A stretch of DNA of 64,000 nucleotides from Amyloporia xantha (lineage: Eukaryota > Basidiomycota > Agaricomycetes > Polyporales > Adustoporiaceae), in assembly GCA_036971615.1 (NCBI GenBank), contig JAYKKR010000038.1:62001-126000 (forward strand), given 5' to 3'. A program made the translations under genes and the position numbers. Below, piece after piece: positions 1 to 64,000 of this stretch; position 1 is the first letter of the stretch; the number at the start of each line of letters is the position of its first letter. A model generated the notes under the pieces. The model made no database searches, was not told where the DNA came from, and saw only the letters and a list, made by a program, of their open reading frames with translations.

Positions 1-72
1 GTTCTGAGTGCAACGCGCGCGCGTCCTCCTTCCACACTCGGCGGGCGTCGCTGTCGTTGCTGTTGCCCCCCT

Positions 73-924
73 TCACCGCCCCTCGCGCCCTTTCCGGCGC
101 TCCCGCCCCGCACCCGGCGGGGGAACGTACAAGGCGTCACCCCCATGGAGATTCGCCCACGGACTCTGCGCCTCCGAGCCGCGCCGCGCACAGACGACCT
201 CCGCCGGAGGCGGCGGGACGTGCCTCGGCTCCTCGTACACCTCCTTCCGGGGTGACCCATCCCGTGATACGGACCGGGAGGCGGAGGCGGGTGGGGCGTA
301 CGTCTTAACTGTAATTTTCTTCGTGTTCGCGTTGAGCGAAAGGACTTTATGGGCCTGGTTCGCGGGGTGCGCCGCCAGGGCGTCGGTTGTGGCAGTAGTA
401 GCGGCGCTGGCGGCAGCGGAGAGGGTGGGGAAGGCCCCAGCGGCGGCGCAGGCTTCCTGCGCGGTGCGCTCGCGGGCCTCCTGCTCACGTGCGAGGGTGT
501 CTGTGATCTGGGCGTCGAGGGTGGCGAGGAGCGCGTCGCGTACGGAAGGGGCGAGGAGCGGCGCTTGGCAGTGGGGGCACGCGCAGTGCGGGGGCTGGAG
601 CGCAGAGGACGAGGCCGCAGGAGCGGCAGACGGGTGTGTAGGGGGGCAGGGGGTGTGCGCGCGCTGTGGCGGAAGAGGATGGGAAACGGATGGAAGGGGT
701 GTCAGCGCGCGGGGCCATCCTGTGCGTGCCGGGGAGTGGTCATGCAGTTTGGCAGAAACAGCCGCCTTTGGGGTCGCTCTCTTTCCCGGACGCGTTTTTC
801 AGGCTGTTACGGAGACTCTGCGCACCTTCTTGCTCTTTGGCGGGACCCGTGCGGTCTGCTTCCCCTTGCCCTTGCCCTTGGCGGGCGGGGTGCTTTGGCG
901 GGGTCTTGAGGGGGCAGCCTCCAT
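73..924 (-). pseudogene. ASC-1/TRIP4-like zf-C2HC5 transcription coactivator, 3' half, frame-disrupted
   Basis: On the minus strand the motif CRSCGLVLC (near 600-630) is followed, one base out of frame, by LQPPHCACPHCQAPLL. Together they form the C2HC5 zinc finger of activating signal cointegrator 1 (TRIP4/ASC-1), a nuclear transcription coactivator. Downstream, HPANQAHKVLSLN and LHGGDALYVPPP match the tail usual in fungal homologs as I recall them, ending in TGA at 73-75. Upstream, KGKGKGKQTA lies in one frame and GGCFCQT in another; the latter is probably the first zinc ligands. At least two one- or two-base disruptions are therefore needed, besides a probable intron ending at CCACAG before the finger. 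The stretch is very GC-rich, so assembly error is as likely as decay. The true start is not visible; 924 is only the nearest ATG. Confidence 0.6.
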
Positions 925-1616
925 GTTGTGTGGTACATGGTGTGATGGGCGAGCGGGTGTGTGTAGGAGTAAGGACACGGGTGGGTTGACTGCAGAGCGG
1001 CCGGTGGATATTGGTTAGTGCAGGTCGTTGCCTGTCGATGGTGGATCGAGATATCGATCTCGGAAAAGAGATTTGATGGCCGCCAGCGTCGCCCCGAGCT
1101 CGATCTGAAATTATCAATGTTTCTCGTTCATCCTCATCCCATGTCTGCTATGAGCTAAGCCTGCTAAGGACCCGATGCGTGTCTTCCGCAGTCGTTACAA
1201 CCGAGCTTGATGAGCTTTAAAGTTTGGTCAGTCGCGACTGAAGTTCGTACTTAGGGCGTCTCAATACCATCAGAGCACTTTTCAAGAAGTTGTGACGTGG
1301 CAGACCTGAGACGTGCTTTAATACTGCAAGCGTTGGGTGCGCTGGAACATTGCCCATTTCAGTCACCCTACATCGTCAGAAGTGGCCATGGTTTGCCTAC
1401 GTACACACACCACCACGTCAATTTACACACGGCAAGTCGTTGCTTCGTCGTCGCCAGTGTGACATAACTCAAAGCTTCAGACGATAATACAGTATCATAA
1501 CAATATTTCGTACACAGTAGATATACACAACATCAAGATTATAACGCGCGTCTACAAGATCGATTAACCACCATTACTAGCATAACCATAGTCCTCCGAG
1601 GTCGACGCAAGTCAGC
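925..1616. other. Intergenic, no supported gene
   Basis: Short open frames on both strands show no family motif or plausible splice structure. The stretch holds the 5' side of the ASC-1-like gene and the 3' side of the Con-6 gene, which face the same way. Confidence 0.4.
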
Positions 1617-1999
1617 TCAGAAGGCGTCCTTCTCTTCGAGGACCTGCTGAGCGTGCTCTTTGGCTTCCTCGCTGACGTTGGGGTCTGGGATGAGGCCGTA
1701 TCAGCACACCTACGATGGACACGCAAGCGGGAGAAGCACTCACTCTTCAAAGTGGCCTTGTAGCCGGCGTTGACGCGGACGTCATCTTTACCCTCGTTGT
1801 AACCCTGGCGAGTCTCCTGCGTTTCCGGCTGGTCCTCGAGCTCCTCGATGGCCTGGCGAGAATGCTCCTTGGCCTCGTCAGAGACGTTGGGGTTCTTGAG
1901 GGCGGCCTGGAGATGAGCAAAAGGTCTCAGCCTCGGATGACGGGCTACGCGATGAGAACCTACCTTGTGGCCTCCAATCTGGCGAGTGGGCAAAGACAT
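1617..1999 (-). CDS. con-6: Conidiation-specific protein 6 (Con-6) family, complete
   Basis: Three exons (1964-1999, 1744-1906, 1617-1684) separated by GT-AG introns of 57 and 59 nt give an 88-residue hydrophilic protein. It carries two copies of the Con-6 repeat: GGHKAALKNPNVSDEAKEHS and GYKATLKNPNVSEEAKEH, the second completed across intron 2. The fit of both repeats across both splice junctions fixes the model. Con-6 proteins are small, abundant proteins of conidia and stressed mycelium; their biochemical role is unknown, although a desiccation or stress role is often assumed. A TATA-like run lies about 80-90 bp upstream of the ATG. A stop codon follows EEKDAF. Confidence 0.92.
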
Positions 2000-2079
2000 G
2001 ATATTCAGACAAAAATCGGTGTGTGAGGATGTGGTAAGTTGTGAAAAGTTGGGTTAGCCGAACTGCAGTCAGTGCGCAT

Positions 2080-2090
2080 TTATATATATT
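2080..2090 (-). promoter_or_regulatory. Candidate TATA box of the Con-6 gene
   Basis: An alternating TATATATA run, flanked by GC-richer sequence, sits 80-90 bp upstream of the Con-6 ATG on the coding strand. Confidence 0.45.
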
Positions 2091-2100
2091 TAGAGCCAGC

Positions 2101-2926
2101 GACGATGATTTCACTAATGACGACCGATTGACGACAAGGCAGGAGCGCCAGCCGCGACAAGCCTGAAGCGAGTGCCACAAAAGGTAGCCGAGATGCCTGT
2201 TTTGGAAGTCGTGTGGTGGCGGCGGTGGTGCGATCTCATCCCCATGGGGAGCGTGACGTATGACGCCCGGATCGCATCATCCACTGGTTAGGCACTCTCG
2301 AGGGTTGGGTGCACTACAGCAACCTAATAGCTGCAATAATTATCGGGGATTTGAATCGTGCTGGTGACGAAAAACGAAACGCGCAGGATTTCATGGAGAG
2401 TGGTCATCCCATGACGTATAGACGTCGAACCTGAACATCGTCACGCTGCGCCCAGGGAGCTCCCCGCACCGAGGGCGGTGGCTGCTCATTATCTCTTATC
2501 CCTCGAGACGATTCCCCTGTTCAATCAATTCGCGATATCATCACGATGCAAGGACACAGACTAAATATCCGACCTTGGTCGACATGCTAGACATGGGTAG
2601 GACGCAATGTCTTTATGCCGAGTCAGACATCCAGCTACAGTCATCCGGTGGCGTTCGACAAATTTACGGAGGACTGGAAAGTGGATGTTTTGGTTATACA
2701 ATATCAAGCTCGTCGACGGAGGGACTCATGATCATGGCAAGAGGGAAAGCATGGGTAAGCTGACACAAAATCGTTAATACATTGTCCGGATATATCCTGT
2801 GACCTACCGCTGCCTGTCGAAGCAGCGATCTAAAACAAGTCATCGAAGAGCGTAGAATGCCGTTCATCTTCATCTGGTACATTCATCAGCGTGTAACAGT
2901 GACTTGTGTGTCTCTAAATCAAAACT
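2101..2926. other. Intergenic, no supported gene
   Basis: Only short unrelated open frames are seen. Nothing here resembles the BTB fragment that begins next to it. Confidence 0.35.
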
Positions 2927-3290
2927 CTACGCACCTTTCTCCTTGCGAGATTTGACATAGGGCCAATCTGTGACAGACAGGCCGAACATAGCGGGTAATT
3001 GATTCCAGATCGCCTGCTGCGCTGAGGAACGAACTCCTTCCAGCTTGTCACTGCATACACGGCAAAGCTGTTTCGGCTTCACCTTCTCGTGCTCCTGGAT
3101 GGGTCCAGCTCTGATGGGGTCATAGTTGAATGGATCGTGATCGAAAATGGAATAGGTTTTGGTCGCGATCATGTCTCCTAATCCAATCTGAACACATGTC
3201 AGTCCAAGATTTGCTTTACACTCCTCGCAAGGACGCGCCACAATCCCCGCAGTGCATGCCGACCAGAGTTGTGCCTCTGCCGCCGTGACA
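2927..3290 (-). pseudogene. 3' fragment of a BTB-domain protein gene
   Basis: The open frame encodes about 110 residues related to the C-terminal third of the BTB protein immediately upstream. Both share a Cys-x-x-Cys pair (LCRVC here, LCHWC there) and an ending of the type QAIWNQLPAMFGLSVTDWP. No BTB domain, initiator ATG or upstream exon is present, so it is the stub of a tandem duplicate. It is transcribed in the same direction as the complete copy. Confidence 0.6.
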
Positions 3291-3460
3291 GATGTGACCC
3301 TTGTTGGCTAGGCTTTTAGAGCAGAAGAAGATGCATCGATTAGTATAAATTTCATATATGAACATGGAGCGGATGTGTAGCTATAGCATGAATACCGAAA
3401 ACCGTGATAAACCCAGGGCCACCCACAGTACGTGAGGACAGTCCAAAAGTCATCAGCCTC

Positions 3461-4587
3461 CTACGCATCACCCCCAGGCTCGACATGGGGCCAATCCGGG
3501 ACATTCAAGTCAAATAGGCTAGGCAGATCATTCCAGACGGCTTGCCGCGCTTCGGAGAGTGATTCTTCGAGAACATTGTTACACCAGTGACAGAGTCCCC
3601 TTGGTCTCGAGCCGTCGTACCCATGCCATTCTGCAAGTAAATCGTTGAGCGGATCATGGTTGAGAGGATCCCAGTTCAAATCGGCGCAATAATCAATCTC
3701 GTCCTTATTGCCAGGAATATACTCCGAGCAGTCGGAATAACTCGAGCAATGCTCACTGTATGGTTTACTGAATACCTCACGTTCAATCCAGGAACTGGCG
3801 AGCGTGAGGCGGCATCTTGCGTCTATGCACCTCTTTATGTCGTCCGTGTCAAGGCATGTGATCCTGCCATCGGGACCCCCTCCGCCGTACACAATGAATT
3901 CCACCTGGAACTGGCAACAACGATAGAAAGCGACCGGCAGGAGGGACAGGCAATTGGTCAAACGTGCCAACTCAATTGTCGTGATGTGCTCGGCCCATGG
4001 ACTTTCGTCGTAGAATTCCCAATCTACGGGAGACTCCTCCTCAGGCGGAAGCGATCGCCACTGGGCGAAGTCACTGGGGTACCGTCTTTTGAGATGAGCC
4101 AGAGCATCAGCTAGAACATCATGGGCCTGATATTTGTGACCGAGGCGAACGACGGCTGCAATGTTCTCGAACTGCACTTGTGAACCGGGCGGGTGATTCC
4201 TGAGCGATGCGTCAGCGAATCTGTCCAACAGTCATGCAAAAAGGAAACAATTGTGAGAACGTACATACGGCCGTATAACGCGCGTAGCAGATACAACAAT
4301 TCCTTCGGAGAGTCTGATACGTGGACAGCGGCGCAGCCATCCACCATCTCTGCAGAAGGCTGCGACACTGCGAACATATCACGAAAAACCTCCGAGTGCA
4401 GCGAAAGCACTCCTCTGTGTACACGGAAAGCGGTCCCGTCGGCATCTGCGATGAGGACGACGTTGCCGTCGTCGAGCCACAGCTCGCCGTGTTTGGGATC
4501 GATCCTCGCCTCTCCAAGTGCTTCCGCGGATGGAAGTGCATCATCCCCAAGATCGGCGGTGCGAGGTCGTTTCCTGGATTCCGTCAT
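3461..4587 (-). CDS. BTB/POZ domain protein of the basidiomycete-expanded family
   Basis: Two exons (4265-4587 and 3461-4220) joined by a 44-nt GTACGT-AG intron encode 360 residues. Residues about 30-150 form a BTB/POZ domain: GELWLDDGNVVLIA and FRVHRGVLSLHSEVFRDMF are the classic first half, and VVRLGHKYQAHDVLADALAHL follows the intron. BTB domains mediate dimerisation and often act as Cullin-3 adaptors. No Kelch, MATH or zinc-finger partner domain is visible; the C-terminal half is a conserved but unnamed region with paired cysteines (GLCHWCNN). The start was chosen at MTESRKRPRT because the basic KRPRT motif recurs at the N-terminus of the paralog at 18.3 kb. The ORF is intact. Confidence 0.85.
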
Positions 4588-6497
4588 GACAATTCTCAAG
4601 GGTTGGAAGAGATCTCCAGAGTATTCACAGAGTGAAAGTTGAACTCTCGAGTAAGTAGATACTAGCAAGTAGGTTATGCTCGAGGGTATAAGTCGCACAC
4701 AGTCTCAGAGGCCTGAAGCTGGAATCCTTTCGCATCAATTGGGTTACGTAGCCTACAGAGCGCTCGCCGACGAATTCCAAGCTCGGTTTATACGTCGGCG
4801 AAGCGCCTGCATGATCATATCCACCCAAAACCTGTTCCGGTGAAGTATAAAGAGAGCATTACCTGTGCTCGACGAATCATCAACGAATAGTGAGTACCCT
4901 TGCATCAGCTCCTATACAGTTAGTATACAGTCATTTGTTGTTGATTCCGTGACTACTATAGACGATCATCGACTCGATCAAGCACCAGAGGTCCAGATTT
5001 AGTTTCCGCTCATCTGGATGCTCCTCATCGCATGCGTCCCTGATGGAACTGATGACCCGCACTGCAAGCTATTCAACGCCTCTTTTATATTAATTGAAGT
5101 AAAATCTTAGGCTTAGCTCTTCCACCTCTGCTCATGCTCACAATGCCTCCCGAAGGAAGCTAGTATTGTGTCCGATCACCTGCTTATCATATCAACAGTG
5201 CACTCAGCTCGGGGAATCGTCCAGAGAGCGCAGTTAAAGGATACAAGATAGCTTGGGGCCTCCCGCTGACTCGCCCATAAGCACGCTCAGACAGAACACA
5301 GTACGGGAATGCACCAAAGGAGTCAGCAGCATCCATCCAGTTTGGCAGCCAAGTCCGCGCATCCCTAACATCCTAGACACGGTCACCCGCATCCCATCCG
5401 TACCAGTCCACGTATCAACAGATTGCATATCAATTTGCAGAGAAGGCGGACGATTCCTTGTGAGTCCCAACCTCCGGCACCATCTTGATCGATCTGTATG
5501 CAATACTTCTCGGCGGTGCCACAACCTATTTAAAGGACGAAGGGTGTAAAACGTGTAAGCATCGTGAACGTGTAATGGGAAATCTCAGAGCAGTGGTACG
5601 TTGATGTGCGGATAGGAAGGAACAGAATGTAGGTGTGAAGCAGCGGGAAAGGAATGCCAACTTCTGACTTCGCAACAGTCTGACCTCGCAATAGGATCAC
5701 GGACCCTGCAAATATATTAAGACATGACAAAATGACATGCACTGAGAGTCAGCCCTGAAAACTGTTCACGCGAGAGTATCCAAGGACATCATACGTGATC
5801 TCACTCGGCTGGGCACTCGGTACTTGGTCCTCGGTCCTCGGTCCTCGGTCCTCGGTCCTCGGTCCTCGAGCGCTGCCCAATCCCAGCGTGGGTAGAACTG
5901 CTACCGGAGGGGAGAGGTCCGAGCCTGTAGAATGGCCCAGTGCACCCCTGTGAAGCTCGTCGTGCTCCAGACATCCTCTGGCACATCAGCAAAGGCGCAC
6001 ATCGCCTGAGATCCTCTGAACGGCCTGTATACAGGAGTATCAGGAAATAAGATGGTCAGGTGCAGCCGTCTGAATTCCGTAGATCCCTTTCTGGATCCAG
6101 GTGAGTCAGACGCATATTCAGGGAATTCAGACCACTAGATTCCAGTTCGTTCAGTCTCTCAATATGTTGTTCAGAACAACTATGCCACATCCGGCAACAC
6201 TGTATTAGAAAAACGATGGTAGTAATAGTCATGACGTCGCTACTAGGCTACGAGAAATTGCATGCAAAAGCAACATGTGCGCTGTGAACACGGTATAGTG
6301 ACGGTGCCGCCACGGGGGGGATCAGTCCATAGTGAGAAGCAAATATGAAAGAATGATGTCCGTGAGTAAATGAGGCAGAACGAAGAATCATAGGCAGAGA
6401 TGAGAGAGGATTGGAAAAATAAGGAACCAGGGTATATGTCGCGAACGCAGACAGCTGGCGCTGGCAATGTGAAGCTCGGGATGCAAAAAACGAGTCT
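4588..6497. other. Intergenic region with a short minisatellite, no supported gene
   Basis: Open frames are short and carry no recognisable motif. The stretch upstream of the BTB gene presumably contains its promoter. At the far end lies the 3' side of the gene beginning at 8526. Confidence 0.35.
5821..5869 (+). repeat. 7-bp tandem repeat (CGGTCCT)n
   Basis: About six head-to-tail copies of a CGGTCCT heptamer, nearly perfect, in otherwise unique intergenic DNA. Probably a simple minisatellite. Confidence 0.8.
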
Positions 6498-8526
6498 TCA
6501 AACGACTGCATCGTCCTGAGAATGAAGGACTCAGTGTTGCTAACATAAACATATATCAGTGGAAAACAAACCGCGTCCGACTCTTCGTCAGAGCCAAGAA
6601 TGGGAACGGGCTGCCCATCGGCAATTGCAGTTGCCTCCAGCTCATAGTGAACACCAGCAGTGTGGCCGCGCAGCTTGGCAACAGTCTCGGCTTTGGAGAG
6701 GATGTCGGACCAGGCTTCGTCGTCGAGGTTCTCGATCGAGATGCTGTAGAAGGGCACTTTCGCTCCCCAATTGCTCTCACTGAATTTGTCTGCCTTTGTC
6801 TTCACGATCTTGCCTGTCTTGGCCAGGGTCCAAGCGCGTTCAACCTGCAGCCACGGGGAGCATGAAATATAGTCCTGTACAATCAAAGCTTACTACATAC
6901 CGCCATAAGGGAGAGGAGTAATGCGCCACGGCAATAAGTATCACAGCCGAAGAACGCACCACCGGTAGCGATGACGTGGTACGCAAGAGTCTCGGAGATG
7001 ACTGGATGCTGGAAACGTCCATAGCGTCTCTTCGGGCAAATGGTCAGTATGATTGGCATGGCTGGAGAGACGATACGTACAGATATAGTCCCATCATATT
7101 CAACCTTGACCCTTCCAAACAGAAAAGCCATACCGGGCGTACGCAAGGCGATTGCGACCTCGTCTGCACGTGCTTGCTCATCGAGCACGTTTCGCTGCTC
7201 CCAGTATCGCAGTAGCGAAGATATGGACTCTTTGGCAATCATAGAGCGCCACTCATACATCTTCTGCATGGCCTATGTGATATAGCCAGTATTAGGTACA
7301 CAATGGATATCACGACAGAGACTCGGAGCACTGGTGGCACTCACCAACTTGTAGATGACGCACTTGACCGTAATGCGATAGTCAACGTTCGGAAAGATGG
7401 TGTCCCACAAGTACTGTAGGACCGCGACGGTGTCCACCCCTTGCAAGTCATATGGATTTTCCAGGGTCCCTAAGAACTCGAACCAGGTGGGTACAAAGAC
7501 CTTCTTCCAGCGCTGATGCGTGCAACCATCAGGTAGATCCTCAATGGTTACGCTGTTCCTAGAATGATCGGGATTGTCCTCGTCGCCGTTGGTAGCAGTC
7601 ATAGCAACTTCAGTCTCAATGACATTCTTGGGCTCCTGGGGGTCCACACGCACAATGCCCTGTAAGCATGGTATGACGGTTAACTCAGTATTTCAAAACA
7701 GTGAGCAGCGGAATAAGCACGACTGACTTGAGGGGTTTGCCAGCTATCCTTCCCTGGCTTTCCAGTGCTCGTGTCTTTGAAATGAACCTCTTCATCGTTT
7801 TCACTGACATACGAGCCCTCGCGCACAGATCCATCAACAACATCACTAGCAGACTCGGACATCGAGTGTTTGTCAACTGAGTGTACATTGCTAGTCGGTG
7901 TCGCAGTCACGGAAGACTTAGCCCGGGCCACAGTTGCCATAACGGGCTTCGCAACAGGGGCTTGACCAACACTCCAGCCCGTGAGCAGACCTGAGGGATG
8001 AGCAGGCTTGGCCTTCTTCGAGTCAGATTGGGATGAGCTCAATGCAAATGATAGTGAGCGAGAGTATAGGTGATCATATGTTCAGGTCAGGGACATACCT
8101 CTCCTCGTCAGTCTGGCGCTTCTGTGGCCTGCGCGCGACACCAGCAGTAGCGACTGGGAAGTCTTTGGGCGATGCTTCAATTAGACTTGGACCGCGCCTG
8201 CAGTTCTCGATCTCCTGACGTGTCGTCTTCGTCTTCCCTTTCTTACCTGTTTTACCTACAGCTGCACTCGGCGCGGCTTCCTTGCGCATCACTCGGGGTG
8301 GGAGTGCGCGTACTTCCTGCTCGGTGATGTCCTTGCGCTGCAGCTCGTCCTGTAAATGAGCAACCTTCTTGATACTTGCCTGCCTTGCTGCTTCAGCTGT
8401 CTTCGCAGCCATCGCCTTCACCTCAGCATCATGCGCGACCTGGGCGGATGTGCGCCGTGGCTGCTTGTCTTGCAGAAGAATATGGCCAGGATGCTTATCG
8501 GCGTTCGAGGCACGGGTCCTTCGCAT
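6498..8526 (-). CDS. Conserved basidiomycete-type protein of unknown function, divergent from the Plavaka gene
   Basis: Seven exons (8099-8526, 7728-8037, 7345-7659, 7081-7272, 6901-7029, 6572-6844, 6498-6515) with GT-AG introns of 51-72 nt total 1,665 nt, exactly 554 codons plus a stop, with no frame break. The N-terminal 250 residues are Lys/Ala/Ser-rich and low complexity (MRRTRASNADKHPG, a probable coiled stretch rich in Ala/Lys/Glu). The C-terminal half is a compact globular region starting near CTHQRWKKVFVPTWFEF and containing WDTIFPNVDYRI, AFFGCDTYCRGAL and an acidic end, SDEESD. I do not recognise a catalytic motif. It lies head-to-head with the transposase gene across a 368-bp gap; similar proteins are, as I recall, multicopy in Agaricomycetes, so it may be an accessory transposon gene. 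That link is inference. Confidence 0.75.
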
Positions 8527-8894
8527 GGTGTCAAGATGGAGGTAATAGAATGAATAGAAGTGAGGGATAAAAAGAATGTCAAAGTGTAACGAGCGTGGGG
8601 ACAGTTTTGAGGATGATCTGTGGATACTAGAATGAAACGGGGGAGGGCTCGGAGGAGTCCAAACTTGAAGTGCAAGTGAGGGGGCATGCAATTTTATATC
8701 TTGAGAGCTCAGGCTAGCGATGTCCGCTCCGCCGGCCGGCTTACTGATTGTCAGGGGTTCACCGCGCACAAAATAATATTCCTGCTGACGAAATTGATAA
8801 GCCACTGGCAGTAGCTCACCGCATGTCTGACTTGCCTGATAGCCTGATAACAAGCCAGCCCCGCCACGACCGAGACTGTTGACTCGGGACTGGT
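8527..8894. promoter_or_regulatory. Shared divergent promoter region
   Basis: This 368-bp gap separates the ATG of the minus-strand 554-aa gene from the first ATG of the plus-strand Plavaka transposase. No individual control site was identified. Confidence 0.4.
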
Positions 8895-10126
8895 ATGTTG
8901 GCAGATCGCCTTCAACGTCCTCGGCCCAAACACAATCCCTTTCGCCTTCAGTGTCGTCAATGTCAGCGCTGGTTCCAGAATCTATCCGGACTCACCCAGC
9001 ATCGCAATGCTGCACACCCAGTACCACCAAGTCCTCCGCATGAGCCGACCAGAGTGCCTTTGGAAGGAGTGGAGGATAGGGATGAACCGGACACACCAGA
9101 GCCTGGAGGAGTCCCTGAAGAACTCAGACAGTGCTCGGAGGAGCATGGTGGTGGCCGAAATTTGCTCAGGGAGGAACATCCCTATCTCAATGGCAAGTAT
9201 TCGAGATAATTCAATAATCTGCGATGGGTTACTGACGAAGTTAAACAGGGCGGCCTTGTGACCGCAATGGTACTTACCTTCCCTTGGGTACTCCTCCTCC
9301 CGCTCGGACCACATCTGCAGCCGGAGACTGGTTCCCATATGGAAACCGGCTCGAGTTTGAAGTCGCCGAATTCCTGTTCAAGCGCAATCAGATGTCACAA
9401 CCAGATATTGACATTTTAATGGATCTGTGGGCCGCGTCACTGCTCGCTTATGGCGGCAGTCCTCCTTTTGTCAATCACGGCGACATGCACAGAACAATTG
9501 ATGCAACAGTGCTAGGAGACGCGCCGTGGGAGTCCTTCATAGCAGGGTATACTGGCCTGCAGCCCACAGCCAACGTACCCACATGGATGACCGTGAAGTA
9601 TCAGATATGGACCCGGAATCCACGCACCGTCTTAAATCTCATGCTTGCAAATCCAGACTTCGAGGATGAAGTCGATTTTTGTCCGTATCGTGAATTTACT
9701 CCTGACGGTGAACGGTGTTTTGTGAATGTAATGTCCGGCGACTGGGCATGGCGGCAGGCAGTACGTGGTTGAATCAGCTTTCTTCGAAATGAATAAACAA
9801 CTTGGGACCCACAGGACCAAATAGCTGAGGATGCCGAGACACATGGCGCCATGTTCGTGCCAGTGATACTGGGGAGTGACAAGACGACAGTCTCTGTCGC
9901 GAATGGGCAGAATGAGTACTACCCACTCTATATATCACTCGGCAATGTCTTCAATAGGGTACACCGAGCTCACCGAAATGCGGTAGTCGTGCTTGCTTTC
10001 CTGGCCATCCCCAAAAGTGAGTTTATTTCGTAGCAAAAGTTCTACTATTTGCTGATGTGGATTGAGCAGGTGAGCGAAAATATGACAACGATAATGTGTT
10101 TCGAAGATTCCGCCGCCAATTGTTTC

Positions 10127-10511
10127 TAGTGTTGCCACAGCTAAACTGGCCAAAATCAGTATATTGCTTATAATGTAGGCTAGAAAAAATTAACTGAAAT
10201 GAGTGCTGGATCATCTGAAAGTAGAGTTAAGACCTGTGCTTTTGAGCTATAAAACCAATATGTAGTGTATGTTGCTCCCAAGATATGTCAGTTTAGCCAC
10301 CAAGGTGAGTCATGACTCCTGAGCTGGCAAACCACCTTGTATTTCAGAGATTGTGGAAAAACGGTATTTGTTTTGGCAAAGCATGTTATACCATATCATA
10401 GACAAAGGGTAGGGCTTTTAGAAACTGCCCTGATCTTAAGATTATCTTCAATATACATGAAGATATAAGGTATAAGCTGGTTCAAGCTGATGTTGAGTCG
10501 TGGCAACACTA
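10127..10511 (+). mobile_element. hAT-like MITE, 385 bp, inside the Plavaka transposase gene
   Basis: Perfect 12-bp terminal inverted repeats TAGTGTTGCCAC/GTGGCAACACTA bound a 385-bp non-coding element. It is flanked by the 8-bp direct repeat ATTGTTTC (10119-10126 and 10512-10519). Removing the element and one repeat restores the transposase reading from RRQLF to HSSVST. The 8-bp target duplication and TA-starting ends fit the hAT superfamily; without a transposase the assignment is inference. Confidence 0.9.
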
Positions 10512-10979
10512 ATTGTTTCACTCGAGTGTCTCAACGATTCTCGCCCCTCTCCGCCCAGGCATGACAACTCCTGAGGTGGTTCGTTGCCCTGATGCACATT
10601 TCCGGTGGGCGATCTATGGTATAGCACCATATCTCGCCGATTACCCAGAGCAGGCTCTCGCTGCTTGTATTGTGCAGGGATGGTGTGCGACGTACGTTCG
10701 ACAACCCCTGCGTCCAATATGCATGCATTTATTGACAATTTCTTGAACTTCTAGATGCCCCGGGGATCGGAACAATCTCGACAGCGGCCTCAGCGAAGGG
10801 CGACGCTCCCGGCAACATACGGAAGCATTGATACAAACCGTGGATTCTGCTACGCTTTGGAATGACTACGGAATTGTCAGCGATGTGATCGTAAGTCACG
10901 CTTCTGTTATGTACGCACACCGGCAAACTCACCATCATTGCATAGCCATTCACCAACGATTTCCCTCGCGCCGACATCC

Positions 10980-13293
10980 CACCTGTGGTATCCAAAGTTG
11001 TACAACAATTGCCCAGGTACCTGGGCTTAGCTCTGTGCACAACTTGGCCAGGGTTTTACAAGGCTTGTAATACAACTGGGCCTGCTGATTGACAATCCAC
11101 AAACCTGCCTAGCCTTTGTACAATGTTAACCTGGTTTGTAAATCCGCATTTTTGACAATTTCAGTTAAATACTGGGCAAGCTTGTAATAAATATAATCAT
11201 ATATTTCTGCTGTACAGGTCATATATCATTATATATCATTAAAATCCGCTTATTTCTGCCAATCCATATATGGTAATATCCAATACAGGATTATTATATA
11301 TCATTAGAATCCGCTTGAATGGGCCATTCCAAATATGGTAATAGCCAGTATATACACCATTAGAATTTGTTTGAATGGGCCATTCCAAATATGGTAATAT
11401 TCAATATAGGATTGTTATATATCATTGGGATCCATTTGAATGGGGCAATACAAATATGGAATAAAATGTAGGGGTATTATATACCATTAGAAAGCACTTG
11501 AATGGGTCATTCCCAATATGGTAATGGTCCATTTGGGGCTGGCACATCAATAATGATGATTTCGGGGGTGGTTATATTTTCATATCATCGCGTTTGAATC
11601 AGTATTTTGCATTTTCTGGCTTAATCAGGCAAGCTAGGGGTCTGGAAAAATTTATCTGGGATCCTTGGATGATGCTCTACGACTTTCATTTCTACCATAT
11701 ATGGCAATATTTCCTTTTTTGGAAAGTGTCGGTAGCACTCATGGGGCTATACAGCAGGGGAATATCAGTGAGAATGTGTATCAGAAGTGGTATAATGTAG
11801 TGCAGCATGTGGTGTGAATGGCTAGTGAACAGTCAGAGACGGCTATGTTAGTAACACAGATGTTCACATGTCTCATCGCTTTTGCTATTTGACAATCAGC
11901 CAGTCAGTGCACACCATGCATTGCTAATGTTTGAGGTAGATAGTATACTGCACACAGTCAATCACTTGACTGATCAGTGTACTCAACAGTCACTCATATC
12001 TAGTATTTAGTTACTGGCAGTTGGCAATCAGTCAGTCAATCAGTCAGTCAGTCATAAGTGCGCACTCAGTCACTTTGTCTGCAACTGGACATGAGGTTGA
12101 TGAAGTTCAAACATAAGTCTGTACACAAATACACATCTGTTCACACATATTGACAATGACTTGGACAATAACATAAGTGACTTTTGACCTGAGATCACAG
12201 TGACTGAGTGCGCACTTATGACTGACTGACTGATTGACTGACTGATTGCCAACTGCCAGTAACTAAATACTAGATATGAGTGACTGTTGAGTACACTGAT
12301 CAGTCAAGTGATTGACTGTGTGCAGTATACTATCTACCTCAAACATTAGCAATGCATGGTGTGCACTGACTGGCTGATTGTCAAATAGCAAAAGCGATGA
12401 GACATGTGAACATCTGTGTTACTAACATAGCCGTCTCTGACTGTTCACTAGCCATTCACACCACATGCTGCACTACATTATACCACTTCTGATACACATT
12501 CTCACTGATATTCCCCTGCTGTATAGCCCCATGAGTGCTACCGACACTTTCCAAAAAAGGAAATATTGCCATATATGGTAGAAATGAAAGTCGTAGAGCA
12601 TCATCCAAGGATCCCAGATAAATTTTTCCAGACCCCTAGCTTGCCTGATTAAGCCAGAAAATGCAAAATACTGATTCAAACGCGATGATATGAAAATATA
12701 ACCACCCCCGAAATCATCATTATTGATGTGCCAGCCCCAAATGGACCATTACCATATTGGGAATGACCCATTCAAGTGCTTTCTAATGGTATATAATACC
12801 CCTACATTTTATTCCATATTTGTATTGCCCCATTCAAATGGATCCCAATGATATATAACAATCCTATATTGAATATTACCATATTTGGAATGGCCCATTC
12901 AAACAAATTCTAATGGTGTATATACTGGCTATTACCATATTTGGAATGGCCCATTCAAGCGGATTCTAATGATATATAATAATCCTGTATTGGATATTAC
13001 CATATATGGATTGGCAGAAATAAGCGGATTTTAATGATATATAATGATATATGACCTGTACAGCAGAAATATATGATTATATTTATTACAAGCTTGCCCA
13101 GTATTTAACTGAAATTGTCAAAAATGCGGATTTACAAACCAGGTTAACATTGTACAAAGGCTAGGCAGGTTTGTGGATTGTCAATCAGCAGGCCCAGTTG
13201 TATTACAAGCCTTGTAAAACCCTGGCCAAGTTGTGCACAGAGCTAAGCCCAGGTACCTGGGCAATTGTTGTACAACTTTGGATACCACAGGTG
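10980..13293 (+). mobile_element. 2,314-bp palindromic (foldback-like) element inside the Plavaka gene
   Basis: The left arm (10980 to about 12073) and right arm (about 12200-13293) are inverted copies of about 1,094 bp, with no length difference at any checked point and apparently almost no mismatches, around a roughly 126-bp spacer. Ends are CACCTGTGGTATCC. The 7-bp direct repeat GACATCC flanks it (10973-10979 and 13294-13300). Excision of element plus one repeat restores the codons FPRADI-HELLSG. The arms are AT-rich with many variants of a CCAAATATGGTAAT motif; the inner ends are rich in CAGTCAGT-type repeats. Each arm contains the same 68-codon open frame (11594-11800 on +, 12473-12679 on -), probably fortuitous. 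No transposase is present and the superfamily is unassigned. Confidence 0.9.
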
Positions 13294-15066
13294 GACATCC
13301 ATGAATTGCTCTCCGGTGACCTTCTCCATCAAGTCATCAAGGGTGCATTCAAGGACAACCTTGTGACATGGGTGGGACAGTATTTAGTTTTGGAGCATGG
13401 TGAAGCCCGGGCCACGGAGATTCTCGACGAGATTGATAGACGGTGAGTATGACTTGATTTGAATCATTCTTATGAGTGAACAATCACCTACTAAAAGACT
13501 GCCTGACATCATGATACAGATTGGCCGCTGTGCCGCCATTCGCTGGCCTTCGCCATTTTCATCAAGGGCGCAATTTCAAGCAATGGACGGGTGATGATTC
13601 GAAAGGTTTAATGAAGGTATGTAGCCAGGTGACGTACCTGTGTCTATGTGTTGTCTGACGGCCACTGGCATCAACTGATTAATTATCTTACAGATCTACC
13701 TGCCTGCGATAGCTGGCCTCGTACCTCCGGCGATCGTTCGTACCACGAGCGCATTGCTCGACTTCACCTACCTGGTCCGCCGTTCAGTCCATACTGAGAA
13801 AACGATCACGGAGGTCGAACATATGCTGCGCCGTTATCACCGGCATCGTGAGATATTTCGTACAACTGCTGTCCGAGGCGATGACAGTCTCGGCTTTTCC
13901 ACTCCCCGTCAGCACTCCCTCGGTCACTACCCTCGACATATTTGTAATTACGGAGCACCGAACGGCTTGTGCACTTCAATTACAGAATCGAAGCATATCA
14001 AAGCCGTCAAGGAGCCTTGGCGTCGCTCAAGTCGATTTGAGGCCCTCGGGCAAATGTTATTGACAAATCAGCGTCTTGACAAATTGGCGGCAGCCCGCGT
14101 GGACTTCACTGCCCGCGGTATGTTAGACGGCACTTGTCTGTCAGATACTCTGCGGACACTTCTTGTTGAGCAAGAACCAGCAAACAATGGCCCCGAACAC
14201 TATCAAGAACAACAACATGCTGCTCTGCCATTTGCTGATGAAGACATTCAAGTTGAAGATGCTGCCGAGGAAGATGAGGACGACGAGGATGGAGATGTTG
14301 ACGGCCCTATGCTCGACGCTTTTGTCACCCTCGCGCGGCGGCCTGGTAAGCTCACTTCGTGGCACTTTGAGATACATGCATCCTCACCCATTCGTTTATA
14401 GCGAAAGGTTACGCGCGCCATCTCGCGGACTTAGGTTTACAAGTCGGACACCCAGATATTGTCGATCTCGTCGCTAAATTCCTGTGGCAACAACTCACGG
14501 ACGATAACGACGATCGTTCGCCATCACGAGCCGAGCTTGCGCTATATCGAAATGCGCGTCTCCGTGTATCCATTTTTCATTCTGCTGTAGCCACATTTTT
14601 CGCTCCAAGCGATCTGTCCGGCACGGGTGGCATGCGTTGCGAATGGATTCGTGCGACGCCTTCTTGGCGTTCAGGACCTGCGCGATACGACTGCATTTTT
14701 GCTAGCAAAGACCCCACGGCAAGGGGATTCCGTGCGTATCATGCTGCACGGGTGCGATTGTTATTTTCCTTTTGTTTTAATGGAACTACATACCCTTGTG
14801 CTTTGGTGGAATGGTTTCTACCTGTTGGAGATGAACCCGATGATGACACTGGCATGTGGATCGTCGAGCCGGAATTTGACGAGAACGGCCAAAGGCCGTG
14901 CGAAATCATACACTTAGATTCCCTCGTGCGCAGCGTTCATCTGATTGGAGTTTATGGTGACACTTTCCTCCCACTGCGATTCAAAGCGTCAGATTCATTA
15001 GATGCTTTCCGTGCATTTTATGTTAATAAGTTTGCAGACTACCATTCTCATGAAAATGTATTCTAA

Positions 15067-16861
15067 TAGTCTGTACCTATTGAAACTTATGATTAATATA
15101 CTATGTCTGATGATCTGACCAGTCTAAGTGCGGAGGAGCCAAAGATGGCCCAGCCCGATCAGACTATACAGACAAATTTCAGGATTCTCAGGCCGTTTCA
15201 GTCGCCTCAGGTAAACTCAGACGACGCGCCACTTTGCTGATGCAGATCGACCGACGACTGATGTAGGGAATCCTCAGAACCGCTAGTGACGACAGAGAAG
15301 AGGTAATGGCAACCCAAATAATCCGTGACGCAAACATGCGGTACCGTTATTGGTCCAGTCACTAATCGGCGACCACTTGTGTTCTGCGGGAGCAACTACT
15401 CCCGTGTCTGAAATCTGGATTCAGTTTCTGTGGCTGAAGCACCGCGTAAGCCTATGTCGTTCTACGCACCAGTCGCAAGCGTTGTCCATATATTGTGATA
15501 TCTTTTAGCATGTGCTGAGGAACTACTAGACGATCAACGCTCACCGTGACAGCGAGCGAGGTCGTCCGATGCAATGGGTATGTGGTGTGGTGGTGTAGAC
15601 TCCTGGCGAACAGGCTGGGATTGAGCTAGAAGTGAGGACTGATGCTCATTTCGCAAATATGACAAGAAATTTATGTCAGCCTTCCTCTTTCTAACTGTCT
15701 TACGTGAAACAGTGACTGCCCAGAGCCGACACCTGTAAGCCTGCGCACTGGGAGACGTGACAACACCACTAGAAGACTGTCTGCTTAGCATCTATAGACC
15801 GAGCGACGACAAGGAGAAACGAGTGGGAGAAGCGCACGCGCTCAGCGAAGGGCATATGTAGCGCAACCAGGAGCCGCGAGTCTTTAACTAGTCACAGACA
15901 GGAATATATGGTAGATACGGCTGGGTTGGGAGGGCAAGGAAGAACAGCAGCACTCGCTGAAGGACTCTGTGTGCGCACAACGAGCTCGTGCCAGTGATCT
16001 GTCTAAGAGGTCCAAAAAGCTGTCCGAGCCTCAGCGGTCGGTATGGCAGTGCATCTGGTCGGACTCAGCATGATCTGCGAATCTGAACATGATGCGTGAA
16101 ACGCACAGCCGCTATCACAACATTGCTGTTGTGTGCTGCGTCCAGGCATACGCAAGGGACAAAAGGACTAAGAGTTTGACTCGGACACGCCATTTGGGGC
16201 TAGAAATGGTGTGTGGAGAGCACGACGAAAAGGGCCGTGCTCGTTCTTCGACACGTTCACCAGTGTGGAGATCAAAGGGCGGATAATGCATGGCTCTGCT
16301 GGCATTTACGCACTAGCAATAGCCAGTAACCCTCGCGTCAATGTTCAATGTTCAGCTTCTATCCTGGCATCTTACGGATTTTGGATTTGAGCCTTCCTTT
16401 CCAACAATTGTCAAGCGTCATCCATTCTTTTTACAAGAGCAAAGAACAATTGCTGCATCATTGTGATTCAGTAGAGGTGGGCGAGATGAAAATCGGCGGA
16501 GCATCCGGTGTGAGCCACAGAGCGCGAGGAGAGGTGTCCGCAGGTGCATGAACTGCGCGAACGGGTTGGACACCATCGCATGATAGAGTGGATACACGTA
16601 TTCAAGTCACGTAGATTATCGGACCGAGGAGGGGGCACAAACGCAGGGACTGTGGTAGAACGAGAGTGTGGACAGAAGCAGACAGACAGCAATTGATAAG
16701 GACGGGGTGCATCATGATGACGCTTGAAGAAAGCCAATTGTCCTGTACAATCCTGCTCCCAAAAGTTCAAGAGCGCAGCAATGATGGCATATGCTAGAAC
16801 AACTGGTATCAATAACATCGTGATCATAATTGTCACTACCAAGCTCACCGGCGAAACAAGT
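15067..16861. other. Intergenic, no supported gene
   Basis: Short open frames without motifs. A hydrophobic minus-strand frame near 16720-16900 overlaps the 3' end of the next BTB gene in another frame and is discounted. Confidence 0.35.
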
Positions 16862-16921
16862 TCAACCTGTCTTGGTGTCCCATCTGGGAATCGACAAGTT
16901 AAACATGGCCGGTAAGGCATT

Positions 16922-17122
16922 CATCAGGAAATGTCAAATTTGCCTTAATGTACTTATATTGCACTTATCTGTCTTAATAAGAGAATTAAGTGCATTAAGA
17001 CAAAATTAATACGATCCCTTTACTTTGAAATGGTCTTAAACCAGTCTTAAATGTCTTAAACAGGACAAAAAGTCGAAAAAAGTGTGATTAAGTGGATAAG
17101 TCAAATTTGACATTTGCTGATG
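16922..17122 (+). mobile_element. 201-bp MITE with CATCAGG ends, copy 1
   Basis: The outer end CATCAGGAAATGTCAAATTTG and the inner end, read on the other strand CATCAGCAAATGTCAAATTTG, are imperfect terminal inverted repeats of one small AT-rich non-coding element. It sits in the 3' coding part of the BTB gene. The target duplication is too short or degenerate to define. Confidence 0.85.
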
Positions 17123-18075
17123 CTTCCAAATCCCTCTTTGCGCTTCCAAATCTCTTGTTTGGAACGCAGACACACAGTCTACGCAAAAGTCCTCTTCGAC
17201 AAGAGCTGTGTCAAACGGGAACAGTGGATCACAAGTGAATGTTTGAAATTCGCATTCTTGGAATCGTCGGAGGAAGGAAACCCAATTCGGCCTACAAGTC
17301 GTTTGCTGCTTACAGCCAGGAGGAATTGTGACTTTGAAAACGTGCCGGAAGATGTGCTCGGTGGCAAGCGCGAGACTGCATTTTGCATTGATGCACCGCT
17401 CTATGTCCTCCGAGGACAGACGCTCGATGGTACCATCCGAGTGAAGCGCACTGTCTATGAGACAACAAACCAGGAGCTGACAACAGAGATACAATGCAGT
17501 AGGCAGCATGTCTTCATGATTCGTTAAGCGTGCCAAATTAACTGTGATAATATCATCGGCACGACCGCCTGAAATCCCCTTAGAGTGCTTGACCAGTATG
17601 TTCAACGAGAGATTTGATGTCCATTTCTCAAAGTCGTTGGTATATATTGTTTTCAAGTGAGCTAAAGCATCGTCTTTCAGATTGTCAATTTGGTATTTGT
17701 GACCCAGGCGTATCAACACTGCGATAATGTCGAAGTCAAGTTGACTGTCTACACGGAAGTACCTGCAAAATGTGTTTCAGCACAGGTTGAACAAACTATA
17801 CAGAAAATACCGCGAACACACGTTAAACCCTTATATAGAGCCCTTAACAGATGGTGCAGATCATCGGGAGAATCTGCCAAGTGGACGACTGGGCATTGAT
17901 CGACTTGCTCCGCTGTCTCAGATTGCGGGATAGTAAAGAGGTCACACTGGCAGAAGACCTCTGAGTGCAAGGAAAGTATGCCTTGATGTACGCGAAATGC
18001 AGTGCCATGAGCGATGAGGACAATGTTCCCATTGTCAAACCAGAACTCGGTGTTCTGGATATTGATGTTGTTATT

Positions 18076-18276
18076 CATCAGCAAATGTCAAATTTGACTT
18101 ATCCACTTAATCACACTTTTTTCGACTTTTTGTCCTGTTTAAGACATTTAAGACTGGTTTAAGACCATTTCAAAGTGAAGGGATCGTATTAATTTTGTCT
18201 TAATGCACTTAATTCTCTTATTAAGACAGATAAGTGCAATATAAGTACATTAAGGCAAATTTGACATTTCCTGATG
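18076..18276 (-). mobile_element. 201-bp MITE with CATCAGG ends, copy 2, inverted
   Basis: This is the reverse complement of the element at 16922-17122 over all 201 bp, with no indel and a single difference noted by eye (TACTTTGAAA against CACTTTGAAA). It lies in the first coding segment of the BTB gene. The two copies give the region the look of a 1.36-kb element with 201-bp terminal inverted repeats. Confidence 0.88.
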
Positions 18277-18332
18277 TTGTGGGCCGTGTCAACTTGATTT
18301 TCGGTACGCGGTCTCTTTGCGGGCTTGTTCAT

Positions 18333-18798
18333 GTCAGAGCGAAGAAAAGACGGCCGTAATTATGTAGGGCTGGTGTTTGGTCGGTGTGGTTAGAAAGGTG
18401 ACCTCTGTCATGTAACAAGCTACGATGTCCGGTTTCGTGAGAACATGATCGACTGCCGATTCACTGCACATCAGGCGAGATTTCCTCGCCGGATATTGCC
18501 GGGATATCCGAAATATCCTGAGACTATCCTGGAGATATGCTGGCTGGATACTCAATGGAAAACGCCAGGTTTTATCCGATTTTCGGGCAGTCTTCTGGCA
18601 GTTTTCAGCCGCTCTCCCAGCAATATCCTTCGTAGGTTATTTCTCCCTTTATAGCACTGGTCACTGGCGTGCGCCACCCCGCCACTCCACCGCACTCGAT
18701 GTACATATAAGATGTCGTATTTGCCTCAAATCTTTGATAATACAATATTGATCGAGTCGAGTCGTACCTACACTATGCCATAGGAACTGGAAACGCAC
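18333..18798. other. Intergenic, no supported gene
   Basis: Upstream region of the BTB gene. It contains several short palindromic variants of GGATAT(N)CC but no gene. Confidence 0.35.
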
Positions 18799-19463
18799 TT
18801 ACAACACGGTGCATAGAGGATTGTACAGTAGCAGGAGCGCCACGGGCGGCACCGCGTCCGCGTTCGCGGCGACGAGCCCACCCTCGCGCTCGTTCCACGT
18901 CGCGAGGAGCTCCGCGGACGGCGCGGTGCCAATGAGGCCCGGGTGCGAGACACCCGCGAAGCGCACACTGGGGATGTGGCGGGACGTCGCGTAGACGCCT
19001 AAGCAGAGGGGATGCCAGTGGGTGAGCAGTGTCGTACGGCGAGGCGGGGCGGAGAGCACGTACCCTTGAAGTCCCAGATGGCCTTTGCGGCCTTGCTCTT
19101 TAATTCTCGCGCTGAGGAGACGTTAGGTGTTGGATAATGTGCGACTGGGAGCAGGCTTACCGAACAGACCACCACTGTTCTCGAGCTCGAAGATGCCCTG
19201 GATATGGTGACAGCATTACCGTGCCGAAAATGACCTGCCTGGTATGATCCGTAAGAGAACTTACAGTGTATCCCCACGGCGTCTTCTCGAACGGCGTCAC
19301 TGTCCATGACCATTGAGAGTCGATCACACAAGGGCATGGGTAATGATCATACCATCCAGAATGTCCACGACGAGACGGTCCCCGGGCTCTGCACCCTCAA
19401 CAGCAATCGGCCCAGACAGGTTGTGAATCCTGGTCAGGTCCACATTCCGGACATTGTCGCTAC
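18799..19463 (-). pseudogene. Formamidase/acetamidase (FmdA/AmdA family) remnant, truncated at both ends
   Basis: Five phase-compatible exons (19353-19463, 19265-19299, 19161-19197, 19064-19111, 18799-18998) encode the middle of a formamidase: DLTRIHNLSGPIAVEGAEP, PFEKTPWGYT, GIFELENSGGLF, KAAKAIWDF and VRFAGVSHPGLIGTAPS. Enzymes of this family hydrolyse formamide or acetamide to ammonium and the acid, and are about 400 residues long. Here the frame stops soon after NADAVPPVA, so roughly the last 150 residues are missing. The substrate-binding N-terminal part (the usual HNRWHPDIP motif) is not found upstream. A possible first exon starts with ATG at 19707 but does not look like the family. 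The open frames that remain suggest recent truncation. Confidence 0.72.
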
Positions 19464-19714
19464 CTGTGTGGTGTATAAGCATCGGTCACTTGAGGAGAGA
19501 CTCATGTGCGCACAAGACCTTTGGCGGGTTCGCGGGCCTATCAAGCAGCGCATGCATACCTGGGTCAGTCTGAACGCCGTGCCATACTGCAGCATCACTC
19601 ACACGAATGGATTGAGCTGCAGGCATAGTAAGCAGACACAATCGGCGCGGACAACCCAAGCCCAAGGCGTACCTCGATCAGCGTGGGGTGAGGTACAGAG
19701 TTTGCTTTAGTGGC

Positions 19715-21066
19715 CATGATGAGTGCGTTTGCGACGACGAGTGTGTGATCCTTGAGCGCGAGTACGGGGGAATAGTGCTCGAAGAAGGCGGGCCAAGCGA
19801 CTCGTCGGAGGCTTTATCTTCTCGTCCTGCTCGAGACATGACGATAGGAAACGGAAAGACAGCGGCCCGATCCTTCTCCCAGGCCTTGGCCTCCCCAGAG
19901 CTGGTTCTCCTGTGGCTGATAAGATTCGAGAAGACCAATCGACCGACGTCGTCCCAAAAGCCTAATGCCTTCTACCTGAGCGGTGCAGATAGGACAATAT
20001 GTCGACGCGTAGAATTACCATTACATTACTGTGAAGAACAAATCATCGGCCTCTCAATTCAGAGCTAGACGAATAATATGCCTTCTTGATTTGTTGCACT
20101 GTTCGGATTGTTGTGGTTACCTGTGAATGACACAGGCACACTGTTTTGTGAGCTTGGAGCAGAACTTGAACTAGAGGGCGAGGACCAGGGTCCAGGAGAA
20201 AACAGAATCTGAGAGCCTCCAGGAAAGATGTCAGCCGGTAGATGTTCAGTTGGTAGCTGAGAATCAAGATTAGCAGAAGCGAAGGAGTCGGGCTGGTGGG
20301 TGAGCCGTGGATCCCTGTGTGAAGCCGAATCATGACCAAGGGACATGTTGTACGCAGTCTGAGTAGATTGTGACGGCAGCGGATGATTTTCAGGTACAGT
20401 ATGGACTTAATATGCGTTCGAGCTTGAGTTTCGCGGTCCCTGAGAAGATGTATGCGCCTGTTCTGCGTGGTCTATAGTGACGATGCGGGATCTGGCGAAC
20501 AGCTGGTGCAAGGGCATCACTTTAAATTGTGTGGATCAGCTGCATATGACTTACTAGTAAGACCGAGGGCGTATGGGGCAGAATCTCGCAGCATGGTGCA
20601 TGTATGCGTGTATATCCAGTTAAGCACGGTGTATTAGCAGTGACGCGGTGTACATGGTAGAAGTACACAAGTAGGGACTTAGAGGAAAGGCGGACGCGAG
20701 GAAGTCACGAGATCATGTAGGTGCTGACATAATGAATAAGCTGGCCAGGAGACGGCACGGAAATGTGAGTTCTCCTTGGAATTACCTTGCACAGGAAATC
20801 TGAAAGATGATCGCCTGAAAACCCGCCGTAAATCCAAACTTTCCTGCCGATTTCCTGTCAGGAAATTTCGGTCTGAAGTGCAGTGATTCCGGGCATCCAT
20901 TCACACAGCTTCAATGGAGAAAATGAAAGATACAGAAAAATATTTAAATATACAACTACATCTGAGTCACATGACCAACAAGCTGCAAAAACCTAGCCAC
21001 CTAGGGAAAAGGCACACTTGTGGACACTATCTACATCACTGACAACAGTTTATATTCCCCTTATCA
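19715..21066. other. Region without a firm gene; Ser/Pro-rich minus-strand exon possible
   Basis: A minus-strand open segment near 20120-20400 is rich in Ser, Pro and Gln (LFSPGPWSSPSSSSSAPSSQ) and ends at a GTAACC donor. It could be one exon of a regulatory protein, but no partner exons or domain were found. The rest holds only short frames. Confidence 0.25.
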
Positions 21067-22227
21067 TTACATGAAATCAGGATCTTCAAGTAGCAGCCTG
21101 GCAATATTGGGCATTTTGGCTGATTTGTGCTTGTTGAGCCTGGCTGTACAAATGTTAGCATGAAGAATTCCTGATGTGTGAGCTTGCTGATGCTTACTTG
21201 AAGATGAAATGACACTTCCAGAGCTTCCTTCCACCTTATCATCATCTTCCATCTTTGACTTCTTCCCCTTTCTCTCACTACTTGCACTGGATCTAGCTGC
21301 ATTTCTCATCAGCCCAGATGTAAGCTTGCTGGTTTTGTTCACCCACCCTTTCTTTTCTCTGCTTGAGACTCAAGATATTCTTCTGCAGTGGAAGGCCTTA
21401 GAAAAGCCTCCCACTCCTTGTCAGTTGCAGTCCCAAAAGGTATCAAGGCTTCCATCTCTTTCTTCCATGTAATGTATTGAATATCAGAGTTATAATCATC
21501 CTTGACCTCCTGATTCTTAAGCCTGCTGATGCTTTTCATAGTAAACACTAGAAGGTTCTAGTGAAGGACAATAAGCAGATTAATTCTATTCAGGAATCAT
21601 AATCTGATATATACCTTAATGACATCCTTCATTGCATTTGCAAATTCAGGTGAGAATGCAAATTTATATTCTCCAGTGACCTTTGATTCATAACTGTTAG
21701 CATCTTGACTTTGTTATGCCATACATCTTCATCACTCACCTCATCTTTCACTGCAAAGGAAAATATACCAGGCTCACTAATTGACTCCATAATGTTTTTG
21801 ATACGTGTAGATACATCATGAATCCTCTCTGTGATAATCTTCTGTTGAATGTGAATATTTGTGTCTCCAACTGATTTGTTATCAGCCTCTTCCAGGAGGC
21901 TTGCAATAACCTGCTTATCCTTGGCCTTTAGATGCAGATCAGTCAGTAAACAAACTTGCTGTTCCTATGTCATTTAGATTCTTACCACATATTCAACATC
22001 CTGTCATTTAGCCCTGATATTAGCATGTTGCTCATAAACAGCAGTACAAGCACTCAAACCTGGACAGGGAGGGCTTCATTGGTCCTTGGGCTTCCAAACT
22101 GAAATTTGTATCAATATATTGGTGATCTTATTCCCAATTTAATTCCTCCTCCATCTCAAACACTCACATCATATTTCTCTGCAGTGGTTGCCAATACATG
22201 TTCAGCAACAATTTGCTGAGACTGCAT

Positions 22228-22765
22228 TAAGGCTCCAACTATTTAGTTTATGTTTACAGAAAATCAGTATTTAAACAGTAAATAGTATATAGATAGTAAA
22301 TAAACAGTAAATAAACAGTATAAATGGTACATATACATATAAGAAAAAGAAAGCAGTATGTCCTCAAAATCTTCAATAACCCTTTATACAGCCAACACTC
22401 AGTGCCACAGTCTGTGCCTGTGATGAATATCATCAACACAAAGATGGTATGAAAAGAAACTAGTCATGATTTTTCATCAAAATGGGAGTATTTCCCTCCT
22501 TCTCTCAAATAACTGTGCAAATATCTCCCAATAAAAGTGATTATCTATCAAGTGAAGCCAGTTACATGTGACTTCTGGATGTCAGACCTGTTCTGGCCTT
22601 GTTGGATGCATGATATTTAACATCTCCTAGAAAAAATGTGTCACATCTGTTTACTGTTTACATACTGTTTATTTACCATTTACCGGGGTAGGGGTAGTTA
22701 AACATAAACAGTATACAGTTATAACCATTTATAAATGGTAAATAGATGAAATGGTTGGAGCCTTA
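22228..22765 (+). mobile_element. hAT-like MITE, 538 bp, in the AT-rich gene
   Basis: Perfect 12-bp inverted ends TAAGGCTCCAAC/GTTGGAGCCTTA are flanked by the 8-bp direct repeat GACTGCAT (22220-22227 and 22766-22773). Removing the element and one repeat rejoins IMQS to QQIVAEHV in frame on the minus strand, which confirms the borders. The interior is AT-rich with tandem AAACAGTAAAT-like units and no coding capacity. Confidence 0.9.
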
Positions 22766-22931
22766 GACTGCATGATATATTGGTGAGCATCATTAACATG
22801 CTTTTCTAATATTCTCAGGGCCTCAATGCTTGCATTGTTCAAGAAAGTGTTGTTTGATCCACCCAGTGCAGACATTTGTTCATTGGGCTTGACATAAGGC
22901 TTGATCAGAATAAGGTCACTAAGCTCATTCA

Positions 22932-23259
22932 CACTCTACTCACAAAGTGTGCAGAAGCCTGTGTTCAGCTTTTGTATTAGTAATTAATTGTGATTGATAA
23001 CACAAAACTCACCTGGGCAGTGTGGGCAGCACTTGAGTTGCCAGTCTAAACCCACATTTAATGGAATTGAATATCGTCGTCAACGATATTCACACTCTAC
23101 TCACCAGATGAGCAGAATCCTGATGTTCAGCTCTTGTGTGAGTAATCTTCACAAACAACAGTGCAAAGATTTGAACCTGAGTCTGTGCTGGCATGCTTGT
23201 ATCACCAGCCTAAATTCATATTTAAATATGAATTGAATATCGTCGACGACGATATTCAA
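22932..23259 (-). repeat. Two diverged SINE-like repeat units with GAATATCGTCG palindromes
   Basis: Two adjacent roughly 160-bp units each start with CACTCTACTCAC on the plus strand or its equivalent and end in a palindrome: GAATATCGT-N5-ACGATATTC at 23069-23091, and GAATATCGTCG-A-CGACGATATTC at 23235-23257. Unit 2 contains GGTTCAAATC on the minus strand (23168-23177), which matches a tRNA B-box. The units lie between exons of the AT-rich gene. Confidence 0.5.
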
Positions 23260-23427
23260 GCCTCTCACCTCAGGTTGTTCAGGCAAAGTATGACTCTCCT
23301 GTAAATCATTAAGCATGCCTTTCAGAAAGCATAAATTCAATCTGCACACCTTGAGATTCTGTGACTTGACTGAATTCACCATCTTAGAATAATCTGATTT
23401 AAAAAGGTCAGACAAACCACAGAGCAA

Positions 23428-25151
23428 TGCTTATATAAGCAGTGGTCCTATATGAGGAAGGATGTGGTTGGAGGTCAAGGAAGAGGTCAAGAATATTAAA
23501 TCTCAGCTGGGCTTTTGGAGGCTGCTTTACATTTGTTTGTATAATTATACAGTTCATACAGTAAGGTATTACCCAATATGACAGCTACTGGCCGGGCTAG
23601 AGATAGTGGCTGCTTATTCAGCTCATATCTGGTTGGAAGAAATTAATGTCAGTGTTTCTTGAGCATGTATGATAGCAATCTATGTTGGTCACATACAATG
23701 CCAAAAAAGCTGAAACCACGGCATCCTGTCACACTGACGTCCTATGTACTCGTCTAATCTCAGAGATACCTCGGTGCTTTTGTGCACTATGTGAAGAGTT
23801 AATCAATTCGGCTAAACAGAGAGAATTAATGGGTGTACTCACGGAGCGGGAGGGCGCCAGTAGTACAGCAGTACAAGTCAAGCCGACGTCACGCTGAACG
23901 GGAGGAATATATATTGAAAAGTTGAATACCGCACAACTGCAAATTTATCCTTTCCCCATGGCGCCGTCGATGGGCGTCAATCAGAGGAATATTTGCAGGA
24001 CACAACCGTCTTGCACCCCGGCGCGAACCAGGCCAATCTACCCTCGACTATCGACTCTCGACTTAGAATCAGTAAGGGGTGGACCAACGGGCAGGAAAGG
24101 AAGCTGGCGAGCGCAACTTTGACGCATTGCGATGCCGGTCCCATAGTAACTGGTGACAGGTATACTGGCTCCGATTCGGATTACATCGCCATTAGGAGGG
24201 AGTCCGGACAGTGAGAAGAAAATGGACTGCCTACTACCTTCAGTAGACAGACGAATCACATAAGGCCAAAGCTACTGCACCGTCTGCTCTACTGATCACA
24301 TACGGGGTATGCTCAACTGGAATGTGAGCGACGAGCAGGAAAGGCGGGGGACGGCGGGTGGGGGTGAGACATCTCCGAGTGTCCATGGATATTCATGCGG
24401 ATGCGGTCCTAACGTCTGAGCTGTTAGACTACACGCATCAGTGTTGTCAGTGACGATAAGCCGTGGATACCACCTCAGCACATTGGCGTTTGTTGGCACT
24501 GCAGCCATAACTAACACTCAACGAAAGCGTGACGTGGACATATGCATGGCAACCTGTATCCAGAAGTGCATATTATGGTAGTCCGACATCTGTATTCGCA
24601 GGGATGCAGAGTTCCGGCGCATTGATAACAGTCTGCCGCCCGAAACCGTCTCCCCATTTGCGTGCTCATCTTCTCCAGTGACGACCCACAGCCCAGAAAT
24701 CCACTATCGAAAACCTACCAACACACAACGCTCTGCTCACTTCTCTCTCCACATCCCAAATCGCCCATTTGGCACCACCGCGATCAGTGGAAATCAGCCG
24801 TAGTAGCAACAGCGATGCATCCGATCCGGGCTTCGAGCCCTGCATGCTGAAGCATGAGGCCTGCGCATGCATACAGAGAGGAAAAGGACCCTAAGCGTGC
24901 GCGACGCAGCATCACAACAGAGCCAGGAAGCATCAAGGAGACGTGCGACAGACTAGAGAGCAAAAGTCTCGCAACACAATTTTCGTCCCGTGTGTGGGTG
25001 CGATCAACTTGAAGTCAGCTTGAAGTTGAATCCTTGTCGGTATTTGTCGCTGGTCTCGTCATCTGAGTATCAGCTGGAAATCACGAGTCGTCCAAACAGC
25101 TCTACTTAGAAGCTACCGGTAGTCGTTTGAGCTCTAGGCCAAGATATGGGA
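23428..25151. other. Intergenic, no supported gene
   Basis: Short open frames on both strands carry no motif and no convincing splice structure. Confidence 0.35.
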
Positions 25152-26157
25152 CATCAGGAAAAATCTCCCTTACTTATTAGAGCTCATTGAATACTTACCA
25201 TTCTTATCCAACTTATATGTCTCTTATTCTACTCATCTGATTCTTATTGACTGCTAATCTATCTCACACATCTCTAATTCCACTCATTAGATTCTTACTG
25301 AATGCTCATCTAACTTATATTTCTCTAATTCTACTCATCAGATTCTTATTGAGTGCTAATTTATCTCAAGATGCTAATCAAACTCTCAGAAAGTTGTTAT
25401 GAGATCTTCCAATTGCTCACTTACTTCAGCTGTGCTGTGCTAGTAATTAGTATGGACTAGATATGTAGAATGAGCACCATAATCAACAAGCCCTTTTAAT
25501 CATAGACTTATATTGTACTCCTTGAACAAGGTCACAAAGATACACCTTAAGAAATTATTCTTTTTTATCTCAATCTGAGAAAGAAAATACTGCAAAAAGT
25601 ACTTGCATTTGATAGAGAGCCTTCTGTTTATCCACAAAAATGAAATGGAGATATAATTGCATCAAAGGTCTATGGAGGAGTATAGCAGCAGCCAAGCAAC
25701 AAAAAGACACAAGTCTTCACACTTAGGAAGCCTTATATTAATGTGAGTGAGTTAGCAAAGTTGTTGACTTGTGGTGTAGTGGTCAAGTGATACAGGTCAT
25801 GCCTTATAAGGCAGTCAATTCTGACAGGTCACAGGTTCAATCCAGTGTGGTGGCAGAAGGTAGTTAATTTTTGAAATTTTATTCCAACCTTCTGTTATCA
25901 ACCTGTCATTGCTAATGGCACAAAGACACTCTTTAATGATTTTCACCATTTGGTAAGCAACATTGTTTTTCCTTTCTCTCACTTAGTTCTTATCAAGTAC
26001 TCATGAGTACTCATTATGCACTTATGATGCTTATCTGAGAGGCGATTAGCAAGTGGGTAAAATAATAAGTACTTATGACACTTATGTGACTTATGTTACT
26101 TTTTTATCTCAACAAGTGTTAATAAGAGCTAATAAGTAAGGGAGATTTTCCCTGATG
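25152..26157 (+). mobile_element. 1,006-bp AT-rich element with CATCAGG terminal inverted repeats
   Basis: The left end CATCAGGAAAAATCTCCC and the right end (reverse complement CATCAGGGAAAATCTCCC) match for about 29 bp with one mismatch, continuing through TTACTTATTAG. The interior is AT-rich with many subterminal repeats of the type CTCATCTGATTCTTATT and no coding frame. The CATCAGG ends are shared with the 201-bp MITEs at 16.9 and 18.1 kb. A target duplication longer than 2 bp is not evident. Confidence 0.75.
25772..25843 (+). repeat. tRNA-derived SINE-like head (A box and B box)
   Basis: TGGTGTAGTGG at 25772-25782 fits a polymerase III A box and GGTTCAATCC at 25834-25843 fits a B box, at roughly tRNA spacing. 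The flanking stems do not pair as a tRNA, so it is not a functional tRNA gene. It lies inside the 1-kb CATCAGG element. Confidence 0.5.
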
Positions 26158-26835
26158 GATGCTTGGCTTGGATGACATCGTTCCTGAGCTCAACTAGTAC
26201 AATATATGCGCTCAAATATGGCAGCAGCAAAAAGGTTCCGGCGATGAGGATGAGAGTCCGGTGAGGAGAAGTACATATGCACATGTACGCGCCACGGAGA
26301 GGCTGCCTCATTGGAAGACGCGCGAATCGCCGCGCGATTGACAACAAGACTCAGGGAACTGAGGACTCTTGAGCGCCGACAATCGATTGGCACGGGCGTC
26401 GCCGATCCCTGTTTGAATCTCACAGATAAAATGAAATGTCCGAGGCACTGTATATAATTATTCCATCACAGCTTGCGTACGATCAGCTTCTGAGAGGCTG
26501 TGTAGAACATTGCGTCAGACTCATATACATCCCCTTTGGGTTCGCAATACATAACATAACACGACGCCCGGAAAATAAACTAATACAGAGGACAAGAGCA
26601 GACGGACGGGTGGGAACAATAAATGAACAGAGAGCTCTCGTTCGAACGTACAGTTGGTCACGGGAGTAGGCCAAATGTATCGGTGTTGTATACCATGTGA
26701 TAGTGCATGGAGATAGAGGACTGAATGAGACGTCAAAGAAGCTGCATGAGACGTCAAAGAGGCTGCAGTTTTTTGCACGCACGTTAGAAACATATTGTCA
26801 AGGTCTGATGTCGAGACTGTCATTCTGGTGGGGTG
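26158..26835. other. 3' flank of the F-box gene, part of the left duplication arm
   Basis: From about 26430 onward this sequence matches, in inverted orientation, the stretch up to about 49680 (for example the shared run around TGTATTGCGRACCCAAAG). No gene is supported. Confidence 0.5.
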
Positions 26836-28570
26836 TTATGATAGGATCATCGACATTGATATGAAAGACTGACCTTCAAAGCCGACGAAGGTAGAGTCAC
26901 GATTGGGGAAATCAGACAAGGGGTGCTCCCCAACACTCGGCGAGATTCGCTCTGCCTTCCGTGCTTCTCCGCTACCCACGACCTTCCACCATGGCACTCC
27001 AAAATCTTCACAGAGACGATACGGCAGGAACGGGAACATAAACGATACCGACAGGTAGTGAATGGACGGAATTGCTTTGGCGAGTACCGACGCAGATACT
27101 TCCTCCAGTGTCTCGATAGGCTCTGTGGGAGCAGGCCGTGATGGTGACAGCCACATCCAACTGACGTGAATCTCTATTTCGATATAAAAAAGGGTCGATA
27201 TTGATCCTAGAATAGGAGGAACGATGTTCTTCATATGGCGAATTTTAAATAACATCTCGCAGGCACAAAACAAGACTTACCATCCAACTATTCGGGACGG
27301 AAAGGCTCTCCTCTGAGTGAGACACATGCAAACCAATTTTTAATCCTCGCAACTTTACCGCATTCCTGACTAATTCTGACCAAAAAGTATGGACCAACTC
27401 ATGAGACACCATGCTTGAGAGGATTGTTGGTGACGTGAGTTGTATCGTTTGCAAAATAATGGCATGGTCCGGTTCGTCGGATCGCATGGGGCTTGTCAGC
27501 GGAGGTAATGCAGAAGCCGGAAATATCGATGTTACTGAGACGTGGTGAATGGGGCAAGAAATCTGTGAATCGTGAAAGAATTGCACTGCGCCCTCTATGT
27601 AGTCCAGGCTACGCCAATTCACAGGCTCCGAGCGCGCGGGACAGGAAACATATCTTGACACCCGCAATTTTCGCACATTCGGAAACATACGCGCAGTAGC
27701 AGGTAACGAGATCCGGCAGGAGGTTAGAGACAGAGTGGTCACCGCTGGCCATGAGTGTGGTTGGTAGATCTCGTCGACAGAATGATTCACATGGCGAAAG
27801 GAATTTGGGTGCACTCGGAAAACCAGGCAAAAAGTTCGGATTGATTGTAGATGTGCAATAGTAGAGAGAGCCGCATTGCAACTGATGGCTCGTGCCATGA
27901 AAATCAGGCTGACCTTCCGAGGCTGACTTCTTAAATTAGAGAGGACCGGCAACGACTCTGGCCTTTCACAACTGGCCAGCTCGAGCTCGAGCTCGAGCAA
28001 GTTAGGAAGAGCAGATAATGCAGGACCCATGCCTGGTTCGACCTGAAGCAATCGATCAAAAGACGACAGATGGAGTGATTTCAGATTGAACGCATTTGCG
28101 AGAAGATTTGACACCTGACGAGCGGAGGCCATGGACCTGCGAATGAACTGGCGCTCGAGATACCCTGATGAAGACCTCCCTGGGTCGCTAGTGGTAATGG
28201 ATACATTCACTGTGAGCTTACGCAACCAGCGAAGACGTCCATCGATGTCGCCAAGCATGTATGTGCAAACCTTGGCAACTTGTCCATGAGTTGCCATCGT
28301 CACGGACGAAAGGGCATGCCGTTTCGCATGGAGATGGATTCTGCGACAGGTGAGCGACAGGCTGAGAGCTTTGTGGCAAGTCAGGCTGGATATTATAATG
28401 GACAAGACGTCGTCATTGAGCTCCAGGAAAGTCACGCTGGTGAACGATGTTCCCTGGCAGTGATACGATCAGGGCTCGCGCAATGCTTTCGGAATCGGAA
28501 GAGGCGACTCGATGCTTACCATCTGCGGAAGATCGACTCTTGGAACAAATGCGGATTGAGGCGAAAATAG
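26836..28570 (-). CDS. F-box/LRR-like protein, copy A, apparently intact
   Basis: The main exon (27281 to about 28458) begins with an F-box-like helix region, FLELNDDVLSIIISSLTCH-KALSLSLTCRRIHLHAKRHALSSV, followed by leucine-rich segments (ALSALPNLLELELEL, MFPNVRKLRVSRYV). It splices at WM|GTAAGT to a last exon from 27228, where GVPWWKVVGSGEARKAERIS lies. F-box proteins recruit substrates to SCF ubiquitin ligases; the target is unknown. A short first exon ending in a GTAAGC donor near 28515 is indicated by comparison with the copies at 47.5 and 50.1 kb, but its ATG is not certain. The last residues are uncertain because a further small exon may exist. Confidence 0.65.
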
Positions 28571-29679
28571 AGAGGTCTGATAAATGGCACTGCTTATAGG
28601 TACAACGACGTGGGCACCACTGAGCACCGCCTTTCAATAAGAGCTCGGAGCAGACCTTCGAAAACCTGCCCAGTGGCAGTGGCAGTGTGCCGCCTTCAGA
28701 CGTTCAATAGCACGTGCCTGATTGTGCGGTCAGTTGCACGCGACGCGTCCGACATGTATCGACATGTATACATTGCGTGACTGCCTCTGGTGGACCAGTG
28801 ACCGTGTCTCGGTACCAAGACGTCGCTAAAAGACAAGTGCAGGCTCCTATTTTGTTGATCTTTTCGTAACTTGCTCGAGCTCTGGAATTTCCCATTCAAC
28901 TACGGCCAATGTATAGGTCCTTCATGGCGCCGAGAACTCATCAGTGCGCGGACTCAAGTATTCAAGGCTGGTCCTCCTGAACATAATGCTGCTGATCAGA
29001 ATTTCAGACACGAGGTGCACGTAGTTATATTCCCAGATGACATTCCAGGTGCGACAGGCACACTTGACAATTGCGTGCACTGCACGCCGCAATTACGAAA
29101 GGCAGAGCGGACATTATGGACGTTATCTTCGACTCGATGGCGAACCGAAAGGGGCCCTGATTTCGCAAAGAAGGCCGAGCGTCATATTCGTGAGGACATC
29201 ATTTACTGGCGTCTCATCCGAGAAGCAAACCTTGACGACCCTGTGTTATCTAGAATGTCCACAGCCGCGCTTTACGAACGACGCCCTCGAAAGTCTAGAT
29301 TACGGCACGGACGCCCCAGTAGACCAAGTAGTCACAATCATAAATTTTCTCCGACCTTCGGCAGCAACATTTACACTGGGGATCCGAGAGTTCGTGATAT
29401 GGCAGGCAACGCTTATCTCCACTGCACTTCCCTATGGTCTCGTCAGCTGGTGTGCTTGAGCAATCTCCGTCAAATTACATCAAAGTGCGCATCTATCGAT
29501 TTGTCATTCCGACACTGAATCTATTGATTGTATTGAGAGTGGTACCTCATTATCAATTGCCAATTACATAGCGTTTTCCATTGAATTCACATTGTCCACA
29601 CGTTTGGACAAATGCATTCAGCGATAATACGGTGTCACCACAACACTGTTTACGACACTGTCGACGTCGTTCCAAAAGC
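28571..29679. other. Conserved inter-gene stretch of the duplication arm, unrecognised coding traces
   Basis: Plus-strand open frames here (for example ARRNYERQSGHYGRYLRLD) have a recognisable counterpart on the minus strand of the right arm near 46360-46530 (DNYERQSRRYVMDIVLDSE). A third, unidentified gene may therefore once have lain between the UstYa and F-box genes. Both copies need frame changes and no family is recognised. Confidence 0.35.
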
Positions 29680-30723
29680 TCATGGAGGTGTGGTCAAATC
29701 CGCCTCCTCACCGAACCTCGTGACACGATCGAACGGTACACTCAATTCGTTCTCATGATTCCATTCCATAAGCTTATCAACCTTCCTGCACTTGTGCCAT
29801 GTGTTGAAGTCGGGGTAAGGCCGCTTGTGGCCTTCAACCCAATCGTATGTGATAACTCCCACGTCAGCATTGCATATGATGAATTGTCGTAACATCTCAA
29901 TGCAGTGGTCTGCAAACCTTGGTCAGCACGGCTAAAGGCACGCTCGCGACGTTTTACTATCACCTAAGTGGTTTCGGTAGTCCTCCGGACCGGCTAGGAT
30001 GGAAACGTCGAATGATTCATAATATTCCAAGTAAGTCCGTTTTCGCAACATGTTCTACAGGATCACGTCAGATTACCTCTGGAGCTCATGATATACTTCG
30101 TATAGAATCGACATACTAGACAATGCAGTTGATGGCCGAATTCTAGCGTTGCCATATATCCTCCGCCATCTTCATCGTGAAACTTGACAAGGGAGGGTCT
30201 TTCCGGTTTACCTATCTTTGACAGCATGTCTCTTGTAACTCGGACCGGCTTCACTGTGAGATCTCATGCATAAGCAATCATTCTACAGCAAAGCTACGTG
30301 GAAGGCGGACTGTCGGTGGATATCTTGTTCCATTCAGCATCCAGTGCGGGGTTAGGCGCCCCTCGGAATTCGGATGGGTAAGTTTGAGTGCCGTTGAACC
30401 TGACATCGTGATATTCGACGGCCTCCAGTGCAGGTGCTGCAGCTGAGGTCAGTATGATTCACTTCGTGCTTGAACAGCTCCTTACAGAAGATTGACAGCT
30501 TTTTCCCGCATTCAACCTCATTGGAACGAAGGGACAGCAGGAACAGTGTCGCAAAGAAGCAAAGTAGCAAGACATGCGCTAGCCAAGGAGCGATGCGATA
30601 CCACGTCCTCCGTTCCCAGAGCGTCCGCGGCGGGAGAGAGGTGTCACTAGCCTGTTCAAGCAAGTTGTAGGTTGAACCGCCATCATGCTTCACGGGCATG
30701 TACTCGAACGTAGAGTCAGGCAT
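29680..30723 (-). CDS. UstYa-like oxidase (DUF3328), copy A, intact
   Basis: Five exons (30486-30723, 30311-30442, 30117-30253, 29964-30054, 29680-29909) with introns of 43-62 nt total 828 nt, 275 residues. An N-terminal cytoplasmic tail is followed by one membrane helix near residues 45-67 (WLAHVLLLCFFATLFLLSL). The lumenal part carries the DUF3328 signatures: ALEAVEYHDVRFNG, then EFGHQLHCLNMLRK (HxxHC motif) and DHCIEMLRQFIICNADVG (second HC motif), and the conserved YPDFNTWHKCR. UstYa proteins are copper-dependent oxidases that oxidise or cyclise Tyr- or Phe-containing cores of ribosomal peptides such as ustiloxin. One donor (GTCCGC) is atypical but is supported by frame and by the paralog. 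The gene lies 1.8 kb from a KR-repeat peptide precursor gene and is transcribed away from it. Confidence 0.87.
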
Positions 30724-32436
30724 GTTGAGAACGCGGGGCGAAGTTGCGCATCATGATTGTATTCCTGGGAGTCCACTTATTACTACTGACTCTCAGAAAC
30801 TACAGCTTTGGGACAGGTGAATCACGCGGTCTAGGTGTCGTACTTGTCCAAGGGTCTCTCGGTACGAATTGGATTTCTACAGACGCCTGCTCAGGGTAGC
30901 AGAACTGCGCATTTCTCAGGCTTCCCATCCAGCTGACCTAGGAATCTAGATGAATGTGGTCTCTACTACGACTGATTACTCTAGCAGAACTGTGGGAGAA
31001 AGCCATGTTTCGTGTAAGGCTGGGCCTCAATACTATCAGGACAATTCACAGGATCCCTCCTTCGTCCACGTCGACAGCATGGACCGCCGAATCTTGCAAT
31101 GGCCCCTGAATGACTGCATCTGTGGTCATCCGTAGAGCAAATATGTCTCATGAATGATTTCATTGCACTGACGTCGCACTCAAGACGTTCCTCTATGGTT
31201 TTTTATTCGTATGTTTAGTAAGTCGTATCCTCTTTCTTGAAAGTAGTTATCCTGGATCACACGCGCAGCTGGGTATAATAACCAACTATGCCACTGTGTT
31301 ACAACCAAACATGCGCCGTTCAGAGCCTACAATATAAATTTGTGGTAAGCACATTTCCCATGAAACACTCCATAAGAAAAGTAAGTTGGCATTTTTCAGA
31401 AGCGCTCTCCGCTCTTAATGAGTCATGCACAAATGACTCCGCGCTTCTTCGAGAGAACATGATGCGAGTCGAACTCAATAGTTCAAAGTTCAGTCGCCTT
31501 TCCCTTGATTCGGGACGCTAATAATTAACGCGCGATGCATTCCATGGGCAACGTGCTATCATTATCTCACCTACTCGGCATTGCTTGAATCGTGAGCGCC
31601 ATACCGTATCGGCTTTACAAGACTAAGATGAGTGCAGCATCGAACATGATTGGCGACCACACTCACTACCTTCAAAGGTCAGCAAGTCCGTCTCAGATAA
31701 GGGACTTTCGGCTATTTTTCAAGCACTGTTGAAACCCTATTTTGGCCTGTTGTCAAATGATCTTGTACAAAAGACTCATTTGCATTCCAAGCCAGCTTCA
31801 GGCCGGTATCCCGATCATTACCAGAGTAAGGTAAATCTCATGTTCTGCTTCTACATCCATCTCAAAGGAACTTTATTGTGTAGACCTTCGTATTTCCTTC
31901 GCATGGGTCACAAAAGGTTTGATGAATTTCGCAGTAATTTGTGCTTGCAGGTTTTTGTTTGTATAGCCGCCTCAACTAGACCCTATTAGTTGAAATTCAA
32001 AAGCCCCAGATGATAAGCAACATCGTCAGGGTCTCCAGACGCCCTTCGCTCATGGGCGGCGAACAGAGGTTATGCGATATGACAGATACAGCGGCTTCTC
32101 AAAGTCTTCCTTTTGAACAGTGGTCTTCATATTCTATTCAACTAAGAGCGCGCACTTTCTGATTGTAGGTCATCGTTATAGAAGCGACCCTCTATTAGGA
32201 GTATTTTGTCCGACCGGAGGCTCTTCTCAAAGTCTCGAACAGAATCAGAAGGTTAGTGTTGAACGACGAACCATTTTAAGGATCCAGCATACCTCCGTAT
32301 CACGGCTTGTGGTATCTGACCCTTGTTCTCCTGCCGGTCACAGGGCAGAAGCTATCTGACAGTACGGCGAGTCTTTGAACATCTTTAGCTTCTGGAAGGC
32401 ATGAGTCACAGAGACACCGAAGGCGCTATCCTTGGT
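30724..32436. other. Intergenic between UstYa copy A and precursor A
   Basis: The first 190 bp (to about 30912) are shared with the right arm and presumably contain the UstYa promoter. The remainder is unlike the right arm and holds only short frames. Confidence 0.4.
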
Positions 32437-32496
32437 GTATTGCAATATCATCACGATATTTGCGAGTGTTGCGCCTGGTCTCAAATCTCATATAAG
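32437..32496 (+). promoter_or_regulatory. Conserved promoter block of precursor A
   Basis: About 60 bp, from TATTGCAATAT through ATATTTGCGAGTGTT to AAATCTCATATAA, match the block upstream of precursor B with about 8 differences, although neighbouring DNA is unrelated. The TATA-like end lies about 65 bp before the ATG. Such selective conservation suggests a shared control element. Confidence 0.65.
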
Positions 32497-32558
32497 CCAT
32501 GAAGAACTAACATTCTCTCACCAACATCTGGATCCTCCTTCTATTCAGCTAGTCCAAT

Positions 32559-33294
32559 ATGCAACTTCAATATCTCACCGCCTTCGTCGCTCTCATGCCC
32601 ATCCTCACGCTGGGTGTAGTGGCTCGCCCTGCCATCGGTAAGTCATTTCCAGCTTGTCTTTCTATTGATTATGACGATATGTATGTAGTCGCGGTAGCGG
32701 ATCTCAATCGTCGCGGTAAGACAACCGACATCCACAGCGCGAACTGACTCTGATCAGGCTGCATACAGCCGAGGATGTTACCACAGGTGCTGTTGACGAG
32801 ATTTATAGTAAGCGATGCAGCAATTCTTATACATACGCACAACTGATGATATCGACCTTAAGCCCTCAGCGAGAGTCGTCACATCACTGACAGTTGCATC
32901 TAAAGGAGATTCGGATAGCGTGACGTCCGGTGACCTTATAAGGCTCTATAGTACGTTCTGCATGCTTCCTCGACAATGATCCTGGAATTGAACTATCCTT
33001 TTAGAACGCTCGGACGTCGTGACTTCTGGTGACTTCATAGACATCTATAGTAAGATTTGCATGCTTTTTTTCAAGAATCCAGCTCATGTATTGGACTTGA
33101 AGCTGCCGACGAGAATTTCAGTAGGTTGTGCATTGCAAACTGTGGATGCGTGATTGACCACTGCCTCTGAAGAACGCTCGGACGTCGTGACCTCTGGTGA
33201 CTTCATAGACTTCTATAGTAAGCTTTGCATGTTTTTTTTCAAGAATCCAGCTCATGCATTGGACTTGGAGCTCTCGACGAGAACCTTGGCGTTT
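32559..33294 (+). CDS. Secreted KR-repeat peptide precursor A (ustiloxin-type RiPP precursor candidate)
   Basis: Exon 1 (32559-32637) encodes a 20-odd residue signal peptide ending VVARPA. Then come small phase-1 exons: 32698-32715, 32769-32807, a short one near 32863-32874, then about 32906-32950, 33005-33049, 33103-33120, 33173-33217 and a last one from about 33271. They encode degenerate repeats such as SDVVTSGDFIDIY and SDVVTSGDFIDFY, each closed by a conserved Tyr and spaced by short exons (TADENF, TLDENL). KR sites before SDVVT form only on splicing: A from one exon plus AACGC of the next. One expected short exon is missing and one KR is replaced by RD. The tail related to that of precursor B is out of frame after TLDENL. 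Kex2-type cleavage at KR and UstYa modification at Tyr are inferred from the ustiloxin family. Confidence 0.72.
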
Positions 33295-36125
33295 GACCTT
33301 AGGCATCGCGTAACTGTCGTAGCAGTAAAGAATAGTCATGATGTAAGAATAATACAGAGGAATGTCGAGAGTCATGTACTATGACGCATGATACCGTATA
33401 CAGAGACACACTTACGCCCGCCGTGTGATCACATTGCCCCCAACAGTGTTAAATTTGATCACCCTACGCAGAGTTTCTCCGAATGCAGAATGAACATACG
33501 TTACACCCCTTGAGGTCATTCTTATTGATCAGCTACTCCGCACCGCAGCCCGTTCGCCACTGAATGTGCTCCGGCATGACTGATGCAACCTCCGCTAGGC
33601 ACAGCGTACGTAGAAGCGAAATTATAGATGCAGCGGGAAATGGATTGTGCTTGCAAAAACACCACTAAGCTTGGCGCGCGAGGACAAGACTAGAATACGA
33701 GGGCTCGACCGAGAAAATTACCGACAAAAACAATCGTCGTGAAGCATAGTTCAATGGCAAGCTGTACAGTGTCTTAAAAGGCTACTCAAAGTTGGCTCCC
33801 GTTCCATCACATTGAACGGCGTTGTAGTAGCTTCATGCGGGGTCTGGGTCAGATTCACTGATGGCTGCGGAAGAGAGGATAATACTGACACGAGGCTGAC
33901 AGCGATGGAGAAGCCGTAACCAAGAAATTTAAAACTGTCGCACGACATGGAATGATGGCTTTCAACGTTAACTTCAAACCTTCGAGGGACTGACACTGCT
34001 TATCGAAGCTCCGCCGCATCGCGCAATCGACCTTGTTGAGAAAATGGCCTGTATTGAAGACTATGTGGGCTCCGAAACCAGCAAGCATAGTAAGACCAGA
34101 CAGGAGGGTGAACATATTCCTTGCGATTTTGCACGCAGTGGTCAACAAGTTACATCACTCTGTACGACCACAAGCGCCACGTCCGAGAGCATTCACGACA
34201 AGTAATTTGCCAGGCCTCTCGGCAGACACGGCAGATTTTGAACACGGAGCATTTGGATGCGATCCTCGGTGTTTCATTGAGCAATCAGGCCTCAGGAGCC
34301 TGAACGAAATAATGGGCTATTTGCTTGTACGAAGAAGTTTAGTATACCTCAAGACAGAATCCAGCGGAGTCGACTTCCTAGCAGTTGAACAACCTATCCA
34401 AATCAAGCATAAACAAGGCGTTCCGAGCCGAGCGGAGGTATGCCAAACATGTTACGGTCACCTACGTATATTCGTCAATCATGATTAACACCAACATCAA
34501 CTTGATGCGCCACATATTCTGGCAGGCTGTGCAATTGGGGCATGGAGGATGTACTAGCCGCTGCGGCTAGGATACCGGCAGACTTTGCATTCGCAAAGCT
34601 CTACTGGGGTAAGCTCTACAGATTTATTTTGAGAAAACATCGCATCCACATTGAAACGATACCGTGAACATCAACATGTGACAGTCAATCAGCAGCTGCA
34701 AAGTTCGTGTCAGAGCCGATGAGCACTCTGGTGCCCAGAGCTGCGAGCAGATGTAAAGCATGGTCACGTGCCACAGATCATCGTTCTTCGGCTCGTCTGC
34801 TAGACTGGAACGCCCAGTCTCATACTCTCACAATGACATGGAGAACTTTCTGTTACAGCAACAGATTGGCAATGCATAGCCAAGTGATGACATCTGTCAG
34901 GCAATAGTGGATATGCTAGACTCCGTACGATATCAAGTCTCCACCGAGGAATGCATATTAGTCGGTGACTTGGAAGCCCGGTGCGTTTATACATAATTAG
35001 TGCTTTCGTAACGAGGAATCTAATTTGAAGACAGTGCTATATTCATGGCTGTAAAGCTTTCTCGATGAATAGCAACCTGTGTCTGTCTTCGCAGAACCCC
35101 GTTTCATCTGGGTATGCGTTTGGACTACTGCAATGTTCCGACTCGGATCCGATGCAAGCACAAAGACGAATCAAATGTTTGAAAAGGGTCTGAAGAACGT
35201 ACTTTCCTATTTTGTTCTTCCTAAATTCTTTGCTATATGTCGACGTGGTATAAAAATCATGGAGAAGTATCACGGGGCCGGTTTGAACTTCGGAGGTATT
35301 CATCAATTACTTGCAAGTGAAAGCATAGGCTTAAGCAAAGTTTGTGGTGTTTCATTATCACTGCTTGTTAGTGTATGGCCTGACCGAACACAGTCGTTTG
35401 GGTGGTAGCCAAACTTAGCTGAAAACAGGCAGGCCGGTGTGAAAGACAGAGGAACTTCAAGACTTTCAAGTTCATCACTGCGCGCTAACCATGATCAAGC
35501 ATGCTCAGAGTCGTGGAAACTAGGCTCAGAGATCACCGCAGTGTAATGATCCCTGTATATGTTTCGACCGTACTGTTTCGAGTGCATGGTAGGTCAGGTT
35601 TTCTATGTTATTTTCCTGTTGCGATGACTTGTATGAGACATTGATTTGCTGTTCTATATTGTGACGGTACTCAACGTGATAACTGGCAGTTCTTCTCGGT
35701 GAATCTCCTACATTTCCAATCACCACGGATTGCTGACATTGCTAAACCGTCTCTGTTTAGTCAATGCTCCATCGCACTACCACATCGGGGGCGCTGTTCT
35801 TTACTGCGAACAATCGGTCTTGTTGTTGAAGTTCCCAACACGGTGAAGTGCCGCGCGTGTAGTAGCTGGGCGTATGCGATGCATGCACAAGATTCTATAT
35901 CAAGAGCATGATAGATGTTACCGGTGAAACGAACGCTAGCACCCGCAGCTATGTGGAGTCCTGTCGTCCCCCGTTTTACTTCCGGTACAGACGGGGCCGA
36001 TGGCGTCTAGCAGTCAAAGGTTTCTCATATAAAGACCTTCCTACGTCTCCCTATTCCCTAGGCTCTTCTTTGTACTCATTGCAGCACTACATTCGTAGAC
36101 ACGTTCCAACTTAGATCGATCCAAC
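33295..36125. other. Region without a supported gene
   Basis: Several hydrophobic minus-strand frames between 33760 and 34150 (for example FTLLSGLTMLAGFGAHIVF) could be exons of a membrane protein, and a plus-strand segment near 34900 reads SVRYQVSTEECILVGDLEAR. Neither could be joined into a gene or assigned to a family. Everything else is short frames. Confidence 0.3.
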
Positions 36126-37075
36126 ATGTTCTCCAAGCTCACAGTCACCTTTCTCGGTCTTGCTCTCGCCCTTGGGCAAGTTAATGGCGAGACACACACT
36201 ATCAGTTTCGTCAACAAGTCAGTTCACTCCTCTGTTCTGGTTTCCCTACTGACGGCAGTGCCATGATAGCTGTGGACGCGGGACTGTCAGCATACATTTA
36301 CTCGTCCAACTGTGGATTATCATTGACTTAAATTCGCTAAGCAGCCATACTTAAGAGCACAAAATGGAGACGTCCTCTCGACTGGTGGCGCCTACACCAG
36401 CAACGGTGCTATCATCGGAGCGATTGCGTATGTGTCTTTCATCTGGGCATACTACAGCAAAGACGGTCCACTGACTAGTATTACGGGACTTTTGATAGTT
36501 ACCTTCAAACAGGTCAGTATTCACTCATATGGGCCGCTATTTGAGCTCGTATCAATCTTCAATTGAACCTTATCTCTATTCAGGGAGCTGCGGCGATGAC
36601 GGTGAGGGCTGCACTCTTATCGAAACGACACTCGAGAACGGTGCGAGTAGCAGCGACATTTCGCTGATTCCTCCGTAAGTCGGATTTTCCACTCAAGTTT
36701 TATGTAGACAGCTCACTTTTTGTAGTCACGAGTTCTCCGTCGCCAGTGGCTTTGGGTCAGTAATTTTAAGCATTCTTATATCGTTAATCAATCTGATGTG
36801 TGTCCTACAGCTACTACAACGGATGTGATGGCGCGGGTGCTGACTGTGAGTGAACTCATGGACGGTGTCTCATCTGTCACGTAATCATGCCTTGGGACTC
36901 TCGACTTCTAGGTACCAGTGCCGATTGCACCGATGCATTCCACAACCCTAACCAGACTTACGTGCAAGTTCCCTGCAACGTTGATAACGTGAGTACTCCT
37001 CGAACTTTTTTGCTTTGACAAACATGAACCTACTTGTTGTCATAGTGCGACCTCTCTATCACGTTCTGCGACTAA
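36126..37075 (+). CDS. Secreted thaumatin-like 'glycopeptide' protein
   Basis: A signal peptide (MFSKLTVTFLGLALALGQVNG) is followed by ETHTISFVNNCGRGTPYLRA, NGDVLSTGGAYTSNGAIIGA, LQTGSCGDDGEGCTLIETTL, SLIPPHEFSV, YYNGCDGAGADC and a Cys-rich end DNCDLSITFCD. About nine short exons with GT-AG introns are needed, and the phases agree at each junction. This is the small secreted, Cys-rich family common in Agaricomycetes and usually labelled glycopeptide; it resembles the thaumatin fold region and is extracellular. Its biological role is not established. The gene appears intact, ends in TAA at 37073-37075 and lies in the unique centre between the two peptide precursor genes. Confidence 0.82.
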
Positions 37076-38162
37076 ACGCAGCGCGAAAGACTTTGGACAC
37101 CAGTCGATTTTAGGTACTCTCAAGTTCGTTGAAGGACTACAGTGTATCTACATCGGAAGCGGCTCCAGTTTCTCTGCTATAACGTGAAGTAATGAAAGAA
37201 ATTGATTGGCATTATGTCGCGTTCAAACGATGCTCATGCATGAGCGATTGACGGCTGTGTTCCGTTCAAGAACCACCCATGCGCACCCAAATAGCTCTCC
37301 AGAATCCCTTGTTTTCCATGTTCATATTAAATCTGTCTTCTATCCGTCTATATCCTAGATCCGATCCTCGCAGCCGGCATCAATGCACGGTTCACGGGAG
37401 TCGATCAACAGCAAGCTCTCTGTAGGTCACATTGTTTAATCGTGTCGGGGTCATATCTATTAGACTAAATTGATTGAATGCGCAAAGCTGTCGGGACATG
37501 AAAAGATGTAGACACGCGTGGTGTAATCACGATGGAGTGAATCAGCCAAAGAATGGAAACATTGACTGCCCTGCTTCTCCGAGACTCCGACAGCATAAAA
37601 ACACACCTGACACTGAACCTTATTGACCAGATTATCATTTGAAACCGCAGCTCGTTCACCATCATGAATGATCGGACAAACTTGGTTGGACCTTGGAGCG
37701 AAATGAATCCAATCCGTATTTCTCCTGTAATCAGTCGAGAGCTGCGGAGATGTATCTCTATTGACCTGAGTCTGTAATACAGTACTACTAGTCTCATATA
37801 CTGTCGCCCTCCGCTAACTCAAATTCACATACCACTCCGCCTAGGAGAATGAGCAGTTGTCTGTAATGAGATGGACGCCTCAAGGAAGATATTGCACTTG
37901 CGATGATACTACTGAGCTTACCATGCGGGTAAAGACTAGAATACGGGGACGAGCCTAAGGTTCCTGGTTACGACAAACGAAGACGTTAGTCACCGGGTCA
38001 TGTGACTGTGACCCCACGCGCCAAACGGAGGTCACGCCCTCGGCGCGTCTATGTACTCGTTGTTGACTCGTGGCTCCCGAAAGCCGCTGCACAGCCGCAG
38101 AGTATCTCGGCTATAAGTACATCTTCAATAATCGCGTTCAGATTGACTTGCTACTTGGGAAG
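37076..38162. other. Intergenic, no supported gene
   Basis: The 3' flank of the glycopeptide gene and the promoter side of the F-box gene. Only short motif-free frames are seen. Confidence 0.4.
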
Positions 38163-39758
38163 ATGTCGCCACAGGATACAAGGTGTGCTGCGTCCGGACT
38201 GAATACACGTCTGAAGTCTTAAGTTATCCTCAGATTGGCCAGCACAGAGGACGATGTGGTAGTACAGACGACCAGTCTACAGAGGAAAGATGATAGTTCT
38301 ACCTCTGTTAAAGAATGCGCATCGCAGCAGAAGACTTCCATTTCCGTGTACACTCTAGCCACGGAACTCCTGCTCCAAATCTTCGCTGAATATCAAGCAA
38401 ATGTACGCGATAACTATCAATCAATAGTTGTGTCTCATGTGTCTCGACACTGGCGCAATGTCTCTATCAATGACCAAATGCTCTGGAGCAGTATATTCCT
38501 GCCTACTCATCCGGAAGTCCTCTCCATGTTCCTAGATCGTTCTCGTGATGCACCACTTACTGTATTCCTCGATCGGTGCCAGCACATTGTGGATATGCCT
38601 GAGCGGTTTCACCGGATCATGGAACACACACACCGCATCAAAAGCTTTCACCTTTCCGGCTTGTCCCTACAATCAGGCTTGGAAGAGGCGATCAAATTGC
38701 TGCACCGCGAAGCTCCGCTGCTTGAAACACTGCTTATAAGTGGTTCGTTCCTCGGCCCAGAAACAGTTAACCCTCATACGAGACTCCCGGACATACTTCT
38801 CCACAACCGGGCTGCTCGTTTGCGGCGTCTGGAAATCACTGGATGCTCATTCCGGTGGGGTTCTGCCTCTCCTCGCACATTGAGGCACCTACGCGTCGCT
38901 AACATCAATGGTACATCGCCAACAATGGCTGAGATGATTCATTTTCTCAAGGGACTTCCTCTCCTAGAGACCCTCGACATAGAGAAGAGGGTGTCTCATT
39001 TTGCGTGGAGGAATCCCACTGGCCTGCGTGAGGATGTTATTTTACCGCTTCCCTTCACCACTGCTGAATTGCCCCGACTGCACTCCTTCCGACTTATTGC
39101 GGACAATCTCTACTGCGCCGCCATCCTGGATCACTTAAACTTTCCAAGCCTATCCTCCATCCGTCTTATCTGCAATCCATGCGATGGCACGTCTGATCTC
39201 ATGTCGGCTCTCGCTATAAAAGCGACTGTCTTGAAAGAGATTTCTTCCATCAATATATGCGGCATGGACGAAGGTCAGACTCAAATACAATTCAAATATC
39301 AAGAAAGCCTACGCGAATTCAATGTCACTTTCCAGCTGAGGAGGGCTCCTTTTGCGCTGCCCCTCACGCCATTCGAGGCCTCCAATGCAGCAGCTGCCCC
39401 CTTGGTGCGCCTCTTCGCGCACATGGACCAGGTGTCTACATTGCGAGTTAGCGGATCCCGTCACGCTGGCCCAGCGATCATGCCAGCCCTCGCAGAGTGT
39501 TTCCCAGAACTACGAGCACTAGAACTGGAGGACGTGCACTTCACAGACCGCATCAGCCGGGATAGGGATCCAGAGCGACTGATGGGAGCTCTGGTCGGCA
39601 GCTTGGAATGGCGTCGCGCATCGGGCATTGAACTGCAGAAACTGCGCCTCACTCGCTGTTTTGATTTGGGTCGGAAGGAAGTCGAACGGCTGAGAGAGGT
39701 AGTGGCGTCGGTGGTATGGGACGGAGAGGCAGATGCGCTTGACAGGGAGGATATTTGA
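38163..39758 (+). CDS. F-box protein with LRR-like C-terminus, intact
   Basis: The long open frame from 38234 lacks a plausible ATG. A 20-nt first exon (38163-38182, MSPQDTR) with a 51-nt GTGTGC-CAG intron places it in frame for 514 residues. Residues about 45-100 form an F-box: ISVYTLATELLLQIFAEYQ, VVSHVSRHWRNVSINDQMLW. The rest is leucine-rich with an LRR-like rhythm (LETLLISG, LRRLEITGCSF, LRALELEDVHF). It is a probable SCF substrate adaptor. It is not closely related to the A-D F-box family in this window, but is of the same broad type as the gene at 61.2 kb. Confidence 0.83.
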
Positions 39759-40280
39759 TGCAATTAGGCTGCGCTCTTTCTGGGCATTATAATACCCCGT
39801 GTGGACAGAATTTCCACATTTGTATCTCCCATTAGCATATCGACTCACGGTCCTGACTTGTCTTGCACCCTGCGTCACTGACATGAGAGCAGCCAGTGCG
39901 GTCTTCATCCTCGAATAAGGGGCGTCTGCTGAGCGCCAAGGTGGGCGTCTCGTACAGGCCCGCGTTCATCAAGGGACAATCATTAACGGATACATACCAA
40001 TATTTGGCGGTTCTGAGCCACCCTCAAAGTCAATCATGAATAGCTGCTGAAGTACTTTCACAATGGCCTCCAATCCCCATGATCCAGTTCTGATCGTAAG
40101 TGAGATGTTCTTTGAAAGGGTTTTGTACTAATTGAGCGACGGACTCTATGTACTAAAGCGCAGGCCCTGAGCTCAGGCCTTATCCTCGCCCTCACCCTCC
40201 TCAAAAAATTGGAATCGTGGTGAGGGTGATATAAAAAGAGGAGACGGCACGTATTAGCGAGCGCGGCGCAAGAACGGCAT
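39759..40280. other. Intergenic, no supported gene
   Basis: Short frames only. Confidence 0.4.
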
Positions 40281-40620
40281 TTTTGCTCCCCTTCAGACAT
40301 TGTGCGAGCGGGTGAGAGAGCTCTCGAAGCACCAGTGGGATGACCAACGTTGCAGGCAACGACACTGTCTCACTTTTTGACACCTTTAGTCCGGCTCACC
40401 ACACGCTGCTGTTGTTCAGCAACGATGTAAGTCAAGTCGAGTCTATTATCCATGGTCTGCGAGCATATACTGCAGAAACATTTCGTTCGGCAAATAGCCA
40501 TGGACAATTGTCGTCGCCAGACCGGATGGTGCTGTCGGCGAGGTCCTATCTGACTTGAGCGGAGTGGAGCGATACTTCGACAACGTGTTCAAGCTCTCAA
40601 CAGCGACCGCCGTACAGTAG
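40281..40620 (+). pseudogene. 3' end of a FAD-dependent monooxygenase gene, frameshifted
   Basis: Three plus-strand segments in different frames read RAGERALEAPVG, then NDTVSLFDTFSPAHHTLLLFS, then VVARPDGAVGEVLSDLSGVE-RYFDNVF before a TAG. This is the C-terminal thioredoxin-like region of phenol-hydroxylase-type flavin monooxygenases, where R-P-D-G is strongly conserved. The FAD-binding N-terminal 400 residues are absent, and at least two frame changes are needed. It lies 630 bp from the 3' end of peptide precursor B and may be the remains of a tailoring enzyme gene. Confidence 0.65.
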
Positions 40621-41245
40621 AAGTTGTTTGCAGAGATCACCATCACTAGCTATGTCTACTGGCAGTTTGAAACGGGGGAAACATGGCAACCTAGCCGCAC
40701 TCTAAGTTGCTCCCTTGGGCAGCTTTCTTAGATGGTCATGTCGACGAATTCAAGCATGATGAGACGCCTTGACACCGCCGCCATACCTTGGCTGATGTAT
40801 ATGATATATGAACATCATGGACAGCGGACTTCTGACCCAGGCCTGAGTCACTACGCGGATGAAAGGCATTGACTGGAACGTTAAGCTTGTAGGAATGTCA
40901 TGAATGATCATATGTTGTCGCTGCGATATGTCCGAGTCCTTCGCAAGTTAGAAATGTAGATGGAATCTGGTTGGACGATGAAGTCAAAATAGACAGCAAG
41001 CTGCACGATGCTGTTATTCAAAGGAAACCGTTGGAAAGAAAGGTAATTTCTTGCCAATATTCCAACCCGTACGCACTGTCGACATAGAACGCTGCTCTCG
41101 CGGACAATTAGATGGAGACAAAAGGGGGCCCGCAGGCATCCAATATTGACATGCGTGGCAGGACATGACTGCCAACATCAATTTATACATCATTTGCACA
41201 TCGAGTTCCTCGTACAGTTTACATGAAAAGTGATAACACTCCCGA
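40621..41245. other. Intergenic, no supported gene
   Basis: 3' flank of precursor B. No motif or gene seen. Confidence 0.4.
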
Positions 41246-42824
41246 TCATATACAAGCCTTCACTGCTGTGACAGTCATGCGATGTGCCACGTCAACTTTC
41301 GAAACTGGGAAAACTACCATGGTGATGGATAGCCTCAGACGTGAGGTAGTACTAGCCATCATCGGACGAAGCCTTGTCGAGCACACTCGCAGTGATTGCC
41401 TCACTCGACTTCATGAACAGCAATCAATACCGTATACAGTCTCGGAGAAATATGACTTACTATCAGTCTCGTCGAGAGCTGCGTTGGAGGTATAATTAGT
41501 CGCGTACATCGCTACTATAAACAATTGGGAGCGTACTGTAGACCTCGTTGAGCGCACCGGCAGTCACCAGGTCTGACCGTTCTTTATGTGCAAAGATTAG
41601 CTGTATGTCCACTTCTAACATGTATAACCTACTAAGGTTCTCATCTAGAGCTTCAGTTCAGGTAAATGAATGTCAACCACACGTATCGTTATAAGCGAGA
41701 AGACGGGACTTACTGTATACTTCATTGAGAGCACCCGCAGTCACAAGGTCCGAACGTTCTTTGAATGTAGTGATCAATCACATGTCCACTGTTAACAATG
41801 CAAAACCTACTAAGATTCTCGTCGAGGGCTTTGGAAGAGAATCGTCAGCTTTGGTATATATCGTTATGCGGCAGTGCCATAGCTCACTGTAGAAGTCATC
41901 GAGAGCACCCGCAGTCACAAGGTCCGAGCGCTCTTTAAATACAGGTGTCAATGTTGCGAGTAGTCGCGAGAAACACGACCTACTAAGGTTCTCGTCGAGA
42001 GCTTTGGAATGGGCGTCATTAACTTTGACACACATCGTCATGCGACAGTGCATAACTCACTATAGAAGTCATCGAGAGCACCCGCAGTCACAAGGTCCGA
42101 GCGCTCTTTGAAAACAGGTGTCAACGTTGCGAATAGTCCCGAGAAACCCAACCTACTAAGATTCTCATCAAGAGCTGTGGCAAAGCCTCATCAACTTCGA
42201 TACACTTCGTCATGAGAGTGCTTTACTCACTATAGAAGTCATCGAGAGCACCCGCAGTTACCAGGTCCGAGCGTTCTTAATATGCAGTCTCATTATAGCG
42301 CCTAGTAGTAAGAACACACAACCTACTGAGATTCTCGTCGAGAGCTTGGGTATAAACACCATCAGTTATAGTAGTGCATTGTCATGCAAAGGTGCATCAC
42401 TCACTGTAGAAATCATCGAGGGCACCCGCAGTAACCAGATCCGATCGTTCTTGAGGTAATGGAGTCAATGATTTGCGGAATCTAGAGCCTTAGCGACCTA
42501 CTGTAGTTCTCGTCAAGAGCTTTGGGTTTGATATCATCAGTTATATACGTATTTCTCTGGTATCAGTACTTAACTTACTGTAAACCTCGTCAAGAGCACC
42601 TGCAGTAACGTCCTCAGCTGTATGCAGGCTGATCAGGGCTGATGGTCCGCGCTGTAGAAGCGGAACTTTTTACCGCGACCAGTGAGGTCCACTACTGTGT
42701 TCATATGTTCACGTTATCGGCCAGTAAAAAGGCAGTCCGGAATTGACTTACCATTGGCAGGGCGAGCTACTGTCCTCAACATCAACAGGGGCATGAGAGC
42801 TGCGAAGGTGACATGAAGTTGCAT
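41246..42824 (-). CDS. Secreted KR-repeat peptide precursor B (ustiloxin-type RiPP precursor candidate), intact
   Basis: Exon 1 (42752-42824) encodes a signal peptide, MQLHVTFAALMPLLM... to ARPAN. It is followed by an 18-nt exon (VDLTGR), a 39-nt exon (AEDVTAGALDEVY), an 18-nt exon (TLDENY) and six pairs of a 45-nt and an 18-nt exon. The long exons lie near 42408, 42231, 42061, 41888, 41715 and 41537 (plus-strand left ends), and the last exon is 41246-41295. All introns are phase 1 and the exons sum to 576 nt, 191 residues. Each pair encodes SDLVTAGALDDFY (NEVY in the last two) plus TLDENL. K of the preceding KR is assembled from the last A of one exon and AA or AG of the next. The signal peptide, KR-bounded repeats, invariant Tyr and nearby UstY genes point to a kexin-processed, UstYa-modified peptide. 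The product is unknown. Confidence 0.8.
41461..42600 (-). repeat. Tandem genomic repeat of about 170-178 bp (six units) forming the precursor B exon pairs
   Basis: Each unit contains one 45-nt exon, an intron, one 18-nt exon and a second intron. The exons are strongly conserved and the introns much less so. Spacing between successive 45-nt exons is 178, 173, 173, 170 and 177 bp from right to left as read by eye. Confidence 0.85.
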
Positions 42825-42888
42825 GTTGAACTAGTTGAGATGAACGAGGGGCTAGATGCTGGTATGCGAATGTCCGTTCATCATGGGA

Positions 42889-42949
42889 TTATATGAGATT
42901 TGAGGCCAGACGAAACACTCGCAAATATCCTGATAATATTGCAATATAG
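42889..42949 (-). promoter_or_regulatory. Conserved promoter block of precursor B
   Basis: On the minus strand the block runs TATTGCAATAT, ATATTTGCGAGTGTT, AAATCTCATATAA, as upstream of precursor A. The TATA-like end is about 65 bp before the ATG. Confidence 0.65.
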
Positions 42950-44760
42950 CAAGGACCCAATTCTGAGTGCTCGCCAGAGAATTGGTACCGCTCTGGTTAA
43001 TGCCCATCAGAAGCCAGAGATGTTGAAGGACTTGCCGTGCTGTCAGACAGCTGCTGCCATATGACTAGCACAAGAACCAGGGTCAGACACGAGCCTTGAT
43101 TCAGGGTTCCGGTGAGATCCTCGCAACGGCCCGTCCTTCAGCATCAACGTGCTTCCAAGCCCATTTGGGGTGTTGGTAAAGTCCACAATTTCTGTCAACC
43201 ACAAGCTAGACGTGTACTCCTGGTCAGGTGGAATACGCGGACCGTTCGGAAAATAGGGTCGGTTACAAATCGTTGCGCCATACCGCCTGGAATTGTCGTC
43301 CACCAGCGTAAGGCGTCTTTCTACTGAACAATGTGAAGATTTTCTCCATTTGGCGCGGGCCTAGTCATTGAGGGCGCTCGGGATCAGGTCTTGTGGGGTC
43401 AATGATGCGGACATGTAATATGTCAAAGAAATACCTATCAGCGCAATTTGATGGGATACGTAAGGCGTCTCGTAGCTCCCAGGCTATTTCCGTGTGAGTG
43501 TGACGCGCGAAAGAGGAGTGGACGTCTGCACAAGTAGAAAGTGGAACGTTTAACTTAATCTGCCCTGGTGACACCAACCTTCCCTAACTGGACAATAAGC
43601 TGAATGTTTGAAACAAACGAATTTCCATCCGTGCTCGCTCGAGAACAACCGCGTCAGTTTTCTGCCGCCGTTGTGAGGAATAGATGAAAATCTCTTATCA
43701 GACCTGTCGTTCTAAGGTAGTGAGTGCCGTCGTTAATCGTGTTCTATGCTACGCTTGGCTTAGAACAGATATGCGATGACGCTCACGATTCCACAATGCC
43801 GAACCGGAGGCACTTGCTCCGTAGTATGTATTGATCATGAGACTCTGATGAGAGGTAAGTGAGTTTTGAATTATTCGCCACTCATGACGTTCCACGGAAG
43901 AAGTACGGAGGCATTTATGCATGACTCTTAACAAAGGAGGGGGCTTCCGGAACAATGTCAACTCTAGTCGCTTGATGGGAAGTTTGATGGGCAACGTACC
44001 TATTGCAAGCCAACTTTGAGAGCTCCGAACTGCGCATCGTCGAAAGAAACAATGTAGCTTGTTTAGTCATTAGAGACCGTTGTGCAAACGCCGTAGAATG
44101 ACAAACTTCCAGGGTAAGGATAGGACGTACCATTCTCTCTGAGCACAAATACGTATAAATAGACATCATCAATGCAATGAATCATCCCTGCGATAGAAAT
44201 TCTCGATACAGAGGACCCTGAATCCATCAGGAACTGTCAACCGATCAGGCGGGACTGTAGCAATTCTAGGATTCAATAGTTAATAGCATCAATATGACCA
44301 AAAGGGGAGCCCTGTGAATGGTCCAAGTAGTGTCGAGACCTAACTACATGCCGCACTTTCTCTCGCACTGCTGGTGAAATGACAGGTCGTGATGGAGGGC
44401 ACATCCATCCCAAAATCCGAGGATAGCAGGGAGGTTTGAGATGATTAAGCCATCGCACAAACAGAAGGTGAAGCTCCCACCGAGATCAAATGTCAAGCGC
44501 TTCCTCGGGATCAGATTCGCTATCACCCATCAGGCCGGTCATGTATCGGCCAATACGACCCTGAGATCAGAAGGCGCAGTCCTACTACCCTGAGCAGGCG
44601 TCTGTAGAAATCCGATTCGTACCGAGAGACCCTTGTGCAAGTACGACACCTAGACCGCGTGATTCACCTGTCCCAAAGCTGTAGTTTCCGAGAAACAGTG
44701 GTCATAAGTGGACTCCCAGGAATACAGGCATGATGAGCAACTTCGCCCCGCGTTCTCAAC
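42950..44760. other. Region between precursor B and UstYa copy B, no firm gene
   Basis: Minus-strand frames at 43043-43303 (NGPRIPPDQEYTSSLWLTEI) and 43365-43577 look somewhat protein-like but could not be joined or named. From about 44573 the sequence belongs to the right duplication arm. Confidence 0.3.
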
Positions 44761-45807
44761 ATGCCTGACTCTACGTTCGAGTACATGTCCGTGAAGCATG
44801 ATGGCGGTTCAACCGACAACTTGCTTGAACAAGCTAGCGATACCTCTCCCGCCGCGAACGCTCTGGGAACGGCAGACGTGGTATCGAATCGCTCCTTGGC
44901 TAGCGCATGCCTTGCTACTTTGCTTGTCGGCGACCCTGTTCCTGCTGTCTCTTCGTCCCAAGCGAGGTTGAATGCAGGAAGAAGTTGTCAATCTTCTGTA
45001 AGGAGCTGTTTAAGCGCGAAGTGAATCTTATACTCACCCTTAGTCGCAGCACCTGCACTGGACGCCGTCGAATATCACGATGTCAGATTCAATGGCACTC
45101 AGACTTACCCATCCGAATTCCGGGGGGCGCCTAATCCGGCACTCGATGCTGAGTGGGACAGGCTATCAGCCGACAGTTGGTCTTCCGCTTATCCTTGCTT
45201 TAGAACGATCACTTATGCATCGAAACTCACAGTGAAGCCGTTTCGGATTACAGAAGACATATTGTCGAAGATAGGTAAACCTGAAAGACCCTCCCTTGTC
45301 AAGTTTCACGATGAAGACGGCGGAGGATATATGGCAACGCTCGTATTCGGCCATCAGCTGCATTGTCTAGTATGTCGATTCTATACAAAGGATATCGTGA
45401 GCCACAAAGCCAAACTGATGTGATCCTGTAGAACATGTTGCGAAAACGGACTTACTTGGAATATTATGAATCATTCGATGTTTCCATCCTAGCCGGTCCA
45501 GAGGACTACCGAAACCACTTAGGTGATAGTAAAACGCTGCGAACGTGTCTTTTCGCCGTACTGATGAAGGTTTGTAGACCATTGCATTGAGATGTTGCGA
45601 CAGTTCATCCTATGCAAAGCTGACGTGGGGGTCATCACATACGATTGGGTCGAAGGCCACAGGCGGCCTTACCCCGACTTCAACACATGGCACAAATGCA
45701 GGAAGGTCGATAAGCTTATGGAATGGAATCACGAGAATGAACTGAGCGTACCGTTTGATCGTGTCACGAGGTTTGGTGAGGAGGCGGATTTGACCACACC
45801 TCCATGA
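44761..45807 (+). pseudogene. UstYa-like (DUF3328) gene, copy B, frameshifted
   Basis: The sequence follows copy A closely: it starts MPDSTFEYMSVKHDGGS and contains FGHQLHC, a second HC motif before MLRQFILCKADVGV, and the same C-terminus (FGEEADLTTPP). Relative to copy A, two bases are missing near 44849 (copy A TCTCTCCCG, copy B TCTCCCG), which throws the membrane helix out of frame. One extra base lies near 44962. The downstream catalytic region remains open, so inactivation looks confined to the 5' part. Whether a shorter product is made from an internal ATG cannot be told. Confidence 0.8.
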
Positions 45808-46828
45808 GCTTTCCGAGCAACGTCGACAGTGTCGTAAACAGTGTTGCGGTGTCACCATATCCTCGTTGAATGTCTTTGTCCAAACGTGTAGACAATGTGA
45901 ATTATGATTATGGCAAACGCTATGTAAATTGGCAGTTGATAATGGAGGACCGCTCTCAATAGATCTGCAGCCAATCAACAGATTCAGTGTCAGAATGACA
46001 AATCGACATATGCGCACTTTGATGCGTTTTGACGGAGATCGCTCAAGTACACCAGCTGACGAGACCGTAGGGAAATGCGTTTTGGAAAAGCGTTGTCTGC
46101 CATCACGAACACTCGGATCCCCGATGGAGAATGCTGCTGCCGACGAAGGTCGGACAAAATTTTGTGATTGCGACTACTTGGTCTACTGGGGCCGTAATTG
46201 GGGCTTTCGAGAACATCGTCCATAACGCACGGCTATAACATTCTAGATGACACAGGGTCGTCAAACCTTACTTTCGGATTAGACATCAGCAGATGATATC
46301 CTCACGAGAATTGCTCTCGACAATGCTCACAAATCAAGACCCTTATACCCCTCCCTTCTTTCGCCGACCTCTCGATTCGCCATCGGCTCGGAGTCAAGGA
46401 CAATATCCATGACATACCGTCTGCTCTGCCTTTCGTAATTGTCGGCGTGTTCGCGACTATCAAAGTATGCTCGTCGCACCTGGAATGTCGTCTGAGATGA
46501 GAATTTTATGTGTATCTCGTGTCTAATCAGAAACATGACTTTCAGGACCGGTCTTGATTACTTAGTACTTCGGTCCTCGCAGTGTGCACTGATAGATTCT
46601 CGATGTTATGACGGACCTGCTATTCATTAGCCATATTCGAGGATCCTTCCAGAGCTCGAGCAAGTTACGAAAGAATCAACCAAATAGGAGCCTGAGCTTG
46701 TATTTGATGGATGGCTTAGTCCCAGACATGGTCCAGTGGAGGCAGCCACACATACGACGCGTCGCAATGCGAGAGCAAAATCAGGCACGTGCCATCAAAC
46801 GTCCCTCCAATTGCAAGGCGGTTACGTG
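45808..46828. other. Right-arm counterpart of the unidentified middle region
   Basis: Minus-strand frame near 46330-46540 (RREHADNYERQSRRY-type sequence) parallels the left arm. No intact gene. Confidence 0.35.
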
Positions 46829-47355
46829 CAAGCGGGTGGCAAGATTCCAGATCTTGACCCTACGTACCCCCCATATTCGGGCCTGGGGTCCTGGCATCCG
46901 AACTTTCTGACCAGGCCGATGAACTTCCTGACACAGACCACCATTTCACTATGTATTTCACAGGCTTGTTTGGAAATACATAAAAGGTGACAATGAGACC
47001 AAAGAATGGTCTTCCCTAGTCCCGAGGAACCATAGCTACTTGATTTTCTGCTCATGAATACTAGCCACCCGGGAAGGGGCCAGTGGTCAGCAGAAAGTTG
47101 CGGCGAGAACTCGCGAGCCAGCGTAAGGACAATATATAGAAGACAATTTACATGCATATGTTGTCAGTTTGGCCAAGCGGTTTGTTGAAGTGCTTTTTTA
47201 GCATGGCGCACGCAGGACGGGGGTTCGATCCAGAGTCATGTCGTGAGTTTAGTACTTCTTCGTATCGAGTATTCGAGTATTCGAAACTCGTTCTGGGGTC
47301 CTATCTGAACTTTAGGGTACCTAGGGTCGAAACTTTTAGTTTTGCCACCCGCTTG
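46829..47355 (+). mobile_element. hAT-like MITE, 527 bp, with internal polymerase III boxes
   Basis: Inverted ends CAAGCGGGTGGCAA/TTGCCACCCGCTTG bound a non-coding element, flanked by the 8-bp direct repeat GTTACGTG (46821-46828 and 47356-47363). Imperfect inverted similarity continues inward to GACCCTA. It lies only in the right arm. TGGCCAAGCGG (47170-47180) and GGTTCGATCC (47222-47231) inside it resemble tRNA A and B boxes, but the flanking stems do not pair. Confidence 0.88.
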
Positions 47356-47468
47356 GTTACGTGCCCACCGTCGTTTAAACTCAACGAGCTCGAGTACCAT
47401 TCACTCACCCAGCAGTACAACCCATGCCGTTTCTCAAACCTCCAATTTATTGACCCGAAATTATTGCT

Positions 47469-49260
47469 ATGAATCCCGTCACGGAGGGTTCGGACTCGCA
47501 TTCTGCTTCGTTCCAAGAGTCAGTCCTGCACAGGAGGTAAGCGTCGGGCCCCCTCTTACGAAAGCATTGCGCGAGCTCTGATCGTGTTGCTGCCAGCAAG
47601 CATCGTTCACCGGCGCGCCTGGCCTGGAGCTCAATGACGACGTCCTGTCCATTATAGTATCCAGCCTGACTTGCCATGAAGCCCTCAGCATGTCGCTCAC
47701 CAGTCGTAGAGTCCATCTCAATGCGAAACGGCATGCCCTCTCGTCTGTGACGATGAGCAACCCTGTACAGGTCGCTAGAATCTGCAAATATATGCTTGGC
47801 GACATCGATGGACGTCTCCGCTGGTTGCGTAACCTCGTAGTGAAAGTGTCGATTGCCGTTGCAGACCCAAGGAGACCCTCATCAGAGTTGCAGCACCGGC
47901 AAATTGATAGCTTTCTGGCCTCAGCTTGCCAGATATCAGACCTCGCGATTGCCCTTTATCCCAGATCACTCTCTGTTCGTATTTTGATGGCTTGCTTGTC
48001 GTTGAACCACGCATAGGTCCTGCGCTATCTGCTCTTCCCAACTTGATCGAGCTAAATCTAGTCAGTTGTGGGAGTCCAGAATCTCTAGAAGTCCTCTCTA
48101 ATTTAGGAAGTCGACCTCGGAAGGTCCATCTGTGTGACGGCGAGTTTCGTCAGTTTCAATGTGATGCTCTCTAGTATCTCACACCTACAATCAATCCGAA
48201 CTTTTGGCCTATAGTTCCCATCGCACGATAATCCTTTTGGGCCATCCTATTGACGAGATCGACGAGCGCTACTCATGGCCAGCGGTGACCAAACTATCTC
48301 TCTCTTCCTGTCAGATCTCGCTACCTGCCACTGCGCGTATGTTTGTGCGAAACTTGCGCATCGCGTGACAAGTCCTGTTTCCTGTCCAGCCCGGTTGGAG
48401 TCTGTGAAGTGGCGTAGCCTGGACTATGTAGAGGGCTCAGTGCAATTCTTTCGCGACTCGCAGATTTCTTGCCCCATTTACTACGTCTCAGTAGCGTCGT
48501 CGCCCCTGGCAATTTTTGCCTTACCACCCTCGCCAACAAGCCCCATCCGATCCGGGGAACCGGATCTTACCATGATTTTGCAAACGATACGGCTCATGTC
48601 ACCTGGCACGATTCTCGCGATCATGCGTCTCATGAGTTGGTTAATACCTTCCTGGTCCAAATTGGTCAGGAGTGCGGTCAAGTTGCGAGGATTAGAGATT
48701 GGTTTGCATGCGGCCTACTTAGTGGAGAACTTCTTTCCGCTCTGAACAGTTGGATGGTAAGTCTTGGTTTGTAGCTGCGAGACGCGTCACTTAAAGTTCG
48801 CTATATAAAGGACATGGTCCCTCCTACTCTAGGATCAATATCGACTCTTTTATATCAGAATAACGATCAACCTCAGTCGTCCACAACCAGTTGTTTGCTG
48901 CTATCCATTATTATCTGGCTCCTATATCTGACCGCACAGGCCTGCTCCCATAGAGCCTCCCGAGGGACTGGAGGAGGCATTGGCGTCAGTAGTCGCCAAA
49001 GCAATCCCGTCCATTTGCTGCCTATCGGTGTCGTTTACGTCCTTAACCCTTGCTCGTGAAGATGGTGGATGGTGGAAGGTCGTGGGTAAAGGAGAAGCTC
49101 GGAAGGCAGAGCGAATCTCGCCGAGTGTTGGAGAGCGCATGCGAGCTTGTCTGAGTTCCCCCAACTGTGACTCTACGTCCGACTTTGAAGGTCAGTCCTT
49201 CATATCAAGGCCGATGATCCTGCCAAGACCGCTCATAGTACCCCAACAGAAAAATGGTCT
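47469..49260 (+). pseudogene. F-box/LRR-like gene, copy B, frameshifted
   Basis: Exon 1 starts MNPVTEGSDSHSASFQESVL. After a GTAAGC-CAG intron come LELNDDVLSIIVSSLTCHEALSM and HLNAKRHALSSVTM. The frame is lost near 47940, continues in another frame with VEPRIGPALSALPNLIELNL, and changes again before CPARLESVKWRSLDYVEGS and the WM|GTAAGT donor near 48755. The last exon keeps GWWKVVGKGEARKAERISPS in alternate frames. At least three disruptions make it a pseudogene. It is the partner of copy A in the left arm. Confidence 0.72.
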
Positions 49261-50108
49261 TGATATCAGACATGGACGCTATGTGCCCAATGTGCGTGCA
49301 AATAATTAAAGCTTCTGTGACGTCTTTTCAGTCCTCTATCTCCACACAATACCACCAGGTATGCAAATTTGGGTTGCTCCTGTGATTGACAGTCCGTACG
49401 TTTGAACGAGGACTTTTTGTTTTGTTTATTGTTTCGTCTGTTCATTTGCTCTTGTCCTGCATATTGATTTATCCTGCGGATGTCGTGTCACGGTATGTAT
49501 TGCGGACCCAAAGAGGGTGCCACATGTATGTTCTACACATACCAATCTCGTTTGTCGTGCCTCTCAGAAGTTCGTTGTGTAATACTCAAGCTGCGACGCG
49601 ATATGCATATCCCTTCCCGTTGTCAGACATTTTAACCATCAGACAAAACAGAACTTGCCAAATCAAATCATCATGCAACTAAAGAGATCGATTGCCGGCG
49701 CTCAGAGCCTCCCGCTGTCTTGCTCTCACTTCGTAATTGGCCTTTGTTCACGTGCCCATTCACCGAAGTACGAATTTATTGGGCCCGACTGTTTTCATTC
49801 TTACCCCAAGATGGCACGTTGACGGGGTCTATGTGATATGGTAGCTGGTAAATCACTTGCCTATTTGCTGCATATCAGTGGGCATATGACCGCAGGGTTT
49901 AACGCCTAATAACTGACATGGGCAATATATAGGGTAGCCACACAAGAGACTCGGGACATGACGCGGACGGCTCCGAATCGAGGTGACAGGTGACAACTTC
50001 TATCACCACGGCGGAATGGAGTCGCATGGGACTCTTCAGCGCAGTTATCCGATCTTCCGGTTCCTTCAGTCATCCTGAGCTGGTCTTCCGCTACGTCGCT
50101 CATTAGAC
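49261..50108. other. Intergenic, partly shared 3' flank of F-box copies
   Basis: To about 49680 the DNA matches the left arm's flank. Beyond that only short frames are seen. Confidence 0.45.
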
Positions 50109-51674
50109 ATGGACATTACCAGCGTTCTCCTGAGCGGAAGGTATATAATCATCTCTGACACTCTGGACGCATTACTGACGCACTATCACAAGGCAACAGG
50201 CGTGACACTCCTACAGCTGAATGAAGACGTTTTCATCACGATAGCATCTGGTCTAACTTGTCACGATGCTCTCAGTCTGTCGCTCACCGCTCGAGCTGTC
50301 CATCTCATCCCAAAGCGTCAGGCCCTCTCATCCGTCATACGATGGGTAGCAAGGAGCATATCATTAAAGTCTGCACCTATATGCTAGACGATATCAGTGG
50401 ACATCTTCGCTGGCTACGCGGGCTGAAAGTGGAGATGCCACTGAAATTTCAGGGTGACCTTCTCCTGAGACAGCGGCTGATGTTTTTACGGAGCTGTCTG
50501 AAGGAGCCTGGGGACGACATCTGTTATCGGATTTTGATCACCTTGTCCAGGCCGAACCCCGCACTGGGTCGGCATTGAACGCGCTCCCAAACCTGGTTGA
50601 GCTGGAGATAGGCGGATGTTGGCGCACAGAATCGCTGGAGGTCCTCGGGAACATACTGAGTAGACCGCAGAAGCTGATCCTGCAGGCAGGAATATCTGAC
50701 GTCAGCTGCAATGACATATTGAAAAGGCTTGTAGGATTGCCAACGTTGCGGACATTGGAGTTGTCTTGCCTTCAGCGTCAGGCAATCCATCACACTGAAG
50801 AGATCAATCCTCAATATTTCATGGCCGGCGGTCACCAATCTCTCTCTATCTTCGTGCAACATATCGATGCCCACTGTTGTACATGCATTCCCTAATTTGC
50901 GAGTCCTGCGGGTGCCGACGTATGTGCCCTGCTCCGCACCCCTGAAAGTTGTATGTTGGCCGAGCCTTGAATACGTGGAAGGACCAGTGGAGCTCTTTCA
51001 AGGCTGGCAGATCACTTGCCCCGTTCATCAGGTTTCAGTAACGCGGATGCCATCTTGTGAACTCATGCCGTCAAGTGGACCAACCACTGATGTATTTGTC
51101 GAAGCGGTGCGCCAAATGTCACCCACGGTGCTCACTTTCGTGATCATGCCGCACGCGGAGCAGACGACCACATTTTGGAAAGGCTTGGCCAGGAGTGCGG
51201 TGAGACTACGAGGTCTGGAAATTAATCTCTTCGTGATCAATAACATACATAGTGCACCTTCCATGCTGAAAACTTGGATGGTAAGTCTTGATTTTAGCTG
51301 TGAGATATCGCTTAAAGTTTGCCGTTTGAAGGACACAGTGCCTTCTGTTCTGGGAACAGTATCAACCCTATTCTATGTCAGACTAGCCGTTGATATTTCC
51401 CCGTTTCCAACGTTTAATGACGCGGAGCCGACGATCAAGGCTCTGGACGAAGCCTTTGTGTTGCAACTGGTCAAAGCCATATCGTCCATCTGCTGTGTAT
51501 CGGTGTCGTCGCAAATTCAACCTGGGAATCGTTCTGCCCATGAAGTGCCATGGTGGAAGGTCTTGGGCACCGGAGAAGAGCGGACAGCGAAACGGATTAC
51601 GTCAGGGATTGGAGAGTCCATACGAACGCGCGTGAGTTCGCCTGATTTTGACCACACCGAAATCCGACTTTGAA
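50109..51674 (+). pseudogene. F-box/LRR-like gene, copy C, frameshifted
   Basis: The first exon MDITSVLLSGR splices to LLQLNEDVFITIASGLTCHD-ALSLSLTARAVHL. A one-base change near 50340 moves the frame to KVCTYMLDDISGHLRWLRGL. Further changes separate ALPNLVELEIGGC and FPNLRVLRVPTYV, after which a long open frame runs through the WM|GTAAGT donor and VPWWKVLGTGEERTAKRI. The 3' half is well kept while the 5' half is broken in about three places. It is the closest relative of the small fragment at 55.4 kb. Confidence 0.72.
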
Positions 51675-52914
51675 GGTCAGTACTAACACGTACTTCGACT
51701 GCTATCTACGCTCATCATATATCTTCAGAATCCTAACAATTGGAAGCCACTGTAGTCTTAGACTCAGCTCCCTTCCGTCATCACAGATAAGACCATTGTC
51801 AGAGAGGTTTCCACACAAGAAGAAGATTGCGCGAGAGTTGTTGACAGTACCAATTCGAGACTAATAGGCTAAGGCAGGAGGACGCACCTTGTACGCATAT
51901 TGCTGCACAATAATATTGCCATAGTGATGCGGTGCAACACTACAAGTTGGCATATGATAATCCCAGGTAGATATCAGGCGGCGTGGGATTGCGACGGAAG
52001 CAAGAACAGATCAGTAATAATATTGTCCATGAATCCCGGTATAAGGACACCCGCGCATCACTACACAAAATTGACAACTGGTTCTCCGGGGCCGTGTTGT
52101 CTGAGACTGCCAGCGACCAAACTTGTATGTCAACACAGTACACTCGTAAATCGTGCTAGAGCTCTAGAGATGCTGAATGAGAGGGCCAACGGCTTCTAAT
52201 CCAGTTCTGCGAGACCAGACGTTTTTGGATCGTATTTGTCCTGAGCAGTGCATTAGAGGCAAGGCAAGTGATGCTGTAGATATGATATAGAACAAGGATC
52301 AGAATCTCGAGGCTGGCAGAGGCGTTGTTTCGATCGTTCACCGCCAACGCGATTGGGCCCTCACAACGACAAACAACCTATACACAGACGCCACCCGCAA
52401 TCCTACAACCTTTAGATTCCATTTCAAAGACAGAGATATCAGTCTGAATGCAGCCTAAGCAATAAAATGGAACACTCTACAATTCAATCTGTTGCTCTAT
52501 GTCTGCGTTTAGCCCCACCGGATAACCCCTGCAAGTGCAGATACAACGCGCCGGTTATAATAAGTGCAGTAATCGCGGGCGTGCATTCGATTGTTTCGCA
52601 AACATATAGTGGTTCCAATCATATAATACAGCAACAAACAAGATACGACTTTGAATCGCTCGAATTGAGCCGGGGGCAAGAAAATATCAAATTGAAAACG
52701 CACATTCAAAGGAAGCTCTGTAGTCTTCTCCGTAGGCCTCACACTTCATAAACTTACCTTTGGGAACATTTGCCGAAGAGAAGAACAGGAGTAACACCCG
52801 TGTTTGAACAATGTGAATGCAAACGACATCATGGTTGCGACCTGAATGTCAAGATTGCAATTCTGAGAACGTCCCGTATCAGCACTAGTACACAGATTGC
52901 GACAAATGTGGATA
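51675..52914. other. Intergenic, no supported gene
   Basis: Convergent 3' flanks of F-box copies C and D. Only short frames. Confidence 0.4.
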
Positions 52915-54597
52915 CTAACCTTCGAGGTCAAGTGTGTCATTATAATCGAGGGAAATCAGAAGAGATCGCATGCGCTCTCCAACCCCTGCCGGAATTCGTT
53001 GCGCCTTCCGCTCTTCTCCAGTGCCCACGGCCTTCCACCAGGGAATTGGACGAGGGTTAGGTTCTGGACAGCGCGGGTACGTGAAGGACACAGATAGGTA
53101 GCGAATGGAAGGGATAGCTTTGACAACCATTGACACGAATGCCTCTTCTACTATCTCAGTAGGGTGATTGAGGGGGCGAGACTCAATGTAGAAGTTATCG
53201 ACCGTCAGATAATGATTGATTTTGATATGGATATACAAGAGGGTAGATATTGACTTCAATATGGGAGGCACAGTTTCCTGCATACAGCTATCTTTGAGTG
53301 AGATGTCCACATTATGCAGAGTGTCGTGCGGCGGAACTCACCATCCAATGGTTCGGCCTGGAAAATAAGTCGCTGGGGTCATAGGATTCACACAGATTGA
53401 TTTCCAGACCTCGCAACTTTACCACGCTTTGAACAAAGGGTGTCCAAAATGTAGACGCCAACTTCGCATATGCCATGATAGAGAAAGCGAGGACGGAAGG
53501 AGCTGCCTGTTGCACCAACTGCAGTGTCATAGTAAGATCTTGTTGACCTGACGATGTATAACGCCGTCTCAAGCGTGGTGGAATGGCGAGGATCCGAGTC
53601 AACGCGACATGGTGAATGGGGCAAGTAATCTTCCATTCTTCAAAGAATTGCACGGGACCCTCTGCATAATCCAGACTTGACCAGCCCCCACTCGCCAAGC
53701 GGACGGAATAAGGGGCATAGTTCGCGACCCGCACGACCCGCACATTCGGGAACCCAAACACGATCTCGGGTACCGAGATGTAGCACTCCACCAAGTCTAT
53801 AGAGAGATCTGTGACCGCTGGCCATGAATATCGAGAATGATCGATGGGACCCGGGGCCATCCTAGGCTGCCCGCGCTGGAGATACCTGAGGTCACTAAAA
53901 AAACTGAATGACTGAATTGATTGAAGATGTGCAATGCTAGCCAGCACTTTATTCCCATCGAAAGACAGGGCGCCTACTCTTAAATCAAGCTTTCGAAGTC
54001 CATTCTGCACTTCGGAGAGAGCCTTGAGCGATTGGGCACTCTCGCAGTATCTTATCTTCAATTCAAGCAAGTTGGGAAGCGCTGACAGCGCCGACCCTAT
54101 GCAGGGTTGAAGCTGAAGTAGTTTGTCGAGATATGATAGATCAAGTGATGTGAGGGAAGTGGCATTGATAAGAATGCTCGCCACATGGCGCGCAGAGGCC
54201 AGGGAATCCTCGAATGCTTGGTCAATGGTGACGCCCCTTTGGCTCGATCCTGCCTGAGACTGTGATCCCGACGTGTATCGCCAATTCGCGCAACCAGCGA
54301 AAACGTATGCCAATATCCTTGAGCATATAGGCGCAGAAGCTAGCCAATTTCTTGTGGCTACATATTGACACGGATGAAAGGGCTTGGCGTTGGGCGATGA
54401 GGTAGATGGCGCGCGCTGTGACGGACAAACGTAGAGCATCATGAGGAGAAAGGTTGGATGCTATACAAGTGAGTACGTCTTCATTGAGTTGCAAGAGTGT
54501 CGGGCCTGATGCCTGTAACGAATTAGTGCATTTGGGGATGATGAAAGAACAAGTCGCCCTGTACCTTCCGCTCTGAGAGGGAATTAGCAATCTCCAT
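52915..54597 (-). pseudogene. F-box/LRR-like gene, copy D, one apparent frameshift
   Basis: Exon 1 (MEIANSLSERK, start 54597) is joined to GPTLLQLNEDVLTCIASNL and ALRLSVTARAIYLIAQRQ. Near 54250 the reading must shift by one base (from GITVSG to QAGSSQRGVTIDQAF), after which the frame is open through SALPNLLELKIRYCESAQ, FPNVRVVRVANYA and WM|GT to the last exon with IPWWKAVGTGEERKAQRI. A single-base sequence error would make this a normal gene, so the pseudogene call is provisional. Confidence 0.65.
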
Positions 54598-55436
54598 GTC
54601 TATCTGGTGAACAGCACAGCGCAAGAGTAAGTTTTAGATTGAAGGAATCCCAGACGCTTGCAGGGAGTTGGAGTCGCCGTGATACGACTGCGATCATGTT
54701 GGCATCTGTCAATTCGACTCAAAAAGCGCCCTCGTGATGACACCGTTATCAGCCAAACTCTTTGAAGTCTCATAAATCACAAATGTGAAGCTTGAGACTC
54801 CCAGCGAGAGTCCAAATAGGCATTTGGACATCATGGATTCATGTTCGGTAAAGTTACCAGAAGTACCCATGAAGTGGTAGGGCGTGTCACAGGGAACCGC
54901 TTGTCCGCTTACCTGGAATACTACAGCACTGACAGCACGGCATACGCCGTATGACCTGTGTTAGATGTCTCGCTGTATCTGACGGTAATTGATGATATAC
55001 GAATCCGGCGGACCATAGCTGTGTTATACAGGCCCCACCAGGGCCCGCTTCTCCGAGCTGACGGGTACGCCGTCACTTCGCAACTACCACCTATTCTGGA
55101 AGCCTCGCACCCAGGCCTCATCGTCTGAGAGCTCTGCGATAGCAGGCCTACTACTCCTACTACCCGTGCCTTGTTCGCGTCATGCATCCACGCTTCCGGT
55201 CCCTCGTTATAACCCGCTGACCGCCGCATCTGTAGGTTAAAAACTTCATTTGTGTGGTATGTAGGCCTAGGAGCCGATGGACAGTTACGGCAGAACAACA
55301 GCGGTATGGGTAACGCTGGAACAACAACTCGGCCAACAGCAGTGGAGGAAACGATGGCGGCAACAACCAGAGTGGCGGGGGACTGGCACGTCGCGTGCAA
55401 TGGACCGCGAAACCGAACACGTGCCACGCTCCTGCA
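54598..55436. other. Intergenic, no supported gene
   Basis: Short GC-richer frames without motifs. Confidence 0.35.
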
Positions 55437-55735
55437 GTCTCTGCAGACGTCGCGACTAACTTGTCGCGATGCTCCCAGTCTGTCGTTCACCAGCACCGCT
55501 CGAGCTGTCCATCTCATCGCAAAGCGTCAGGCCCTATCATCCGTCAGGATGAGTGGCAACAAAGTATGTCACTAAAATCTGCACCTATATGCTAGGACGT
55601 CTCCGCTGGCTACGTGAACTGAAAGTGGAGATGTCGCCGAAGCATAGAGTCAGGCGCGAATGCGCGTGAGTTCACCCGATTTTGACTACACTAATATCCG
55701 ACTTTGAAAGTCAGTAATAACACTTACTTCACTTG
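55437..55735 (+). pseudogene. F-box copy fragment E, internally deleted
   Basis: About 190 bp resemble the 5' part of copy C (STARAVHLIAKRQALSSV). They are followed, after loss of some 1.2 kb, by about 100 bp of its 3' end (RVSSPDFDYTNIRL against RVSSPDFDHTEIRL). Confidence 0.7.
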
Positions 55736-56244
55736 CCATATACGCCCACAGAATCCTTTCAGAAGCACTATCGACGTAACGTTGCATGCCACTGTAGAAC
55801 CCCTGCGCAGTGCGCATGCATGTTGGAAATATTGTTGTGTGAGCATCTCCTCTCTGCCTCTTGATTCCTGAGATGCCATGCCATTCCCACTTTCCGGCTG
55901 TGCCATACACCAATCGAGCTCTGACAGTAGGGGCCAGGTCCTTCACCTTGCTTTCCGTCAATACCTTCAACTGCAATTTGTCTACTGGATCGTGCATGAC
56001 TATACAACGCCAAGGCGTCTTGGTGGCCTGCGTGATATACGTATATCAGGATATGACGATATGATCTCCACTTCTCCTGCTGCGAAATAGATATATGTGG
56101 CGTACCGGTCACGCTGCCGCTACACTAAATACATTGGATACTGGCGCAAATTCCGCGATCAAAGAACCGTAACAAAGGTCACTCGTAACAATTACTGGCA
56201 CCGGACTCGTACGCTAACACACCTCGAGGCGAAATGGTCTAGAG
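55736..56244. other. Intergenic, no supported gene
   Basis: 3' flank of the velvet gene. Nothing recognised. Confidence 0.4.
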
Positions 56245-57944
56245 TTATGCGGGCGGCGGCCTGCTCACTACATGCCTACTCCCACTGTGCATATCGCTGT
56301 TGCCACTGCGGCCATCAGAGGCAGTGGAAGTGGATGACATAGACGTCGATCTCGCTTTGTTTTGCGCTGAAGCCGGCGCGATAGGGACCAGCTCCGTTCC
56401 ACGAGCCTGAGCTCTCTCTTGTGCATTACGCCGCCGACGATCACGCTCGCGCTCCCGCGAGTTGAGATGCACCCCGAGCTGGGATAGATGCTACAGCACA
56501 GGTGAGTCCTCCGAGAAGCGTAACCGGCACGATCGGGGACACGAACCTTAGTCAGATCTGTCGAGGCACGTAGACCCGGGAAGGATTTAGTGGAGTAGAT
56601 CTTGAATTGCTTGCCAACACATTCTGCGAGCGCAGAATGGGGGCGCTCTGGGAACGCGCGCGAGAAGATGTCGAATGCACGATAGCGCAGCAGGAAGGTC
56701 CCCTCCTCCTTCGCCGCGAGGTCCTGCGACCGACAAGCTCGTCAGCAAGAGTCGACGACAATCCACCCGACTCGCATATTCGTGCACACACAACCTCCGA
56801 ATGAGGACAATAGTAACATAAAGCTCCAGCTGCAGCAGATGCCGAAGGGACTAACCGAGAAGATGAAGAAGATCACACTCTTCCCTTCATGTTCTACACA
56901 GCACATGCCGACGATCCTGGAGCCTACGAGTAATTCTGTGCATCGCCCCTCCAGACCGTTATCTGGACTGGACATCGGAAATCCTGTTGAACACGCGGAC
57001 TGTGTTTGCATCTGTGGGCAGGACAGAGCAGCCTGCGGGAACGACAATTCATATGATTCCGGAATGATGTATGCAGGTAGCGATGAAGACATGGGCATCC
57101 CGAAATTAAGCCGTGATTCTGGAAAGGACATGGCATGCAACTGGGATTCAGCCCCTGGTGGGAGACCAGTTGATGGACCAGTGGTAGACGTGGGTATAAC
57201 CGGCGCAGACTGTAGCGTCGAAGGAAATGCAGACGAATCAAGCATTGACAGTGACTGTGCAGCGTAGCATCGTGCATAGCTGGTATCGTATAGAAAGGAA
57301 TTCGACTGTTTCCAGCTAGCCGCCGCCGGCGAAGCTGATTGTATTGATGGCGGGTCGTCAGTGTGATGAACCTCAGACACACGAAAAAGGTCAGCAGAAC
57401 ATACAAGACCAACGTTTCGTATGTCGCTGCGTGATAAGCCATGTCAAAGCTGATTGTAGACTGACAGTGTAGAAAACCAAACGGACTCGGCATCAAGTTC
57501 GCGCTCTTGCTCCTGCGCTGTACCCGGATGAAGCACTTGAAACAACCTCAGCTGCACGACTGGTGGAGGATCAAGTGGTCTCCGATCTTTTCGGCCGTAT
57601 CTGCAAGCAGATCTTCGTAAGCGGAGATAGGATGAGTGCGCCGACTGCATACACACTTTCGACCTAGGTCAGCTTTCTGTACTTCTTCAAGTTCCGCCCG
57701 TATGGTGAGACCAGCGAAGGGGCCCTCTTGAAACGAAACGGGTGCACCAATGGACAATGACGTCCCTGGCCGCGCCTGCAAGCGTCATTGAGTCAAGTCC
57801 TTGGAGATAACGGGACGCACGCACCGCATCAGTCACAGACATTTGGAATAGAGGTCCCACAGATTGGCGGTCAGTGAAATGGCGAGGATGGGCGAGCCCC
57901 GCAGATTGGTATTCAATCGAAGATGAAGTGTTTAAATTGATCAT
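56245..57944 (-). CDS. velB: Velvet-domain regulator, VelB-like
   Basis: The N-terminal half of the velvet domain reads FAGLTIRAELEEVQKADLGRK, then after an intron YGRKDRRPLDPPPVVQLRLF. A Ser/Pro/Gln-rich insert follows (about 57300-56950), and the second half reads ELLVGSRIVGMCCVEHEGKS, FLLRYRAFDIFSR and KIYSTKSFPGLRASTDLTK, then HLSQLGVHLN and an Arg-rich tail (last exon 56245-56490). A velvet domain split by a low-complexity insert is the known hallmark of VelB. Velvet proteins are nuclear DNA-binding regulators that join VeA/LaeA-type complexes to control sporulation and secondary metabolism. The segment before the insert (FGFLHC, expected GFLCHVDLF) is one frame away from the preceding ERELD, so an exon border there is unresolved or the frame is broken. 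The first ATG is also uncertain. Confidence 0.72.
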
Positions 57945-60900
57945 GAGCGCAGCCTATGTATATGAGATAAAGAGCACAGTATTGCGGCGAAGACGAGGGA
58001 TTCCAGCAGCTGTCTGAGCGGAACGAATGGAGTGAGAAAGAGCATATTGGTGCTGTTCGAGGAAGTATATGTATGTCTGGCTACACGCGACGGCTGGTCG
58101 TGCCGCTGTGGGGCGCACTAGGGCAGGACCGACGACGTCATGAGAGTGAGCGGCCGCTTTAGACAAGCGACGCAGGCCTGTGCGTACGTCACTACACGGG
58201 AATATTGCGGCGATTGCGATCAGAAGGCAAAAGCGACTCAACGCCACTTACTCTATCGCGTACGCGAGGCGCGCGCGAGCCTCGCTAGCCGCGGTCACGT
58301 GTGTCGCGTCGCCCTGACGGTCTCGCCCCCGTCCAATGATATCAGTATGCCAGCGAAATGCCGAACATCATGAAACATACGGTCCGCAATTCGAACTCAC
58401 TTGGTCTGTGTGTCGGAATACAGTACACTGAGTCTTCCTTCTCACAGCACGTCCACAATGCAAACATCATTCATACATGAATACACTGGTTCCCAATTTG
58501 CCGAAGAACATAATCCTCAGGCTTCAGACTGGTAATCACAATGTTCACTTTATACATGGATAACGATACCATATAGTGTCAGTTATTTGAGGTTTCTAGT
58601 CTCCTCGAACGTGTATCCCAACGACCAGTTCTGCACACGTTTTAGGAACTTCCAGAATCGCTGGTTCGTCAGCACAAATACATACATCGATTCTCATCCT
58701 TCTTCGACCAGGAGATCTTACACGCACTCCTGTTCTCGCCGTCTTGATTGGGATCATACCTTTGCAAATGGCAGACGACCATTGAGCCAGCTATGTGCCA
58801 CAGCGGACGGCGCGAACCAGTGCATGGGCTCATCGACGGTCGGCTGGTAGCCCTCAACGTGGTCGATGGTCAATAGGGCCAGCCACACGAGCGAAGGCTC
58901 GGCCTCGCTGCAGATAGGCGGAATGCGGCCCTGAGTTACGAATAATTGTACTCAAGGTTCGACACGCCGATGGTTTTGATGTGCGATATCGATCCATGGC
59001 CACCGCCTATCAACAGCGCACAAATACACGATACACGATACCGGAGTCACGGAGCTAAGCACCTGTGTGATACGCATCCGCGAGCTTCTGTAGCGTTAGC
59101 CAGATCCACCGTTCAATTTGTTCAGTCCGTGGAGCTGGTAAGTGTTTACTTACTCAAGCAAGGATCGAGGAGCTCTTAAGCATACTTAGAATACACCTGG
59201 GTACCCGCAAGGGATACATTAATGTATGTGCAGGTACTCGGTTACGATGATTATGTCTTGCGTGGGCCTCTGCCCGCTCTGTACCCAATCGAGCATCAGT
59301 TGAGCGAATTGTTACATCAGACATTTACGTAGTCCTCGGTAGCGACATAGAGCCGTTTATCCGAAAAAAGCTCACTAGCCTTTGCTGAGTTTCCGTGCGA
59401 TGGACGTCACCCGTATGAGAAAAGGTTCCTAGTCAGGTACATGGGATCAGCTTGTATATTTCAGATAGAGTCGTTGCGGCACTTCACATTCACATGCAAG
59501 GTTTTGGGACCGAGCCCAGCTAGCGTACTTGGTGTGAGAACAATATCTCGGAGTAAAATGTCGGATACTCTTGTAGACACTCTATAGAGCCAGTCGCGAA
59601 GGTGAGGTCCTTCATGACTTCGAAGGGAAATCTTTGAAGGACCTCAGAAGACGTACATGTGGAGGAATGTACTCGGACATGATTGCTGCTTGATAAATAA
59701 AATTTATAAATCAGTGAGGGATATAGACGTGATGTTTGCTAAAAGAATACTGCCCGCTACTGTCATACTTGGTTATATATTTCTCAGAAATGGCTAAATT
59801 TCCTCTGGCAGGACGTCCGAGGATGTCACAAATCTGCGATGCTGAAGATATCGGCAGGCGGGTGACTACTAGAAGTATAGCGATGTTCGACAACGAAAGT
59901 GATATGAGCAATGAATCTGAGAGCATTAATGAGATCCAAAATGTACTGTGAATCTAAATGAACTTGTACTCACAGAAGGTATTATCGTAACGCTATCCTC
60001 CGTGGATGCGATTGGTGTCCCAAATGACCTGTCATTTGGTTATCAATGGATGTACGGTGAGTGTGCTTATGTAAGGGCTCCACCCTCGTTGGAACCGAAA
60101 CGTTTAAGCGGTCACGTTCTTGTTTGTTTCCAGGTGATGTTTCTCACTTTGACTTTGCGCTTTTGCTCCTAGGAGTCCACGCATTCGAAGGGGGCCTAGT
60201 TATTCTGTTGTCCATGTCTGTGCCAATTTTTGAATATGTTTTGTAAGCTGTTGGAAGCGGTAGACGTATCTTTTGACTGCATCACGTGGTGTATGGAAAC
60301 CACTCACGTGTATTTCACGTGAATGGTGCTCGCATTCGGTTGCCACGTGGTGCTATATGATGTTATCTCAAGTAGGAACTTCTTCCTCATCAGAGTCGTC
60401 ACTTTGCTGCTGCCAGTGCTTGACTTAGTGTCGGTATCAGTGCTGTTCTGTGGGCCGGGTCGTACTCACATGTGCCGCTGGACCCGCTCGCGTCATCCTT
60501 GCGGCCGCGGGAGCTGTTCACGATCGCGTCGGAGGTGCTGGGCGTCGCAGAGCGTCTCCAGACGGTTCTCAACGAGGAGCAGGATGTAAGGGTGAACAAC
60601 AGTAGCATCTTTACCCTTTGATAATAGGAAGAGGCTTGACTGCCCAAAAGCGAATTGCAATCCTGGCTCTATAAAACTAGACGCAGCAATGAACCTTTCT
60701 CCCTGTCTAATTTACGCTACGTCTAATTGCATTGACTTATGAGCTGATGGTATTGCAACGTGATGGGTACTAAGATAAAGGTCCGGCAACCATGAAGGGC
60801 ACAGTCTAAGGTCATTTGGATTCGGGCGTGCGGAGCATCGCCGTCTCAAACCAAGTACTTGTCGCTGGCCGATGTGGAGCAGACAAAGATCTAATCTCGA

Positions 60901-61204
60901 TATGGTGATCTAAATCACGTGCCCGAGTGTGGAAGGTTGGGTGGCGTCTGCAACGCTCACTCTCTCCCTTTCTCCCAACACGCCACAGGTGCACATTACT
61001 CGCGTTCTCTACCGTTTGGTGGCATTAGTTAGTATCTAGTTTGTTCATTGGTGCAGAGTTGATGAGAGCTTACTACGTAACATTCCAGGCTCCGCACGCC
61101 GATCTTATTGGTAACTAAATCTCCGGGGCAATCGAGCGACTCCGAAATTAACCACTTGAATCACCCTCCAAGACGGACTACAACTGCCTGAAATATACTT
61201 AAAG
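57945..61204. other. Long region without a supported complete gene
   Basis: Two isolated coding-like exons are seen: minus strand about 58755-58927, bounded by CTCAG and GTATGA (SEAEPSLVWLALLTIDHVEG, PMHWFAPSAVAHSWLNG), and plus strand about 60470-60589 ending in a GTAAGG donor (LRPRELFTIASEVLGVAERL). Neither could be extended or assigned. The remainder holds short frames only. Confidence 0.3.
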
Positions 61205-62952
61205 ATGTCCTTCAAAATTCCTCGGTACGTTTCTGTCTTAAAAAGCCTTACAGAAGGCACTGATTGCTATGAAGTGGGACCTTTAGTTTCACACCTAGCA
61301 TCCAGGATGGAGAATCTTTGACGACTTACACCAGAAAGGCGTATCGCGAAAGTCTGGTGCGCGTTAGGGCGGCTAGAACGTGGTGCAATGAGCTGGGCCC
61401 AATTTCGGTCCTTCCTCCCGAGATCTTGGCAGAGATCTTCAAGACCGTACAAGCTCTTACGGAAAAGTCTCACCAGGTGTCAGACCTGTCGATATCCAGC
61501 ATTCCGTATTTCTACCAATGGATCAGGGTATCTCACGTCTGCTCTCATTGGCGCTCTGTGGCGCTCGAGTTTGCTTCGCTTTGGGCCCGCGTCATTGTGC
61601 CTTCTTCTACGCCACTTAATGAAGCGGTATTGGCTCGTTCGAAACGGGCCACACTAGATGTCACAGCAGATCTCACCGTTGGCGGAGAGGAAAAGATATA
61701 CCCACTCACTCTGGTACTCCTCAACATATGGAGGCTGCGCAGTTTGCACCTTTCGGCGCCGATAGATAAACTGGTTCAGCTTGGCAACTGTATCTCCGAA
61801 ATCGCTTCAGCCCCTTTGTTGCAGACCTTGGCTATCAGGAATACTACAACAATGTCACCCGAGACCCTCGTGATGCTGACGCCACCTCCGTTGCAAGTCG
61901 AACTAGATTGGACTCGAGGTCTTGAAACACTGGAGATTGACAGGTATCCTTTCCCTTGGGGTGTGCCAATCCCCTTCAATGGTCTACGCCACCTTACAGT
62001 TTTTGGGCTGGAAAATGGGCTGGATATAACGCAATTGCTTCAAACGCTGAAGCAACTCCCCAAGCTAGAGACCTTGGAACTACAAGAGCTGGGGCCTTTG
62101 TATAGTACGGAGGAGTTGTCGGAAGCCGAGATGGTCTCGCTCGGCTCTCTTCGTTCTTTGCACCTAGCTGCATCTGCCATGAACTGTGTATGTCTCCTCG
62201 GGCAACTCCGCTATTCAGCGAACGTGACCCTTGCGATGAGTACATATTTTGAACTGCAAGCTGAGGACGTGTTCGAGCAATTCATTTCCTTCCTTGGGTC
62301 CAGGCTATCTACCTCAAGACCATTTGCCGTGTTTTCGATGGAAATGAAATCGCACGACACCTTCCGGATCCGGGCTTCCAACGGTGGCGAAAACATACTC
62401 TACCTTGAACTGCCTTTTTCCACAAATAGACGTCACTTCTCACTGAGGACAATATGCGAGAAATTTTCACTGTCTCAAGTTTGCGTTCTCAATCTCGTCA
62501 AGTTGTTCTCTGATGACCCACCGCAGGGCTGGGCCAGCATCCTGGGCTCGATGCAGAACGTGGAGGTCCTTTATGTGCAGGACATGCCGATTGCAAACCT
62601 CATCGAGCTGCTGGAGCGGCGACAGATGGACCGGAAGTTGGGTCGGATCGCCTACGTCTTCCCTCAACTATATCGTTTGCGCTTGAGAGGGTCCCAGATA
62701 ACGGATCTCTCGAATTACAAGCAGGGGGGCGAGGGTAAGATGTACGCGTTCCAGGACTTGCTCATAAAGAGGCGCGATCAGGGTGCGATGCTCAAGGAGC
62801 TAATCCTTATGGAATGCGTTCACATACGCAGAGAAGGAGTCGTTCGTTTGGCGCAAGTTGTGCCACATGTGTATTGGGACCAAGTTCAGCTCGTCCGCCA
62901 ACCCCTCCCGGAAAGGATGACCTCCGCGATGCAAACGGCGCTTTATGCATGA
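61205..62952 (+). CDS. F-box protein, intact
   Basis: The long frame lacks an ATG at its beginning. A 20-nt exon (61205-61224, MSFKIPR) and a 62-nt GTACGT-TAG intron bring it in frame at 61287, giving 561 residues. The F-box lies at about residues 50-110: ISVLPPEILAEIFKTVQALT and WIRVSHVCSHWRSVALEFASLW. The remainder has LRR-like segments (LRSLHLSA, LETLELQEL, LRSLHLAASAM, LYRLRLRGSQI). It is a probable SCF adaptor of the large Agaricomycete F-box family. Its target is unknown. The same 20-nt first-exon design is used by the F-box gene at 38.2 kb. Confidence 0.85.
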
Positions 62953-63704
62953 TATCAGCATTTGTGAGTGCTTTATGGCTTTCCCGCTGTAGATGGTCAA
63001 CTGACGCGGTGTATCAGCGGCGCATCAGTTTTGTGGGCATGTGCGAGGGAATGGCGGTCAAATAATTGTCGATTGACGATATGACTGGACTTGTCACAAG
63101 GGATAGAAGGGCTCGACTTGCGTGGATCGCGCTGTGGCGTGTGCTATGATATATCTAATTATCTGTGCTTTATCTTTTAGCTCTTGAATCAGGGCGGATT
63201 CGTGCTAGCATCTTACCCTAACTGCGATAGCTACTAGATCAGGTCTATACGTGCTTACCCCTGTTTCAAACGTCGAGGCGGTAGGCAGAATAAAATGTTT
63301 CAATTAGTTGAACGAGCACTCGTCAAACGATGGGCTACAGGAGCACGTTATAGATTGACACAATATGCTGGAATGCTGTATCGCTTCGTGTTTGACGGGA
63401 ATAGGTTCGTAGCCGAGTCTGTAGCAGGTCCGTCGCATTCTCCTGGAATCTGGATGGCAAATGACGTTGCAAAAGTATCAAAGGCTCCCATCAGATTTAG
63501 TTGTTAGGTAGACTATCCACGCTGCAATTCGGAGGGCAGGATGCAATAATGCTGAAGAGTGACAGCTTGCCCGCTCCCAGCTCATTCGTTAACTGTGAAG
63601 ACTATAGAAACATAAGCTCCAATTCAATATTCACAATGCCACCGTGCTTTGTTCTAGCATAATGACTACAACACGTACAACTGCAGCACCTATTTTAACG
63701 CCTG
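62953..63704. other. Intergenic, no supported gene
   Basis: Convergent 3' flanks of the F-box and NmrA-like genes. Confidence 0.4.
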
Positions 63705-63948
63705 TCACTTCTTATAGAACTTCCGAGCGAAGTCGGCTAGTTTGGTCGGCACGATATCTGGGTACAACTCGCGGACGTCCAGCGCACCGAGGGATTTCGC
63801 GCTTTCCAGCGAGTTCTCGCCCAAAATATGCATGCTGATCTGATACTGCGAATACGCCCACATTGCGTGAGCAGCGTCAGAGTGAGATCGTGCGAACTCC
63901 TCTTTCCCTTGCGCTGCCCGCTGAAGTAGTTCATCTTCAGATACCTAT
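63705..63948 (-). CDS. NmrA/isoflavone-reductase-like NAD(P)-binding protein, 3' exon only
   Basis: The minus-strand exon starts after an ATTTATAG acceptor at 63948 and ends in TGA at 63705-63707. It encodes about 80 residues, including YSQYQISMHILGENSLESAK, LDVRELYPDIVPTKLADFAR and a final KFYKK. The GEN-x-x-x-AK...LDVRELYPD...DFA-x-x-FY pattern is the C-terminus of NmrA-like/isoflavone-reductase-like proteins, which bind NAD(P)H in a Rossmann fold. The N-terminal nucleotide-binding part lies beyond the window; the last 50 bases look like intron. Confidence 0.75.
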
Positions 63949-64000
63949 AAATTTGTCAATCTTAGTGATCGATGGCAGCTCTATGTGTGCCAATGACATA

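Follow-up and report, generated by a model that had tools for sequence, protein, structure and literature searches.

The window analysed here, a stretch of 64,000 nucleotides, corresponds to positions 62001-126000 of contig C32, in a genome of 46.8 Mb and 60 contigs. Within it, two UstYa (PF11807) genes and two precursor genes transcribed away from them form an inverted duplication (Table 1). Eight arm pairs make up this duplication, of which seven are 86-93% complementary and one (63 nt) is 75% complementary. An earlier note on this DNA had placed two precursor genes and two UstYa-like genes here; gene models confirmed them, and the observation proved larger than reported. A third UstYa/precursor pair is found at C32:52443-56545, approximately 5.5 kb to the left of the window. 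In each of the three modules the UstYa gene is divergent from its precursor gene, with 1.8-2.0 kb from start to start, and the dikaritin hallmark of a DUF3328 gene standing beside the precursor is present in all three. Among the three precursors, the 120 nt preceding each gene show 81-91% identity. At the DNA level, the UstYa genes are 88-90% identical, and identity falls to 70-77% in the 5' parts of the precursors, which suggests a faster change in precursors than in enzymes. Neither pair within the window is whole, because one UstYa is frameshifted and one precursor is reduced. A Plavaka transposase also lies within the window.

Table 1. Features of the three C32 modules and of the precursor genes found elsewhere in the genome. 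Positions are those of the window unless a contig is named.
Feature	Position	Strand	Description
Left arm of inverted duplication	29399..30913	.	holds UstYa1
UstYa1	29680..30723	-	gene model: five exons, 275 aa, one hydrophobic segment, two HxxHC motifs
UstYa1 exons	30723-30486, 30442-30311, 30253-30117, 30054-29964, 29909-29680	-	
Upstream region of precursor 1	32439..32558	+	TATA-like stretch; common to all three precursors
Precursor 1, reduced	32559..33296	+	signal-peptide-like exon, two full and two partial units
Damaged micro-exon of precursor 1	32863..32893	+	no usable donor; read-on meets stop
Precursor 2, intact copy	41401..42824	-	16 modelled exons and a likely 8-nt last exon (41408-41401)
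Precursor 2 repeat array	41461..42449	-	alternating 45-nt and 18-nt exons
45-nt exons, precursor 2	42449-42405, 42275-42231, 42105-42061, 41932-41888, 41758-41714, 41581-41537	-	
18-nt exons, precursor 2	42344-42327, 42174-42157, 42001-41984, 41828-41811, 41650-41633, 41478-41461	-	
Upstream region of precursor 2	42825..42944	-	common to precursors 1 and 3; also inverted-repeat arm I6
Right arm of inverted duplication	44571..46103	.	holds UstYa2
UstYa2	44761..45807	+	later exons intact: 45044-45175, 45233-45369, 45432-45522, 45578-45807
Precursor 3	C32:53471-52443		outside window; same 45/18 exon plan as precursor 2
UstYa3	C32:55503-56545		outside window; five exons, open frame
C45 precursor	C45:394117-395453		twelve repeat exons, 48-60 nt, each ending FEKSYSDYYK
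C18 relative of C45 precursor	C18:314990-314683		two cores, intron between K and R
Relic of C45 family	C45:469952		looks decayed
C19 precursor	C19:376470-377429		eleven dibasic repeats, mostly ending KYDRR, one long uninterrupted exon

The PF11807 profile scores 202 bits on UstYa1 and 196 bits on UstYa3, for a cut-off of 25, and stretches of UstYa2 also exceed this cut-off. UstYa1 and UstYa3 carry the motifs HQLHC and HLDHC, and the same letters are found in the later exons of UstYa2. The claim of two UstYa-like genes with HxxHC motifs held for profile and motifs, but not for exon 1 of UstYa2 (44761-44997), which is frameshifted relative to both sister copies; owing to this exon, the reading frame is not intact in all three copies. 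The hydrophobic segment, which begins at residue 47 in UstYa1, is weakened in UstYa2 (exon 1 peak of 1.48 as read, versus 2.29 in UstYa1). In a simple count between UstYa1 and UstYa3, dS was 0.32 and dN 0.063, i.e. a dN/dS of 0.20, and by this count both genes are under purifying selection. A protein search with UstYa3 returned 72 proteins. The organisms named among the best 40 include Taiwanofungus and Postia/Rhodonia, with up to 69% identity, and we take these named organisms to be Agaricomycetes; the first named ascomycete is the 41st match. The host is thus probably a polypore.

Precursor 2 begins with MQLHVTFAALMPLLMLRTVARPA and continues with seven units joined by six KR, so that the signal-peptide-like start and KR-separated repeats proposed beforehand were borne out. 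Its first unit is AEDVTAGALDEVYTLDENY, four units are SDLVTAGALDDFYTLDENL, one is SDLVTAGALNEVYTLDENL and the final one is SDLVTAGALNEVYTLDETD. The N-terminal hydrophobic stretch of the three precursors reaches 2.27-2.53 over 12 residues. With a putative signal peptide and several predicted cores between Kex2 sites, precursor 2 has the make-up of a dikaritin precursor; its putative secretion signal and tandem repeats with KR, RR or KK are also those of a KEX2-processed repeat protein (KEP). The alternation of 45-nt and 18-nt exons starts at the first SDL unit. All 15 modelled introns are in phase 1 and measure 51-63 nt, and all six KR sites straddle an intron, the K codon being interrupted after its first base. 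These KR sites, which splicing is predicted to assemble, are the most unusual feature of the locus, and the earlier note was silent on their assembly. The 8-nt last exon is uncertain, because read-through is also open for a while.

The predicted exons of precursor 2 behave as coding sequence, more than chance would give. Among the four units encoding the same residues, all 13 variable columns are third codon positions; when five units are compared, 14 of the 16 variable columns are third positions, and 70 of the 82 pairwise codon differences are synonymous. In the four 51-nt inter-unit introns, variable columns are spread 13/13/13 by position, with no periodicity. Identity between repeats of precursor 2 is 0.84-0.85 in exons, versus 0.60-0.63 in introns. 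In precursor 3, the introns are also fairly alike (0.80-0.83, for 0.91 in 45-nt exons and 0.76 in 18-nt exons), and exon constraint is thus less clear in this gene. GT-AG borders are present in all 38 introns modelled in precursor 2 (n=15), precursor 3 (n=11) and the C45 precursor described below (n=12). Branch-like motifs occur in 13/15 introns of precursor 2 and 10/11 of precursor 3, for a shuffled expectation of approximately 0.31, and in 2/12 introns of the C45 precursor (expectation 0.26). Were an intron of precursor 2 retained, an in-frame stop would result for 10 of the 15, a frameshift for 2, and no disruption of either kind for 3.

Two repeat precursors had been announced for the window. 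This stood for precursor 2, and less so for precursor 1, in which only two units are full, two are partial and one micro-exon is damaged. The full units are SDVVTSGDFIDIYTADENF and SDVVTSGDFIDFYTLDENL, and the dibasic sites comprise two KR, both at splice junctions, and one RR within an exon. Both ends of each 45-nt and 18-nt exon are in phase 1, which would allow units to be added, removed or skipped with the frame preserved. The frame of precursor 1 is open only when the exon near 32863 is skipped, which would make this gene an example, on paper, of in-frame unit skipping. Precursor 3, with units such as SDLVTAGALNDHYGLNAEF, has one site altered to KP and one to KRP. In both precursors 1 and 3, the RR ahead of the first unit sits inside an exon; together with the intron-free repeats of the C19 gene, this indicates that splitting by an intron is not the rule for all dibasic sites.

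Within the unit, positions 1-9 (SDLVTAGAL) are mostly conserved and the second half, or tail, is variable. T5, G7 and Tyr13 are invariant in all 14 full units of the three paralogues, these units not being independent of each other. This count omits the two partial units of precursor 1, which as read also hold T5, G7 and Y13. The Tyr is the sole invariant residue of the variable half. The earlier note had spoken of a conserved Tyr or Phe-Tyr: the Tyr was retained in 14/14 full units, and the Phe was not, the residue preceding Tyr13 being F, H, V or I. A Leu is found at +2 from the Tyr (Y-T/G-L) in 12 of the 14 units.

When the genome was searched with the DNA of precursor 2, three places matched, itself included, and a UstYa gene adjoins each of them. 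The nearness of precursor homologues to DUF3328 genes, on which the initial proposal had been made to depend, was thus observed at 3/3 places. A PF11807 profile search of the genome gave 32 stretches, which we grouped into 19 loci, and the sequence around 13 of these was scanned for precursors, by means that would miss single-core ones. A repeated precursor lies near 6 of the 13 loci (three on C32, and one each on C45, C18 and C19). Near the other seven (three on C34, and those on C4, C35, C45:443-446k and C26:21k), the scans found no repeated precursor, C35 being left out of one of the two scans. The repeat scan did not flag precursor 1 or the C18 gene.

In the C45 precursor, 10 of the 12 modelled introns separate K precisely from R. 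The two others, the first and last of the model, stop immediately ahead of KR; with an acceptor three bases on, the last one would also separate K from R. Across nine comparable exons of this gene there are 8 variable columns, of which 7 are third positions. The C45 and C18 precursors, within about 1-4 kb of UstYa pairs, form a family different from that of C32 and unrelated-looking, and both are unlinked to C32. No UstYa match was found within 20 kb of the relic of this family. A UstYa gene lies approximately 2 kb from the C19 precursor. With two of the precursors as DNA queries, three non-self relatives still reading as precursors were detected, all adjoining UstYa genes, and one relic that does not. 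These relatives are the unbiased part of this test, the C45 and C19 genes having come from scans near UstYa genes. An Asp-Tyr-Tyr-Lys plus donor pattern occurs at 10 of the 12 exon ends of the C45 gene and at a single site on C3, which is not surrounded by repeats.

Against 5.8 billion predicted proteins, with scoring of the 7997 candidates that had most words in common with each query, no homologue of precursor 2 was found at E<=1, and none of the C45 precursor at E<=0.01. These missing homologues are weak evidence of absence, and micro-exon genes may often lack annotation. In the genome itself, a protein search with precursor 2 gave six matches, all inside precursor 2; it missed precursors 1 and 3, which the DNA search caught, because short exons defeat protein searches. 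No Pfam family passed the cut-off on precursor 2 or the C45 precursor, the nearest being DUF4359 (20.1 of 27 bits) and DUF1068 (24.1 of 25). Relatives of solved structure were sought, and none was usable: 89 sequences had E<=1, the 60 listed were nearly all calmodulin, and the best match (E 0.0021) had no single stretch passing.

The class mechanism of UstYa-dependent peptides is established, and comprises a secretion signal, release by Kex2 in the Golgi and oxidative cross-linking of Tyr by UstYa-type enzymes (PMC9769878, PMC9233826, PMC12048977, PMC6514808), DUF3328 being the class-defining dikaritin enzyme (PMC12048977). We consider it likely that the C32 modules are a dikaritin-like, UstYa-dependent RiPP system of a basidiomycete, in which splicing is predicted to form the KR between repeats and the enzyme would cross-link Tyr. 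Each module would pair a single oxidase gene of the UstYa family with a single precursor gene. Intron removal would assemble each KR between repeats, the precursor would enter the secretory pathway, and Kex2/Kex1 would release peptides of 19 residues. By analogy with known systems, the SDLVTAGAL half may be the recognition stretch for the enzyme, and Tyr13 may be oxidised, perhaps by cross-linking to the Leu two residues on (Y-T/G-L). Because its neighbour UstYa2 looks broken, the intact precursor 2 would depend on UstYa1 or UstYa3 acting in trans. The C45 and C18 family, whose introns mostly separate K from R beside UstYa pairs, shows the same plan and speaks for this reading, as does the P-domain match on C12. 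Several observations count against it: the only intact precursor of the window adjoins a frameshifted UstYa, precursor 1 is reduced, and precursor 3 has altered sites and a less clear exon constraint; three introns of precursor 2 could be retained harmlessly, most C45 introns lack branch-like motifs, and some dibasic sites are not split; intron-blind searches matched no tyrosinase on C32 and no S41 peptidase in the genome; no protein homologue of precursor 2 or the C45 precursor was found among the candidates scored; and a repeated precursor is near only 6 of the 13 examined UstYa loci. We regard the C32 precursors as a new UstYa-associated family of basidiomycetes that follows the dikaritin plan, with an unusual exon architecture and a peptide chemistry that we infer.

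The precursors might instead be KEPs releasing linear, unmodified peptides, used as signals or in defence, the UstYa enzymes acting elsewhere or being linked to them by duplication history. Agaricomycetes are known to have linear KEP peptides (PMC9769878), a nearby DUF3328 gene was present for only 103 of 1680 basidiomycete KEPs in one survey (PMC7329392), and an intron-blind search gave no tyrosinase match on C32. We nevertheless hold this to be unlikely, given that all three homologous precursors adjoin a UstYa and that an unrelated-looking family adjoins other UstYa pairs, that Tyr is the one residue kept throughout the variable half, and that UstYa1 and UstYa3 are under purifying selection. 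It is less probable still that the C32 locus is a decaying remnant, with broken copies as the legacy of duplication and little if any product made today. The frameshift of UstYa2, the reduction of precursor 1 and the altered Kex2 sites of precursor 3 would fit such a decay, as would the Plavaka transposase and the relic on C45; yet variation among the seven units of precursor 2 is mostly synonymous (70/82 codon differences in five units), and UstYa1 and UstYa3 are open, with a dN/dS of 0.20. Finally, a non-coding minisatellite with exons read by chance is strongly disfavoured: tandem repeats of period 173 and period 175 do exist at the DNA level, but the codon-position signal of the exons is absent from introns, all modelled introns of precursors 2 and 3 are GT-AG with constant phase, and the 45/18 pattern is kept in paralogues.

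As a dikaritin-like system, the C32 modules can be compared with known ones. Like ustiloxins and phomopsins, whose core is named EDYXI (PMC6339444), they have a signal-peptide-like start, KR-separated predicted cores and a nearby UstYa/DUF3328 enzyme with two HxxHC, and the Tyr-x-Ile of the former resembles Y-T/G-L by its aliphatic residue at Tyr +2. Unlike these products of Ascomycota, they belong to a basidiomycete, with one UstYa per module, a repeat split over two micro-exons, and one residue between the acidic residue and the Tyr. The older five-gene definition of dikaritins also includes a tyrosinase, a peptidase or transporter, and a methyltransferase (PMC12048977). In intron-blind searches, no tyrosinase matched on C32 (genome matches were only on C11) and no S41 peptidase matched in the genome, another difference with ustiloxins and phomopsins. 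Asperipin-2a likewise comes from a small cluster, with only one UstYa homologue among its genes (aprA, aprY, aprT, aprR; PMC6514808); its core FYYTGY has three Tyr, whereas here each unit has one Tyr in its core region. Epichloecyclins (gigA) share a multicore Kex2-type precursor and Tyr-containing cores, which are cyclised there (PMC9233826), but come from an ascomycete and have another core. The KEPs of Agaricomycetes resemble the six genes found here (three on C32, and those on C45, C18 and C19) by their dibasic repeats behind a putative secretion signal; unlike KEPs, the C32, C45 and C18 genes have their inter-repeat dibasic sites at introns.

In a review-type passage, dikaritins are recorded from Ascomycota only (PMC12048977). 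Few basidiomycete precursors near DUF3328 were reported in the KEP survey, according to which cyclisation might hardly occur there (PMC7329392). The 16 UstYa-like genes of Pleurotus ostreatus, also a basidiomycete, were called probably dikaritin-related, in a passage that names no precursor peptide (PMC8893723). In a literature search of open-licence papers, we found no description of introns at Kex2 sites. The KEP survey used annotated proteins, and the words 'intron' and 'exon' are absent from its main text (PMC7329392), as from that of PMC6339444. If precursors are split into exons of 18-60 nt at their Kex2 sites, such genes would readily escape surveys based on annotated proteins, and an exon-chain search could reveal what the orphan UstYa enzymes of basidiomycetes act on. 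A conserved exon and a variable micro-exon per repeat would be a natural design for core diversification. As a tentative extension, which we regard as possible rather than probable, basidiomycete UstYa peptides may commonly be encoded one per symmetric micro-exon or pair of micro-exons, with Kex2 sites between repeats existing only in the spliced mRNA; through gain, loss and skipping of exons, core halves would be exchanged in frame to give a modular peptide library, which would feed the many seemingly orphan UstYa enzymes of basidiomycetes and be missed by annotation-based surveys.

Other gene families were also searched for. None of the 9 MFS candidates scored, out of 158, is on C32, and none of the at least 112 stretches matching P450 is on this contig (92 of 267 candidates scored). 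Of the 41 ORFs of at least 140 aa in the window, 20 were examined with Pfam: these 20 gave no biosynthetic family, F-box-like, Con-6 and Plavaka passed the cut-off, and three LRR types, F-box-like, DUF7558 and Velvet remained under it. A match to a Kex2-type P domain at C12:2329488-2329800 suggests that a Kex2-type protease exists in the genome.

The precursor on contig C45 has 12 repeat exons that follow the pattern (EP/EA)EVEADFEKSYSDYYKR, and in most cases its introns are positioned exactly between the K and the R of the dibasic site. The EA/EP dipeptides at the head of these repeats are reminiscent of Ste13-type trimming. Within the same genome, the precursor on contig C19 is the classical counterpart, with 11 dibasic repeats, mostly LFIKYDRR-type, all contained in a single long exon, and a UstYa gene about 2 kb away.

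Near other UstYa genes, a small gene on C4, read by eye, has a signal-peptide-like start and one DGITFVGTYGRALDDKL at its end, making it a possible single-core precursor; a tandem repeat on C35 (period 86, 11 copies, 94% matches) is not obviously coding. UstYa matches on contigs C26 and C52 score identically, which suggests that these contigs are duplicated or haplotypic. In the window, the small secreted protein encoded between both gene pairs includes MFSKLTVTFLGLALALGQVNGETHTISFVNK...

Features near unlinked UstYa genes of genome G000 (sub-stretch numbering in brackets) and in the window
Feature	Location	Remark
Repeat precursor	G000:C45:394117-395453 (L012 6117-7453)	
Repeat precursor	G000:C19:376470-377429 (L022 2470-3429)	
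Small gene	G000:C4:635072-635361 (L020 2072-2361)	
Tandem repeat	G000:C35:105013-105962 (L023 3013-3962)	
Con-6 (conidiation protein 6) match	window 1577-2053	minus strand
Plavaka transposase fragment	window 9245-9769	
Small secreted protein gene	window 36126-37075	multi-exon
F-box-like gene	window 38223-39758	below Pfam cut-off
F-box-like gene	window 61273-62952	the only one of the two above Pfam cut-off
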